Below the pieces are notes generated by a model. It searched no databases. It had not been told where the DNA came from and saw nothing but the letters and a program-made list of their open reading frames with translations. Position numbers and translations under genes: made by a program. A DNA stretch of 64,000 bases, taken from assembly GCA_009829735.1 (NCBI GenBank), contig CM020618.1:23669346-23733345 (forward strand), read 5' to 3'. Positions 1-64,000 of the stretch are shown here, piece after piece (position 1 is the first letter of the stretch; every line of letters begins with the position of its first letter). The DNA is from Pyropia yezoensis (taxonomy: Eukaryota > Rhodophyta > Bangiophyceae > Bangiales > Bangiaceae).

Positions 1-492
1 CCACCTCGATTGGCAAACCCCTCCTGCTTTGAGGGGCCAGGCGGCCAGAGTGTGGCGCCTACTCTCCCCCCGCCCCCCCCCCCCTGTACGTGACACCTGC
101 CGTCTGGATTGCCGCCACGTGGGCAGAGCCCACGGGGCTTCCGTCCCAGACGGCGTTGGCGGAGACAGCGGGCGTTGCCGCATCGTCCCGCTGCGAGCTC
201 GCCGCACCTTGCGGAACTCAACGCGTCGCAGGCGTGGTCGCCCTCCGCCCTGGCCAGGGGCTTCTGGCGGCTCCCGTCTTGCCTTTCATCGAACTGTATC
301 GATCGCTCAGAAAGGCCCGTTCGCGGCTGCGCCTTGGAAGCTCGCGTTTTGCGTGCGGGTCGAGGCACGGCGCCGAAATCAATGACAATGGCCCCAATCT
401 GCCCGCTTCCCATTCATCTACCTGCCTCTGCCCATCCCCGCCCCCTTCCTGCCCCGCACCCCCCTTCCTCGCCCCCTCCGCGCGCGCCCCCA

Positions 493-645
493 GCGCAGTG
501 GGTCTAAGACCGAGTACCTACATTTCCGTGCAAGATGGCCTTTACGGCCTCTGTGGGGGGGTCGGCTTCTGTAAGCAGGCCCTCACGACCCCCTGAGGGC
601 CGTCTTGCACGGAAATGTAGGTACTCCGTTTTAGACCCACTGCGC
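493..645. repeat. Near-perfect inverted repeat (foldback/MITE-like hairpin)
   Basis: Two 48-nt arms (493-540 and 598-645) are inverted copies with 45 of 48 positions pairing, around a 57-nt loop. The loop can pair further through a G7TCG tract and a CGACCCCC tract. Outer ends read GCGCAGTGGGTC and, inverted, GACCCACTGCGC. I see no clear target-site duplication. Seen directly: the fold. Inferred: a non-autonomous DNA element or a small-RNA precursor. The first ATG of the downstream hydrolase ORF lies inside the left arm, so that start is doubtful. Confidence 0.85.
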
Positions 646-2103
646 AGGGCACACACCAGCCCCCCAGCCAAGCCATTCCCTCGCCACCCCCACCTCCCTC
701 CCCCCTCCCCTGCCCCACTGCAACTGGTCGCATGCGCGGTGCCACCTGCGCGCCGCCGCTGCTGCGGGCGTGCCGGCCGCGGCGGCCGCTGCGGCATCCC
801 CGTCGGGGTGGCGGTGGCGGCGGCGGCGGCACCGGCGGCGGCACCGGCGCTGGCGGCGGCACCGCTCCCTCTCCTCCAACCGCTTCCACGTCTGCGGGGA
901 TGGCACCCGCCACAGCGACGGCGACGGCAGAGGCGGGCGCGGCGCCCGCCGCGGCGGCGGTGGCGGGGGCCCATCCCCCCCCCCCCGCCCCCCCCCCGCC
1001 ATCCCCCCCCTAACGTGTCACCCGCCTGGGCGCGTACCCCCCCCCCCCTGCCCACCCACACCCACACCGTTGGGCCACAGCGGCCCGGCGTCGGTGGCGG
1101 CGGCGGCGGCGGCAGCGCGCCGCCCCCCCCCCCCCCACCGCACCCCGTCACGCTGACGGCGCCCACTGAGGCGGGCGCCTACCCGCTCGCGCTGCTCCTC
1201 CCAGGCTTTTCCATTCGCCCCGGCTCGTACGGGGGGATGGCCGCCGCGCTCGCCCGCCGGGGGCTGGTCGTCGCCGCCCCGTCGCTGTACGAGCCGGGGC
1301 TGTGGGCGGCGCTGGGGGGGGGCACCCCGACGGTGGCCGCCGAGGCCGCCCGCGCGGCGGCGGTGCTGCTGTGGGCGTTGGGGGCGGCGGGCACCCCGGC
1401 CGCAAGCGCCGGCGGGATGCCCGCGTCGACCGCCGGGGCGGGGGCGTCGCCGCCGCCGCCGCCGTTGCCGTGCGTCCTATCTGCTCACCTTCCCCCCGGC
1501 GTGACGGCGGTCTGCACCCCGCCGCCGGTGCTGGTGGGGCACTCGCGGGGGGCGGGGGCGGCGCTGCTCCTCGCGGGCGTCGCTGGGTCACCGCCGCTAC
1601 CGGCGGGCTCGCCGCCGCGCCCCGCCCTCCGCGCCGTGGTGGCGCTCGACGGGGTGGCGGGGAGCCCCCCCCAGCGGAGCAGCGGCAGCGGCGGCGGCGG
1701 CGGCGGCAGCAGCAGCGGCGGCGGCGGCAGCAGCGGTGGCGGGGCGACACGCCCCACCCCGCCACCCCCGCCCGTGCTGCACATTGCGGCGGGGCGGCCG
1801 CCGGTGGTGCCCCCCCCCGCGACGGGCCCCGCCGCGCTGGTGGCGGCGGCGGCGACGTGGGGGACCACCGCCACCGACCTCCTGACGCTCCCCGCCGTGG
1901 GCCACCTGGGCTGGGTGGACGCCCGAGGCGGCCCCGCGGGGGGGGTGGCGGACTGGGTGTGGGGAGGGGGGGCGCCCGTCACGGACCTAACCGCCGCGTT
2001 GATCGCGGCGTTTGTGCGGGACCTGCCGGAGGGGGGCGGGGGGGGGGTGGCGGGCGGCGGAGGCGGGTGGGGGATGGGGAGGGGGTTGGCTGGGACGCGG
2101 TAG
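535..2103 (+). CDS. Chlorophyllase-like alpha/beta hydrolase
   Basis: An alpha/beta-hydrolase of the chlorophyllase/dienelactone-hydrolase type. From about residue 220 an LLLPGFSIRPGSYGG strand-loop forms the oxyanion region. The nucleophile elbow GHSRG at residues 335-339 puts the catalytic Ser at 337; chlorophyllases characteristically use GHSRG. A likely acid is Asp372 in VVALDG and the likely base is His457 in GHLGWVD. Chlorophyllases remove phytol from chlorophyll, but family members also hydrolyse other esters, so the substrate is inferred. Residues 1-210 are Pro/Ala/Gly-rich with no conserved domain, and a Gly/Ser linker interrupts the core near residues 380-405. The ATG at 535 lies in an inverted repeat, and the next in-frame ATG (about 1237) is inside the conserved core. 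The true N-terminus is therefore uncertain and may involve an upstream exon or a homopolymer frameshift near 960-1140. Confidence 0.7.
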   Translation: MAFTASVGGSASVSRPSRPPEGRLARKCRYSVLDPLRRAHTSPPAKPFPRHPHLPPPSPAPLQLVACAVPPARRRCCGRAGRGGRCGIPVGVAVAAAAAPAAAPALAAAPLPLLQPLPRLRGWHPPQRRRRQRRARRPPRRRWRGPIPPPPPPPRHPPPNVSPAWARTPPPLPTHTHTVGPQRPGVGGGGGGGSAPPPPPPPHPVTLTAPTEAGAYPLALLLPGFSIRPGSYGGMAAALARRGLVVAAPSLYEPGLWAALGGGTPTVAAEAARAAAVLLWALGAAGTPAASAGGMPASTAGAGASPPPPPLPCVLSAHLPPGVTAVCTPPPVLVGHSRGAGAALLLAGVAGSPPLPAGSPPRPALRAVVALDGVAGSPPQRSSGSGGGGGGSSSGGGGSSGGGATRPTPPPPPVLHIAAGRPPVVPPPATGPAALVAAAATWGTTATDLLTLPAVGHLGWVDARGGPAGGVADWVWGGGAPVTDLTAALIAAFVRDLPEGGGGGVAGGGGGWGMGRGLAGTR

Positions 2104-2809
2104 TCGCCGCCGTTGAGGGGGGGGGGGGGTGCTCGTCGACGAAGAGGGGGAGGGGGGGGGGGTCGTGCGCTGGGCCGCCACCCTCGAGCGCCACCATGTG
2201 GGTGGGGGGGAAGGCATCGCTGGATGAGCAGGTGACCGCACGAGGGGGAGGGGAGCGCGTGGCCAGAAGCCTTTCCCGTACGCGGGCAAGGTGGGGGGGG
2301 CGGTCAGCTTATCCCCTGGGGGGGCACCACCACCACGGGCGTCGGGTCGCCAGGGAAGAGGAGCACCAGCGATGGGCGACGGCGTGCCACCGACGGACCA
2401 CGACGAACACACACAAAAGCCGGCGCCTCGGCGACAACCCATACGTAGAAGAGATCCCGTACGTGGATGGAAAACATGGACCAAAAGAGGGCTAGCGAGA
2501 CAGAGGCAGACTGCCACGGCCGAGATGGCACACACACACAACGAGAACAAGGGTGACCCAGAACGAGCAGAACAGGCAGTGGCAACACAAGCGGTGCGGG
2601 TGAGGCGCTCGGGCGTCACGTCAAAGAAATAAACGACAGCAAATGCCCTCGGAAAACGAGCCTACGATAGCATAGCACACAGCACACAGCCATAGAAGAA
2701 GTGGAGGAAGTACAGAAGAAAAAAAAAGAACTAAAAAAAGAAAAAAAACAAGGATGCGGTCTACCAACCGCAGGATGGGCAGCATACTCCGTCCCCGCTC
2801 CCCCAAGCC
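2104..2809. other. Convergent 3' intergenic region
   Basis: Between the stops of the chlorophyllase-like gene and the WD40 gene. G-rich to about 2330, then lower GC with an A-rich purine tract at about 2700-2750. It probably holds both 3' UTRs. No supported gene. Confidence 0.6.
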
Positions 2810-5011
2810 TTAGAGCCCAACGGCGTCAGCCGCGGAGCGACGCCCCGAGGATACCTCCATCTCCAGCAGACATCCGTAATTGTCATCGTGGACGCCTACG
2901 AACAACCGCCCCCCTTCGGGCGTCCATGCAACGCCGCCCACCTCCCCAAAAACGTCCACATCTTGCACAGCCGGTGGTCGGCCGCCGCCGCCGCTGCCGC
3001 CGCGGCGGGCCACCGACGCCACATCCATGACGCGGACATAGTCGCGGGGCTCGGCCACCGCCAGCAACCGCCCGCACGGGGAGAAGCGGAGCGACCGCAC
3101 GGGACCATCCGCGGGGCCCCCAACAACGCCCAGGGCAGTCGTGGGGCGTCGAATATCCCACAGGCGGGCGGTGCCGTCTTGGGAGCCGGTGGCGACGACG
3201 AGTCCATCGGGCGCCCACGCGGTCGCAAAGCAGTCGTCTGTATGGCCGACCAGTGAGGCCACCGCGGGTGCCACGGAGCCAGACCGGCCGCGACGCCCAC
3301 GCTTGTCGCCGCCATCGGCATCGAGCAGCAGCACGGACGAGTGGTCGCCAGCGACCGCCAAGAGCCGCCCCCCCCGGGGCTGACGGGACACGTGGTTGGC
3401 CGCCCAAGGGAGGCGGTGGGACGTCACCGAACCGCTCACGGTGCAACCGCCGCCAGTGCCGCTGCTCGAGGTGGACCCCGCACCGGACATTGAGCGCGCA
3501 GGGGCAGCCAAGGACGCGGCATCGAACGTGCGAACGACCGCATCGTTGCTGCACGTGATGACGCTCGGCCCGTGGCTCGCGTCCTGCTCGTACACGGCCA
3601 GCCCCGTGGTAATGGCGCCGCATGATGCCAAGCGACCCGAGGCCAGCACAGTGCCATCAGTGCCAGCGGCCACCAGCTCTCCATCAAATCCGCCGGCGAG
3701 CAGCAGCCCCGCGCCAGCAGTCATGGTCGACACCTGCACCCTCGAAAGACCCGGTGTGGCGCCAGACAGGTCGACCACGCAACGGCGAGTGCGGGTGACG
3801 GCATCCCAGTGGACGACCCCATTTTTCTGCAGCAGATACACGTCGTGGGCAGTAGGCGCCGACACCAGGTTCCGCAGCTGAAAGTGGTTGACCGAGCATC
3901 GCACCTGACGAGTGGTGTGCACAAAGCGCAGGGCACGAAGATGGCGGGTGCCGTTCGCCAGCGGCAATGCGCCTGGCGCAACCGCGCTGCTCACGCGGGG
4001 TGCAAAGAGCGGCGACGCCGTGCGAGCCGGTGCCGGAGAAGCAGGGGCCACCACACCAGTCGAGGCAACAGCGCCGCCCCCCTCCCTCATAGGCATAACA
4101 CGAGACGACGCGTATGTGGCGCGTTGCTCGGCCAGCCGTTGGCCACGGTAGCTCTCCCGGCTAAAAAGCATTGTCTCCCACGGAATGCCCTGAACATCCC
4201 GTCCGGCCGTTACGTGCGCGGCCGTCACATCGTCAGTGACTGTCCATGACGTGCGGGAGGGCGAAGACGACGACGTGAGCCGTGCCAACGGGGACGATAC
4301 CCCTGCCGACGAGGAAGAGACAAGCACGGCCACCCCAGCTGCCGAAGCGGCTGCGGCCGCAGCGCGCACCCGCGCAACCGCTGCGTCTGCGGAGGCCAAG
4401 TTGCCGTCGGCCGCGGCGGCGCCGACGTCAGCAGAAGAACACCATGACCTCGGAGGGCTTCCGACACTGCCGCCGCTGCTGCCACCACCACGCTTGCCAC
4501 GGCGGCGGCGGCGGGATGACCGGCGCGTCACGGGCCAAGCCGACGCCCAGCAGGATAGAGACGGCGGCGACGCGTACGCGCCTTCATCCCAAGAGGCGTC
4601 AGGGCTGCTGACGGGACTGCCACAGCCGTCGTCGGCAGCAGCAGAGGAGGTAGCATAGACGCCCAGACCCCACCTGGAAGGCGACATGTCCCGTCGCTCG
4701 ATGTCCATGGACAAGGTCGAAGACGAGCTGGAACTGCCACCCAGGACCGCCCCCAGGTCCATCGAGCTCACAGACGCAGACGGGGTGGTCGACAAGAACA
4801 GGGGAGAGCTCGGCAGAGATGGGCTATCGTGCTCGGCCGCCGTCGCGGGTGTCTCGGCGGCGTCAAAGCCCACCAAGTCATCACTCGCGCCCACGACCTG
4901 GGGCACGACCGTCGACTGACAATCTACGGGTACCTGGGAGTGCCACTGAAAGTGGTCGTAGGGTGCCGCCGCCGCAGATGTCACAGCAACCTCCACAGAG
5001 GAGGCAGCCAT
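2810..5011 (-). CDS. WD40-repeat protein, DUF2415-like C-terminus
   Basis: A predicted 733-residue protein starting at the first true ATG (5011); the frame is open further upstream but only from a GTG. The first ~270 residues are Ser/Ala-rich and probably disordered. A short conserved region (FSRESYRGQRLAEQRATY) precedes the beta-propeller. Repeat-like blades follow, the clearest around residues 585-625, with GHTDDC and a TGSQDGTARLWDI end. The C-terminus (FVGVHDDNYGCLLEME) matches the pattern of a conserved plant/fungal WD40 family carrying DUF2415. Such proteins are probable scaffolds of unknown role. No intron is needed. It is convergent with the upstream hydrolase. The fold is clear, the specific subfamily is moderately supported, and the function is unknown. 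Confidence 0.8.
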   Translation of the reverse strand: MAASSVEVAVTSAAAAPYDHFQWHSQVPVDCQSTVVPQVVGASDDLVGFDAAETPATAAEHDSPSLPSSPLFLSTTPSASVSSMDLGAVLGGSSSSSSTLSMDIERRDMSPSRWGLGVYATSSAAADDGCGSPVSSPDASWDEGAYASPPSLSCWASAWPVTRRSSRRRRRGKRGGGSSGGSVGSPPRSWCSSADVGAAAADGNLASADAAVARVRAAAAAASAAGVAVLVSSSSAGVSSPLARLTSSSSPSRTSWTVTDDVTAAHVTAGRDVQGIPWETMLFSRESYRGQRLAEQRATYASSRVMPMREGGGAVASTGVVAPASPAPARTASPLFAPRVSSAVAPGALPLANGTRHLRALRFVHTTRQVRCSVNHFQLRNLVSAPTAHDVYLLQKNGVVHWDAVTRTRRCVVDLSGATPGLSRVQVSTMTAGAGLLLAGGFDGELVAAGTDGTVLASGRLASCGAITTGLAVYEQDASHGPSVITCSNDAVVRTFDAASLAAPARSMSGAGSTSSSGTGGGCTVSGSVTSHRLPWAANHVSRQPRGGRLLAVAGDHSSVLLLDADGGDKRGRRGRSGSVAPAVASLVGHTDDCFATAWAPDGLVVATGSQDGTARLWDIRRPTTALGVVGGPADGPVRSLRFSPCGRLLAVAEPRDYVRVMDVASVARRGGSGGGGRPPAVQDVDVFGEVGGVAWTPEGGRLFVGVHDDNYGCLLEMEVSSGRRSAADAVGL

Positions 5012-5842
5012 GCGCACCAGCGACGGCGGCGACCCATCCGCCGGAGCGACAGGGGAGTCGCTCAACCCATGCGGCGAACTACGCGGGTGGTAAAGCGTAA
5101 AACGCGAGAGAAAAACCACGGGGATGTTGTGTCACCGAGCATGGAAAGCCGAGGAAACAAAGAACGGAAGCAAAGAGCGCTCGTTCCAGGTGAGTAACAG
5201 TTGTACACATAACCCTCCGGGCGCACAGACCACGTGAAACCAAAAAAAGAGTGGGCTTCTGACCAGTTTGAAACCCCAAAGGAAGGGCAGCAACGCTTGC
5301 TCTCAGGCGTCAACCAGGGGCGCCAGCGTACAACGTGCAGTCAAGCGACGCCATGGTTGCAACGGCGAGACCGTGGCGCCGGCCAGCGGCCGACGGCGCG
5401 ACAGCGGTGGGGCGTGGGGAAGCGTCGTGGCTGCTCCAGGAACTATCCCGGCCGCGATTGCGCGTGCGCCAGAGCAGCCAACGGGTGGGCAGGTCCGCGC
5501 GGCTGCACGAGCGGCAGGCACAACAACAACGACGGACAGAGATGAGAAGGGCGGTGCCGGCGGTGGCGGTCGGTGTGAGCGGTTGTGGTCAGCCAGGTGC
5601 CCCCTGCCAAGAGGGGGGGGGGTAGGGAGGCACAGCACTCTTTCCCGTGAGACGGATGCGTCGGCAAGCAGACGACGCCGTGGGATGCAGAGGGGCCGCG
5701 AACACCACAGCGGAGATACGGAGCGCACCGCACGGCGAGGGTGGCCAATGTCTGGTTGCCAAGAATCTTCAAACGCCGCGGGTCTTGGCCGCGGAAGAGC
5801 AGAGGGCGAGCACACGGTGTGGGTGGACGGCTGCCGTTGGCT
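5012..5842. other. Intergenic, no supported gene
   Basis: Upstream region of the WD40 gene, probably holding its promoter and 5' UTR. Open frames on both strands overlap and have Arg/Pro/Ser-rich compositions typical of chance ORFs in GC-rich DNA. No domain is recognisable. Confidence 0.5.
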
Positions 5843-6499
5843 GCACCCCGCGTGCGATACGCTTTGCACGGGCGGTTGCGGGAAAGGAGAAGAGGCGGCA
5901 GGGCGGGGTGGGCTCGCGGCGGTGGAGGGGCAGCTTGGCCCACACGAAGCGCGCCTGGGGGCTTGTGCCAGGGCGAGCGGTCCGCGTTCTACGATGCAAT
6001 AGGGACAGCAGAAAACAGCGGGCGAGGCACCACCATGCACGTCGCCCGAGAAAGTGGGCCCGAGAGCAGCTCACTGTCGGATGGGCCACGGCAGATTGCG
6101 CTGGCCGCTTGGATGGCCCGGTGGGCCGGGAGGTCGGCGCCACTGACCCCGCGCAGACGCCCCGTTCGCGGGGGGGGTGGCAGGGGTGCGCTTACAAATA
6201 TCTCCGAGGGTCCAGATAGCGGTCCTTGCATGTCTTAGACGGACCTGCTCAGCAGCACCCCCCCTCACAAAGTGAAAAACGCGGGTGTTGGTCGGGAACT
6301 CAACGGCTTCCATTGGTCTTCCCGTGAGATGAAAGAGCACGTGACTGATGGATGGCCCGAGATTTGATCCCTGGAAGGCGCTTGCACGGCAGCAGGGAAA
6401 ATATCCCATGCGAGCGTGTGAATTAAGTACGCGACATTGATGGCAAGTGCCCAAACTACGTCGTGGCCAGGCCGCAGACCCGACGGCCTCGTGTGTCGG
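5843..6499 (+). repeat. 657-bp dispersed repeat, copy 1
   Basis: Matches 49674-50330 in the same orientation over 657 bp with no net length difference and roughly 16 substitutions by eye (about 97-98% identity). Both copies begin GCACCCCGCGTGCGATACGC and end CCTCGTGTGTCGG, with unrelated flanks. No terminal inverted repeats or obvious target duplication were seen. It could be a non-autonomous mobile element or a segmental duplication. The minus strand holds a GATCAAATC string near 6361-6372 that fits a Pol III B box, but no matching A box was found. Confidence 0.85.
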
Positions 6500-8321
6500 T
6501 GGCGCAGTGGATCTATCACCAGGTACCAGATTCTCGGATAATGCACAGGAAAACCCGTGTTCTAGCGGACATTTGGCCCTGTGACCGCACAAGGAACGTG
6601 GGCCGAATGTTGGTCTGTGCACGTCTCTTGTCGCGCGCAGCATCGCGAAACATGTAGATCCGTGTTCACAAACCAACGCAGGACACGAAACAGACTCCCC
6701 AGTGTCTGCCATACCAACAATGCACACGTCTGATGGTACGCGCGTTCGTGCCGTGCATTTTCCGATGCAGTATCAAACATCCCCCTCCCCAGTTGTGGGA
6801 CAGCCAGACACGTCGGAACAAGGAATTCTCTGCACGAGACTGTCCCACACGCAGTCGACTGGCTGGTTTTGTCGTCGTAACAGCAACTCTAAGTGCCACA
6901 CCCGCTGAGCTCCGCGCCGTCCACCCACCCTCCTCTTCCGCTCCGCCACCGCCATCCCGTAGCCACCATCCGCCACCGTCGTCACCACTGCCGACGAAGA
7001 ACTCGGCCACCGCCGCCCCCTCTACAGCTCGTCATCTAGCCGCCGCCCACGACGGGGCCGCGGCTGTGCCACTGCGGTTAGGCGTGAGGGGGGGGGGGGG
7101 GGGGGGGAGCGTTTGTACCCCCGTCACTCCCTCTCCCCCTGCTGAAGGGGAATGACACCGCCGGCACCTCCCCGCCCGACGCCGACGTGGGGGTCGTGGC
7201 CGCGGCCGCGGAGGGGGGGCGTGTGGAAGTTGAGGGGGGCGCCCCCCCCGTAAACACCGACGCGATCGACCGGGGCGGCGTTGGCGGCAGCGGCGGCGTC
7301 GGAAGCAGAAACAACACGGGGGAGGGGGGTGAGGCATCGGAGCAACGCACTGGTGGCGGGGGGCGGAGCGGATGAGGAGCGAGGGGGGGCCGAAAGGGCG
7401 ACACCACCGCTCCGGACGATGCCGATCTGGCAGATGACGCCGGGGAAGGGGTACTGTGTTGACGCGGGGCCGCCACCTTGGCGGGCGCGTGTGTGAGCGT
7501 GGGGGGGGGGGGGGGGGGGGGGGGAGGGGCGGAGTGGAACACCGTGCCCGCTTGCCTGCTCTTCCGCATCCCCGACCCTCTCGTCCGCGACCCGCTCGTG
7601 CCACGTAGTCAATGGGGCAGGCGGGCGTCACCCGCGTGGTTCCTCCACTGGCCCGTGCCGCACCCCCGGTGCGCCGGGGTGTGGAAGCTCCCGCCGGCAG
7701 CAGGCAGGGTGGGGGGCGAGCAGCATGTGCATGCCGAGGACCGGCTTTGGCGCAGGGGATGCGGCGGCGACCGCGGCGGGCGACCACCCATGACACGGGC
7801 GGGAGGGGCGGGCGGGGGAGGCGTTGGCCAACCGCCATGCCCGACGCCCTGTGCGGGCCGTAGTGGCCGCGTGTTCTTCGACCGTCATTCGCCGCCCCCC
7901 GCATGTGGCGCGTGTTCTTCCCGTACCGTGACCCCCCCCCCCTCCTGCTCATTTCATAGCAGGCAGGAACGGTCGCCGGGAATTTTCCCCGCGGGCAGCA
8001 CCGTAGGCGTCACGTACTGGGCCGCCACCGACGGCGCTGCATCTAGAAACCCTTCCGTTAATGTGGGGGGGCGGGAGCCTCTGAACAGTACCCACCACCA
8101 CGGCCCGTGAGTCTCTTGGTCGGACAATGCAAGGCATCATGCCATAGCACTCCCTGCAACCTCCTCCCAGAGAACGAAGCAAGATAGAGAAACAAAGCAT
8201 ACATGTCACCATACACCAATGAACCTGCCACAATGGAGGTGTAAGTCGCTTGCTCTCCCCCAAACCTAGCATCTCCCGGGCTCGTCGGGTACACAGGGAA
8301 CGGGAAAACCAATCCACACCC
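6500..8321. other. Intergenic, no supported gene; two long G tracts
   Basis: No ORF here has recognisable domains on either strand. Two near-pure G tracts lie at about 7087-7107 and 7500-7525. On the minus strand, 8058-8321 continues the frame of the E1-interrupted ORF past a TGA, so that gene may once have extended into this region. Confidence 0.5.
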
Positions 8322-8374
8322 TCAGTCGAGTTGCGCGGGCCGGTCCTCCATCGGGTCTTTGGCCAGGTAGGCGG
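8322..8374 (-). pseudogene. 3' end of the unknown ORF interrupted by E1
   Basis: On the minus strand the ORF that enters E1 at 18020 continues in the same frame at 8374, counting the GGCGG target duplication once. It runs 17 codons to a TGA at 8322-8324 (ending RPAQLD). Beyond the stop the same frame stays open to about 8058. See the companion entry at 18020-18487. Confidence 0.45.
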
Positions 8375-8945
8375 TGTAGCATCCCTGGCCCCGACTTGGC
8401 GCCGACCCGGGACTGCAACCAGAGGGCACCAGGTGCCAGAACACGCCCGCCGTGTGGTGATGGTTGGCGGCCGTGGCCCGTGCCCGGCACTGGGATGCGG
8501 TGGACTACGCTATCCACACGTGAGAGAGGGATTTCTGATGGGTTTTTGCATACTTGTGAGGGACTTGATTTGAGAGAATTTGAGTGTAAGATTAGTGAGT
8601 GGGAATAGAATTAGTAGTGATAGTGGCCCCCGACCTGACGAGGTTAGACTCGGGTCGGGGCCACTCGGGGGTATGGGGGGGCTACCTGGCCAACGTGCCG
8701 AGGCTCCCCCAGATGCACGTTAAGAGGGACAGCGAGGCGCCCTTGGCCTGCGCCCTCAGGAAAAAGACAACTGCGCGTTTGCTTTCCTCTTCCCCGTGTG
8801 CACTACCGTGCGTATCAGTTCGCTCTGCGAGCAGGCACGTGAGGCAACAGGTATACCACTCTCGTAGTTCCCCTTTCTGTGTTACCTGTCCCTTTCCTCC
8901 GAGGGATATTGAAACGTGTCTGAGACGATCGAGTTTTATACCACA
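8375..8945 (+). repeat. E1 5' LTR
   Basis: 571 bp, TG...CA ends, near-identical to 17450-18019. A third, inverted copy is the solo LTR at 22617-23187. Confidence 0.95.
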
Positions 8946-8949
8946 TATT

Positions 8950-8967
8950 TGGTGGAGCAGCAGGGGA
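8950..8967 (+). promoter_or_regulatory. E1 primer-binding site
   Basis: TGGTGGAGCAGCAGGGGA, 4 nt after the LTR end, begins with TGG as expected for pairing to a tRNA 3' CCA. The same string follows the 5' LTRs of E2, E3 and E4. The inferred tRNA 3' end is UCCCCUGCUGCUCCACCA; the isotype was not identified. Confidence 0.8.
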
Positions 8968-9154
8968 TTGGAGTGTTTGAGAAGAGACATCTGGGAGCAG
9001 CGGTTGGGTTGTTCCTGTTCTGTCTTTTTCGGTGGTTTGGGAATTATTTGCACCCGTTCACGGGAACCCCATTCCTGGCTCTCCAACCCCTCTCTTGTGG
9101 TCTTGCGATCTTTGGACACGCAGGCAACTGGACTGTGGCTGTCAAGAGACCAAC

Positions 9155-11074
9155 ATGGCTACCCTCCCTGGCACGACGGAGCCCTAAAGGGTAGACCCCG
9201 CGTCCCTTGACGCATCCCTGGTCACCGCGGGGGACGGTGCCCAACCCGGCGTTCTCCCTACGGGTGAAGCAGACCTGGGTGTGACATCCGGTAGCGGACT
9301 GGAGTCTACAGGCGGCCAAGCACCTCCTGCTCCCGTTCCTCCGGCTGTTCCTCCTGTGGGAGCCACCCCGGGGTCATTGGCCTCTGAGTCCGCTCGCAGC
9401 AGACGTCTCCCTCCTGTCGGTTCTACTCCTCAACCTCCAGGGATAGCCCCTGGTGTGTTTACTCCGGGACCCACACATGGCAGCTGGGTGTATACACCTC
9501 TTCCTGTGGGCACTAGCAGTGCGAGAGGCACCGCTGTAACTGGTTCTACGGGTCACCCTGAGACCTTGACTCCTGGGACCGGCCAAGCTTTTCCTCCCCT
9601 TGCATCCTATGCGGCGGGGAGCTCCAAGACCGGTAACCGGAGCAGCCGGAGGCGTCGGCGTCGTCGTCGTCGCTCTAGCTCCAGCGAGACCAGTTCCTCC
9701 AGCTCTGAGGAGAGACAAGACTGGGACGCATCTCCTGGTCCCACCCGGCGCAGGCTAGTCGAGTTTGACTTCCCTGCCCACCAAGTGGGAGATGCCACCC
9801 CGAACAAGGTCACGTATTGGGGTAACTACCGGCTGGAGAACCAAGACCAAGGTTACACTCGGAAGATGGCGAAGAAGATGGCATCCCTGAACCGGCGAAT
9901 GCAGCCGAGCTTCGGGGGACATCCTAAGTTTTCCGGGAAGAAACCGGCGCTTATCTTTGCCTTCCTGCGCCGGTTTGTCAAGACATGCAACGACAACGAT
10001 GTGTCCGAGGGCAAGGCACTCTACCTCCTGGTTAACTTCATGGCTGGAGAAGCGGAACAGCGGTTCGCACAGGTTCTACCAGACTCTGCCGGACACATTG
10101 TCGGGCGCACCGTTGGGGGCTATCTAGAAGCGGTCAACTGGCTCCTGTCCAACTACGCTGACGCGGACTCCCTGCGCAAGGCAGTGGGCAGGTTGAACCG
10201 GGCAACCATGGAGCGACAAGAAACTCCAGAGGCCTTTGCCCGCCATGTTCGGGAGATGAGCGAGGCTTGTGGCAACGTTTACCCTGAGGACAGGCTCAAG
10301 ATGATCTTCTCGGAAGGGCTTCCTGAATATCTTTAAGTGGACGCGGAGAACTACAACCAGGAACATCAAGAACATACCTTCCAGCAGTTGATGGCCTACA
10401 CCCAGGGCAAGTACCGGCAAGTTAAGGCCCTCCAAGCTCCCATGGTGTCAACTCCCAAGCCGTTGTCGCGAGTTCGTCCCGGATCCGACAAGTACAAGGG
10501 AAGTGATAGCCCTGTACCGGTACTCGCAGTTGGCGAGGCCTCACCCGTGGGGTCAGGAGACAAGTAGGGCGGCTTCGTTTCTAAGGAGCAACCTTCCCTA
10601 GTTGCCCCCAAGCAGGTCAAGAACCAGCGATTCCGGTCTTGTTGGCTGTGCCAGATGGAGGACCACATGTCCTACCAGTGCCCGACCATTCCCAACGACC
10701 TCCAGGAGAAGCTCAAGCGTTAAGGACTGGTGTTTGCAAAGGCAGTCAACTGGGCTGACCGGCGAGCACCCTCCAAGATGGACAAGGCACAGGTACACGC
10801 AATCCGAGTGGCAACCTTGCAGAGCATCACGGAGGCCCTGGCAAGGGAAGCTCCTACGGACTTTGACCTGGAGTCCGAAACATCTAAGGAATCTCGGACC
10901 CGGGAAACGAGTAGGGCAGGCGCTCTCCCAAAGTGTCTTCCCGAATCTCCGACGGCAGGGCACTTCTACCCGTTCTCCCCTTGCGTGCCGGGAGAAAGGA
11001 CCGCAGTTACCTGCTCAACTGGTAGCCGCCTGGACACCCTGTTTGTTCAAGGGGACCTTGCTTGTCCTGCGTAA
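9155..11074 (+). pseudogene. E1 gag (interrupted by four stop codons)
   Basis: One reading frame from ATG 9155 to the end at 11074, with no frameshift but with TAA at 9185, TAA at 10334, TAG at 10565 and TAA at 10721. The middle resembles a capsid-like region also seen in E3/E4 (FAFLRRFVKTCNDNDVSEGK in E1, FEFLRRFTKACDDNAISEGM in E4). It is preceded by an Arg/Ser-rich stretch. A CCHC zinc knuckle CWLCQMEDHMSYQC (C-x2-C-x4-H-x4-C) lies at about 10640-10681. Gag forms the cytoplasmic particle that packages element RNA. All four stops are one C-to-T change from CAA or CAG. Confidence 0.85.
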
Positions 11075-14000
11075 GGAAAACCTCCAGATTAATGCTCGTA
11101 TGCGTGTGGGGGATAGCCCCCCCCAAGCTGTTACTCCGGTGGTTGACACGGGAGCCGGACCAAGCGTCATCACTGAGAACCTGCTACCCCCGGGCTGGCG
11201 TCGACATGCCTGGAGAGCGCCTACCAGGACCCATATTGTCGACGCTTCGGGTCAAACCCTACGACCGCTCGGCCGTCTTCCTGTCGCCATCTATGTCAAC
11301 AATGAACCAATGCTTTTTCACTTTCTAGTAGTCAAGACTCTATCAGTCCCCCTCATTCTAGGCTGGGACTTCCAGAAGCAACATGTCAAGAGCATCCTGC
11401 CCGGAGAAGGAAAGGTGCAGTTCAACCATGGGTTTGTGTCAACGGTGCTGGAGCATTTGGACGCCAAGGTTCGTGTAGTCAAGAGCAAGAAGGAACGCAT
11501 CCCACCCTCTACCTTGACTCTCTTCAAACCGGTGCTCCTGCCTCCTCGTTCGGAGACCAAGGTTCAAGTAACCATCCGGACTACGGGTCAATGCCTGATC
11601 TACGGACGTAAGGAATTTCTGGCGAAACACCGGTTATACTTGGCCCACGGAAATCACAAGAAGGTGGAAAGGCACACTCCATTCTCGGTGCTAATCGTCA
11701 ACGTGAGCCGGAAGCCGATAACCCTCGCCAAGGGCACTCGAGTTGGAACAGCAGAGCCTTACCGGGGGTCTGCCCGTGCTATGAGCAAGGAGGACCTCTT
11801 GAACCTGCAACAAGAACTGGCATCCAACTTAACGGCCTTAGACGTACCTTTGAGACAAGAGCAGGCTAGCAGCGTCACCCCGAAGCCCGATCAAGCACCA
11901 TCCGAGATGCCGAAGGTCAACCAGGAAAATGTCCCTCCCGACTTGAAGGAGGCACTGGAGAAGCTTCTCCAGGAATATCAGTACCTGTGGTCTGGAGAGC
12001 TGGGCAAGATGGACGCCACCCTACACCGGATTCAGCTCAAGCCGGATGCCAAGCCAGTGTACCCACAACCGTATCGGGCTGGACCACATCGCCGGGATGA
12101 GATTGAGAAGCATGTTAACAAGATGCTCAAGATGGATGTTATCGAGCCGTCTGATGGCGAGTGGGCCTTTCCGGTGGTAGTTGTCCCGAAACCTGGCGGT
12201 CACTTCCGTTTCTGCGTTGATTACAGACGCCTGAACGAGATGACAGTCAAGGATGTATACCCGATACCACGGATGGACGATTTAATCGACTTCCTTGGTG
12301 ATGCCATCCTCTTCTCGACGCTGGATTGTACTGCCGGTTACTGGCAGATCCCTCTGGCTGACGAGGACAAGGACAAGACCACCTTCACGTGCCACCTGGA
12401 GCTATTCCGGTGCAAGCGTCTTCCTGTTGGTCTCACCAATGCTCTGGCGACCTTCCAGAGAGCCATCGACATCATCCTGTCGGGGCTAAGGTGGAGAACA
12501 TGTTTGGTCTACCTGGACGATATTATCGTTTTCTCCGAGACCCCGGCGGAGCACGTGGAGCACCTTCGAGAGGTCCTGGCTCTCCTTTCCAAGGCTGGAG
12601 TTACCCTGAAGGCCGCGAAGTGCCACCTGTTTGAGTCTGAAGTGGAGTACCTGGGGCACGGGCTGAGTCCGGGGGAGCTCCGAGTCAATGAGAAAAACAT
12701 CAAGGCCCTCCGGCATGCACGACAACCTAAGACCCAGACGGAACTCAAGAGCTTTCTGGGTATGTGCAACGTCTACCGCCGGTTCGTACGGGACTATGCC
12801 TTGATTGCCCGGCCATTGACCAAGCTCATCAGCAAGAAGCTCCCCGCACAACTCCCGGTGTTCGACGAGAAGCAGACCGCTGCCTTCGAAGAGCTCAAGA
12901 AGCGCCTGACCACAACTCCAGTACTGGCGTTACCCAAGCGGGAGGGCCAGTTTGTCCTGGAGACTGATGCCTGTGGCGTCCAGATGGGGTGTTCTCTGCT
13001 CCAGCAGCAACCTGATGGGCACTTCCTCCCGATAAGCTACTACAGCCGCGTCCTGACTCCAGCCGAGAAGAATTATTCCACGACGGAGCGCGAGTGCTTG
13101 GCGGTCGTCTGGGCTTGTTTCCTGTTACGCCCATGTCTTGAAGGACAAGAGTTCCTCATCCGGACGGATCACGCCAGCCTAAGGTGGCTGCTATGCATGG
13201 ACAGCAGCGAAGGAAGGGTCGCCCGGTGGCGCCTACGCCTTTCAGAATTCAAGTATAAGGTGTGCACCAGAGCAGGGAGGGAGCACCACTGCGCCGACAC
13301 TATGTCCCGGCTGGAGACTCCTGCAGCCGACACCGGTCCAGTCCCGGAGGAAATACCCTGTTTCATCCTCCCGAATGTCGGACGTGGCTGGCATGCTCCC
13401 CTGTATGAGACACCTGAAGCTCATCAACCGGTAACCATTCACCGGATGCTGGAGGCACAACTGACGGATCCTCAATGCTTGGAGCTTCGCCACCAAACGG
13501 ACCTGAACCGGAACAGTCGCTTCTCCGAGTCTACAGATGGACTCCTGGTACGGGTGTCACCCTTCGATGGGGCAACTCAAGTCTACGTACCCCGGAGTCT
13601 ACGAGCTGACATCCTCCGCCTGGAGCACTCGTCTCCCCAGGCCGGACATCCTGGCATCAACCGGATGTATGCTTCGATGCGACGACACTATTACTGGGAA
13701 ACCATGGCCAGTGACGTCCATATGTACCTGGAGGCTTGTGTTTCGTGTGCAAGGAGCCGGTTGTCCCAGAGGAAGAAGACTTTTAAGCTACGCCTATTCC
13801 CTGCGGCGGAGCCGTTTGCAAGCTCAAGCATGGACATCCTGGGGCCCCTACCTGAAACATCCAGTGGCAACATATACCTGCTCATCATTTGTGACCGGTT
13901 CTCCAAGTTCACTCGAGCGATCCTGCTAAGAACCATTACGGCCCTGGATGTCACGTCAGCCTTCTGCGAATACTGGATAGCTGCCTACGGCCCTCCAGAC

Positions 14001-14996
14001 TCCGTCTTAACAGACAATGGCCCCCAGTTTGCATCCCTTTTCTTCTAAGGAGTCTGTGACCTGATGGGTATCAAGAACTTGCGCACCACGACGTACCACC
14101 CGCAAACGAACGGCCAGGTGGAACGACTCAACCGGACCCTGGTGGACATGCTACGGCACTACGTGGAGGAGCACCAAGAAGACTGGGACGAGCTCCTGGC
14201 TGTCCTTACGCTAGCCTACAACTCCCGAGTTCACCGGACAACGGGGGTCGCTCCACTCGACTTTGTCACCCCAAGGCGGCTGACCAACTTCTCCCTGGAA
14301 AGAATACCAGACGGTCTCCAGCCTGCACTGAAGTCAGGTCCCAAGGCAAAGGATGAGTTCCTGGAACAACTGAAGCTCCTGCTCTCAAGAGTCAAGGAGT
14401 CAATCTCAAAGAGCCAGGAGCGATACAAGCGGGACTATGAAAAGGGTGTCCGGGAATAGAACAAGGAACTGGGTGGTGGCGACTGGGTTTTTGTGGACAA
14501 TCATAGCAAGACCCGGGGGAAGCTCGACTCTAAGACGGATGGACCTTATGAGATCCTGAATACGGACGGCTGGACCTTTCTTCTGGACGTGGATGGCTCC
14601 CCGTACCGGGTAAGCAGCGACCATGTCAGCCGAGCTCCACCGCCAAGCAAGCGGGACTTGACCCGGCGCAAGCGGGCCGCAGTACCCTGGCTATCCCAAG
14701 AAGAAGGCCGAGAATATGTCTACGTCAAGTTTGTCGACCACGCCTGGAGGGACGGGCGCTTGTACCTGCGAGTACGCTGGTTCGGTTTCAATCCGGCAGA
14801 TGATACCTGGGAACCCTCAAACCGGTTACCCATTGCGGACGTCTGCGCCTACACGCGACGGAATGGGATTGAGGGCACTCCGGTGGCCAGAGCCGGCAAG
14901 ATCCTGGAATCAGACTCGGAGGATGACCAGGAGGAAGGAGCTGATCAAGACCCGCGGGACGAGCCGAGCTCACCCGCAACAGACGCGGAACTATAA
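11031..14996 (+). pseudogene. E1 pol polyprotein (two in-frame stops)
   Basis: A single frame, +1 relative to gag. Domains in order: aspartic protease with VVDTGAG; reverse transcriptase with FCVDYRRLN and intact YLDDIIVFS; RNase H (ETDACG...TERECLAVVW); integrase with an HHCC zinc region (GHPGINRMY...CVSCARSR) and a core with SSMDILG, LTDNGPQF and YHPQTNGQVE supplying D, D and E; and a chromodomain (LYLRVRWFGFNPADDTWEP). TAA at 14046 cuts the integrase core and TAG at 14457 precedes the chromodomain. No frameshifts were found. The N-terminal boundary is unclear because the frame is open upstream of the gag end. Presumed inactive unless the stops are suppressed. Confidence 0.9.
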
Positions 14997-15147
14997 GATT
15001 GAGAAAAAGGGAACGGGTGTATCAGGGAAAACACGCAATGCAAGCATGGAACTCTCAAGAAAAACTAGCACCCGCTCGAGCAACCCTTTTCTCCGCCTCT
15101 TCCCTCCTCGCTCCTCCCTAGACTCTTATCCTCCTTGCCTCCAAGTA

Positions 15148-17265
15148 CTACTCCCGGCGCGGACGCTGCGCCGCGGGAGCGTCCTCCAGCGCCGCCTCCG
15201 AAACACGACGGGATCCGGAGGAAGGCCGGATGACGTAGTGCGGTGGGCGAGGTGCTTCCATGTATGACGCCATCGGGGCAGTACCGGTAGTTGCCGGGCG
15301 CTCCCGCTTGTCCAGATGTACCTGTCGGCGCCCCTGGAAGCCAGTGAAGGTCTCCGACCACTGCTGGACCAAGCCATGCCGCGTCCAAGTCGCCAGAAGC
15401 TCACCAACCACCGGGCTGTCCGACATCTGGCCGCTGTCCGCGCAAGCAAGCACCCGGTCGACCACATCGTTCAGGACGCTGGCGTAAGTGCCCAGCACCA
15501 AAGAAGACGCGACGCCCTCGACCTGCACCTGAAGATGACCCAGCTGGTCCTCAATCATGCCAACGTCATACTGGTCGCACGTCGGGCCACCTTGGTTCAG
15601 GTACCAGTCAGGCACCCGGAAGCGGGTAAGGCGCAGAATCGGCGCCGGGATCTCGAACCGCCCCGAGGTTACCACTACCGGACGGTCCACAATAGCCCCA
15701 GAAGCCGGAGTCCCCAACTCAAGAGGAGGCACAGGGCCGCCAACAGTTGAAGAGGGCGCCCGAGGAAGAACGGCCGGAGTAGTCGGCGACCGGACAGCCA
15801 CGCCAAGACAAGCTGCAGACAAGCGCGGTGCCGGAGGAGCTTGAAGTACCGGCACCGCCGAAGCGGGGCGCAAACGCGCCGGCGACGGTTTAGGTGAGGC
15901 CACCGGGGCGGCAGGTACCACAGGAGGAAGCGGAGCCGGCGCAGACGCCCGACCGACCGCCGCGGCCCATCCCGACTCTTGTACCGGCGGCCCAGTTGGC
16001 AAGAGATCGAGGGCGACCGGAGCCGGAAGGCCGCCTAGCTGCGGCCACGCCGGCGGCGGCGTCGCCAGCTGCACCTTGGCCGGAGAAGACTGGTAGATCA
16101 CCTGCACCCAACCTGAGCCATCCCGACGCGGGCTGTTCTGGTCGGCGATGGCGTTCAAGAAGCTCCGGTCAAGCACCGGCAGCTGACGCCGGAAGTCAAT
16201 CATCGCCTGAAAGAGCTCCTTGTACTCCTCGTCCTGGCTGCACAGGAAGTCGACGGTCAACTTGTCGACGATCCAAACCATCAGGAGGTCGGGGAGGAGC
16301 CAGAGCCGGTTGGACACCAAGACTTCGTGGAGCCAGTAGTTGGCCGCCAAGACCGTCATCTCGGAAGTGTACGTCATGTACGGGATGGAGTGGAAGAAGC
16401 CCTTGATCGACGCCTGGGTCAAGGCGTCCAGAAAGTACCAGGTGAAGGGGATGCTGGATGGAGCAAACCCGACCGGGATCTCGACTTCCTGCTGCTGCGG
16501 GATGACCTTGGGGTAGTACGCCACCCGGTTGGCCTTGTCCAGCTTCCAGAACTCTTGATGGTTGCAGCTCACGATGAAGTCACGCTGGCGCCCGCGCCGC
16601 TCGCCTTGCTCCCGCGCCGGCGACAACACGGAGTGCTTCCGGGTCAAGAAAGGCGGCTCCAGAGCGACTATGCTCGGACGAGGATCACAGTTCAGGCTCC
16701 CCGACGCCTTGAGCGGCTCGTCCCAGACCTTGAGCGCCCGATGGACGTACCCTTCTTCCTCTGGCCACCGGAAAACGGACACAGACACGCGACGCTCGGT
16801 CAAGGGTAGATACAGCACCAGCGCGAAGGGGAGATCTTCCAGGCGAGCAACCCAAGAGGAACCCGAAAAGCTTTGGGAGCGGTCTTGTGCCAGGCGCACC
16901 AGGTCCGCCGCATGGAGACGAGTCTTGTCCATCTCCGTCAAGACTCCGCGCTGGAGTTCCTTGCGCCAGATGACCAGGCAATCCTGCTGGCACTGGGCCG
17001 CGCTGGCGTTGCCGACCACCGTGCAGGAGCGCCGGCCCGCCAGAGGATCCTGCCCAAGAAGCTTCTCCGGGAGACCCACCGGGGGGGTCTCGACCGGGTG
17101 CGACGCAGAAGCCGGGGGAACTCGATCCGCCTCCGCCGTGGCGACCGACGCAGGCACCGACTCCCGAGGAACCGGGGGCAGGAGAGGGACACGGCCGCCC
17201 GAGCTCTCCTCTGCAACACTCGCCGCCGGAACCACGGGCCCAGCTTGGATCTCGGCACAGGACAT
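15148..17265 (-). CDS. E1 antisense ORF (aORF1), conserved accessory protein
   Basis: An intact antisense ORF of 705 codons from ATG 17265. The frame is also open from ATG 17457, inside the 3' LTR, giving 769 residues. It ends 151 bp from the convergent pol stop. The N-terminal half looks folded, the middle is Pro/Ala-rich, and the C-terminal ~170 residues look helical. Two blocks match the antisense ORF of E3: one ending in AYYPK...EIPVGF (about 16490-16590) and one with NRLWLLPDLL...VDKLTVDF (about 16250-16316). The second also matches E2. No known domain is recognised and no signal peptide is seen. Function is unknown. Its integrity beside a gag-pol with six stops suggests separate constraint or recent activity. 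An antisense promoter in or near the LTR is inferred, not shown. Confidence 0.75.
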   Translation of the reverse strand: MSCAEIQAGPVVPAASVAEESSGGRVPLLPPVPRESVPASVATAEADRVPPASASHPVETPPVGLPEKLLGQDPLAGRRSCTVVGNASAAQCQQDCLVIWRKELQRGVLTEMDKTRLHAADLVRLAQDRSQSFSGSSWVARLEDLPFALVLYLPLTERRVSVSVFRWPEEEGYVHRALKVWDEPLKASGSLNCDPRPSIVALEPPFLTRKHSVLSPAREQGERRGRQRDFIVSCNHQEFWKLDKANRVAYYPKVIPQQQEVEIPVGFAPSSIPFTWYFLDALTQASIKGFFHSIPYMTYTSEMTVLAANYWLHEVLVSNRLWLLPDLLMVWIVDKLTVDFLCSQDEEYKELFQAMIDFRRQLPVLDRSFLNAIADQNSPRRDGSGWVQVIYQSSPAKVQLATPPPAWPQLGGLPAPVALDLLPTGPPVQESGWAAAVGRASAPAPLPPVVPAAPVASPKPSPARLRPASAVPVLQAPPAPRLSAACLGVAVRSPTTPAVLPRAPSSTVGGPVPPLELGTPASGAIVDRPVVVTSGRFEIPAPILRLTRFRVPDWYLNQGGPTCDQYDVGMIEDQLGHLQVQVEGVASSLVLGTYASVLNDVVDRVLACADSGQMSDSPVVGELLATWTRHGLVQQWSETFTGFQGRRQVHLDKRERPATTGTAPMASYMEAPRPPHYVIRPSSGSRRVSEAALEDAPAAQRPRRE

Positions 17266-17449
17266 GACGTCCAGAATCCGGGGGAACGGGAGGGTCAAGG
17301 TGAAGGAGGAGGGGGAGGGGCAGGATTGGAGCAGGTGATCGTGCCCGGGGTGAAGACACTCGACCTCGGCACCGGTGTGGACGTGCTCGAGGCTGTGCAC
17401 GGTGGCACCTGGTTCGGCCCGAGGACGTGCCGGACTAGGGAGGGGGCTA

Positions 17450-18019
17450 TGCAGCATCCCTGGCCCTGACTCGGCGCCGACCCGGACTGCAACCAGAGGG
17501 CACCAGGTGCCAGAACACGCCCGCCGTGTGGTGATGGTTGGCGGCCGTGGCCCGTGCCCGGCACTGGGATGCGGTGGACTACGTTATCCACACGTGAGAG
17601 AGGGATTTCTGATAGGTTTTTGCATACTTGTGAGGGACTTGATTTGAGAGAATTCGAGTGTGAGATTAGTGAGTGGGAATAGAATTAGTAGTGATAGTGG
17701 CCCCCGACCTGACGAGGTAAGACTCGGGTCGGGGCCACTCGGGGGTATGGGGGGGCTACCTGGCCAACGTGCCGAGGCTCCCCCAGATGCACGTTAAGAG
17801 GGACAGCGAGGCGCCCTTGGCCCGCGCCCTCAGGAAAAAGACAACTGCGCGTTTGCTTTCCTCTTCCCCGTGTGCACTACCGTGCGTATCTGCTCGCTCT
17901 GCGAGCAGGCACGTGAGGCAACAGGTATACCACTCTCGTAGTTCCCCTTTCTGTGTTACCTGTCCCTTTCCTCCGAGGGATATTGAAACGTGTCTGAGAG
18001 GATCGAGTTTTATACCACA
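17450..18019 (+). repeat. E1 3' LTR
   Basis: 570 bp, about 97-98% identical by eye to the 5' LTR, preceded by a purine-rich tract and followed by the GGCGG target duplication at 18020-18024. Confidence 0.95.
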
Positions 18020-18487
18020 GGCGGCAGTGATGAAGTTTTTCGAGCGGCGCGCTCCAGATGGCACGGTGCTCGACAGACCTAGCTCCATGTGACTAGGGAA
18101 GCCGCAGCTAATGGAGAAGTCTGTGGGGGCTGACCGTGCCACGATGGACCACTCCGCCTGCTCGCCTACGACCGGCCCTCCCCCAGCGGGGCCCATCTGC
18201 ATAGCCTCTGCAAAGAGCTTCTGCAGGTCGCCACCCAATGGGACAAAAGTCTTGGGCGCCTTGGGTGCAGTCGGTGACGCGCCAGGTGGGATCACCATTC
18301 CCACCACAGCGCGACCCGTCTTGCCTGCTGACTTCTTGCCTTCGGCGCCGACCGGTCCCCCCTTTGCGGCCCCAGCCACGGTCGCAGCGCCAGCCGCACC
18401 CGCCGCACCAACCGCACCCGCCGCTCCTGCCGCAGCCGCCGCACGTTCTGGAGCAGCAGCACCACCCGCCGCACCAACTGCAGCCAC
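18020..18487 (-). pseudogene. Unknown Ala-rich ORF cut by E1
   Basis: Minus-strand ORF from ATG 18487; the frame is open to about 18590. It begins with Ala/Gly-rich repeats, then a non-repetitive region (FVPLGGDLQKLFAEAMQMG) and RRSKNFITAA at the E1 insertion point. Removing E1 and one target copy keeps it open for 17 more codons to a TGA at 8322. The RRSKNF string resembles PRSKNF at the start of the Myb/SANT-like gene at 43290-44086, which may be chance. A plus-strand ORF (18111-19319) overlaps it, so coding strand is not certain. Family unrecognised. Confidence 0.4.
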
Positions 18488-21400
18488 CGGTACAGCCGCC
18501 GGTGCAGTTGTACGAGCCGCCCCTGCCGCACCCGCTGCCCCTGCACCGCCTGCAGATCGTCGGCGACCCGAACCACATGCAACTCAATCACACACACTGC
18601 ATGGCGTTGTATTTCACAATTTTCCACTGCAATGTACTGCAACATCACGCGAAGACCGTCCACTGATGAAAAGAGAGCACCACTGCAATACATGTCATGA
18701 CTTGTGTATCGCCGCATCTTCTTGTATTTCTCTGCAACACAGATCCCTCATGCACATCACCGCTCCTCACACACTGGCCATCGCGACTCCGACAGTCGCA
18801 TCGGACAAGCTGGTCGAGTCACGGAGGACGAAACATCGACCTTTCGTTCTCCACGCCTACACGCCCGGCCGCCAGTGTCGTCTTCGTTCAAAATATATCG
18901 CTGAAGAGTCCACCATTTCTTCTGACCCGACCAGATCGCGCGGTCCGGACGTTTCAGGACATCTGATTGACCACACAGCCCCGCCCGAGCCTCCATTCAC
19001 GCAGGCTACTTTTTTGCATCCCCTCCTGAACATGCTCATTTGCGCATCTACCGACGCCAGTGAGCTGATTCTGGACTCAGCTTGTCTTAAATCGCACCGA
19101 GATCCTCCACAAGTAATGATCCAGTTCCCGGCTCGCACCCCTCCCACATCACCACGCGAAGCACCTCCCGAGAATCGTCCTTGGGGAGGGGCACGGTGCC
19201 TTCTGGGCCCAAGTCAGAGGACTGACGACTTGGTGCAGTCAGCGAAGAGCAAGAGCCTGTACGTCTGCGTGTCCATGATTGAAGATTTCACCGAATCGCC
19301 TCTCCTTGCCACGTCCTGAGCAATCCCCACCCCTCTTTCCCAGAATTCTCATCTGACTCCTCAAATCCTAGTCAATCGCAGTTCCGGAAGCTCTCTGCCT
19401 CCCCGCCCCCCCGCGCCCCCCCAGCCCTCCCAGTTGCTCATGTTGACTCCCCCTCCAAGAAGGGCTCTCAATACATCAATTCAGCTCTTGGAACTTGTTC
19501 GGGAGGACGAATGACGACGGGAGCAAGGCGCTGGGCTCATTCGACAGCGTGATCCCCCGCTCCCGGGCAAGCTACTGCGACGTAAAAAAATATCCCGCAG
19601 GGGCATGGAGGACTGACAAGCTACCAAATCGGTCTCACTTCAGATTTCTTCTCGAGAAAGTTAGTAGACCTTAATTGTTCATGATAAGTCTCATTCGACA
19701 CCACTATCGTGAATTTGCATAGGGGCACCATCGCGTTCTGGTTGGTCGATGTGATGATGTGTTTTGAAAACGTTGCATTTCCGCATGTCCTCTTGATGAC
19801 TTACGTTAGAATGCTCAAGCACTCCGAAATTGGGGATGCTTCAAGTACGTTTTCGTCAGTATTTGAACTTTCCGTGTGCGCAAGTACAGGATCTTTTGTT
19901 GAACTCTCACAGAATCTGAACAGAGTGGGCAGATCCTTGCAAGGGCTTGCTCCATAAGAAGAGTTTTTGCTTGACCAATCAGCACAATCCGCCACCACCA
20001 CTTGTTGCCCAATGAATGAACTGGTGGTCACCGTCGCTGCGGTGCAGACCGCACGCCATTGGATGCGTGTGGAGCACGAACCGGGCATGCCACACATTGC
20101 CACCTCCACCCACCGCCTTGCCTCCACCTCACTCCCCCCTCCACGCCCCGCTCGCACTCTCCTCCATCCCCTGCAAGCGCTCTCCCGGACTGCCCCTTCT
20201 CCCACCGTGTCGTGTCCCATTCCTTTCCTGCTCCCCCCCCACCCCCCCCCGTCTCCACCCCCCGCGCCCCCCTTATCTCCATCTCCTCTCCCACTTCCCC
20301 GCACCCATGCCCCCCACCCCACCCCCCCCCCTCTTCACCCCTCGCGCCCCCCCCGCTTCCCTCCATCTCCTCTCCCGCTTCTCCGCACCCACGCTCTTCC
20401 TTTTCCGCTTGCTGTTCTTGTCCATCACTCAGGTATGTGCAGAGGATGCCATGGGTGATGCATGTGGGTGGATCGGCTGGACGGAGCTGCTCTGGTGATG
20501 TACGTGGGTGTGTGAGCGGGGGGCTGCTCGCGCGGTGGTACGAGAGGGCGTGTGGGAGGGTGGCAGTTGCCGTGGTGGTGGTGGTAGGAAGACAATACAC
20601 ATGGGGGTGCCATACATGCACAGTTCCATGTCATGCGCTACATTGGCTTGCATTTCCCTGCATGTGCGTTGCGTTGGCTTGCAATTACCTGCATGTTTTT
20701 GATATTCACGAGTTTTTTGCCCGCTACGTACCTTTCGCAGTTCCTTCTCAATGTGATCCTTGCCGCGCTGGTGTCCTCTCTTCCCTTCTTTACCGCCCCC
20801 GGCTTCCCGGCTCCTCTCCACGCGATTTCACGCCCCCCGGCGCCCTCTCCCTCCTCCCCGTGGTCTTTTTGTGCACCCATCAGGTACGGGCAGAGTATGC
20901 CGTGAGTGGTGCATGTGGATGGATGAGCCGGACGCAGCTGCTATGGTGATTTAGGTGCGTGCGTCGGCGGGTGAATGCGTCTGCTGTGGTACGGGAGGAC
21001 ATGTGGGCGGGAGGCCGCGGGCGTAGTTGTGTGCGTCGGGTGACAGCGAGTACAGGCGGCCGCGCGTGGGAGCACCAGCAGGCGTGCGGAGTGTCTGGCG
21101 GGATCCGTTGAACGGTGTGTCTGCCCACTGTGTCAGGGACGGCGGGTGTCTGGGGCGGCGCAGACACTGCGGCGAGGCATTGACGTCGATGCGGCAAGTG
21201 GCTGCGACTGTGTCTGTCTCTGGTGTGTGTCTGTGCCTGTGTCTATTCACCTGATCAGGCAGCTCCAGGTGGCCCGCCTCTGTAACACGTGTCCTAATGC
21301 TTTGAGAAGGTGCTAAGTAACTACTAAAGTGAACAAAAATGGATGAGCGATTCCACAAGGACCGGAATAAAAGGGGCCGTCATCCGGCGTCATCCGGACT

Positions 21401-21574
21401 GTGCCGGATACGCACTGTAGTGGCCTATTCAACTCTATGTGTTTCACACTGCAATCTAGCTTGCATTGAGGTGTGTTACGGGATGCAATACACGTGGTGT
21501 ATGGTGCATCACACCATTCTTGCTGCCCTTTTTCGGTTCCTGAGTTGCAAGCATCTGCCTGTATCTACTGCATT
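18488..21574. other. Gene-poor region with simple-sequence and duplicated DNA
   Basis: 18490-19320 has an open plus frame of mixed composition without domains. 19320-20100 is of lower GC with no long ORF. 20100-20420 is pyrimidine-rich. 20420-21260 holds diverged direct duplications. 21260-21570 shows nothing supported. Confidence 0.5.
20225..21010 (+). repeat. Diverged direct repeats
   Basis: Two levels. A C-rich unit of about 100 bp is repeated at 20225-20305 and 20325-20400, each containing CTCCATCTCCTCTCCC. A unit of about 130 bp at 20429-20560 recurs, diverged, at 20880-21010, each starting CAGGTA and containing the same GCATGTGG...GGA and AGCTGCT words. Probably an old tandem duplication. 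Confidence 0.6.
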
Positions 21575-22616
21575 TCAAACAGGCGTTGAAATACAGGAAA
21601 ACATGCAGTGAAATACAGTGGTTCCGGTCGCCGACGATGCTGCCGGTACAGCAACACCCGCCGCCCGTGCCGCACCCGCCGCCCCCGCAACACCTGCAGA
21701 TGCCGCCGGTACAGCAACACCCGACGCACCCGCCACCCCCGCCGCACCTACAGATGCTGCCAGTGCAGCAACACCCGCCACATCAACCGCCTCCGCTGAT
21801 GCCGCTGGTACAGCAGCACCCTCCGTACCTGCCACAGCGCCGGCTGTCTCATCTGTGCTTGCCGTACGTCCCGCCGCCCGCCTAGCTGCAGCCACCGAAC
21901 GGCCACCCCGAGGCGCGCGGCCACCCCAAGGGGCTCGCAGCACCCGACCAACCCGAGACGGGCGCGCCCTTGAGGCGCTCACAGCTCCCGTCGCCGGCGG
22001 CGCGCCCGTCACACCAGCAGTTTTCGTGGCACCCGCATCACCCGGTGCCGGTGGCGCCGTGCCCGTCAGACCCCGGGTGTCTGCGCCAAGCTCCTTTCCA
22101 AGCGAGCTGCTTGCTACGCTCTCACCCGTAGAACCCCCCGCCGATGTATCGAGCAGCGGCTCTGTACTATTCACGCCCCCAACAACGGGGGCCGTGGGCA
22201 TCACCGCCGGCGGGCCGAAGCGCACCTCGTAGGAGCCTCCGACGTCAAAGACCAGCAGCTTCCGCAAACTACACTCCAGCCTGCCTCTGTCTTGGAAGGA
22301 GGAGTTCAGAAGGAAGGGGAAGTGGGCGAACACCACGACCCCCCCGTGCGGCCACGCCGAAGAAACTTGGACTTGGCCGACCACGTAGGGCACCCGGACG
22401 ACGGTCGTGCCTGTCTCCTCCTCGACGAGGGCATCCGCCACGGCCGCGATGGTCTTCTCAAACTTGGCAGCCGGCTTCGGATGCCGGAACCGACGGACCG
22501 ATAAATCAACAGGCACGAAGGGGTCCTCTTCTGCCCCGCGCTTCGTGCCTCGTCGTGTTGCCGCCGAAGGGAGACGCTCGCTGCCCACGCCTGATGATCC
22601 AGCAGGTGCTGCAGTT
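21575..22616 (-). pseudogene. C-terminal fragment of a host gene, cut by a solo LTR
   Basis: A long minus-strand frame enters from the solo LTR at 22616 and ends at 21575. Its first ~170 codons have balanced, protein-like composition (KFEKTIAAVADALVEEE, FAHFPFLLNSSFQDRGRLE), then the protein becomes Ala/Gly/Pro-rich with ~45-bp tandem units at 21640-21850. It has no start codon outside the LTR. I infer it is the 3' part of the Myb/SANT-like gene whose 5' part lies at 43290-44086 on the same strand, separated by the solo LTR, E2 and E3. The junction reading frame cannot be settled because E2 lacks a matching target duplication. No domain is recognised. Confidence 0.4.
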
Positions 22617-23187
22617 TGTGGTATAGAACTCCATCCTCTCAGACACGTTTCAATATCCCTCGGAGGAAAGGGACAGGTAAAACAGAAAGGGGAACTACAA
22701 GAGTGGTATACCTGTTGCCTCACGTGCCTGCTCGCAGAGCGAACAGATACGCACGGTAGCGCACACGGGGAAGAGGAAAGCAAACGCGCAGTTGTCTTTT
22801 TCCTGAGGGCGCAGGCCAAGGGCGCCTCGCTGTCCCTCTTAACGTGCATCTGGGGGAGCCTCGGCACGTTGGCCAGGTAGCCCCCCCATACCCCCGAGTG
22901 GCCCCGACCCGAGTCTTACCTCGTCAGGTCGGGGGCCGCTATCACTACGAAGTATATTTCCACTCACTAATCTCACACTCAAATTCTCTCAAATCAAGTC
23001 CCTCACAAGTATGCAAAAACCCATCAGAAGTCCCTCTCTCACGTGTGGATAACGTAGTCCACCGCATCCCAGTGCCGGGCACGGGCCACGGCCGCCAACC
23101 ATCACCATACGGCGGGCGTGATCTGGCACCTGGTGTCCTCTGGTCGCCATCCCGGGTCGACGCCAAGTCGGGGCCAGTGATGCTACT
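22617..23187 (-). mobile_element. Solo LTR of the E1 family
   Basis: 571-bp inverted copy of the E1 LTR with a perfect 5-bp target duplication CAGTT at 22612-22616 and 23188-23192. No internal sequence is present, so it is the product of LTR-LTR recombination. Its first bases read AG rather than TG. It lies 7 bp from the 5' LTR of E2. Confidence 0.92.
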
Positions 23188-23194
23188 CAGTTCT

Positions 23195-23558
23195 TGTAGC
23201 AATATGGCTGGCCGTATTGTAACCCGAATATTAGGGGGGCTACTTCTAACCCTTAACTTTCAATTTGAGAGTCCGTACTGGTCACGGTATCTATAAGTTA
23301 CGTATGACGAGAGGGACTTGCATCTTGGGGGTGGAGGGTAGTTAGTAGTGTCTCCGAGGGTTTATAACGAGGGGGCCGGCGGCGAATCCACCGCCGGCCA
23401 AGGTAGAACAACAAACCCCTCCCATTTGGGCTCCCATCTTGGTCCCGTGGCTTGCGCTCCAAGGACAGCAACCTTGGCCTCCCGGTGACGTTGGTGCCGA
23501 TCCCCCTTGGTGAGTGTTCCCTGAGAGTGGACGTGCAGCGGGTACCTATTGTGCTACA
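23195..23558 (+). repeat. E2 5' LTR
   Basis: 364 bp with TG...CA ends. By eye about 97% identical to the reassembled 3' LTR. It contains a short inverted GCCGGCGG/CCGCCGGC stem near 23375-23398. Confidence 0.93.
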
Positions 23559-23559
23559 T

Positions 23560-23577
23560 TGGTGGAGCAGCAGGGGA
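23560..23577 (+). promoter_or_regulatory. E2 primer-binding site
   Basis: TGGTGGAGCAGCAGGGGA, 1 nt after the LTR, identical to the PBS of E1, E3 and E4. Confidence 0.8.
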
Positions 23578-23783
23578 CGGGCTTCCGTCACCCTCGTGGT
23601 GATGCCGTCTTCGGCCCTGGCACACGAATAGGGATCCAGTCCGTTTCTTGTACTCGTGATGCTGCGATCTGTTTGATTGTGTTGCGTGGTTGCGGTTGAC
23701 TTCGATCTACTGTTACCCTCCCCCAACTTCCCCCTCGCTCGCTTGTTTGTGGTGATTGTTGCATCGGTTGACTGATTGTGACT

Positions 23784-25961
23784 ATGTCTACCCAAGAGGC
23801 GGGGAACGTTCAAGTTGACGGATCGGCGTCGACGCCGACCCCGGAGCTGAACCCAGGAACCGGGATCGGTAACCCGATCGACAACATTGAGACGCCGATG
23901 CTCTCCGGGGCCGGATCGACGTTTGGTACGGCACGGACGGCCGGAGGCGGCGGACCGCCGCAACTGTCCTCGGCCGACCTCACGCCGCCGCCACCTTCAC
24001 CAGGGGACTCCCTGATGGCATCATTGGCTCGCATCGAGGCCCGGTTCACTGGGCTCGACGCCCGTCAAGAGCGTACGGAGGATGCAATGGCTGTGCTGAT
24101 GTCAGCACGCCATACGACCGTACCCCGTCGTGTTCCTCCCACACCGGTACGGTTCGAACCGGCCGGACTACTTTCGGAGTCCACCAGGGTCAACCCCGGT
24201 GTTCCCACTCCTGGAAAACCCCCGGACACGGCGGGTTACGGATCCGACTCGTCGGCTGAGTTGGAACGTAGCCATACGGCGCGCTACGCTCGGAGCACCC
24301 AGAGCGGGCTCCGCGGACATGATCCGGCGGATACTTACGCCGGAACAAAGTCGGCGATGGGGGGAGGCGGTACCGTCTCGCATTACCCCATCGACGAAGG
24401 GAGCCAGGCAACTCGGGTACCCGAAGAGCCGACGCCGGAAGTTCCAGCGTCACTGGTTCAGGCGATGACAGCGCGGGCTACTGCAAGCTTACTGAAGCGG
24501 ATGGAGTCCGATGAGTTTACTCATCAACTGGCCAAGCGACTGGACATCCAGGACGCGGACACGGAGATTGTCAACGAAGTCTTCAGGTCGGTACTGACTC
24601 CGGAGCGTTATCGTTTGGAAAACCGATCCACTACCGTACCGGAATCGATGCGTACGACCTCGCACCGAGCGATCCGCTCTATGCAGACCCTTATGAAGGG
24701 AGTCCCTATGTTCGGGGGCCCTAACGGACGCCCGTTGGCAGTCATCGGCTTCTTGACTAGCTTCAAGGCAGCCGCAGACAAGGCGCTCGTTAACGAGGGG
24801 CTGGCCCTGGAGATCCTTTCGTTCTTTGTTGATGAACGGGTCCAAGGCATCCTCCGCCAGGCATCCCCGATGCCGGGAATGAGGGTCGCAGCCACCCCCA
24901 TGGATTACCGTGGTATACTGAAGGAGCTGCTTAGCAGCTACCTCAGTGAGGATAAGTGCGAAGACCACTATCGGGCCCTTCGCACTGCCATCGCCCAGTC
25001 CTGGGAGGATGAGGAGATGTTCGGACGCCGGATCCAAGAGCCTGACTACGAGCTGGGGAAGCTCCTCGGTGAAGGGGAACTACGGGCCATCCTGTTCGCA
25101 GGAGTACCCAACTATGTGCGGATATCCGCACGGGGAGCCAATACGGCTCGGACGAACTTCAGTCGACTGATGCATATGTGCAAGTCCCTAGGGGACGCCT
25201 ACCGGGTGCTACACCCGGAATGTGCCTTGGCCCCGAAGCCCAAGGGTGAGGGAGGCAAGCCCAGTCTTACCCCGGTACCGTGGCAAGAGAAGGTGGAGCG
25301 TAAGGCCGCACCAGTACTGGTGGCGACCGAACATATCCCTACGGGTGCGGATGAACCTCTAGTCGACCAACGGGGCCACCTGTTGCTACCGGCGACGCCG
25401 GTGATTGATGAGCATGGTACGGTAGCGTACATCACCCCGGCTGGGACCCAGTTCCTAGTTAACGAGGGAGCAGGACGGCGCGTCCCGTATGTACGCACTA
25501 CGGGGTATGCCCCGGTTATGGGTAACCCCCACCAACCCCTGCCGACATGGGCAGTGCGCACGGAGGCACCTCCGCACATCGCTGGTAGACCCAACCGGCT
25601 GGGGGAGTCCATGTTCCGGTTGGCACCGGGACCCAAGGCCTACCAAGGGGCAGGCACTCGGGCATCCGAGGCAGGCAACCGGACCTACGGAGCCAACCCG
25701 ACGCGGACGCCCGGGACGGGCGGCACGTCCGGGTGTATGTTTTGCGGAGACCCCCAACACTGGGTGTCCTCATGCCCGCTCATCCCGGAGGAGTCTCGAT
25801 GGGCAGCGGCGCAACGCCAGGCATCCATTGGTGGGTATCCCGCCAGAGGCCCGGCACCGGGCAGGCAGCAAGCTCCAGGAGGAGTTCTGGCAGTCGAGGA
25901 GGCACCTCCTCTCCCGGATATCCCGGAAGATAGTACTCGGCCGGGTACGGGAAACGAGTAA
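23784..25961 (+). CDS. E2 gag
   Basis: A 725-residue open frame from ATG 23784; an in-frame GTG lies 6 bp upstream. The N-terminal ~200 residues are Pro/Ser/Thr-rich. A helical capsid-like middle (about residues 230-470) contains FLTSFKAAADKALVNEG, which parallels the E1 and E4 capsid blocks. One CCHC zinc knuckle, CMFCGDPQHWVSSC (C-x2-C-x4-H-x4-C), lies at about 25734-25776. The product would form the retrotransposon particle and bind its RNA. The stop (TAA 25959-25961) lies where the pol frame opens, one base back (-1). Structurally intact, unlike the pol and antisense genes of the same element. Confidence 0.88.
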   Translation: MSTQEAGNVQVDGSASTPTPELNPGTGIGNPIDNIETPMLSGAGSTFGTARTAGGGGPPQLSSADLTPPPPSPGDSLMASLARIEARFTGLDARQERTEDAMAVLMSARHTTVPRRVPPTPVRFEPAGLLSESTRVNPGVPTPGKPPDTAGYGSDSSAELERSHTARYARSTQSGLRGHDPADTYAGTKSAMGGGGTVSHYPIDEGSQATRVPEEPTPEVPASLVQAMTARATASLLKRMESDEFTHQLAKRLDIQDADTEIVNEVFRSVLTPERYRLENRSTTVPESMRTTSHRAIRSMQTLMKGVPMFGGPNGRPLAVIGFLTSFKAAADKALVNEGLALEILSFFVDERVQGILRQASPMPGMRVAATPMDYRGILKELLSSYLSEDKCEDHYRALRTAIAQSWEDEEMFGRRIQEPDYELGKLLGEGELRAILFAGVPNYVRISARGANTARTNFSRLMHMCKSLGDAYRVLHPECALAPKPKGEGGKPSLTPVPWQEKVERKAAPVLVATEHIPTGADEPLVDQRGHLLLPATPVIDEHGTVAYITPAGTQFLVNEGAGRRVPYVRTTGYAPVMGNPHQPLPTWAVRTEAPPHIAGRPNRLGESMFRLAPGPKAYQGAGTRASEAGNRTYGANPTRTPGTGGTSGCMFCGDPQHWVSSCPLIPEESRWAAAQRQASIGGYPARGPAPGRQQAPGGVLAVEEAPPLPDIPEDSTRPGTGNE

Positions 25962-28900
25962 GAGGAAGGACGACACGGGGTCGCTGGGGTTACCCCAGCA
26001 AGCCAACCCGGACTGCCGCGGGGAAAGCCCCACGGAGAGCGCGGTTGAGCCGACCCCGCATCAACCCCCGGGTACACCTTCCGGCCCCGACGACACGGCG
26101 TCAGGGGATTGATGACCAACCACCAAGGTTGGGAGGAGAGGACAGGAAGCCCCGTCACATGGAACCAGACAAGGGCCCTGTTCAGGATGCCCGAGCTACA
26201 CCGGATATCGGTGTAGGCCACGTACTGTTCACCTTGGAGAACTTCAAGGTATCAGCCACACTGGGGGTTGAACCCCAGTCGACCCGATCGCATTACCCTG
26301 TACTGGATACAGGGGCTGGACGTAACCTGATCCGGAAGGATACCCTCCCAGACAAGTGGCTCCCGCGAGTCAGAGTTGCTCGGGGACCCACGATCAAGGA
26401 TGCAAATGGTCGTCTCATTCGTACGACCGCAGCGATGTCGCTGCAGGTCACCATCGGGGAGCTCACTACGGCAGTTGACTTCCTGGTGTGTGAGACTCTA
26501 TCTGTGCCCTGCATACTGGGGTGCACCTTCATCAACGTTCACGTTGATGCAATCCGGCCGGACCGGAGGACCGTCGAGCTGCAAGAGGCCGACGGGACTA
26601 AGCGAGGACAGACAGCTATCGTCAGGGACCTGACGTTACAAGGGAGCCACGTTAACGTGGCTGAGGTATACGCCAACGTAGAGCCGAGGACACTCCGGCT
26701 GGCCAAGCGGACTCGCTTTGAGCCGCAATCGGAGACCGTCCTCCCGGTTAACTGTGACCTCGCAGGCATCTGCAGAGTCCATTCCAACCTACGAACCTAC
26801 AAGCGCCATGGGTTGACCATGGCCAACGGTATCGTAGACCTCCCAGCGGGGAGGTCATCACTGCTCGTGATGGCGAACTATCGCCGTAAGGCAGTCACCC
26901 TCCCGAAGGGAACTATCCTTGGGATTGCCGAGCTCTACGAAAGATATATCGTTACCCCTGACAAGGAAGGTCAAGTGGAACTACTTGAGGTGCTGGCGGT
27001 CGCCGAAACCACCGAGCGGCAGCAACCCGATGATGGGAAGCCTAACCCGTCGGCAGCTCCGGCGGACATGCCGCCAAAGGACCAAGAAGCCTTGAAGGCA
27101 CTGGCCGAGGCTGACCTCGACCACCTTCCCACTTTCGATAGCTGAAGGGGTATGACGGATGCTAAGAAAGCAAGACGTCATGTGGACCGGCGGGGCGCTG
27201 GGTACCATTGGGGCAACCCAACACCGTATAGACCTGGTACCAGGTGCTCGACCAGCGCGGTCGCAACCGCATCGCGCGGGACCTATGCAACGAGAGATCG
27301 TTGATGGAGAAGTGAAGAGGATGAGCGAAGCTAAGGTGATCCGACCTTCGATGTCGGAGTGGGACGCCCCAGTCGTTATCGTACCGAAGAAGGATCAAAC
27401 CCCTCGGTTTTGCATCGATTATCGACGCCTCGACTTGGTTACCAAGAAAGACTCATACCCTTTACCAAGGATGGACGAGTGCATCGACTCGCTGGGGGAG
27501 GCCACAGTGTTTACCACTATCGACTGCAATGCCGGGTACTGGCAGATCCCAGTTGCTGAAGAGGATATCCCCAAGACGGCGTTCGTCTGTCACAGTGGCG
27601 TGTGCGAGTTCCTAAGGATGCCCTTCGGATTGTCCAACGCCCCCGCCACATTCCAGCGGGCCATCGACATTATACTGTCGGGAGTCAAGTGGCGTAACTG
27701 CCTAGTATGCTTGGACGATGTCATCGTCTTCTCGCGTAACATGGATGACCATGTGCAACATGTCGACGAGGTACTCACCCTCTTGCGGAACGCCGGGGTA
27801 GCCCTGCGCCTCAAGAAGTGCGCCTTCTTCCAGCAGACAGTCGAGTATCTGGGTCACCAGATCACACCAGGTAAACTGGGAGTGCTCGAAGCTAACACCC
27901 GGGCACTCCGGGATGCGCGATACCCAACCACCCAGACACAGCTGAAAAGCTTCCTGGGGATGTGCAACGTATACCGGCGGTTCGTCAAGGACTTTGCTCG
28001 TATAGCCAAACCGTTAACGGTTCTGACGAGCAGCGCCTTGCCAAAGGTACTCCAACCTCCCTCGCCCAGCGAGGGAGAGGCATTCGAGCTGCTCAAGCAA
28101 GCTCTGCTAGCTCCACCCGTGCTTGCGTTACCGCATAGACGCGGGACCTTCGTCATCGACGTCGGTGCCTGCGACACCCAAGTGGGATGCACCCTGCTAC
28201 AGGGAGAGACCATCATCGGTACCGATAATGCTATCCCGGACCTACATCCGGTAGGGTACTTCAGCCGGACACTCAACCCGGCTGAGCGTAACTATAGTGC
28301 CACCGAGCGCGAGTGCCTCGGAGTCATATGGGCAGTACAACTGCTCCGGTCATACCTGGAAGGTTCCAGGTTCATCGTAAGGTCCGACCACGAACCTTTA
28401 CGATGGCTTCCCAACCTTGGTGACAACGATTCCGACAGCCACGGTCGGCTAGCCCGGTGGAGACTGAAGATGGCCGAGCACGACTACCGGACCATATATA
28501 AGGCCGGCTCCACCCATCATCTGGGGGACGCGCTGTCGCGACTCGATACACCGAGCGGGGATACCCGACAGGTGGACGAGGACATCCCCGTGGTGCCGGT
28601 TTGCATGGTGGGTAATGCCACCCAAGGTATGGTTGACCATACCATGGCACACCTTGCGTGCCCATTGACCCTCGCGGACTTCCGCGAGGCACAGGCCAAT
28701 GACGATGACTGTAAACGCCATCGTGCTAACCTCCTGGCCGGCACGGCCGGCATCTTCTCCAAGAACGAGGACGGACTCATATACCGGCGGGCACCCGCCG
28801 ATGGACGGCATCAAGTCGTGGTTCCCGTGTCCTTACGGCAGGCCGTCATGGAACGAGAACACGAGAACCCCACAGCCGGACACCCGGGGGGTTCGCGCAT

Positions 28901-30137
28901 GTTCGCAGCAATGCGAAGGATCTTCTACTGGCCAGCTATGGCCGTCGACGTAATCGACCACGTGCGGGGATGCCACCCGTGTGCACGGAATCGCATGAGT
29001 CTTCATACGCGGGCATCCGCTATGAAACTGTTCCCCCCGGACGGACCCAACGAGCAAGTCGCTATCGACATACTCGGGCCGCTTCCGGTAACGGAAGAAG
29101 GGAACAGGTACATCCTGGTCATGTCGGACCGCTTTACTAAGCTGTCACGGGCAGTAGCAATCCCGAACGATACGGCCTACACGATCATGAACGCAAGGGT
29201 TGACCACTGGATCAGTGCTTACAGAGTAATGAAGCAACTCCTCTCCGATAACGGAGCAAACCTTACGTCAGCATTCTGCACTATGGCCCTGGGCATGTTC
29301 GGCATCGAACCCCGTCGGGCATCCGACTACCACCCGCAATCCAACGGGCAGGTGGAGCGGTTCAACCGCACCATCGTGAAGATGTTCCAATGCTATATGG
29401 CGGAGCACACGAAGACGTGGGACAGGCTTCTGTCCGTCTTGACCCTGGCATACAATGCCAGGCCCCACCGGAGTACCAGCATTGCACCACTGGAATGGGT
29501 CATGCCCATGGGCGTCGGGAACCTGACGCTGCCACCGGGCAGATGCACTCGGTATGACATACCGAAGGGCCGGCCGGCCGAACGGATCCACTTAGCTTGG
29601 TTGGCCAAGCTATCGTGGATGATTCCGAAGCTCAAGGGTGCCCTTGACCGTACACAACTTCGATACAAGAAGAACTTTGATGCCCGGCTACGGGTACGCA
29701 ACGCAACCCTGGTAACAGGTGACTGGGTCTACATCAGACACCAGAAGTTCCGAGGGAACAAGCTTATGTAACCGGTCAAGGGACCGTACCAGATCTTACA
29801 CAGAGATTATCACTCTGTCATCCTGCACTCCGATACGGAGATACAACGCATCAACCTCAATGATGTGACACCTGCTCCGAAGCAGGAACAGCCTCAGCCG
29901 GTACCGGCTGGGTTGCTACATGAAGCTCTTACAACCCACCGGTCAGATGACCCGGTGGGACCGGATGGGGTTCCATACCGAGTAGAGAGCGCGGTCGGAC
30001 ACACCGACCCGGACCTACCAGGACCCTGGTATGTCAAGGTGACGTGGGTCGGATACGACTCACCCACCTGGGAACAGGCGGCGAATATACCCCGCCAACT
30101 CCTCATGCCTTACATGAGGCGACGACGCCTACTGTAA
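25958..30137 (+). pseudogene. E2 pol polyprotein (frameshift and one stop)
   Basis: The -1 frame relative to gag is open from 25958 to 27145 and contains the protease (PVLDTGAGRNLI). The frame then changes near 27150, and 27159-29771 encodes reverse transcriptase, RNase H (SATERECLGVIWAV) and integrase (GHPGGSRMF...CHPCARNR zinc region, AIDILGPLP, LLSDNGA, YHPQSNGQVE). The RT active site reads CLDDVIVFS, with Cys in place of the usual Tyr of YxDD. A TAA at 29769 separates the integrase from a chromodomain-like tail (WYVKVTWVGYDSPTWEQ) ending at 30137. Presumed inactive. Confidence 0.9.
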
Positions 30138-30588
30138 CAACCCAACTGACACCGACTTCGGCTGTTGGGGGGTGAGGCTTATAACTACTTAGTAGGGTGT
30201 CACATGGACTCGGCAAGACTTAGGTTCACTAAGTTGGAGCGGGCTTAGGCAAACTAAGTAAGCTACTGACTTTTACAAGTTCACTTGAAGGAGATGACTA
30301 ACTCCGATAATTTCAAAGTAACCTGGGGCTTACACCAAGGTAAACCTTCATCCATGGGGCAAGTGACGGACCAAGGAAGGTTGACCTTCATGAGTATTAA
30401 CCAACCAGGATGGGTTGGGGGGCGTGGGAAAGAACCGAGGCAGGCCACTGCTAAGACAGACGGGGTACTCCCCAAAGGCAGGCATTGGTATCATGCAAAC
30501 GCCCCAGCGGGGGATGAGTTTATACTCACTTGTACCCGGCCACCATAAGGGTCACCGGGGCCCTCTCCCTCACAAACAATAGCGCTCC
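30138..30588. other. E2 spacer between pol and antisense ORF
   Basis: 451 bp, relatively A/T-rich, with no supported ORF. It separates the convergent 3' ends and probably carries terminator/polyadenylation signals. Confidence 0.5.
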
Positions 30589-32956
30589 TCAGTGGGTAGA
30601 ACCACTGCCCGAGGGAGGCCACTCACGCGTAGGCGCGTACACCTCCGTGCTCCACCGGTCGGCAATCTCAGGACGGTCAATTACCCGAGTTACCTCGGTG
30701 CATAGCTGAACGAGGGTGCTGCGGCCGGCCTCCACGTCCGCCAGAGCAGACTGGAGGCGGTCCAGCACACCACCGAAGCAACGCGCGGACCCAACCAGCG
30801 CAGCACCTGGGGGGATATCCCCCCAGCTAACAGAGAGACCCTCCCGCATCGCGCGGGCAACAAGGGCGTCTACGCCCTCATACCAGAGACGGGGACCCCC
30901 GTCACGCATGAAAGGGGCGGGAGGTGACACTGGCGCAGCCAGAGGAGCCACAGGAGCCGACACGGCTACCATAGGAGCCGGTGGCACCTGATACGAGGCC
31001 CGGTAGGACCCTACTGAAGGGGCCCCACCGTAAACCCGGCGGGGCTCCGCCCGACGACGGGATACCTCACGCTCCCCACCCGCAGAACCCCACTCTCGGG
31101 GACGACGGCCAACCGCCACCGGTATCGGGTTACCGAACCACGGGGCGAGGACCTGAAGAGGGTCATGGATAACCATGGGAATACCCAGGTCAGCAACAGC
31201 CTCGGTGGACGCCCACACACGGTAACTGGGCTCACCCGGCCAGTACACCGGATGCGCAATGAGTGACAAGGCAAGGGGGAAGCCGCAGCCTGCGGGTCCC
31301 GGTACGGGGGAAGGGCCAACACCCCAGCCCAGTTCACGGCATCGTGAACAGCCAGCAGGGCCTCGAACTCCCGGGCCAACCCGGTCTTGGCGGCTATCAT
31401 GTCCACGCCTAGCTGCTCGATGTGCCGACGGACACCCGTCGGAAGATGATACAGGCGCCCCTGCCGGCGGACGGACAGCAAGAAGGAGGAAGCCTGCCCG
31501 AGGGTAACCTCAAGGGTGAAGGTCCCCTGCAACGGGTGGACCGGCCGGGAGGCCAACACACTCCCGAAGTATCGGAGGCAGGAGCCGGTGTCAAACAGGA
31601 AAGCAGGGGCGGGTTCCCACCCCTCCCGCCACAGAGGCGGGCGCACGGCAGTGTACACCGGCGCACGACCGTTACCGGTCTGCAACGCACACGTTATATC
31701 GGTGCGGAATGCATCCGCCATGACACCATGGTTGCGTCGCCAGCTCGACGCCGACTTCAACCCCGCCATGGGCGGGTACGGAGCCGTCAACGTCAGGTAC
31801 GGGGATACCCCCGGGAAGTACTAAAACCCGGGATACCGGCCGGTATCACCCACCGTCTCCCCAAACGCCACCGGCTCCGCCGCCGCCGCAATCCCCCAAG
31901 CACTAGCCGGGTAGTCAACCTCCCGCGGCAACGCGGGGGCAATCAATTGCATATCCCGAAAGCGGAGTCGAGGTAGACATCACCCCGCCCCATCCGGGTG
32001 CGCCAGAGCTGCGCATGCCGGTCGTCCGGCTGGCTCAGGATCCAATGATGTTCCACCCGGACGGCGTTCGGCTGGTTGACCAGCCGCACCAACTCCCGCT
32101 CCCAACTCGGGTCCACCTTGACGGGCCGGGAGGTCTCTCCAGGAAGACGCGGCTGGTGGAAGTCCACCCGCATCCGCCCAGCGGACTCCATCGACTCCTG
32201 CACAGTCATGCCTCGATCCCGAGCCACCAAGTCGAACATCGACATGGCGGGTTGACCGGCCGCCAAGGCGACGCCGCCACCCAACGGGGCAACCCGGGCA
32301 GGACCAGGAAGAATAGGGGGCGCCGGGGGAAGCCCCACCGGCAGATGGGCCGGCACCGGCCGAGCACGGGGCCGAGGAGGAAGAATAAGGGCGGGCGCCC
32401 GCCCGGAGTAACTCCCGGAGTCCACTGCCATCGGGGTAGATACTTCTTGACCACCAGGCGTCCGCGGCACCGCGGGTAGAGCATCGCCGCCACTCGGGCC
32501 CGACGTGGGCTCCACAGGGGCAGCAGGGGTAGACCCGCTATTCGCTGCCGGGGACACACCAACCGGGCGGGCACCCGCGCCGTCTTGACCCGCCGACCCG
32601 GCCGGGGTGCCGCCACGACCCTCCGACACGCCGGCGACGCCGTCTTGAGGTAGAGACCCGCCGGCATCGGCGACAGAAGCCATCCGTACCGCCGGAGGAG
32701 TAGGGGTAGAGGCCACCGCTTCACGCGGTTGCCCGCCACCCGACGGAGCCGTCGTGCCGCTGCACACGGACGACAATCCGCCCGGCGCACCTTCCGGGGC
32801 CACACGAACGGTCACCCGGTCGCCTTCGTCCTCCGACGAGCTCGCCAAGAAGCACTCGGCGGCGGTGACAGAGACGGTAACGTCGTCCACCATCACCTCT
32901 TCCTCCTCCTCAAGCAGGAGGTCGTCCTCGCTCCCGGGTACCTGGGGGTCCGACAT
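30589..32956 (-). pseudogene. E2 antisense ORF (aORF2), frameshifted
   Basis: The counterpart of the E1 and E3 antisense ORFs, broken by at least three lesions. The first segment runs from ATG 32956 to a stop at 31943. The frame then changes near 31945 and again near 31820; the next segment runs to about 31290, and a last one ends at 30589. The N-terminal segment is acidic (DDLLLEEEEEVMVDD) and Pro/Gly-rich. The middle contains GRLYHLPTGVRRHIEQLGVD (about 31400-31460), matching GMLWHLP in aORF3 and NRLWLLP in aORF1. The C-terminal ~90 residues are helical (LDRLQSALADVEAGRSTL). No known domain. Together with gag and pol it shows the usual E1/E3 layout. Confidence 0.7.
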
Positions 32957-33544
32957 GGTGAAGCCGGGGTTGCAGGGGCGCCCCGTGCCAGAAAGCCGCA
33001 ACCGGCTCGACCCGGTACAAGGAACGCTCGCGCGGACGAGCCAGGGGAGCGCGGGCACCCGCGCTTATAACCACACAGCTCAGCACGAGCGATACGGTAG
33101 CGCGGGACGACCCGCGCCAGCCGAGCTACGAGGGCGCTCCACCCAGGCACCTGGATCGGGGCCGCGCCCCCCCCACACGGGGTAACCAAGGGGGGTCAAC
33201 CCCAACCGCCCCCACGCAACGCGGGCAACCCCCGCCACCCACTCAATCGTCCCACGAGAGGGGCCCCCCTACCACCAGACGCCTGGTGGCGGATCCGCTT
33301 GCACCACCCCTCGGAAAGGGGGGTCGTGAACAGAAACCCGCATCGGGAATTCAACGGTCCGGAAAACGGATCGTGTGCGTACCACACAAGGGGGTGCACC
33401 CCCCTCAGACAACCTCGAAAAGGGGTGTCTGTCGCGACAGGGCGCAAAGCCCCACCCGACTGGTAAACGGTCACGCGACCCACTTACATTCGGTAACCCG
33501 AACGCAACTCGACCCGAGGACGGGCCGAATCTAAGGGGGGGATA
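32957..33544. other. E2 region between antisense ORF and 3' LTR
   Basis: About 590 bp without a supported ORF. It presumably carries the antisense promoter and 5' leader, and ends in the E2 polypurine tract. The antisense frame stays open upstream to a GTG at 33058. Confidence 0.5.
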
Positions 33545-33884
33545 TGTAGCAATATGGTTGGCCGTATTGTGACCCTAATATTAGGAGGCTACTTCTAACC
33601 CTTAACTTTCAATTTGATAGTCCGTACTGGTCACGGTATCTATAAGTTACGTATGACCAGAGGGACTTGCATCTTGGGGGTGGAGGGTAGTTAGTAGTGT
33701 CTCCGAGGGTTTATAACGAGGGGGCCGGCGGCGAATCCACCGCCGGCCAAGGTAGAACAACAAACCCCTCCTATTTGGGCTCCCATCTTGGTCCCGTGGC
33801 TTGCGCTCCAAGGACAGCAACCTTGGCCTCCCGGTGACGTTGTTGCCGATCCCCCTTGGTGAGTGTTCCCTGAGAGTGGACGTT
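33545..33884 (+). repeat. E2 3' LTR, first part (340 bp)
   Basis: Starts TGTAGCAATATGG and is interrupted by E3 after 340 bp. The remaining 24 bp are at 43266-43289. Confidence 0.93.
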
Positions 33885-34352
33885 GTGGCAAAAACCACAT
33901 GCACACACGGCACCCAAGTTGGGGCGGTGTGCAAGGGCTGCCTCCCGTGTCGGGGGAACCGGAAGAAGTGCAAGTCGCACACACTCTGTCCCTGTTGTGG
34001 GGCAAACCCCCCACGGACAAACAAGAGGATGGTGTGTGGTCCAACAGTTTCTTGGTCGGGACGGGGACGCAGGGCCAAGCCCCGCTGTCCCTCCCCTTAT
34101 CCCCCCAGGGTCCACTCAGAATCTCGCCACTCAGAATCTCCCACCCCAGCACCTGCCCACCGGGCCACACGAAAATTCAAGACGATAAATGCAGAAACCC
34201 CTCAAATCCAAGTTGGATTTACTACTAAGCTAACTATCCCAAACTTAGGGAATATGGACCCAAATGCAGGGGGAGGAACGGATCAGGCTAGTGGCCTGCC
34301 GCCCCTTGCGTGGCACGTGTTGCCCCCCTACCTGGGGGTCAATACTGCCACA
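33885..34352 (-). repeat. E3 3' LTR
   Basis: 468 bp on the minus strand, flanked on its right side by the element's polypurine tract (34353-34365). TG...CA ends. Confidence 0.95.
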
Positions 34353-34690
34353 CTCCCCTCTCCTCAGTTCCGACCGACCCGGTCGGCCCTGTGAGGGGGT
34401 GCGTAAACGCACGTCTCGGCGTTGGAGGCGCGACTTGCTGTCCCCCACCGAGTACGTAACACGGATGTGGAGGCGGTCACGTTGACCGCCCCTCTCCTCA
34501 AGCTTGCCCACTCGGCAGCTTGCTCTCCTCAGTTCACACTTCACCATCACCACCACCTCCCCTTCACCTTCCACTGTGCCGCCCCACGCTGGGGAGGCCA
34601 CCCGTATACCCACGATCCGAGTCCCCCTCAACTCGAGGCGGGTCTCGTGCCGCGATAGCCAGAGCGTCTCTCCCCAACTTGGGGAGAGCC

Positions 34691-36634
34691 ATGGCGACCC
34701 CGGGAGTGGAGACGGACTCTCTAGATGAGCGGATGGAGGACACCACCTACGGTGCAGCACCCGCCGGGACTTCCGGCGGGGGCTCCGTGATCGCTCCGGG
34801 GGATGGGACTCCCGCGTCACCCGGCTTTGGGTTGAAGGCGGGATCTCCCCCGGAGGCGGGACAAGTTGTCCCGCGTGAGGCCTTGGGGCGGTGGTTTTAC
34901 CCCGCTTGGCCTATCTATGAGGAGGGGTTGACTGTTCTTCGCTGTGGCCGACTTGGCGCAGCAATGGGTCGGGTATGGGACCGCCTACGGGAGAAGTATG
35001 CCCGTAGGGTCGGGTTCCCTGCCGGCTTCAGGACGGACCAGTTTGCCTTCCTGGACGATGAGGAGGTTGAGGACGTTCAGCGTGCCAAGGCCATGGTGGA
35101 CCGCGGGGGAACTATCCCGGGTCCCGGCGACTTGCCGACCTTTACTTGGGACGCGGTGGCAACTCGCCCCCCGTACCTTCACGAGGCCGATCCGCACACT
35201 CATCACTTTGATGTGCGGATGGAGAAAGACTTCCGGCGAGGTCCCTACTTGGTGACCTCGGCTCAACTTGAGTTTCCTCAACAGTCTGCTGCCAGTAAGG
35301 AGCAGTACTATCCGAAGAAGCCCGAGTGGTGGCCTCAATTTGAGTTCCCCTACGGGTTCCCGGCGTTGCTGCCACGGTTGCTTGACCACTTCGGCTCCGT
35401 CATGTTGACGGCTGGCCCTGATCACCTGGTGTGGGCCATGTTGGCCACCCAGTGGCTCCTCGAGGTCATGTCGACCTGGGTGTCCTGTGTTCAGCGGCGG
35501 GGGATGCTCTGGCATCTCCCCCTCCGGCTCATCCAAGGCTTGGAACAGCTCACCCCTCAGCTAGTTGCTGAGGGGTGCTCATCAGGACCACTCACTCTAC
35601 TTGAGGAGATGCTCCGGCTCCATAAGTTTATCGAGTGGGAGAGCATTGAGCACAAGTTGCGCCGCCCCACTCGTGGGCCCAAGGACGATGGCGCACTTCG
35701 CCAGTTCGTGTGGGTCGCTCGTGAACTTCACGACGGCCGTGTGGTCCTACGAGAGGGGTTGGGCATCGGGGACTACTCGTATTCCCCGGGGGTGGATCGC
35801 CACACTGCGCCACCCCCGGACAAGCCCATAGTTATGGCTGTGCCCTCATATGATGACCATATGACTCAACCTACTGCGGGGGCCCCAAGTCGGGGTCGCA
35901 GTTACACCCGGGTACCGCCACCTCGGCGTGCCCCTCCGCTTCCTCCTGTTCCTCTCCAGCCTCACGGGAACATCCCGATCAGCGTGGCCGTGGAGTCATC
36001 CACCCCGGTGTCCCCCAACTTGGGGGCCACCCTCCTGACGGTATACCCCAAGTTGGTGTTACCGCCCACGCCTCAAACCTCAGAGATGATGATCACCACG
36101 TTGGTGCGCACCATTTCCTGGTTGGCCGCGTCGACCGCAACCCTCCAGAGTTCCGAGACTCCTCAACTTGAGGAGCGCGTTCGTACTGCAGTGGCGACCG
36201 CGAGTTGCGAGTCGGTGGCGGAGTTCATGACAGCCGAGTTGGCTCGCATTGGGGCTATTATGCCCCAGCCAGCCCCACTTGGGCGTGGCAAACTTCGCGC
36301 GAGCCGGGCATACTCGCCTCCTCGCCGTCGTCGCCGACACTCGCGGCGCTCTCCCTCCGTGTCGGAAGACGAGTTGTCTTACTCCGACTCGGAGTCCTCT
36401 ACCCCGTCGGAGACGGAGTCTGTCCAGCGTCTGCGTCGCAAACTTGCGCGCAAGACCAGGCAGAAGAGTAGCCACGGTCGGCGCCACTTGCGCGACCGTG
36501 AAGGGCGCGACGGTTCCGACTTGGAGCCGCCGCCCCTTCCAACGAGTGGAGACCGTTATCGGCGTGGGTCTCGCCGCTCGCCTCCACGTGAGGGCGAGGG
36601 CCGTGGAGTGGGAGAGTCTAGCATGCGTGCCTAG
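34691..36634 (+). CDS. E3 antisense ORF (aORF3), conserved accessory protein
   Basis: An intact 647-residue ORF opposite to gag-pol, 338 bp inside the 3' LTR and convergent with pol (111-bp gap between stops). ATG 34691 is chosen; the frame is open upstream only from non-ATG codons. Residues ~55-400 look folded: PYLVTSAQLEF, EQYYPKKPEW and FEFPYGFP, then VQRRGMLWHLPLRLI and LEEMLRLHKFIEW. These blocks align with aORF1 and, for the second, with aORF2. A Pro-rich linker follows, then a helical segment (about residues 460-520), and a basic/Ser tail with RRRRRHSRRS and YSDSESS that could be nuclear or RNA-binding. No known domain is recognised. Possible roles (Gag-like, regulatory, chromatin targeting) are speculation. 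Confidence 0.82.
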   Translation: MATPGVETDSLDERMEDTTYGAAPAGTSGGGSVIAPGDGTPASPGFGLKAGSPPEAGQVVPREALGRWFYPAWPIYEEGLTVLRCGRLGAAMGRVWDRLREKYARRVGFPAGFRTDQFAFLDDEEVEDVQRAKAMVDRGGTIPGPGDLPTFTWDAVATRPPYLHEADPHTHHFDVRMEKDFRRGPYLVTSAQLEFPQQSAASKEQYYPKKPEWWPQFEFPYGFPALLPRLLDHFGSVMLTAGPDHLVWAMLATQWLLEVMSTWVSCVQRRGMLWHLPLRLIQGLEQLTPQLVAEGCSSGPLTLLEEMLRLHKFIEWESIEHKLRRPTRGPKDDGALRQFVWVARELHDGRVVLREGLGIGDYSYSPGVDRHTAPPPDKPIVMAVPSYDDHMTQPTAGAPSRGRSYTRVPPPRRAPPLPPVPLQPHGNIPISVAVESSTPVSPNLGATLLTVYPKLVLPPTPQTSEMMITTLVRTISWLAASTATLQSSETPQLEERVRTAVATASCESVAEFMTAELARIGAIMPQPAPLGRGKLRASRAYSPPRRRRRHSRRSPSVSEDELSYSDSESSTPSETESVQRLRRKLARKTRQKSSHGRRHLRDREGRDGSDLEPPPLPTSGDRYRRGSRRSPPREGEGRGVGESSMRA

Positions 36635-36745
36635 TTGGCAGCTGCCTTTGTTGTGAGAGTGTGAGGGTTATGGCTGTAGTTAAAAGCCACTCTGCGTACC
36701 ACTTCGACTTGAAGCACTCTCTTGGCACTGTTGCTCGGCCTTCCC

Positions 36746-39700
36746 TCACGTTGAGGGAGGGCTGTTAGGGTTTATCTCATTCCGGGCACAGTACGCCCGG
36801 ACCTTCTCAGCGGAAAGGTCCTCCACATACTCCCACGTATCATCCTTGGCTTTGTAGCCAAACCAACGCACCCTCAACATGAGGCGGTCAGTGTCCTCAT
36901 CCCATCCGTGGTCGATGAACTTATCGAACACGTACTCCTGCGGGCCCTGTTTGGCCGCAGGCAGTGAGGGGAGGCGCCACGCTTCCAAAGCACGCGCCCA
37001 AGCTGGGTCGCCTGCAGGCGGTGGTGCAACTTTGACCACGTCCTGTCCGTTCACTGTGCAGACCCCATCGTCACTTTCGATGGTGAAGCGCCGCCCATCA
37101 GTACGAAGGACCTGGTACGGCCCCTTCGTCTGGAACACCAACTTACCCCCAGTTGGGGTGTGTGAATGAACCAGCACCCAGTCACCCTGCTCGGGGACGT
37201 GCTTAGCATTGCGCACCTTTTTGTCAAAGGTACGCTTGTAGCGCTTTTGTGCTTTGTCCATCTCAACCCTGACTTTAGGGATGAGGTGTTCCAGCCTAGC
37301 AGCGAACTCCGCCTTACTCTCAGTAGGAGTAGGCGTACTGCCACTATCCTCCCTAGTTGGGAGCGACCGCCGCACGGCAATAGACCGCACACGACGGGGG
37401 GTCACAAAAGCGAGGGGTACTTCCCCGGTAGATGAGTGAACCTGCGAATTGTAGGCAGTAGTAAGGATAGAAATGTATTGGTCCCACGTCTTCACGTGCT
37501 CACTCACATAGTGGCGCAGCTGCCTAACAATAGTTTTGTTGAAGCGCTCCACCTGCCCATTAGTTTGTGGGTGGTAGGGGGTGGCATAGTTCGCCTTAAC
37601 CCCCAACATATCCAGCACTCCCTGAAACAGTACCGACGCAAATTGCGGTCCATTGTCCAATAGTTTACTATCTGGGATGCCATACGCGGCAACCCAGTGA
37701 TCTAGGAAGGCTGACAAGACCGACATGGCCGTGATCTCTGCCAGTGGGATCGCTCGCGTAAGTTTCGTGAAGCGGTCACAGATGACCAGGAGGTACTGGT
37801 TGCCCTCCTCGGTCACTGGCAGTGGCTCAAGGATGTCCATTGCCAATGCGGCGAAGGGCTCCTTGGCCGGGAACAATAGCATAGCCGTACCAGGCCGCCG
37901 TTCCATCAGACGGTTCTGTGCACAACTTGTGCAGGCAGCCACCCAACTATAGATGTCCACCACCATGGACGGCCAGTAGTACCTGGTCCTCAGGGTCTGG
38001 TACAGTTTAATAGACCCCAGGTGTCCACCCGTTGGAGCGTTGTGCTCCCTCTCAAGGATACTGTCCTTGAGGGATGCGGGGACGACAAGTTGTTCGGTCC
38101 CCTGGAATACCCCCCTCCTCATGAGGAGGCCATCGTCTCCCAAGAAGAACCGCGTATCCGCCACTGTATCCAGTGTATCCCTCTGCGACTTGCAGAAGGG
38201 ATCCTCGGCCCGGGCCTTCACCACCTCGTCCAGGGACAGGGGCAAGTACTTTTTGTTCCCTGGCGCCTCGGGGTTCAACGCCTGACCCGAGCGCGTGACT
38301 ACCCCCACGATGGGGATGTCCTCATCGACTGGGTTAGTGTCCAGCCCCTCGGTAGGTACCCGAGAGAGGCCGTCGGCAAGGGCATGTTGCCTGCCAGGTC
38401 GGTACTCAATGTCAAAGTTGAAGGGTGCCAGTCGCACCCTCCACCGATTGAGACGAGTGTTCGTACAGTCCGTCTTAAAGATGAACTGCAACGCGCGGTG
38501 GTCACAGCGGATGAGGAACTTCTCACCCTCTAGGTAGTAACGAAATGACGTCACCGCCCACACCACTGCGAGTCCTTCCAACTCGGTGACTCCGTAGTTC
38601 TTCTCGGCCGAGTTCAGCCCCTTACTGAAGTATCCCACCGGCAAGTACTCCTTGTCCGGCTGCTGCTGAAGCAACACACAACCAAGTTGGTCGTAGCTAG
38701 CGTCCACATCTAGGATGTAGTGGCCTCCCAACCTGGGAATAGCCAGGATAGGGGGCTTCAGCAGAAGATCCCGAAGAGTCTCAAAGGATTCCTGCTCCAC
38801 CCGACTTGGGGGAGACAGGTTCTTCGGTAGCGTTGAGCTCACTAGCTCATTCAACGGCTTCGCCACCTTGGCGAAGCCTTTGGTGAAACATCGGTACACG
38901 TTACACATCCCGAGGAAGCTCCTCATCTGGGTCTGGGTCCGGGGGTACTGAGCCTTACGAATGGCCCTCAAGTTCTTCTCGTTAACACTGAGACGCCCCG
39001 GACGGACAACATGTCCCAAGTACTCCACCTCTTGAGTGAAGAGGTGGCACTTACTCGCCTTCAGTGACACACCGGCGTCAGCAAGTAGCTTGAACACCTG
39101 GCCAAGATGGCCAATGTGTTCCTCCGGACTTCGGGAGAACACAATGATATCGTCTAGGTACACAAGACAGATCTGCCACCGTACTCCGGCCAGAATCATG
39201 TCCATAGCGCGCTGGAAAGTTGCCGGCGCGTTACACGGACCAAACGGTAGGCGCTTGCACTGGTAGGTACCACAGTGACAGGTAAAGGTAGTTTTATGCC
39301 TGTCCTCCGGGGCAATGCGAATTTGCCAGTACCCCGCGTTACAGTCCAGGGTAGAGAACACGTTTGCCTCCCCCAGAGAGTCCAGACAGTCGTCCATCCT
39401 AGGTAGAGGATAACTGTCCTTCACCGTGCTCTCGTTAAGCTTACGGTAGTCGATACGAAACCGGGGGTTCCCATCAACTTTGGGGACGATAACCACCGGA
39501 CTCGCCCACTCGGCGTTGCTGGCCTCGATCACATCGAGGGCCTTCATGCGAGCAACTTGCTCCTTAACGAGGGCCCTTGAACGAGGTCCTCCCCTATACG
39601 GTTGTTGGCGTATAGGGGGTGCACCGGGCTTCAACTCGATCCGGTGTTGGGTGGCTCTCATGAGTCCCAATTGACCATCCCACAACTTAAGATATTGGTC

Positions 39701-40729
39701 CAAGAGGCGTTCAACTTGAACCCTCAACCTGGGGGGGACACCCTCCATGTTCACATGGGGCCGAGGAGAGGCGGCCGACTTGGCTTGATGCTTCTCCTTT
39801 CCGGACTTCGGGTCGCTACTTGCGCCCGCGTTGAGGGTGACCGCTACTACCGGTCCCTCGTGTTGGTCGATATAGCCGAACTTGGCTCCCGACTTGAAGT
39901 ACTGGGGCGACGAGCTCAGGTTCATCACCTGGATCCTCCACGGGGTTCCGGCTTTGGAGTCCATCGTGCCAAGGGCAACATGCACTTGGTGCTTGCGAGC
40001 AAGACGGGGGTAAGGGTGCACCAACCCGTTCCCCGTATAATCAGTTACAACGTCAACGTGCGCCACCGAGTTGGGGGGCAACGTGACTTTACGGGCTAAA
40101 CGCAGGGTAGCAGTAAACCCTTCCCTCACCGAACAAACAGGCTTCGACAGTGAGACTGTCACAGGAGCCACAGACTTTCCCTTACCAAGGATGGGGATAG
40201 TCTCCCCATTCATTAACTTGACCCAGTACTCAGGGCCACAAATCAAAGGCACTTGTGTAACAACATAAGGGGTACCCAGAAGCAGGGGTACCGATATATT
40301 CTCAACTACACCATAGGTCACGTCGACCTCATGGGTCCCCAACCTGGTTGGTAGGGTCACGGCACCAACGATGGGAAGTACCCCACCATTGATGTCAATC
40401 ATATGGTCAGCTTTGGACCTCCAGCGTTGGAGCTTCACCTCCTTTGGTAATAGCGACTTGTGTATGAAGGAGGCTCCTGACCCGGTATCAAGTACGATAC
40501 GGGCACAACAGGCGCGGCCGGGGGCAAGTTGCACCCGTCCAGCCACCTGGAAGTTCTCACCCGTCAGCACCGCGATGACCCGACGTGGGTTTACGTTCTT
40601 GGGGAGTCCTACCCGAGGTGGGCGGACTCCCTTAGGTCGCCGCAGTATCCGGCACAGTTGGTTCGTCCTCCTGGCCCACTTGGCCGAGGCTGCCGTTGTG
40701 AGCTTCGGACGACCAGCCCCAACGGTCAT
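36746..40729 (-). CDS. E3 pol polyprotein (intact)
   Basis: An uninterrupted 1327-residue polyprotein. Protease with IVLDTGSGASFIH near residue 80; reverse transcriptase with FRIDYRKLNE and intact YLDDIIVFS; RNase H (DVDASYDQLG, TELEGLAVVW, ADGLSRVPTE); integrase with an HHCC region (GHLGSIKLY...CTSCAQNR) and catalytic DILEPLP, LLDNGPQF and YHPQTNGQVE; and a C-terminal chromodomain (LMLRVRWFGYKAKDDTWEY). Its ATG at 40729 overlaps the gag stop as ATGA, so translation by termination-reinitiation or by a -1 shift are both possible. All catalytic residues inspected are present. It would copy element RNA and integrate the cDNA, with the chromodomain probably guiding it to modified chromatin. Confidence 0.95.
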   Translation of the reverse strand: MTVGAGRPKLTTAASAKWARRTNQLCRILRRPKGVRPPRVGLPKNVNPRRVIAVLTGENFQVAGRVQLAPGRACCARIVLDTGSGASFIHKSLLPKEVKLQRWRSKADHMIDINGGVLPIVGAVTLPTRLGTHEVDVTYGVVENISVPLLLGTPYVVTQVPLICGPEYWVKLMNGETIPILGKGKSVAPVTVSLSKPVCSVREGFTATLRLARKVTLPPNSVAHVDVVTDYTGNGLVHPYPRLARKHQVHVALGTMDSKAGTPWRIQVMNLSSSPQYFKSGAKFGYIDQHEGPVVAVTLNAGASSDPKSGKEKHQAKSAASPRPHVNMEGVPPRLRVQVERLLDQYLKLWDGQLGLMRATQHRIELKPGAPPIRQQPYRGGPRSRALVKEQVARMKALDVIEASNAEWASPVVIVPKVDGNPRFRIDYRKLNESTVKDSYPLPRMDDCLDSLGEANVFSTLDCNAGYWQIRIAPEDRHKTTFTCHCGTYQCKRLPFGPCNAPATFQRAMDMILAGVRWQICLVYLDDIIVFSRSPEEHIGHLGQVFKLLADAGVSLKASKCHLFTQEVEYLGHVVRPGRLSVNEKNLRAIRKAQYPRTQTQMRSFLGMCNVYRCFTKGFAKVAKPLNELVSSTLPKNLSPPSRVEQESFETLRDLLLKPPILAIPRLGGHYILDVDASYDQLGCVLLQQQPDKEYLPVGYFSKGLNSAEKNYGVTELEGLAVVWAVTSFRYYLEGEKFLIRCDHRALQFIFKTDCTNTRLNRWRVRLAPFNFDIEYRPGRQHALADGLSRVPTEGLDTNPVDEDIPIVGVVTRSGQALNPEAPGNKKYLPLSLDEVVKARAEDPFCKSQRDTLDTVADTRFFLGDDGLLMRRGVFQGTEQLVVPASLKDSILEREHNAPTGGHLGSIKLYQTLRTRYYWPSMVVDIYSWVAACTSCAQNRLMERRPGTAMLLFPAKEPFAALAMDILEPLPVTEEGNQYLLVICDRFTKLTRAIPLAEITAMSVLSAFLDHWVAAYGIPDSKLLDNGPQFASVLFQGVLDMLGVKANYATPYHPQTNGQVERFNKTIVRQLRHYVSEHVKTWDQYISILTTAYNSQVHSSTGEVPLAFVTPRRVRSIAVRRSLPTREDSGSTPTPTESKAEFAARLEHLIPKVRVEMDKAQKRYKRTFDKKVRNAKHVPEQGDWVLVHSHTPTGGKLVFQTKGPYQVLRTDGRRFTIESDDGVCTVNGQDVVKVAPPPAGDPAWARALEAWRLPSLPAAKQGPQEYVFDKFIDHGWDEDTDRLMLRVRWFGYKAKDDTWEYVEDLSAEKVRAYCARNEINPNSPPST

Positions 40730-42672
40730 TCGTTTCCCGCCGACTTGGCGTCCGAATCTGAGGGCGGGGAGGAAGACGACGAGTCCGAGGACGACGTGTC
40801 CGCCTCCTCAGCCGAGGGTGTGGCGACCGCGACGACCGGTCGAGACCCACCCTCGCGGCGTGAACGTACTTCGTTCGTAGCCGACTTCTTACTCGCATTC
40901 CTAACAAGTTGTTGGATGCGTCTACTCAACTTGGGGCAATCATATGCCCAGTGTCCATCGGAGTTGCAGTTCCAACACCGATGGTCTGTTCCGGGAGGGA
41001 TCTTCCCAACTGGGGAAGACGAAGGGACACCCTGGGAAGTTCCCACGGCAGCTACCACCCTCTCCTTGCGGATTCGGCGTGCCTCTCTCAACTCTCTGGC
41101 CTGGCGCGCCTCCTCCCGTTCCTTGGCCTACTCGGCCCGACGCTCCTGGCGTTGTTCCTCCCGCAACTTGCGGTAGGCCTCGCCTCTGCGATAGGCAAAC
41201 CTGGCCAACTCGGCCAGGGTCGCCCGGGCAGTGTTATGCTCCCGGGTCTCCATCCGGACCGACCAATGGAGTCCCTCCACAAACCGACTCTTCACCACAG
41301 CTTGTGGATGAAGAAACCCACAAAGATTGTTGAGCTTACGGACTCGCTCCGCAAAGGACAACTCGTCCTCCGCCTCTTCCTGGTGGGCTTGCGTAAACTC
41401 CTCGACTTGAGAAGCCAACGCTGCCTCATCAACCATGGCTCTCAACAACCAGTTGACGAGCTCCAAATAGGACGTCACCTCCCCAGCGCCTCCACTTGAG
41501 GAGCTGGGCATGACGGACATAAGTTCTGTCCGCAGGTCGCCCTTCGTAAACTCCTGTAGCATGTAAAAAGCCATGCCTTCACTTATGGCATTGTCGTCAC
41601 AGGCTTTTGTGAAACGACGTAGGAACTCAAAGACACGGAGGGGGGGGGCTCCATCCCACTCCGCTTTGTGCCCAAAAGAGTGAAGTGCATTCTTCTTGGC
41701 ACGGCCCATGGCTCGGGCCTGGTCAGGACCATACGCCACCGACTTGTTGTGGAGGGCGTAGGTCTCACAGTCAAAGATCCGCTGGTAGACCGGGTTGGCT
41801 ACCTGGATCTTGGGCGGCACCTCACGTTGAGGGAACAGCCGCTGTGGCACTGGGGTAAGTTGACCCTCAGCGCCTGTAGTCTGGTACGGCGAGCTTGGTG
41901 TAGCCGCCGGCGTTTCCGAGGGGAACTCCCCCGTGAAGGGCGTACGCCCCACCGAGAATGGTGCGGCTCCCACGTTGGGAGTCACAGGGGTCCCCCCCTG
42001 TTCGGGGCGACCCGGAATAGGCGTCAGGGGAGATTCCCCCTGCGCCTGCGGGCTCGAAAGCCCCAATCCGGTCTGGACATTAAGGCCATCTGGCAAACTC
42101 GCCACAATCTGATTAAGAATAGTATTCGTCATCGTGACCACCAGGTCCGGCAAAGTCTGCCGCAACACATTGGTCGCCTCCCGACGGACAATTTCCGCGA
42201 GGAGTGGATTGACGACTCCAGTTGAGTCTCGGTCCGCCTCCGGGAGTCCACCTGAGGGGTAACCACGTTCCTCAGGGGCCTCAACCGGGGGCATGGGCGC
42301 GAGCCCATCGCCGACCAACGGAGGTCCACCGTCCTCCGAAAGCCTAGTTGGCGACGGCTCCAAGCCAAAGTTGGCTCCAACCCGAGTGGAACCCGCGGGG
42401 ACAGTCCTCACCCCTTGGGACGTTCCCGTTGAGTATACCACACGGTGGCCAGACTTCGGCCCACCCACATCAGAAGTGTCACCCGAGTGAACTCCCGACT
42501 GAGTCGGGGTGGCCTGTTGCCCGCCCGTACTTCCAGTCCTGCTGGCTTGAGGGACCTCTAGTCCCTCTGCGACCCCAGGTAAACCCACCTGTGTCTCACC
42601 AGTATTCAAAGGCACTGAAGTACGTGCGTCACCCGTGTACTCCCCGGACGACGGGGGGTCCGAGCTAGCCAT
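40726..42672 (-). pseudogene. E3 gag (single internal stop)
   Basis: One frame from ATG 42672 to TGA 40728-40726, about 649 codons, interrupted by a single TAG at 41130-41128. E4 has TTG (Leu) at that position. Pro/Gly/Thr-rich N-terminus, capsid-like helical region with FEFLRRFTKACDDNAISEGM, a charged Arg/Glu-rich helix where the stop falls, CCHC zinc knuckle CWNCNSDGHWAYDC, and a Ser/Asp-rich tail. Otherwise very close to E4 gag. The stop means E3 alone may need readthrough or Gag supplied by another copy. Confidence 0.9.
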
Positions 42673-42771
42673 GTTGGCTGACGATCCGTATGACACGGTC
42701 CAAGTCCACCGTTCCTCTGAGACAGAGGGCCCCCTACACCCGGGTGCACCCGGAGGTAAAGTTTACCTCTG

Positions 42772-42789
42772 TCCCCTGCTGCTCCACCA
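42772..42789 (-). promoter_or_regulatory. E3 primer-binding site
   Basis: On the minus strand TGGTGGAGCAGCAGGGGA, 2 nt after the 5' LTR end; identical to the other families. Confidence 0.8.
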
Positions 42790-42791
42790 AA

Positions 42792-43260
42792 TGTGGCAAA
42801 AACCACATGCACACACGGCACCCAAGTTGGGGCGGTGTGCAAGGGCTGCCTCCCGTGTCGGGGGAACCGGAAGAAGTGCAAGTCGCACACACTCTGTCCC
42901 TGTTGTGGGGCAAACCCCCCACGGACAAACAAGAGGATGGTGTGTGGTCCAACAGTTTCTTGGTCGGGACGGGGACGCAGGGCCAAGCCCCGCTGTCCCT
43001 CCCCTTATCCCCCCAGGGTCCACTCAGAATCTCGCCACTCAGAATCTCCCACCCCAGCACCTGCCCACCGGGCCACACGAAAATTCAAGACGATAAATGC
43101 AAAAAACCCTCAAATCCAAGTTGGATTTACTACTAAGCTAACTATCCCAAACTTAGGGAATATGGACCCAAATGCAGGGGGAGGAACGGATCAGGCTAGT
43201 GGCCTGCCGCCCCTTGCATGGCACGTGTTGCCCCGCTACCTGGGGGTCAATACTGCCACA
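42792..43260 (-). repeat. E3 5' LTR
   Basis: 469 bp on the minus strand, TGTGGCA...TGCCACA ends, near-identical to 33885-34352. Confidence 0.95.
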
Positions 43261-43265
43261 GACGT

Positions 43266-43289
43266 GCAGCGGATACCTATTGTGCTACA
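43266..43289 (+). repeat. E2 3' LTR, last 24 bp
   Basis: GCAGCGGATACC through TGTGCTACA, completing the E2 LTR after the GACGT duplication. It matches 23535-23558. Confidence 0.92.
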
Positions 43290-44086
43290 CAGCCGTGGGG
43301 CGCATCTTCTCAAAAATGTATGCGCGGAAGAGCCCCACGGCAGTGTCCCGCTTCGCCTTCTTGGCCGGCGATGCGGCCGCAGCAATGTCAGCAGCGGTGG
43401 CAGTGCACCCAGCGCCACCATCAAGGGGGGCCGTCTTAGGCGCGCTCTCGGCGCCGCTCTCCACATCCACATCCCCATCGCTTCCGACGCGTGCCCCCAT
43501 CGCTGCCGGGCCCCCCATCCTCCTCCGCGTCATCAGCGCCGTCCCCACCGGCGTTGCCGGAACCAACATGGCGTACAGCACTCCCGGCGCCGGGGCGCGG
43601 CGGCACGACAGCGGTGGAGCCCTTCTTGCCAGCGACGGTCGGCACGGCGGCAGAGAGGTCCACCGGCTCACGCACTGTCAGCTGCGTCGACACGTGGGAC
43701 GCCTTAAACCCCTCCCGAGCCAGGTCATACAGCTTGGCTCCCCCAAACTTGATGAGGAGGTCCTTGCGCTTGGCCGTGCTGATACCCGTCGACTTTAGCC
43801 CCTGACACGTGTCCATATAGCGGGAGCGCATATTCTTGATCTTCTTGTTGATGCTGTCCGCCGTGCGGGTGAGCGCTAGGCGGCGGTTCTTGGTCGGCGT
43901 CGCGTTGACAAACGCCTCCAGCAAGGCGGCGCCAGACCGGCGCTTCTTGTCGCCTGTGCGGCTGCCCCGGTACGCCGCCCAGTGGGTAGTAGCCGCCGTC
44001 AGCACGCCGACGCACTCACCGGCAGTAAAGTTCTTTGACCGAGGGGTGGAGGCCGCGCCACCCGTCCCAGTCTTCTTGCCCACCAT
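43290..44086 (-). pseudogene. Myb/SANT-like (trihelix-like) gene truncated by E2
   Basis: Starts at ATG 44086 (MVGKKTGTGG). Residues 15-125 look like a helical DNA-binding domain: PRSKNFTAGECVGVLTA, ALLEAFVNATPTKNRR and a last helix INKKIKNMRSRYMD followed by TG, the pattern of Myb/SANT-like or trihelix domains. The frame then needs a shift near 43500-43560, where G/C runs occur. After it an acidic/Ala-rich region ends KKAKRDTAVGLFRAY exactly at the E2 boundary. I infer the lost 3' part is the fragment at 21575-22616. Host transcription factor or a domesticated or DNA-transposon Myb-like protein are both possible. The frameshift may be an intron, a sequence error or decay. Confidence 0.5.
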
Positions 44087-45496
44087 GCCGCCGTGGACAG
44101 GCAGACGGTCTCCTTGAGATGGGGAAGGGGGAAGGATGCTTGGAGGGGGGGGGAGGGGGGGGGAGGGGAGGAGGGAAGGGGAGGCGCGGGCGAACGGGAG
44201 GGGGGTGGGTGAGGAGGGGAGGAGGGGGGCGGGCAGTGCAGCACAAACGCGGGAGGAGACAAGAAGGCACGGCCCACAGGTACGCGAAAAAGAGTGCAGG
44301 GGGCGCGTGCGTCTCTTTACGTAAGACACTCCCACCCTCTCTCTGCCCAGATGGCTCGGCCACTACTCCACAAAGCAAAACTGGCGCGCGCGCGCTGAGG
44401 AAAACGTAAAGGGCGCGACCCTGCTGTGCAAAAAATGGCGCGCTCACCCTCGGCCGATGCAAAGGGCGGGCAAGCCGCGGACACGGGCGACTTGGTGACG
44501 CGTCTTGGGGCGCGCTGGAAGGTAAAGCACGCCGCGGGTGCGCTTGGTTGCCAGCAGAGCCTTCGGACTGCGATCAGTTGAACTCCAGACAAGGACCATA
44601 TGTAAATCCATCTAAGTAGCAGTTGGAATCTGGGACGCAAGTTGAGTCCGGTCTTAATACACCAATAACCGTGAATCGCCCTCAGGTTCCACTCCGCGTG
44701 CAAGCGTGTGGGGCACGCCGCTCGCGCCAACACCCCCCCTGTGATGTGCGTGCTCAGGCACGCACAAGGCGCGCACCTTCGGGCCTAGCTTGAAAATATC
44801 TGTCCACCCATCCGCCTCCTGGTGTCCATGGTGCGGGGTGGCCGTGGGGTCGCTTGCCAAGGCTGGGGGGGGGGGGGGGGGCGTGGCGTGGGGGCGCATC
44901 GGTGGCCGCCTGACGGCCGTGTGTGCGAGTGGGGCGCGCCCGCGACCGCTCTTTGTAGGCACTGCGCAGTGGCGGTCTTTTGAAGGGCACCTTCTTCCAC
45001 ACCGCCCCTGTCCCCCTGTGCCGCTCTTTCCCCCTTCCACTGTGTCTGTCTTTCCTCCCCCTTGGCCCTGGCCGTCAGCGGGTGGGTGGACAGGCAGGCA
45101 TTTTTTTTTCTTCTTTCTCTCTTTGTCCTGGGACGCGCTTTCGCTCGTCATTTCTCGGCCGCGCCAGCTCCGCCAGGAGCTCGTCGTGTTTTTTTTTCCC
45201 CAAGGGTCGACAGACTGCCGGCGGTCTCGCTGACTGTGGTGGACAAGCCGGGGCGGTTGCCTACCCGCCGTCTACGGCCGGGTCAGTGGGCTAGTGACCC
45301 TTCGAGCTGCTTGACGGTACATCGTTTTCGTCTCTGCCCCTCCCCCCTTTAATCCCCTTTCCTGCCTCTCTCTCCCCTCCCCTACCCCCCCCCTCTCACC
45401 TCCCGCCATCTCTTTTCTGACGCCTGTAAGTCGCGGCACTACCGCCGTTGCGTCACCGTGCGGCGGTCGGCTCCCCCGCGCGCGGGGGGCTTCACC
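44087..45496. other. Divergent intergenic region
   Basis: Promoter side of both the Myb/SANT-like gene (minus) and the FNR-like/J-domain gene (plus). It has G-rich purine tracts at 44100-44235, a G tract at about 44866-44881 and pyrimidine-rich DNA at 45000-45420, as expected upstream of a transcription start. No supported gene or RNA. Confidence 0.5.
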
Positions 45497-48083
45497 ATGG
45501 CGGCGTTTGTGGCCGTCGCGGCTGCCCCACCCCGGGGTGTCCCGACAGACGGACGGACACGGCGGCTGGGGCTCGCCAGACCCGCCGGGTGTGTGGAGGA
45601 CGTGGGCGTTGTGGCGTCGTCGTTTGGGGGGGAGCGCGCCGCTGGCGGCGTGTGGCACCGGCCGGCCCGCTCGGTGCTCAGCATGCTTGTAGAAGGTACG
45701 TTCATGGGGGACATGCAAGGCGAACCCGTCCTCTTGGGTTCTTTCTTGAGGGGGCGGCGGCTTGTGTTGCTTTGCTGAGGAGCGCCAGGGTTCACGTTGT
45801 TGGTGTCGCTTGTGGTGGTGCGTGTTTCAAACGACTAACCAGCTTGTTCTCGCACGTACCCGGGCAGTTTCACTCTGCACTTCTCCGCGCTTATCTCTGC
45901 TACCGTCCCTTATTTGCAATCGGATGCATTTCCCCCCTCCCATCCATCTCTGTGCCCTCTTTCTCTCCCTTTTGTTCCCGCTTCTTTGCCTGTTTGGTGC
46001 AGGTGTCAAGCACACGACTGGCGCTAGGACCCGGCGCAAGAATGGGGGTATGCGGGTCAATTTTGGCAAGCTCGCGGAAGAGCTGGTGACGGGTCTCACC
46101 TCAGCCGGCGGCCGCGGCTTTGCGTCGATGGACTTTCAGACGATGCCGACGCCCAAGGCGGCAGCCTCGTGGCGGCCCCGCTGGGGAGGCGCCGCCGCTG
46201 CCACCGCCGCGGCGGCGCCCGCGTGGGCGGGCGAGGACTTCACCACTGCCACCGTAGCGGTGACCGCGGCGGTGCCCGTGTCGGGGTCGGGGGACCACGT
46301 GCAGCTGACGCTGGACGTGTCGGCCACGGCCGGCCTCTTCGACGCCCACACCGCGCCGGGTCAGTTTGTGCAGCTCTCTGCGGGCGGCGACGGCACCCGC
46401 CCCCGCAGCGGGCGGCGGAGCCCCACCCCGACCCGCGCGTTTGCGACGATCGCGTCGCCGCCAGGCCACTCCCGCCGCACCTTTGACATCCTCATTGACC
46501 GGGCGGTGGACGGGGCGGGGCTCGCAGGTCTCCGCCCTGGCGATGCGGTAGGCATCAGCACCGTTATGGGCGCCGGCATTGACTACCGGCCGGCGGCGGC
46601 GGCCAAGCGACTCCTGCTCTTTGTCGACTGTGCGCAGGGGATGGCGGCGGCGCGGTCGCTGCTCGAGGCGGACGTGTTCCGGGCGGCCAGCGGCAATGGC
46701 GCCATCCGCAACACCACCATCCGCCTCTACTACCGTGCCTCGGCCCCGGGCTCGGCCGCCTACGTCCACGACTACTCGCACTGGATGGCGTATGGGGTGG
46801 AGGTCGTAACTATCTACTGTGCCAATCTCACCGACGTGATCACCGCCGCGTCGCTAGCGGGGGAGGGCCACCTCGGCGCCGCCGCGGCGGTGGCATGTGT
46901 GGCCGCGGACGTCACGCGCGATGCGCTGCTGCGGGCGGCGCAGATGCATGGCCTGCCCGCGACGGCGCTGCAGGCGTTGACTCAGGAGCGCGTGAGCGCT
47001 GAGGTCGACGCCTATGACGAGGCGGTGTGGGCAGCGTCGGCGGGCGTCGGCGGCGCCACCGCAGCTGCGGGTGCACCTGCGCCCGCGGCGGCCGCCTGCG
47101 CGGGCGCCGCTGACGCAGAGGAGCGCCGCCGCCGCGCGGAAGCAGAAGATGCCATCTGGCGTGCGTGGGTGGCGGTCCGTGACGCAATGCGGGCGGAATT
47201 TGAGACCGTGTGGTCCCGCAAGACCCGCTATGCCGCCGACGTGAACACCGCGGCGGACGCCTCCAAGCGGGCGGCGTGGGAGTCGTGGTTTGCGACCAAC
47301 GCGGGCGCCTGGGAGACGGTCGACGCGGATGACCGCACATGGAGCAGCTATTGGCAGTCATGGGAGGGGGACCGATCTGGGTGGGCGGGCGCAGGGAACT
47401 CGTGGGCAAGGGGCGCGGGGGATGGCGGCGGCGGCAGCGGCAGCAGCGGCACGCGGTCAGGCGCGTGGAGCCAACAAAATTCACAAGAGTATTGGGACTG
47501 GGTGGGCAACGGCACGGGCTCGGCATCGTCGGCGGCGGGCGCGAGCTCGGGGAGCTCGTACGACCCGTACGCGGGCAGTGGGGGAGGCTGGGGTAGCACC
47601 TCCGCGAGTAGCTACCAAGGTGGCGGCTACAAGTGGGCGTACGACCCGTCGGCCGGGGGGGGTTCCTCCTCGTCTTATTCAGCCTCCTCGTCGTCCTCTT
47701 CGGGGTACGGCGGCTACGCGTCGGGAGGCCGGAGCCGCAGCCGCACCGGCGGGAGTGCCGGGTATGGTGGCCGCCAGGCCTACACCAAGGACTGGACGGG
47801 CGGCCGCAGCAGCAGCAGCAGCGGTGGTGGCGGCTACGCGGGCGGCGTCGGCGGCGACTTGTCGTCTGACTTTTACGCAGTCCTTGGCGTCTCGGCGGCG
47901 GCGAGCGCTGGGGAGATCAAGCGCGCTTACCACCGCAAGGCGATGAAGTGGCACCCCGACCGGAACCGGGACAACCAGGAGGAGAGCACCCGCGTCATGA
48001 AGTCCATTGTCGTGGCTTACACGGTGCTTAAGGAGCCGGGTACGCGCGCCAAGTACGATGCATACGGGACGGTCGGCATCTAG
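45497..48083 (+). CDS. FNR-like FAD/NAD(P)-binding protein fused to a C-terminal J domain (two exons)
   Basis: Exon 1 is 45497-45695 and exon 2 is 46003-48083; the 307-bp intron has GTACGT at its 5' end and GTGCAG at its 3' end, and splicing keeps the frame (759 residues). The N-terminus is Ala/Arg-rich and fits an organelle transit peptide. Residues ~110-330 match the ferredoxin-reductase-like fold of a plant plastid oxidoreductase family: HTAPGQFVQLSAGGDG, AFATIASPPGH, GLRPGDAVGISTVMGAGI. A middle with Trp-rich segments and Gly/Ser repeats follows, then a J domain in the last ~70 residues (DFYAVLGVSA, KAMKWHPDRNRDN) with intact HPD, which would stimulate Hsp70. Unspliced, the exon 2 frame is also open upstream to 45762, giving a less plausible N-terminus. 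I do not recall this domain pairing as a standard architecture. Confidence 0.8.
45696..46002 (+). other. Intron of the FNR-like/J-domain gene
   Basis: GTACGTTC donor and a pyrimidine-rich tract ending TTTGGTGCAG acceptor. Removal joins a Gly codon split 1+2 and keeps the frame. Predicted, not transcript-supported. Confidence 0.7.
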
Positions 48084-48630
48084 ACGGGAGCAGGGCAGCG
48101 GCATCATCGGCGGCGGCGACGGCGGTGTGGCGGCGGGGGCGTCCAGTCTGTGGGGCGGCCGTGGAAAAGGGGGGAGGGCGGGTGCGGTGTGTGAGGCACG
48201 GCGCTTCCCGCACATGAGAGCGACGCCGCCCCCTGCGTGCCGCGCCTCTGTCCTCCCCCGCTGTTGTATATTGGTGTTTAGTCAGGGGGGCGGGCGGCTA
48301 TGCCTGCCGCTGTTGCCCCCTCTAATTGTGCCTTGCGTTGCCGCCCCCGTTCCGGCCAGGCGTGGGTGTGCAGGGGCGCACCCCTTTCTTCTTATCTTTC
48401 CTAAAGTTTTTTCTTCCACCCGCGGCAGGCACGGGCGCGCCAACGCTGGCCGGAACCACGGCCGTGCAGCAGCGCGACTCTGCCCATCCTTTACGCGGGC
48501 CGCAACAGCTCCTACCTGCTCACTTTTGTCCACGCCCCCTCCCCCCCCTCCCTTTCAATAGTGCCCGCGGGGGCTGGCGGTCGGCCCCCTGCCGCATCAC
48601 ACAGGGCACCGCCCTGTCGTCTGTACAGCT
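48084..48630. other. Convergent intergenic region
   Basis: 3' ends of the FNR-like/J-domain gene and TBCC. No supported ORF. Confidence 0.5.
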
Positions 48631-49830
48631 CTATGCGTCTGTGGCCATGGCGTCACCATCGGGGCCGGTGGGCGTCGCGGGGGGCTTCCCTCCCTGTCCG
48701 TCCGGATCCGCGCCGCCCCCAGGGGCGCCGGCTGTGTCAAAGCCCACGCGGACAGGCCCGGTGAGCTGACTGGGTGACACGAGCGCCTCCCAGTTGGGAC
48801 TCGGCCCCCCCCGGAGCCAGTCAAAGTCTTGTACCTCGGCCAACCGGTTGCGCGGGGCGGCGGCCATGGCGGCCGCCGCCACCTCGTCGCCCGGCGGCGG
48901 CGGTAGCGGTGGCGGCGGCGTCACGGCCGCCACCACCGCGGGACGGCCCGGAAAGTCGAGGTCGGCCGCCGCAAAGCGGAGGCGGGTGCACCCCTCTATG
49001 ACGGGCGGCGCCCGCACCGCTAGGTGAAAGTCACTGTCGACGCACCCGTGGAGGCGCACCTGCGCAGCCGCCGCCACGTGCACCACACACCCGTCAAGGG
49101 AAGAGGCGTGGAGCGACGCGGCCACCCCCCCCACTACCACTGTGCAGTGGGTGAGGCGGGTGAGGGTGAGGGATGCCAGCGGCGCCAGCAGGTGGACAGT
49201 GCAGCCGCGGGCGTCGGTGAGGATGACCGACCGACCGGCGACGACTGGGGGGGGGGGGGTGAGGGTGGTGCCAGGGGGGGGGCGCAGCGTCAGGGTGCGG
49301 CCGCCGGGGGCGGTGGGCGGGGGGGGAGCCCCACCGTCGACCGCGCAGCCACCACATCCGCCGACGCCGCCCGTGGCGTCGGCAGGGGCAGCGGAAGGGG
49401 CGGCATCACCAAGAGCCGCGGCGGAGATTGTGTCCGCAGCAGAGGCGGGGGCGGCCACGGCGGCAGCCTCCTCCCCCCACCTCTCATCCCCAAACGCCCC
49501 ATCCGCGGCCGCCGCTGCCGCAGACGCCGCCGCCGCCGCTGCTGCAGTCGCCGCCGCCGACTCTTCCGCCGTCGCCGCCGCCGCTGTGTCGGCAGCGGCA
49601 GCGGTTCCGGCCGTGCCCGCTTCCGCCGCTGCTGCCACGGCCCACCGCCGCGCCGCCGCTACCGCTGCCTCGAGCACCCCGCGTGCGATACGCTTTGCAC
49701 GGGCGGTTGCGGGAAAGGAGAAGAGGCGGCAGGGCGGGGTGGGCTCGCGGCGGCGGAGGGGCAGCTTGGCCCACACGAAGCGCGCCTGGGGGCTTGTGCC
49801 AGGGCGAGCGGTCCGCGTTCTACGATGCAT
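48631..49830 (-). CDS. TBCC: Tubulin-folding cofactor C-like protein with repeat-derived N-terminus
   Basis: The C-terminal half is a C-CAP/cofactor C beta-helix: repeated short strands (TLTRLTHCTVVV, SSLDGCVVHVAAAAQVRLHG), then the hallmark end RAPPVIEGCTRLRFA and VQDFDWLRGGPSPNWEAL. In TBCC an Arg in the beta-helix acts as GTPase-activating residue for beta-tubulin; I did not locate it confidently. The first 52 codons lie within the 657-bp dispersed repeat (49674-50330). The only in-frame ATG before the domain is at 49830, inside the repeat, and exists because of a substitution absent from copy 1. A long Ala-rich stretch follows. The N-terminal coiled-coil domain usual in TBCC is not visible, so the gene is either truncated by the repeat or has an unseen upstream exon. 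Confidence 0.75.
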   Translation of the reverse strand: MHRRTRTARPGTSPQARFVWAKLPLRRREPTPPCRLFSFPATARAKRIARGVLEAAVAAARRWAVAAAAEAGTAGTAAAADTAAAATAEESAAATAAAAAAASAAAAAADGAFGDERWGEEAAAVAAPASAADTISAAALGDAAPSAAPADATGGVGGCGGCAVDGGAPPPPTAPGGRTLTLRPPPGTTLTPPPPVVAGRSVILTDARGCTVHLLAPLASLTLTRLTHCTVVVGGVAASLHASSLDGCVVHVAAAAQVRLHGCVDSDFHLAVRAPPVIEGCTRLRFAAADLDFPGRPAVVAAVTPPPPLPPPPGDEVAAAAMAAAPRNRLAEVQDFDWLRGGPSPNWEALVSPSQLTGPVRVGFDTAGAPGGGADPDGQGGKPPATPTGPDGDAMATDA

Positions 49831-50330
49831 TAGGGACAGCAGAAAACAGCGGGCGAGGCACCACCATGCACGTCGCCCGAGAAAGTGGGCCCGAGAGCAG
49901 CTCACTGTCGGATGGGCCACGGCAGATTGCGCTGGCCGCTTGGATGGCCCGGTGGGCCGGGAGGTCGGCGCCACTGACCCCGCGCAGACGCCCCGTTCGC
50001 GGGGGGGGTGGCAGGTGTGCGCTTACAAATATCTCGAAGGGTCCAGATAGCAGTCCTTGCATGTCTTAGACGGACCTGCTCAGCACCACCCCCCCTCACA
50101 AGGTGAAAAACGCGGGTGTTGGTCGGGAACTCAACGGCTTCCATTGGTCTTCCCGTGAGATGCAAGAGCACGTGACTGATGGATGGCCCGAGATTTGATC
50201 CCTGGAAGGCGCTTGCACGGTAGCACTGAAAATATCCCATGCGAGCGTGTGAATTAAGTACGCGACATTGATGGCAAGTGCCCAAACTACGTCGTGACCA
50301 GGTCGCAGACCCAACGGCCTCGTGTGTCGG
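49674..50330 (+). repeat. 657-bp dispersed repeat, copy 2
   Basis: Copy of 5843-6499, same orientation and same length. It covers the 5' end of the TBCC ORF and the sequence upstream of it, so it would include the TBCC promoter region. Confidence 0.85.
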
Positions 50331-50875
50331 CGGAGGTCGTCACTTCCACGGTGGGGGGGGGTCCAGATGGCGAGAAGAGGGCCCAGGGGAACAAGCACGG
50401 CTTGGCTTGACGTGTTGCCGTTCGTAGATGACCGCGGTCAGAGGCAGCCGCGGTGAAAGACAAAGAATAGTGCCGCAGCAACGTTGAGGAAGGGGAAGGC
50501 GGGAAAATAGGCGGAAAGGACCCCCCCGCTGGAATCCAACCGCCAGGTGGATGCAGCTGAGGAGGACAGTCCCCGTCCCGGACACGGCCAGGGCGAGGCG
50601 GCACGCCTATATCGGAAAAGCGGCGGCGCGCCACGACGCCGACAGCAACTACCGCCGCTGCGGGATGACACAGCACAATCGCCCGCCGGAAAGGCCACGC
50701 CCCCCGCCGAGCGTCATCACCCTTGGCTCTCGCCAGCCCATTCCCTCCTCTCCATATGCCACTGCAATGCGCGCCGTGGGACTCCCAAGGGCAAAGTTCC
50801 CACACAGGCCCCTTCTCCCGCAGATCCCCCCTCCGTCCCCTTTCCCGATGCACCCGTGACCCCTTCCACCCCTCC
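50331..50875. other. Intergenic, no supported gene
   Basis: Between the repeat and the DUF4460 gene stop. Minus-strand frames show no TBCC N-terminal domain or other recognisable domain. Confidence 0.5.
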
Positions 50876-52849
50876 TCACCCTCCAAGGTCAACGGGTACC
50901 TCTACCACCCCATCCTCCCACACCCGCAATCGGGTGCCAAGGCGCACGTGGACGCCCCCCAGCCCCCCCCCCAGAGCCGGCGCCGCGGCGGCGAGCGCGG
51001 TCCCGCCCGCCGCGACCGCCGCGGGCGCCACCCCCGGCCGCCCCGCCACCGACGCGGCACGCGTCGCAGCGCGGGCGGCCGCGCACGCAGCCGTCGCCGC
51101 CGCCGCCGCCGCCGCCGCCGCGTCGTGGGCGGCGGCCACCTCCGGGCCTGCCGATGCGAGGTGCGCCGCCACCCCCGCCGCGCCCGCCGCCAGCGGCGCG
51201 TACACAACCCCCGCGGGGATGTCGGCGGCAAACGCGCCTCGGCCGCCTCGGCCGCCGCGGCCGCGGGCACCGCCCAGCGCCACCATTACCCCCAGCCGGG
51301 AGAGGTCCGCTGCCCCAGTGTCGTCCGCCGCCGCCCCTGGGGTCGCCGGCAGGGAGGCGAGCTCCACCAGCAGCGCCACGTAGGCGCTGTCGGCGCCCCC
51401 CCCTCCGGCCGGGCCGGGGCGGTCCGCCAGCACCAGCCGGACACCCAGGGCGGTCGCGGCGGCGGCCTCGAGCGCCGCCACCTCTGCCGCCGCCCTCCTG
51501 CTGGCGGCGGCGGCAGCGACCATAGCGGGCGACGCCAGCGCTGCCGTCCACGCGCCAGGCGGCGCGGCAACGCCCAGCGCAAGGACCGCCCCCTCCTCCC
51601 CACCGGCCACGCCCCCGGCGGCGGTCTCGGCGGCGGGCTCGGCCAGCCCCGACCCGCCGTCGGGCGGGCGCGCCGGGAGCCCTCCCCCCATGCCATCCGC
51701 CCCCCCCTCCCCCGACGGGAGGCCGAGCCACACGTCCTGGCCGTCCACCAGCAGCACCCGCCCCCCTGACAGCGAATGTCCCCCCCCCGCGCCGCGGCTT
51801 GCCGCGTCCACCGCCCGCGCGAGGCGGGCCCACGCAGCGTCCCCGCCCGCCGCCACAGCAGCGGCGGCCGACGGGTGGACGCCGACGGTAAGGCCACGGG
51901 AGCGGGCGAGCGCGCCACGGAGCACCTCGGCCACCCGTCGCGGCCGGTCGGCAGCCACAGCGGCGGCGGCGGCCGCCGCCGCCGCAGCCGCCGCCGACCG
52001 CGCGCGTGCCGCGGCCGCGGGGGGGCCGAGCAGAAAGTGGAGGAGCGCCTCCGCAAAGGCGGGCCGCGGCGAGCGCCCGCCACCGCGTCGGGAGGCGGCG
52101 GCGCCGGGGACGGGGTCGGCGGTGCCCCAGGGGGCGCCGCCCCCGCCGCCACCAGGGTGGGCCCCCCACCGGGGGGGGGGTGCCCAGGCGGGGGCGGCGG
52201 ACAGCTCCGCGAGCGGCGGCGCGCCCAGACCCACCTGGGGAAACAGCTCGGCGAGCGCGGCCGGGAGGTTGTCCGAGCCGAGGACCACCGACAGGGCCTT
52301 GACTTCTGCGGTTAGGGGCGTGGGGGCGGGGGGGTCCCCGGCGGCCAGTGCCGTCGCCGCCGGTGCTGTCACCGCCGGCCGGCCGCGTGGTGGCACCGGC
52401 GGCACCGGCGGCACCGGCGATGCCGGCGACACTGTCAGTGGCGGCGACCCGCTGCCGCCGCCAGCCTCAGCGGCGTGGACGTACAGCTCCAGCCGGCGCG
52501 GGGGGGTGCGTGGTACCGCCCCGCCGCCGCCGGGCCGTGCGCCCCCCCCCCGCGCCTGGGCCGCCGCCACGTGCGCGTCGACCGCGGCGGCGAGGTGCGC
52601 GAGCGCCGTCTCGTTGGCAGCAGCCGCCGCGGGCGCACGACCGACAAACCGGTCGGGGTGGACGCGGAGGTAGAGGCGGCGGAGGTGACGGCGGAGGGAT
52701 GCCTCTGGGGAGGCGGGCGGGGGCGCAGAGGGGGACGGCGGCGGGCGGGAGGAGAGGCGGCGGCAGGGGGAGCCGGTGGTGGGGGAAGGCAGCGACGGGG
52801 AGAGGATTAGGCGGCGGAGGGTTGACCGCCCACAGACGAGGCAGGACAT
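50876..52849 (-). CDS. DUF4460/DUF4461 (TCAIM-like) protein
   Basis: A 657-residue protein from ATG 52849. Residues ~50-95 contain LRRLYLRVHPDRFVGR followed by a helix with NETALAHLAAAVDAH. This matches DUF4460, a J-domain-like region in the mitochondrial protein TCAIM and its relatives. The larger C-terminal part (GLTVGVHPSAAA, VLLVDGQDVWLGLP, GVRLVLADRPG) fits the partner domain DUF4461. The N-terminus is Arg/Ser-rich and could be a mitochondrial targeting peptide. The family's biochemical role is poorly known; the HPD motif hints at Hsp70 contact. Extremely Ala/Gly-rich insertions (for example a poly-Ala run near residue 300) make it longer than typical relatives. No intron is needed. Confidence 0.65.
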   Translation of the reverse strand: MSCLVCGRSTLRRLILSPSLPSPTTGSPCRRLSSRPPPSPSAPPPASPEASLRRHLRRLYLRVHPDRFVGRAPAAAAANETALAHLAAAVDAHVAAAQARGGGARPGGGGAVPRTPPRRLELYVHAAEAGGGSGSPPLTVSPASPVPPVPPVPPRGRPAVTAPAATALAAGDPPAPTPLTAEVKALSVVLGSDNLPAALAELFPQVGLGAPPLAELSAAPAWAPPPRWGAHPGGGGGGAPWGTADPVPGAAASRRGGGRSPRPAFAEALLHFLLGPPAAAARARSAAAAAAAAAAAAVAADRPRRVAEVLRGALARSRGLTVGVHPSAAAAVAAGGDAAWARLARAVDAASRGAGGGHSLSGGRVLLVDGQDVWLGLPSGEGGADGMGGGLPARPPDGGSGLAEPAAETAAGGVAGGEEGAVLALGVAAPPGAWTAALASPAMVAAAAASRRAAAEVAALEAAAATALGVRLVLADRPGPAGGGGADSAYVALLVELASLPATPGAAADDTGAADLSRLGVMVALGGARGRGGRGGRGAFAADIPAGVVYAPLAAGAAGVAAHLASAGPEVAAAHDAAAAAAAAATAACAAARAATRAASVAGRPGVAPAAVAAGGTALAAAAPALGGGLGGVHVRLGTRLRVWEDGVVEVPVDLGG

Positions 52850-54286
52850 GGTCGGAGAACGAAACGGCAGGAAGAGAAGAGCAGAAAGGTGGTGGGGGGG
52901 AAGAGGAAGGCCAAAGGGACGGCCTGCACGAAGAGGATGGCCCGCAGTGGCCGGACTCGCGGGTGCAGCCCGGAGCGCCGTCTGTTAGAGTCGAGGGGGA
53001 TGACCGCAGTTGGCACTCCCACCAACGTGACCAACGGCGCATATTTGCCCATACTCGTGCCACAACACGTGGCGCTTGGAACTAAACGTGGCACAGTTTG
53101 AGGTCTCTAGCAACGTCGCGATGACTAAAACGGTCCAAAAACGTCGTATGTAGCGAATGTAGTTCGTTATATTTTTTCAAGTCATCTGTGCCACGAGGGC
53201 ACTCGCATGGCTCTCCGATAGTCCATTGACGATCGGCGTGACCGACGGAGGCCCGTTAGTCACGACGATACAGTCTGTATCCGCTTGGTGACCCCCTTGC
53301 AGGCGTTTGTAGCCCCCGTTCCAGGGATGCATCCTCCGGACGCACTGCGACGCGGCCGGCATACGACAGCGATCGACCGAATGTACCCCGAGCAGATCCC
53401 ACCTGTTCAGCGAGTAACAAGCACTCGATTGCAAGATTGAAGGACACGATCGGGCAGCCAGCAGTAGACGATCGGATGAAGTGAATGATAATTTCGAGCT
53501 TGATCTGACCAGGTGTCGTCGGTCCCATCCGACCACTTGACCTGCAAGGCTGTGGAAACTTGGTGAAACGTGCATGTAATTGAAAATATTCTGCGATGAG
53601 ACGAAAACACACCAGCTTTTTAATTGTGAATACAATAGTCACCAACATGAGTTGCACTCCGCCCTGTAGGTCAACGCCTTCGTGGATTGACTGTGGTGTC
53701 AGCCTCCGCTGACGGTCGTTGCCCACACAGTCGACGTCCTGTCCGTCTCTCTCATCGTACCGTCACGCTCTCGCCGCCGCGCCCCATCAACACCCCCTCC
53801 ATTTGGCCGTCGACGGTGCCGTCTAGTCCCGTGCCTACCTGCCTCCCCCCGTCCCCCTTCTTCCATTCCCCCTTTTCCTTCCGCGTTCAACCTCCTCGTC
53901 ATGGTGCGTTGGTTGGACAGCTACCCGAATGTGACTGTTGCGCTTGTCAGTCACGACGGCGCACACGCGGTTTTCACCGTCCGTCCCCCGCGCGCGTCGC
54001 AATGGCGTTGCGCGTGGCGCAGGCGGCTTGTCGGACCGTACTTTTGGTCTTTCTGTTCCCATTCCGCTCATGCCCTCTTCTGGCCTGCGCGTTGTTGCTG
54101 ACGCGCTCTCTCCCATGCGCCGCGCGGGCTACCTTGGACATGATTCTTACTCTACCTTGCCATGCCATGTCCCGTCTTCCCGCCGCCCCTTTCTTTTGTA
54201 CTCCTTTTCTTCCTCCGTTTGTCACCATCATTCCACCCTCTTGCCCCCACTCTTCCCCCTGTTTTTAGTCGTCGGCCGCGGGGGAT
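52850..54286. other. Intergenic region upstream of SEC61 beta
   Basis: 53090-53650 is of moderate GC with only short unsupported ORFs. 53750-54270 is pyrimidine-rich and may hold the SEC61 beta promoter and 5' UTR. A TTTTTAG string just before the ATG could be a 5'-UTR intron acceptor. Confidence 0.45.
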
Positions 54287-55003
54287 ATGCCCACGGGCAT
54301 TCGGCGCCGGGTCACGGCGGGCGGCGCGTCGGGGCCGTCGGGCGGCGGCGCGTCGTCGGGCGCGTCTGGCGGTCGTGGGGCAACACCGGCAGCCAACCGG
54401 GGGAGCGCCTCGGGCGGCCTGTCTCTGCGGTTGTATTCGGACGATGCGCCGGGTTTGAAAGTGTGCGTTGGAGTGTGGGGCTGTTCTTGACCTTGGTTCT
54501 TCTCCGTGTCTGTCTCTCTCACTGCGTTTGCTTTGCTCTCGTATGGTGGAGCGGTTTATTGCTGGTGGCGGAGTGCATCTGTATGCGCCGTAGCGTCGCA
54601 TCCTTGTGGGTATTTCGGGGCTGTGGCGGCGGAGGTTGCGGGACGACGCCGGGGCTTGTGCGGCGAGGGTTCCGCATGAGGCGCACGCGCTGTGGAGAGC
54701 ACGGAGAGGATAATGTCGGTGTGGCTTGTGCGTTGGCCGTGGTTCATCGTGCTGTCTGTCGCTGTGCCGGTGCCTCCTTCGGTACGATGCGCACGCTTGG
54801 GCAATGTTCCGTTTCTGACATTGTATGGTGTGATGGTACGGACGATATCATCCCGTGGTGCTTGCTCCTCTTGCTCTCTCGGTGCCTGTTTCCTTTGCAC
54901 TTCGGACTGCAGGGGCCCCATGACCGTGATCGTGTCCAGCCTGGTTTACATTGTGATTGTGTGCCTCCTGCACATTGGCAACCGCCTGTTCGGGTCATCC
55001 TAG
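54287..55003 (+). CDS. SEC61B: Protein translocation channel subunit SEC61 beta (two exons)
   Basis: Exons 54287-54462 and 54913-55003, separated by a 450-bp intron (GTGCGT...CTGCAG), give an 88-residue protein. The N-terminal 45 residues are Gly/Ser/Ala-rich and basic, typical of the cytosolic part. The family signature LRLYSDDAPGLKVGP spans the splice junction, the Val codon being split 2+1. A single hydrophobic segment follows (about residues 63-82, VIVSSLVYIVIVCLLHIG), ending NRLFGSS. This tail-anchored protein is part of the SEC61 channel in the ER membrane. Without splicing the first exon frame ends at 54490. Length and architecture match plant and animal homologues closely. Confidence 0.9.
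54463..54912 (+). other. Intron of SEC61 beta
   Basis: Donor GTGCGT after AAAGT and acceptor GGACTGCAG. Removing it restores the conserved GLKVGP motif. Predicted from conservation. Confidence 0.8.
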
Positions 55004-55191
55004 CGGCTATGTAGCTCCCATCCAGGGCGAGTGTTTCTGATATAGTCACACTGGCTTGTATCAAACAGAGAAACGGACAAAAAAACACGATAAGAGTAGA
55101 TGTTTTCCCCTGCCAACCGCCTCAGTGCACCTGCGCGCCGCGGGACCCATCTCGCCGCGAACCCCCAGGGGGAGGGCCCGCACATCCCCCT

Positions 55192-56082
55192 TCAAAACCG
55201 CCCACTCCGCTTCCGCCCCGTGTACTTGCTGTCCACCCGCGTCTCCCGTCCTTGCCGCCGCATGCGGTCCTTCTTGGCCAGCACCCGCTCCTTGCGCGTC
55301 ACCCCCCCACCAGCCGCGGCGGTCCCACCGCGGGCGCGTTTGCCACCGCCCCGGCCCGTGCGGCGACCCTCGTGACCCCCCCCACCCCCGCCGCCGCCAA
55401 CCCCGTCCTCCACCCCCCGCGCGGCGGGCATAGCCGCCGCCCCCCCCGCCGCGCGGCCGCCCGCCCCCGCGGTGAGGACGAGGAAGTACTTCCTGGCCTT
55501 GGCCGAGTGCGGGTAGTCGACGAGGACCCCCCCGGAAAAGCCCGCCGCGGCGGCCGCGGCGGCCAGCACCTGCACCTGCGCGGCGCCGTCTGGGTAAAAC
55601 TGGAGCGCCGCCCGCGCGCCGCGGCGGAGGCTGGTGTAGAGGGCGGAAAAAAACGCCTTGATGCGCCGTCGCGGCACCTCGGCCGACGACGTTGCCACGC
55701 ACAGCCACTGGATGGCCGACACGGAGATGGCACCGTCGAGGACACCCGGACGACACGCAAAGCCCCCCGCTCCGGCGTCGGCCACCAGCCGGTCGGCGTG
55801 CGCGGGCGACGACTCGGCGAGCATGGGTGGGGAGATGTCGTACGCAATAACGTGGTGGCCCTCGGCCGACAGCACCGCCGACGACATCCCGGTGCCGCTG
55901 CCCACGTCGAGCAGCAGCTGGGGCGTGGGGGACGGTGGCAGCGCCAGCAGCTCCAGGCACCGCTGCGTGAGGGCGGCCTGGATGGTGGCGTTGCGAGAAG
56001 AGGTGGCGTACTTGGACGCCTCTGCGGTGGAGTAGTAGACTGCGGGGGGCGCCACGTGCTCTGGCCGCCTGCTGCTGTTCAT
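55192..56082 (-). CDS. BUD23: 18S rRNA (guanine-N7)-methyltransferase BUD23
   Basis: A 296-residue protein from ATG 56082; the open frame continues upstream but the conserved family starts at MNSSRRPEHVAPP. Signature regions: YSTAEASKYATSSRN; SAM-binding motif I LLDVGSGTGMSSAVL; DISPPML; FRPGTFDG-like GFACRPGVLDGAISVSAI followed by QWLC; FFSALYTSLRRGARAALQFY; GGVLVDYPHSAKARKYFLVL; and the C-terminal signature DSKYTGRKRSGRF. BUD23, with TRMT112, methylates a guanine of 18S rRNA and is needed for small-subunit maturation in the nucleus. A Gly-rich insertion precedes the basic tail. Convergent with SEC61 beta, 188 bp apart. Confidence 0.95.
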   Translation of the reverse strand: MNSSRRPEHVAPPAVYYSTAEASKYATSSRNATIQAALTQRCLELLALPPSPTPQLLLDVGSGTGMSSAVLSAEGHHVIAYDISPPMLAESSPAHADRLVADAGAGGFACRPGVLDGAISVSAIQWLCVATSSAEVPRRRIKAFFSALYTSLRRGARAALQFYPDGAAQVQVLAAAAAAAGFSGGVLVDYPHSAKARKYFLVLTAGAGGRAAGGAAAMPAARGVEDGVGGGGGGGGHEGRRTGRGGGKRARGGTAAAGGGVTRKERVLAKKDRMRRQGRETRVDSKYTGRKRSGRF

Positions 56083-56370
56083 GGTGGTCCAAAACCAGAA
56101 AGGGAGGCGAGCGGGCGAGGAGGCGGGAGCGGCCAGCCAACCAGCAGAGCAAGCAACAATAGTAGCCGCGGTTTGAACTGCAACCAAGCCGCTTAAACAG
56201 GGAAAGAAGGTGACGGGAGGGGGGGTGGACGAGTGGTAGGCAGAGCGTCCCACGGAATGACCGAACAGCGGTGCGGCGAGCATGGCAAAGGAAGGGATAA
56301 GCAGTAGAGTAGTGTATTCAACAAGACCACGTGGACGACGGCGTCGACGAGGTCCCAATTCCGAGTGAAA

Positions 56371-56679
56371 ATGAGCGACTCAGCCTGTTTTCGTGACACA
56401 GCAACCCGAATTATTGCCGCCCTCCGCCCCTACATGACCGTCGCCCACACGCAGTTGCTGGCTGCGATCGGGTACGCGCACTTCGTGGTGGAGCACGCCG
56501 TCGGCCTCCACCGACGAGTCGCAACGACGGCCGACCCGGCGTCGGCGCCGCTGGGCGTCCCATTCTACGCCTTCCTCCCCCGCACCGTCTGCGGCGGCTC
56601 GCGGTGTGCGTGGGCGCTCGAGGCCGACCGCCTCCTCCGGCGAGGGCTGCCCCCCACCGCCCACCGGGTGGGCTGGTAG
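56371..56679 (+). CDS. Small hypothetical protein
   Basis: A 102-residue ORF from ATG 56371, divergent from BUD23 with 288 bp between starts. The first ~55 residues have a natural, helix-prone composition (IIAALRPYMTVAHTQLLAAI), unlike the chance ORFs around it. Pro/Arg-rich tail, two Cys-containing segments, no clear membrane span and no recognised domain. It could be a real small gene sharing a bidirectional promoter with BUD23. Function unknown. Confidence 0.4.
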   Translation: MSDSACFRDTATRIIAALRPYMTVAHTQLLAAIGYAHFVVEHAVGLHRRVATTADPASAPLGVPFYAFLPRTVCGGSRCAWALEADRLLRRGLPPTAHRVGW

Positions 56680-57046
56680 GCGGTGGGGACGATGGTGAGG
56701 GTGACGGCGCTTGGTGCCGCGTGGGGGTGACGCGCCGTTGCGCTGTGGGCGGCGCACGCGGTGGTGGCGGTGGTTTGGAAGAGGTCAACTACATGGAGCA
56801 CTATGATTGTGGCGCGACAGGCGAGGCGGACCGGTAACCAGTGAGTGCGGCGGTGGCGTGGCCGTTGGGGTGCACATGGTCACACTCAACGGTGGTCGGC
56901 CCGGCCGCGAGGTAGCAGCTGGCAGCTGTCTAGTGTTGACGGCCACGCCCTGTCGATAAAGAACCGCACATGTACAAGCGACGCTCATCCCCCTTCCCCC
57001 TCCACCCCCGCGCCCAGCCTCCCTCCCGCCCTGCCGCCCAAATCCA

Positions 57047-59533
57047 TCATCGCGAACCACGACCCGTGAGTGGGGCCACGTCCTCAACGTCCCGCGCAAC
57101 CTGCTCCCGCGCCGCGGCGTCGGCGGCTGCGATGGAGGCCGCCCCCCCCCCCCCCCCCCCCGCCCCCCCCCCCGAAACCCCCTCCTCTCGCAGCGCGGCA
57201 ACGACCATGTCCACCTGCGCAGCGACCTCAGGCTTGCCCGCCTCGATAAACGGGGGCTTGACGGCTACGAGGGCCTCCCCAATCTTGGCCTCCCACAGCA
57301 GCCCGTCCGTCCGCATCTCGGTGAGCACCGACGCGAGACCCGCCTCGTCCGCGCGGCGGCCAACCGACTGCACCAGCGCTACGTACGTTGTAATGGTCGG
57401 GCAGATGCCCGCGGCACGCATCTCAGCAAGCAGCTCCAGCGCACGGCCTAGCTTCCCCCGCCGGCCATACCCGTGGACTAGCGCCGAGTAGGTGTAGACG
57501 TTGGGCTTGAGCCGCGCCGCTGTGATGGCCGAAAATACCGCCTCTGCCCGCGGCATGTCGCCTGTCCGCACGCAGCCTGCCACCAGGGAGGTGTAGGTCA
57601 CCAGGTTCGGCTCCACCCCCGCTGCCCGCATGTCCTCAACCAGCGCAAAAGCGTCGCCGAGGCGGCACGCGCGGCCGAGCGTGTCCACCACCGCCGAGTA
57701 GGACACCACGTCGGGCTTGGCGCCGCTCGCTTGCATGTCCTCGAGCACCCCCAGCGCTGCGTCCACGTCGCCCACCACTCGGTGGGCGTTGAGAAGCGCA
57801 TTGTACGTGACCGCCGTCGGAGCAATGCCAGACGACGCCATCAGAGCGTGCACCTCGGCGGCGCGGTCCACCATCTGCGCCCGCGCGCACGCGTTGATAA
57901 GCGTACAAAATACCTCCCGGTTGGGCTTGAGGCCCCGCGCAATCATCTCGTCGAAAATGGCAAACGCGTCCTCGAGGCGGGAGGAACGGGAGCAGGCGGT
58001 CATTAAGCTGTTGTACGTGGTAGCGTTCCCTGTAAAGCCCTTGGCCTCAAGCCGGCGCTTCACCTCCATCGCCCGATCCGCATCGCCAACCCGGGCGCAG
58101 CCGGCCAGCAAGGTATTGTAGGTGACCAGGTCCGGGCCAGTGACGCCTCCATTGTTGACCCGCTGGGACTGGGCCTCCATTTCGTCCGCAAGCGCAAACG
58201 CCTTGCGCAGCAGTCCCTGTCGGCGGCATCCATTGATGAGCACGTTCCATGTAAAGTTATCCGCCTCAACGCCCCAAGCGCGCATCTTGTCCAGTAGCTG
58301 GAACGCCGCATCCAGCTGCTCCGTCCGCACGCACACGTTCAAGCACGTGTTGAACGTGACCACGTCGGGTGTGACGCCCGAGTCGGCCATCTCGGCCAGC
58401 CCCTCAAACGCTTCCGGCAGCCGCCGCGATCGCGCGCAGGCGTCCAAAAACATATTGTAGCCGCCCCGCGCGAGCGTGTAGCCCGCCGCGCGCATCGCCT
58501 TTTTCACCGCAATCGCGTCGTCGAGCAAGTTTTGTTTGCAAAAGAAGAAAAGGACGGTCCGGAAGGCGAGAGCGCCCAGGTGCGCCATCGTCCCTGGATC
58601 CAGCGCTGCCCACTCGCGGGTGAGGCGCTCGCCACGGCCGAGGCGGGCGAGCAACACAAAGAGCTCCGAGTACAGGCGGCGCTCAAATTCCGGCCGCCTC
58701 CCCGCTGAGTCCAATGCGGTGATGACGCGCAGCGCGTCAAGCAGCAAGCACGCTTGGCGTAATTGGCGGACGACGCGAATGACCAGGACCAGCGGTGCGT
58801 CTGCAGCGGCAGCAACGAGCGCGTCGGTAGCACCCTCCAACTCCCCGCGGGCAAGGCGCTTGGAGACGTCTGAGTAGATGCGCGCCTGGGTGGGGGTAAA
58901 GGTAGCGCCGACCGCGTAAGGGGGAAAGGACATGTTCGCCGAGGAAGGCACCTCCGCGGCCGCCGACTCAGTCCCCGGCAATGCTCGTGCCCCCCCCCGC
59001 TGCCTATTGGAAGCGTCCAGCAGCCCGGCGGGTAGTGAGGAGCCGGGGCTGTACGACGCGGATGTCAACGCCACGTGACCCCCCGCCTGCGCATTGCCGC
59101 GGGTGCGGGGAGAGCCGCCCCCTGCCGCGTCGTCGACATCGTCGGGTCCGTCAGCACTATCGACGCTGCCGCCATGGTCCTGCCTGGCACCCGCAACGTG
59201 GCCTGGTGGGCCTGGCCAGTGCGCCACGCCCGGCCGGCGGGTGTGGGCCGCCGCAGGCCGTGCGACGAGCGCCAAACAGGGGCGCTGGCGAAAGGAGGTG
59301 GCCGATGGGAGCGGCACGCCAGGGGATGAGTGCGGCGAGCGTGTCGCCCAGGCGCCGCGACCGGGTGGTGGCCACAGCACAGGCGGCACGGGCACCACAA
59401 ACGGGAGGAGCGGCGGCGACTGCACTTGAGGGGACGCAGGCGGCGCGATGGGAACCGCCGCGGTACCCCCCACACCACTACCGTCACGGAGAGGGACCCG
59501 AGGGCGACGACCGTCTGGAACAGCACCGGTCAT
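57047..59533 (-). CDS. Pentatricopeptide repeat (PPR) protein
   Basis: An 828-residue protein from ATG 59533. The first ~200 residues are Pro/Ala/Arg-rich and may include an organellar transit peptide, though the initial residues are not a clear match. Residues ~260-720 hold about a dozen P-type 35-residue repeats, for example TPDVVTFNTCLNVCVR, GPDLVTYNTLLAGCAR, APTAVTYNALLNAHR and EPNLVTYTSLVAGCVR. There is no DYW or E domain, so an RNA-binding rather than editing role in plastid or mitochondrial RNA stability, splicing or translation is expected. A poly-C run near 57137-57175 encodes a C-terminal Gly stretch. Single exon. Confidence 0.93.
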   Translation of the reverse strand: MTGAVPDGRRPRVPLRDGSGVGGTAAVPIAPPASPQVQSPPLLPFVVPVPPVLWPPPGRGAWATRSPHSSPGVPLPSATSFRQRPCLALVARPAAAHTRRPGVAHWPGPPGHVAGARQDHGGSVDSADGPDDVDDAAGGGSPRTRGNAQAGGHVALTSASYSPGSSLPAGLLDASNRQRGGARALPGTESAAAEVPSSANMSFPPYAVGATFTPTQARIYSDVSKRLARGELEGATDALVAAAADAPLVLVIRVVRQLRQACLLLDALRVITALDSAGRRPEFERRLYSELFVLLARLGRGERLTREWAALDPGTMAHLGALAFRTVLFFFCKQNLLDDAIAVKKAMRAAGYTLARGGYNMFLDACARSRRLPEAFEGLAEMADSGVTPDVVTFNTCLNVCVRTEQLDAAFQLLDKMRAWGVEADNFTWNVLINGCRRQGLLRKAFALADEMEAQSQRVNNGGVTGPDLVTYNTLLAGCARVGDADRAMEVKRRLEAKGFTGNATTYNSLMTACSRSSRLEDAFAIFDEMIARGLKPNREVFCTLINACARAQMVDRAAEVHALMASSGIAPTAVTYNALLNAHRVVGDVDAALGVLEDMQASGAKPDVVSYSAVVDTLGRACRLGDAFALVEDMRAAGVEPNLVTYTSLVAGCVRTGDMPRAEAVFSAITAARLKPNVYTYSALVHGYGRRGKLGRALELLAEMRAAGICPTITTYVALVQSVGRRADEAGLASVLTEMRTDGLLWEAKIGEALVAVKPPFIEAGKPEVAAQVDMVVAALREEGVSGGGAGGGGGGAASIAAADAAAREQVARDVEDVAPLTGRGSR

Positions 59534-60114
59534 GGCGGGGGCAGGGGGGGGGGGGGGGGGAGAGGAGGCGCGCAGAGCAAGGCCGCGTTCGCAGGGAGGA
59601 ACGAGAGGCGGACGCCAGCGACGGACGGTGTCGCCGTGCTCGGTCCCGATAGGTAGGCCACGGCGAGGAGATTGCGAGGGCCAAGCTGGGGAGAAGGAGA
59701 GGTGCGACGGTCCCCGACCGAGCTCTCCTGTGTTGACCCTTGGCCATACACAGGGGGACTACTTTAATGAATTGATTAGTTTTTGACACGGTCACGAAGG
59801 CTCTCAATCTGGCGTCTCCCGGCGCTCGGGTGCCATGGCAGGCTTTTCACGAGAAAAAAGTATACGTTTAATTACAAGTAATATATAGATTAATCTGTCT
59901 GGGGCTCTGCGCTTTTAGATTAATGACGAACAAATCCCGTATTGATACCACGTACATTCCTGATTTCTGAGGCAATTGCGGCCACAACTGTTCGACTGAG
60001 ACTGGCTGTTGTCTCACCTGAACCCTTCTCCTCATCGCACAAAAGTCCCCCCTCGGAGCGCCAGCGGGCCAACATTGTCGGAGTCACGGGGCGGCTCCCA
60101 GTGACACAAGGAAC
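59534..60114. other. Intergenic region, partly A/T-rich
   Basis: Upstream of the PPR gene. 59855-59900 is A/T-rich with TATATAGATTAATCT, which could contain promoter elements. No supported gene. Confidence 0.45.
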
Positions 60115-60372
60115 TCATTCTTCATCCAGCCCATCCATACAGCGCCCGCCCTCACCCACACTATCGGTTGCACCACCACTCTCCCCATCCTCTGCAGCAA
60201 CTGAACCAAAGAAGACGAGGTCGTCCTCGCTCATGTTGACGCCGTCCAGGAGCTTGAGGTTCATGTGCACAAACATTAGCTTGGCCACCTTGTCATGGGT
60301 CAACCTGTTCCGGATGAGGGAGTGGATAGACTTCTGCTTTGAAAAGGACCTCACCACGGCGCGAATTCAGTC
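60115..60372 (-). pseudogene. hAT-family transposase C-terminal remnant
   Basis: About 85 codons whose start, RSFSKQKSIHSLIRNRLTH then DKVAKLMFVHMNLKLL, matches the C-terminal dimerisation region of hAT transposases (FS...I...RNRL...K...V..NL.LL). The frame is closed by a TGA just upstream, and no catalytic part is visible. A degenerate acidic tail follows. A dead fragment of a cut-and-paste DNA transposon. Confidence 0.7.
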
Positions 60373-60399
60373 GATCCTGGACCTGCCCTGGACCCCGCA

Positions 60400-61352
60400 C
60401 CCTTGACCTGGTCAGCCGGACTCCCAAGGCCAAATGCTGGTCGAAACGCCCGAGTAGGTGGGCAGGTTGGTGGTTTGACTCGGGACACCAAGGGCAACAT
60501 TTAGTTCCTGCAAAGACTGTTTTATAGGGGGCTACTTTGTTGTCACCGTCGTGGCGACCATCGTGTTCCCCGGCATCAAAATTGGCTTAGTCGCATCTTC
60601 TTCCCCGGGCGTGGGAGCGGATTAGAGGCGTTGCAAGAATGTGGGATCAAGGATTTATTACTATTTGGCGTTGCAACGCGGAGGTTGCTTACGCCAAATC
60701 CCACTCATGCCTCTCCCCCCCACGACCTCCTGCGACCTTAGACCCCCACGCCCGTGTTGCTTGGCACGCTGGGAACCCCCTGTGACCTCGACGTGGGTCC
60801 GTGTTAACCTTGACGGACCCTCTTGACTGCCCTTGCCCCTTCCATGTTGGTGCGTTGCCTCGCGGCGGGTGCCTGGTCCTACGAGCTAGCGGACTTGGTC
60901 CTGGTCTCCCTTGTTCCCTTGGGTACCTCGTACCTTGTCCCGTTGTACCGGTTGACTTCTTGGATCCTCGTTCCGTCGTTACTCGCCTTCTTGAGCGCTT
61001 CCTCGGTGGTCCCCGACGTACCGCGAACCCGTTTGCACTCAGCTGTCTTACCGCCTGTCGCGGGATCCCTGTAAGGTTGCACGTCTGTACCACCACCTGG
61101 TTTCAGGAGCCCATGAGCACCACACTCGTCGTCGGTCTTGTTCCCGTCGGTCTCCTCGTAGCCCACATCGTTGCCGGGCCCCACACGTCCTTGGTCCCCC
61201 TCGGGAGGAGGAGCGTGACGACCGCGTACGTCTGGCCCGCCCCTGTTTCCTCTTGGTCCATCTGTAGTACGCCTGGCCCAGACGCGGGGCGACCTTGAGC
61301 AGCTCGTTCACCTTGACCACCCGGTACGCCTGGCCCAGTAGCGGGGCCACCT
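60400..61352. other. Repeat-like region without recognisable gene
   Basis: Holds a short hairpin (60663-60699) and two direct copies of a 57-bp unit starting GTACGCCTGGCCCAG (61267 and 61324). A minus-strand ORF at 60879-61184 has balanced composition (EALKKASNDGTRIQEVN) but no domain. It may be the remains of another mobile element. It forms the 5' flank of E4. Confidence 0.4.
60663..60699. repeat. 37-nt hairpin
   Basis: Outer stem ATTTGGCGT/ACGCCAAAT with an inner GCAAC/GTTGC stem. Role unknown. Confidence 0.6.
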
Positions 61353-61823
61353 TGTACGGCAGTATTGACCCCCAGGTAGAGGGGCAACACGTGCCATGCA
61401 AGGGGCGGCAGGCCACTAGCCTGATCCGTTCCTCCCCCTGCATTTGGGTCCATATTCCCTAAGTTTGGGATAGTTAGCTTAGTAGTAAATCCAACTTGGA
61501 TTTGAGGGTTTTCTGCATTTATCGTCTTGAATTTTCGTGTGGCCCGGTGGGCAGGTGCTGGGGTGGGAGATTCTGAGTGGCGAGATTCTGAGGGGACCCT
61601 GGGGGGATAAGGGGAGGGACAGCGGGGCTTGGCCCTGCGTCCCCGTCCCGACCAAGAAACTGTTGGACCACACACCATCTTCTTGTTTGTCAGTGGGGGG
61701 TTTGCCCCACAACAGGGACAGAGTGTGTGCGACTTGCACTTCTTCCGGTTCCCCCGACACGGGAGGCAGCCCTTGTACACCGCCCCAACTTGGGTGCCGC
61801 GTGTGCGAGAGGTTTTTGCCACA
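61353..61823 (+). repeat. E4 5' LTR
   Basis: 471 bp, the same family as the E3 LTRs, ending TTTTTGCCACA. Confidence 0.9.
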
Positions 61824-61825
61824 TT

Positions 61826-61843
61826 TGGTGGAGCAGCAGGGGA
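61826..61843 (+). promoter_or_regulatory. E4 primer-binding site
   Basis: TGGTGGAGCAGCAGGGGA, 2 nt after the LTR, identical to E1-E3. Confidence 0.8.
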
Positions 61844-61942
61844 CAGAGGTAAACTTTACCTCCGGGTGCGCCCGGGTGTAGGGGGCCCTCTGTCTCAGAG
61901 TAACGGTGGACTTGGACCGTGTCATACGGATCGTCAGCCAAC

Positions 61943-63889
61943 ATGGCTAGTTCGGACCCCCCGTCGTCCGGGGAGTACACGGGTGACGCACGTACTTCAG
62001 TGCCTTTGAATACTGGTGAGACACAGGTGGGTTTACCTGAGGTCGCAGAGGAACTAGAGGTCCCTAAAGCCAGCAGGACTGGAAGTGCGGGCGGGCAACA
62101 GGCCACCCCGACTCAGTCGGGAGTTCACTCGGGTGACACTTCTGATGTGGGTGGGCCGAAGTCTGGCCACCGTGTGGTACACTCAACGGGAACGTCCCAA
62201 GGGGTGAGGACTGTCCCCGCGGGCTCCACTCGGGTTGGAGCCAACTTTGGCTTGGAGCCGTCGCCAACTAGGCTTTCGGAGGACGCCGGACCTCCGTTGG
62301 TCGGCGATGGGCTCGCGCCCATGCCCCCGGTTGAGACGCCTGAGGAACGTGGTTACCCCTCAGGTGGACTCCCGGAGGCGGACCGAGACTCAACTGGAGT
62401 CGACAATCCACTCCTCGCGGAAACTGTCCGTTGGGAGGCGACCAATGTGTTGCGGCAGACTTTGCCGGACCTGGTGGTCACGATGACGAATACTATTCTG
62501 AATCAGATTGTGGCGAGTTTGCCAGATGGTCTTAATGTCCAGACTGCATTGGGGCTTTCGAGCCCGCAGGCGCAGGGGGAATCCCTCCTCACGCCTATCT
62601 CGGGTCGCCCCGAACAGGGGGCGACACCTGTGACTCCCAACGAGGGAGCCACACCACGCTCGGTGGGGCGTACGCCCTTCATGGGGGAGTTTCCCCCGGA
62701 AACGCCGGCGGCTACACCCAGCGCGCCGAGCCAGGCTACAGGCACTGAGGATCAACTTACCCCAGTGCCACAGCGGCTGTTCCCTCAACGTGAGGTGCCG
62801 CCCAAGATCCAGGTAGCCAACCCGGTCTACCAGCGGATCTTTGACTGCGAGACCTACGCCCTCCACAACAAGTCGGTGGCGTATGGTCCTGACCAGGCCC
62901 GAGCCAAGGGCCGTGCCAAGAAGAATGCACTTCACTCTTTTGGGCACAAAGCGGAGTGGGATGGAACTCCCCCCCTCCGTGTCTTTGAGTTCCTACGTCG
63001 TTTCACAAAAGCCTGTGACGACAATGCCATAAGTGAAGGCATGGCGTTCTATATGCTACAGGATTTCACGAAGGGGGACCTGCGGACAGAACTTATGTCC
63101 GTCATGCCCAGCTCCTCAAGTGGAGGCGCTGGTGAGGTGACGTCCTATTTGGAGCTCGTCAACTGGTTGTTGAGAGCCATGGTGGATGAAGCAGCGTTGG
63201 CTTCTCAAGTTGAGGAGTTTACGCAAGCCCATCAGGAAGAGGCGGAGGACGAGTTTTCCTTTGCGGAGCGAGTTCGTAAGCTCAACAATCTTTGTGGGTT
63301 TCTTCATCCACAAGCTGTGGTGAAGAGTCGGTTTGTGGAGGGACTCCATTGGTCAGTCCGGATGGAGACCCGGGAGCATAACACTGCCCGGGCGACCCTG
63401 GCCGAGTTGGCTAGGTTTGGCTACCGCAGAGGTGAGGCCTACCGAAAGTTGCGGGAGGAACAACGCCAGGAGCGTCAGGCCGAGTTGGCCAAGGAACGTG
63501 AGGAGGCGCGCCAGGCTAGAGAGTTGAGAAAGGCACGCCGAATCCGCAAGGAAAGGGTGGTAGCTGCCGTGGGAACTTCCCAGGGTACCTCTTCGTCTTC
63601 CCCAGTCGGGAAGACCCCTCCGGGAACTGACAATCGGTGTTGGAACTGCAACTCCGATGGACATTGGGCATATGATTGCCCCAAGTTGAGTAAACGCATC
63701 CAACAACTTGTTAGGATTGCGAGTAAGAAGTCGGCTACGAACGAAGTACGTTCACGCCGCGAGGGTGGGTCCCGACCGGTAGTGGCGGTCGCCACACCCT
63801 CGGCGGAGGAGGCGGACACGTCGTCCTCAGACTCGTCGTCTTCCCCTTCGCCCTCAGATTCGGACGCCAAGTCGGCGGGAAACGAATGA
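61943..63889 (+). CDS. E4 gag (intact)
   Basis: A 648-residue Gag from ATG 61943; an in-frame GTG lies 24 bp upstream. Pro/Gly/Thr-rich N-terminal third, capsid-like helical region (FEFLRRFTKACDDNAISEGM; VKSRFVEGLHWSVRM), a long charged helix rich in Arg and Glu where E3 has a stop, CCHC zinc knuckle CWNCNSDGHWAYDC, and an acidic/Ser tail. The TGA stop overlaps the pol ATG as ATGA at 63886-63889. It would build the particle that packages E3/E4 RNA and might complement E3. Confidence 0.93.
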   Translation: MASSDPPSSGEYTGDARTSVPLNTGETQVGLPEVAEELEVPKASRTGSAGGQQATPTQSGVHSGDTSDVGGPKSGHRVVHSTGTSQGVRTVPAGSTRVGANFGLEPSPTRLSEDAGPPLVGDGLAPMPPVETPEERGYPSGGLPEADRDSTGVDNPLLAETVRWEATNVLRQTLPDLVVTMTNTILNQIVASLPDGLNVQTALGLSSPQAQGESLLTPISGRPEQGATPVTPNEGATPRSVGRTPFMGEFPPETPAATPSAPSQATGTEDQLTPVPQRLFPQREVPPKIQVANPVYQRIFDCETYALHNKSVAYGPDQARAKGRAKKNALHSFGHKAEWDGTPPLRVFEFLRRFTKACDDNAISEGMAFYMLQDFTKGDLRTELMSVMPSSSSGGAGEVTSYLELVNWLLRAMVDEAALASQVEEFTQAHQEEAEDEFSFAERVRKLNNLCGFLHPQAVVKSRFVEGLHWSVRMETREHNTARATLAELARFGYRRGEAYRKLREEQRQERQAELAKEREEARQARELRKARRIRKERVVAAVGTSQGTSSSSPVGKTPPGTDNRCWNCNSDGHWAYDCPKLSKRIQQLVRIASKKSATNEVRSRREGGSRPVVAVATPSAEEADTSSSDSSSSPSPSDSDAKSAGNE

Positions 63890-64000
63890 CCGTTGGAGCT
63901 GGCCGTCCAAAGCTCACAACGGCAGCCTCGGCCAAGTGGGTCAAGAGGACGAACCAACCGTGCCGGATACTGCGGCGACCTAAGGGAGTCCGCCCATTCC
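63886..64000 (+). CDS. E4 pol (5' end only)
   Basis: Starts MTVGAGRPKLTTAASAKW, overlapping the gag stop, and matches the first 38 residues of E3 pol with a few substitutions before the window ends. Protease, RT, RNase H, integrase and the antisense ORF are expected beyond. Confidence 0.88.
   Translation, partial: MTVGAGRPKLTTAASAKWVKRTNQPCRILRRPKGVRPF

Follow-up and report, generated by a model that had tools for sequence, protein, structure and literature searches.

An antisense gene between pol and the 3′ LTR in a clade of gypsy retrotransposons of the red alga Pyropia yezoensis

Do the long reading frames that run antisense to gag-pol in gypsy retrotransposons of Pyropia yezoensis encode one protein family, and what might its product do for the elements that carry it? 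The question arises from a window of 64 kb, the whole stretch of DNA that was analysed, which contains three gypsy elements (E1, E2 and E3, the last on the minus strand). Related copies were sought throughout the 107.5-Mb assembly, which consists of 11 contigs.

Three gypsy elements with an antisense reading frame

The preliminary description had placed a large ORF in each element, on the strand opposite gag-pol and between pol and the 3′ LTR. Our annotation found such an antisense ORF (aORF) in all three elements, at the coordinates originally given:

8375..8945, plus strand: E1 5′ LTR (571 bp, 97.7% identical to its partner)
9281..10336, plus strand: E1 gag ORF
10602..14048, plus strand: E1 pol ORF, with an early stop in the window copy; the chromodomain-like end follows in the same frame, to 14996
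15148..17265, minus strand: E1 antisense ORF, 705 aa, intact
17450..18019, plus strand: E1 3′ LTR
23195..23534, plus strand: E2 5′ LTR, the part aligning with 33545-33883 (97.4% identical); its last bases extend beyond 23534
23778..25961, plus strand: E2 gag ORF
26045..29771, plus strand: E2 pol ORFs (26045-27145 and 27159-29771, the latter from RT to integrase); the end of the frame continues to 30137
30589..31269, minus strand: E2 antisense ORF, C-terminal piece
31011..31790, minus strand: E2 antisense ORF, middle piece, which contains the conserved core and overlaps the C-terminal piece
31943..32956, minus strand: E2 antisense ORF, N-terminal piece (open frame 31943-33058), separate from the other two pieces
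33545..33883, plus strand: E2 3′ LTR as far as the inserted E3; the tail of the LTR continues from 43261
33884..34352, minus strand: E3 3′ LTR (469 bp, 99.1% identical to its partner)
34691..36634, plus strand: E3 antisense ORF, 647 aa, intact
36746..40729, minus strand: E3 pol (RT, RNase H, integrase and a chromodomain-like C-terminus)
41128..42696, minus strand: E3 gag ORF
42792..43260, minus strand: E3 5′ LTR

All three carriers share the order gag, then pol with RT, RNase H and integrase, between LTRs, as judged by Pfam matches on pol, homology of gag and the LTR pairs. The chromodomain (PF00385) was matched in E1 (E 6.2e-5) and E3 (E 3.7e-4), both under the curated cut-off; E2 gave no PF00385 match, yet by eye a chromodomain seems to be present. 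The 3′ LTR of E2 is interrupted by E3, which is flanked there by a 5-bp target duplication, GACGT (33879-33883 and 43261-43265).

Further repeats lie in the same window. A partial second E3-like copy in opposite orientation occupies 61358-63996 and reaches the window end (96% identity over 2639 bp), an inverted E1-type LTR stands directly before E2 (22609-23186), and a dispersed repeat at 5843-6142 recurs at 49674-49973 with 99% identity over at least 300 bp. The window copy of E1 has premature in-frame stops in pol at 14046-14048 and 14457-14459, and its antisense gene is intact.

The aORF stops lie about 110-450 bp from the pol stops, and the distance from the ATG to the LTR is 184 bp in E1, 588 bp in E2 and 338 bp in E3; an in-frame ATG at 17457 would extend the E1 protein from 705 to 769 aa. 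The E2 aORF had been described as broken, and its window copy is indeed spread over three frames, with an intact frame of 789 aa present elsewhere in the genome in 19 of 20 stretches that were chosen for long open frames (the 20th is incomplete at its edge). These lengths far exceed those of the longest antisense ORFs in 500 dinucleotide shuffles: 769 versus at most 386 for E1, 789 versus 391 for an E2 copy, and 647 versus 328 for E3.

The frame is also kept open across copies, as counted among the best-scoring copies of each family. For E3, all 68 full-length matches that were scored and all 150 of the best core matches listed are free of stops; for E1, this holds for all 150 of the best core matches listed and for 43 of the 63 full-length matches listed, and for the N-terminal part of E2 for 96 of 119 matches listed. 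As each genome search returned the best 150 matches, the copy numbers of E1, E2 and E3 are lower bounds, and further distant families may exist. In the E2 copies, the other five frames are interrupted by a mean of 7 to 23 stops, so that no gene on the sense strand accounts for the length of the aORF.

Homology, selection and features of the antisense proteins

Conserved blocks had been proposed to unite the three proteins, and the motifs quoted for each are present. The similarity is clear for two of the three pairs. BLASTP linked E1 and E3 (E 1e-5) and, in the same block, E1 and E2 (E 0.003), and hhalign aligned E1 with E3 (E 1.2e-4) and E2 with E3 (E 9.3e-5) over about 170 columns. When the conserved N-terminal part was shuffled locally 2000 times, the real scores lay beyond every shuffle for E2-E3 (113 versus a maximum of 63) and E1-E3 (78 versus 67). 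The E1-E2 pair alone is not significant: its score of 44 was reached by 76 of 2000 shuffles, the full-length comparison by 117 of 500, and hhalign aligned merely a Pro-rich stretch (E 0.078). Identity across the three families is 23-26%.

Two further families supplied intermediates. E4, found through a search with an integrase piece, is a sister of E3, and its copy L049 contains an antisense ORF of 638 aa from an ATG, or 681 aa from a GTG. An initial reading of E4 from another copy, L044, as having only a short antisense ORF was dropped in view of L049; among other E4 stretches, L050, L051 and L054 have deletions, and L052 and L053 match E4 only at the start. The L049 protein aligns by hhalign with that of E3 (E 1e-26 over 283 columns), E1 (E 0.001) and E2 (E 4.5e-4), and its Smith-Waterman score beat 1000 of 1000 shuffles against each of them, narrowly for E1 (123 versus 115) and E2 (105 versus 99). 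E5 is represented by a broken copy, L073. In both E4 and E5, which are known from integrase onward, the aORF lies antisense to and downstream of integrase. In E4, the aORF core was found 1.2-3.2 kb downstream on the opposite strand in 82 of 120 integrase copies, and in 81 of these 82 at 2.2-2.5 kb.

Profile-profile comparison, proposed earlier as a check, gave significant matches: a profile of E2, E3 and E4 matched E1 at E 5.6e-7 (best of 40 shuffles 0.066), and one of E1, E3 and E4 matched E2 at E 6.8e-8 (best of 40 shuffles 0.079). The E4 and E5 families thus bridge the weak link between E1 and E2, so that the proteins of E1, E2 and E3 form one family. It is practically certain that these aORFs are a single protein-coding family, located in the same slot of at least five related element families and maintained by purifying selection.

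The latter was assessed by Nei-Gojobori estimates across copies; the preliminary description had called for dN/dS. The values lie well below 1, with dN/dS or pN/pS at about 0.13-0.44 overall, near those of the pol end in the same copies. For E2, dN/dS is 0.38 (19 copies, 171 pairs), lower in the core (0.28) than in the N-terminal low-complexity part (0.51), and the same 19 copies show 6400 differences at first, 6054 at second and 12848 at third codon positions. Four of the control frames gave 1.2-1.4; one antisense frame gave 0.48 but has about 18 stops per copy. In E1, pN/pS is 0.34 (4 copies, one with a stop), and in E3 it is 0.14 (8 copies). Comparison of E3 with its older subfamilies L074, L075 and L076 gave 0.32, 0.31 and 0.26 for the aORF and 0.30, 0.20 and 0.26 for the pol end; with L003, the values are 0.13 and 0.15, and the aORFs of L075 and L076 compared with each other give 0.44. 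We disregarded a pooled E3 pol figure of 0.85 as an artefact caused by L002, L004 and L006, which have deletions or frameshifts. Between the window copy of E3 pol and L003, L005, L007 and L008 there are 33-35 synonymous and 16 nonsynonymous differences. The aORF is under purifying selection at the amino-acid level.

By alignment, the proteins have a conserved core that ends in LW/LF-x-LP and is followed by a stretch resembling a helix, then by a linker rich in Pro and finally by a C-terminal part. Homology of the C-terminal part emerges only when E4 is aligned over a long range with E3 or E2; by themselves, the C-terminal parts of E1, E2, E3 and L044 show no significant similarity. The N-terminus of the E2 protein is strongly acidic (net charge -15 in 50 residues), and the E3 protein ends in an Arg/Ser-rich basic tail with a run of five Arg, an RS-like tail that is clear only in E3. 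The folded N-terminal part that had been suggested was not shown: AlphaFold2 gave no fold, with a mean pLDDT of 32.7 for the alignment headed by E3 and 30.7 for that headed by E1. The secondary structure of both low-pLDDT models is helical, which carries no weight.

Database searches agreed with the initial impression that the protein matches no recognised family. Pfam, NCBIfam and PHROGs returned nothing or one chance-level match each (best E 0.16, 0.15 and 0.28), PDB sequences gave no match at E<=10, and protein databases, with about 8000 candidates scored per search, yielded only the close copies P0001 (95% identical to E3) and P0003 (87% to E1). By sequence comparison, the aORF product looks like an apparently new protein family.

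Descent of the gene and comparison with known antisense genes

The preliminary description had regarded gag and pol of the three elements as clearly different, but they prove to be related: RT and RNase H are 54-56% identical among E1, E2 and E3, and the gag proteins align with hhalign E-values of 1.4e-10 to 1.1e-21. In an integrase tree of 11 rows, which carries a long-branch warning, E1, E2, E3 and E4 lie on one side with 100/100 support. No significant similarity to this aORF family was found within about 5.6 kb of seven loci of the other gypsy clade, taken from eight picked among the best 150 integrase matches (tblastn best E 0.49, hmmsearch 0.32); these loci may still have antisense ORFs of other kinds.

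Within the clade, integrase and aORF diverge in step. Their respective identities are 88-92% and 79-89% for the older E3 subfamilies, 73% and 46% for E4-E5, 68% and about 32% for E3-E4, 54% and 23% for E1-E3, 45% and 24% for E2-E3, and 44% and 26% for E1-E2. The aORF gene therefore looks ancestral to this clade of probable chromoviruses. Since the element families are of common ancestry, a single gain followed by vertical descent suffices, and we infer as the simplest reading one gain before the clade split, with the aORF evolving faster than pol. Homology, dN/dS below 1 and this co-divergence together support the earlier proposal of an old, selected, shared antisense gene, and of the three results named beforehand as refuting it none was obtained.

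Antisense extra ORFs had also been said to occur in plant gypsy lineages, which the literature confirms: two reports describe them in Grande, RIRE2, Retand and PvRetro13, behind pol and ahead of the 3′ LTR (PMC7264820; PMC11963269). Grande gene23, RIRE2 and Retand ORF4, termed aORF-3R, share both slot and orientation with the aORFs of E1-E3. The product of Grande gene23 is nuclear, and the gene has its own promoter (PMC7264820). Unlike these plant aORF-3R genes, the present ones reside in a red algal host and lack a Transposase_28 match, and two of the three carriers have chromodomain matches, albeit below the cut-off. PvRetro13 ORF2 of Phaseolus is likewise antisense between pol and the 3′ LTR and has an SMC-like domain (PMC7264820), whereas the aORFs of E1-E3 are without a significant Pfam domain.

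Outside plants, comparisons are by description or analogy alone. The antisense gene of HTLV is HBZ. The HTLV gene is transcribed from the 3′ LTR and its product is a regulator (PMC7264820; PMC11963269); we liken it to the aORF by analogy alone. The gene brtn is an additional antisense gene of the Boty-like (BcGypsy1) gypsy elements of Botrytis cinerea (PMC8365987; PMC7264820), and an antisense mRNA is reported for the mussel Steamer-like element MchSLE-1, likewise an LTR retrotransposon (PMC10974842), both being compared by description alone. Among titles and abstract openings, a body of literature that leaves subscription journals mostly outside, we found no antisense accessory gene in red algae. 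The aORF is thus apparently an accessory antisense gene of the kind described elsewhere, carried in a red alga by a clade of probable chromoviruses, and it encodes a protein family that is apparently new.

Deletion forms and the possible role of the product

Two kinds of deletion form bear on how the gene might act. The first is a gag-pol-deleted form of E3: a junction between window positions 39559 (early pol) and 37550 (pol end) was found at 63 places when up to 3 mismatches were allowed, and at none in the reversed control. At least 19 of the 63 places have the aORF core among the best 150 core matches, 14 of them with the full 724-codon open frame. Of 18 junction copies inspected, 12 have an intact 647-codon frame, two a stop, two an indel and one no aORF match, L066 being ambiguous. 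Eight of these copies had been taken from lists of intact matches; among the other ten, four are intact. The gag-pol-deleted derivative copies of E3 are L002, L006 and L055-L072; L002 and L006 additionally lack 39893-42295, and their flanks differ.

In this deleted lineage, pN/pS is 0.12-0.13 for the aORF and 0.17-0.18 for the remaining pol end. The aORF of L069 is one base away from that of the undeleted copy L008, and those of L057, L058, L059, L061 and L064 are 65-81 bases away from such copies, which indicates that the junction recombined onto several aORF types. This recombination and the likewise conserved pol end weaken the proposal that selection acts within the deleted lineage itself.

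The second kind occurs in E4, where the aORF core is missing from its expected place in 38 of the 120 integrase copies, fragments included. At least three of these (L044, L051 and L054) keep a pol frame of 1346 aa and have internal aORF deletions. L051 and L054 lie on different contigs and share the same deletion; they may be a duplication of one copy. E4 elements thus apparently do without the gene in cis, which fits a trans-acting product or, equally, dispensability; as such forms recur, we propose that the product may act in trans. Deleted forms could persist through recombination with other copies, as the E3 data show that it occurs. Past the 5′ end of the aORF and towards the 3′ LTR, L044 also contains imperfect repeats of about 96 bp (L044:2363-2630), which resemble the tandem arrays reported at that place in Retand.

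For the role of the product, we favour the following scenario. The gene would already have been present in the common ancestor of this clade. Each element would produce its own antisense transcript, which would start either in the 3′ LTR or in the 184-588 bp that separate the inner edge of that LTR from the ATG and would converge tail-to-tail with gag-pol. The predicted product is a soluble accessory protein with an acidic or low-complexity N-terminus, a core with L-W/F/Y-x-LP, a Pro-rich linker and a probably helical second part. It may act in the nucleus and in trans on the expression of the element's own copies, through LTR transcription or escape from silencing. The acidic stretch of E2, the Arg/Ser-rich tail of E3 and the plant precedent point to a nuclear role, and a self-regulatory role of this sort has been proposed for Grande and Retand. 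That the product is a nuclear trans-acting regulator is a tentative reading, about which we have somewhat more doubt than belief; the explanation as a whole, with an ancestral gene, its own antisense transcript and a soluble nuclear accessory regulator, appears to us almost evenly balanced, leaning slightly towards doubt.

The product might instead be a replication cofactor, in or on the particle or the pre-integration complex, that aids assembly, nuclear import or integration. The presence of the aORF in all five examined families of the clade, selection about as strong as on the pol end of the same copies and the basic tail of E3 are consistent with such a part, and the same possibility has been raised for plant antisense ORFs (PMC7264820). 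The product of a separate antisense transcript would, however, better suit a regulator than a structural component, and the aORF resembles neither gag nor pol (hhalign E 0.1 or worse), a result by which we also rejected derivation from either gene. We consider a cofactor unlikely, if worth weighing.

The remaining alternatives have far less probability. If the aORF were a distant relative of Transposase_28 (PF04195), red algae and flowering plants would share one antisense gene. Slot and orientation are the same, and Retand ORF4 is described as a longer antisense protein in which Transposase_28 forms a conserved domain (PMC11963269), but sequence-profile searches of the genome, the aORF proteins and the core pieces gave no PF04195 match at E<=10. 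Moreover, Retand belongs to a non-chromovirus lineage of angiosperms, against which the chromodomain matches of E1 and E3 speak, below the curated cut-off as they are. Such kinship is very improbable. Little more can be said for a host gene that the elements picked up and carry along as a passenger: LTR elements are known to capture genes (PMC7264820), but the aORF occupies the same place in diverged families and is under selection, and no host-like relative appeared among the roughly 8000 candidates per protein search, the genome searches being crowded by repeats, among which a diverged host parent gene may be hidden; we give this origin very little credence. It is scarcely credible that the effect comes from the antisense transcript, as double-stranded RNA or in copy-number control, with the reading frame incidental: overlapping transcripts are expected from the tail-to-tail layout and antisense-RNA regulation has been raised before (PMC7264820), but the amino acids are under purifying selection, changes are in excess at third codon positions, and the proteins of different families are homologous at 23-26% identity, all of which argues against it. 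A reversed envelope-like or membrane gene can be practically dismissed, since, despite a place in the env slot, behind pol and ahead of the 3′ LTR, and one E1 stretch with a hydropathy of 1.59, the orientation is antisense and no 19-residue window exceeds the usual threshold of 1.6 in E1 (just under it), E2 or E3 (maxima 1.59, 1.29 and 1.23), so that no clear membrane segment was found.

Returning to the trans-acting regulator, a bolder form of this reading, which we regard as improbable, holds that an ancient trans-acting antisense gene defines the red algal chromovirus clade and is its own unit of selection, with the element population divided between copies that make the product and copies that make the machinery. 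The former would correspond to the E3 lineage that often keeps LTRs and aORF, the latter to the E4 form that keeps pol and has lost the aORF, and the protein would, for example, counteract silencing and so protect the copies that encode it.

No function is established for the antisense accessory genes of gypsy elements, which the literature consulted describes in flowering plants and in one fungal case. The family in Pyropia yezoensis suggests that an extra-gene arrangement of this kind arose, or persisted, far outside flowering plants. The family is deep and clearly under selection, comprises at least several hundred copies in five or more element families and includes deletion forms on both sides; it thereby lends itself to comparative tests of what such genes do.
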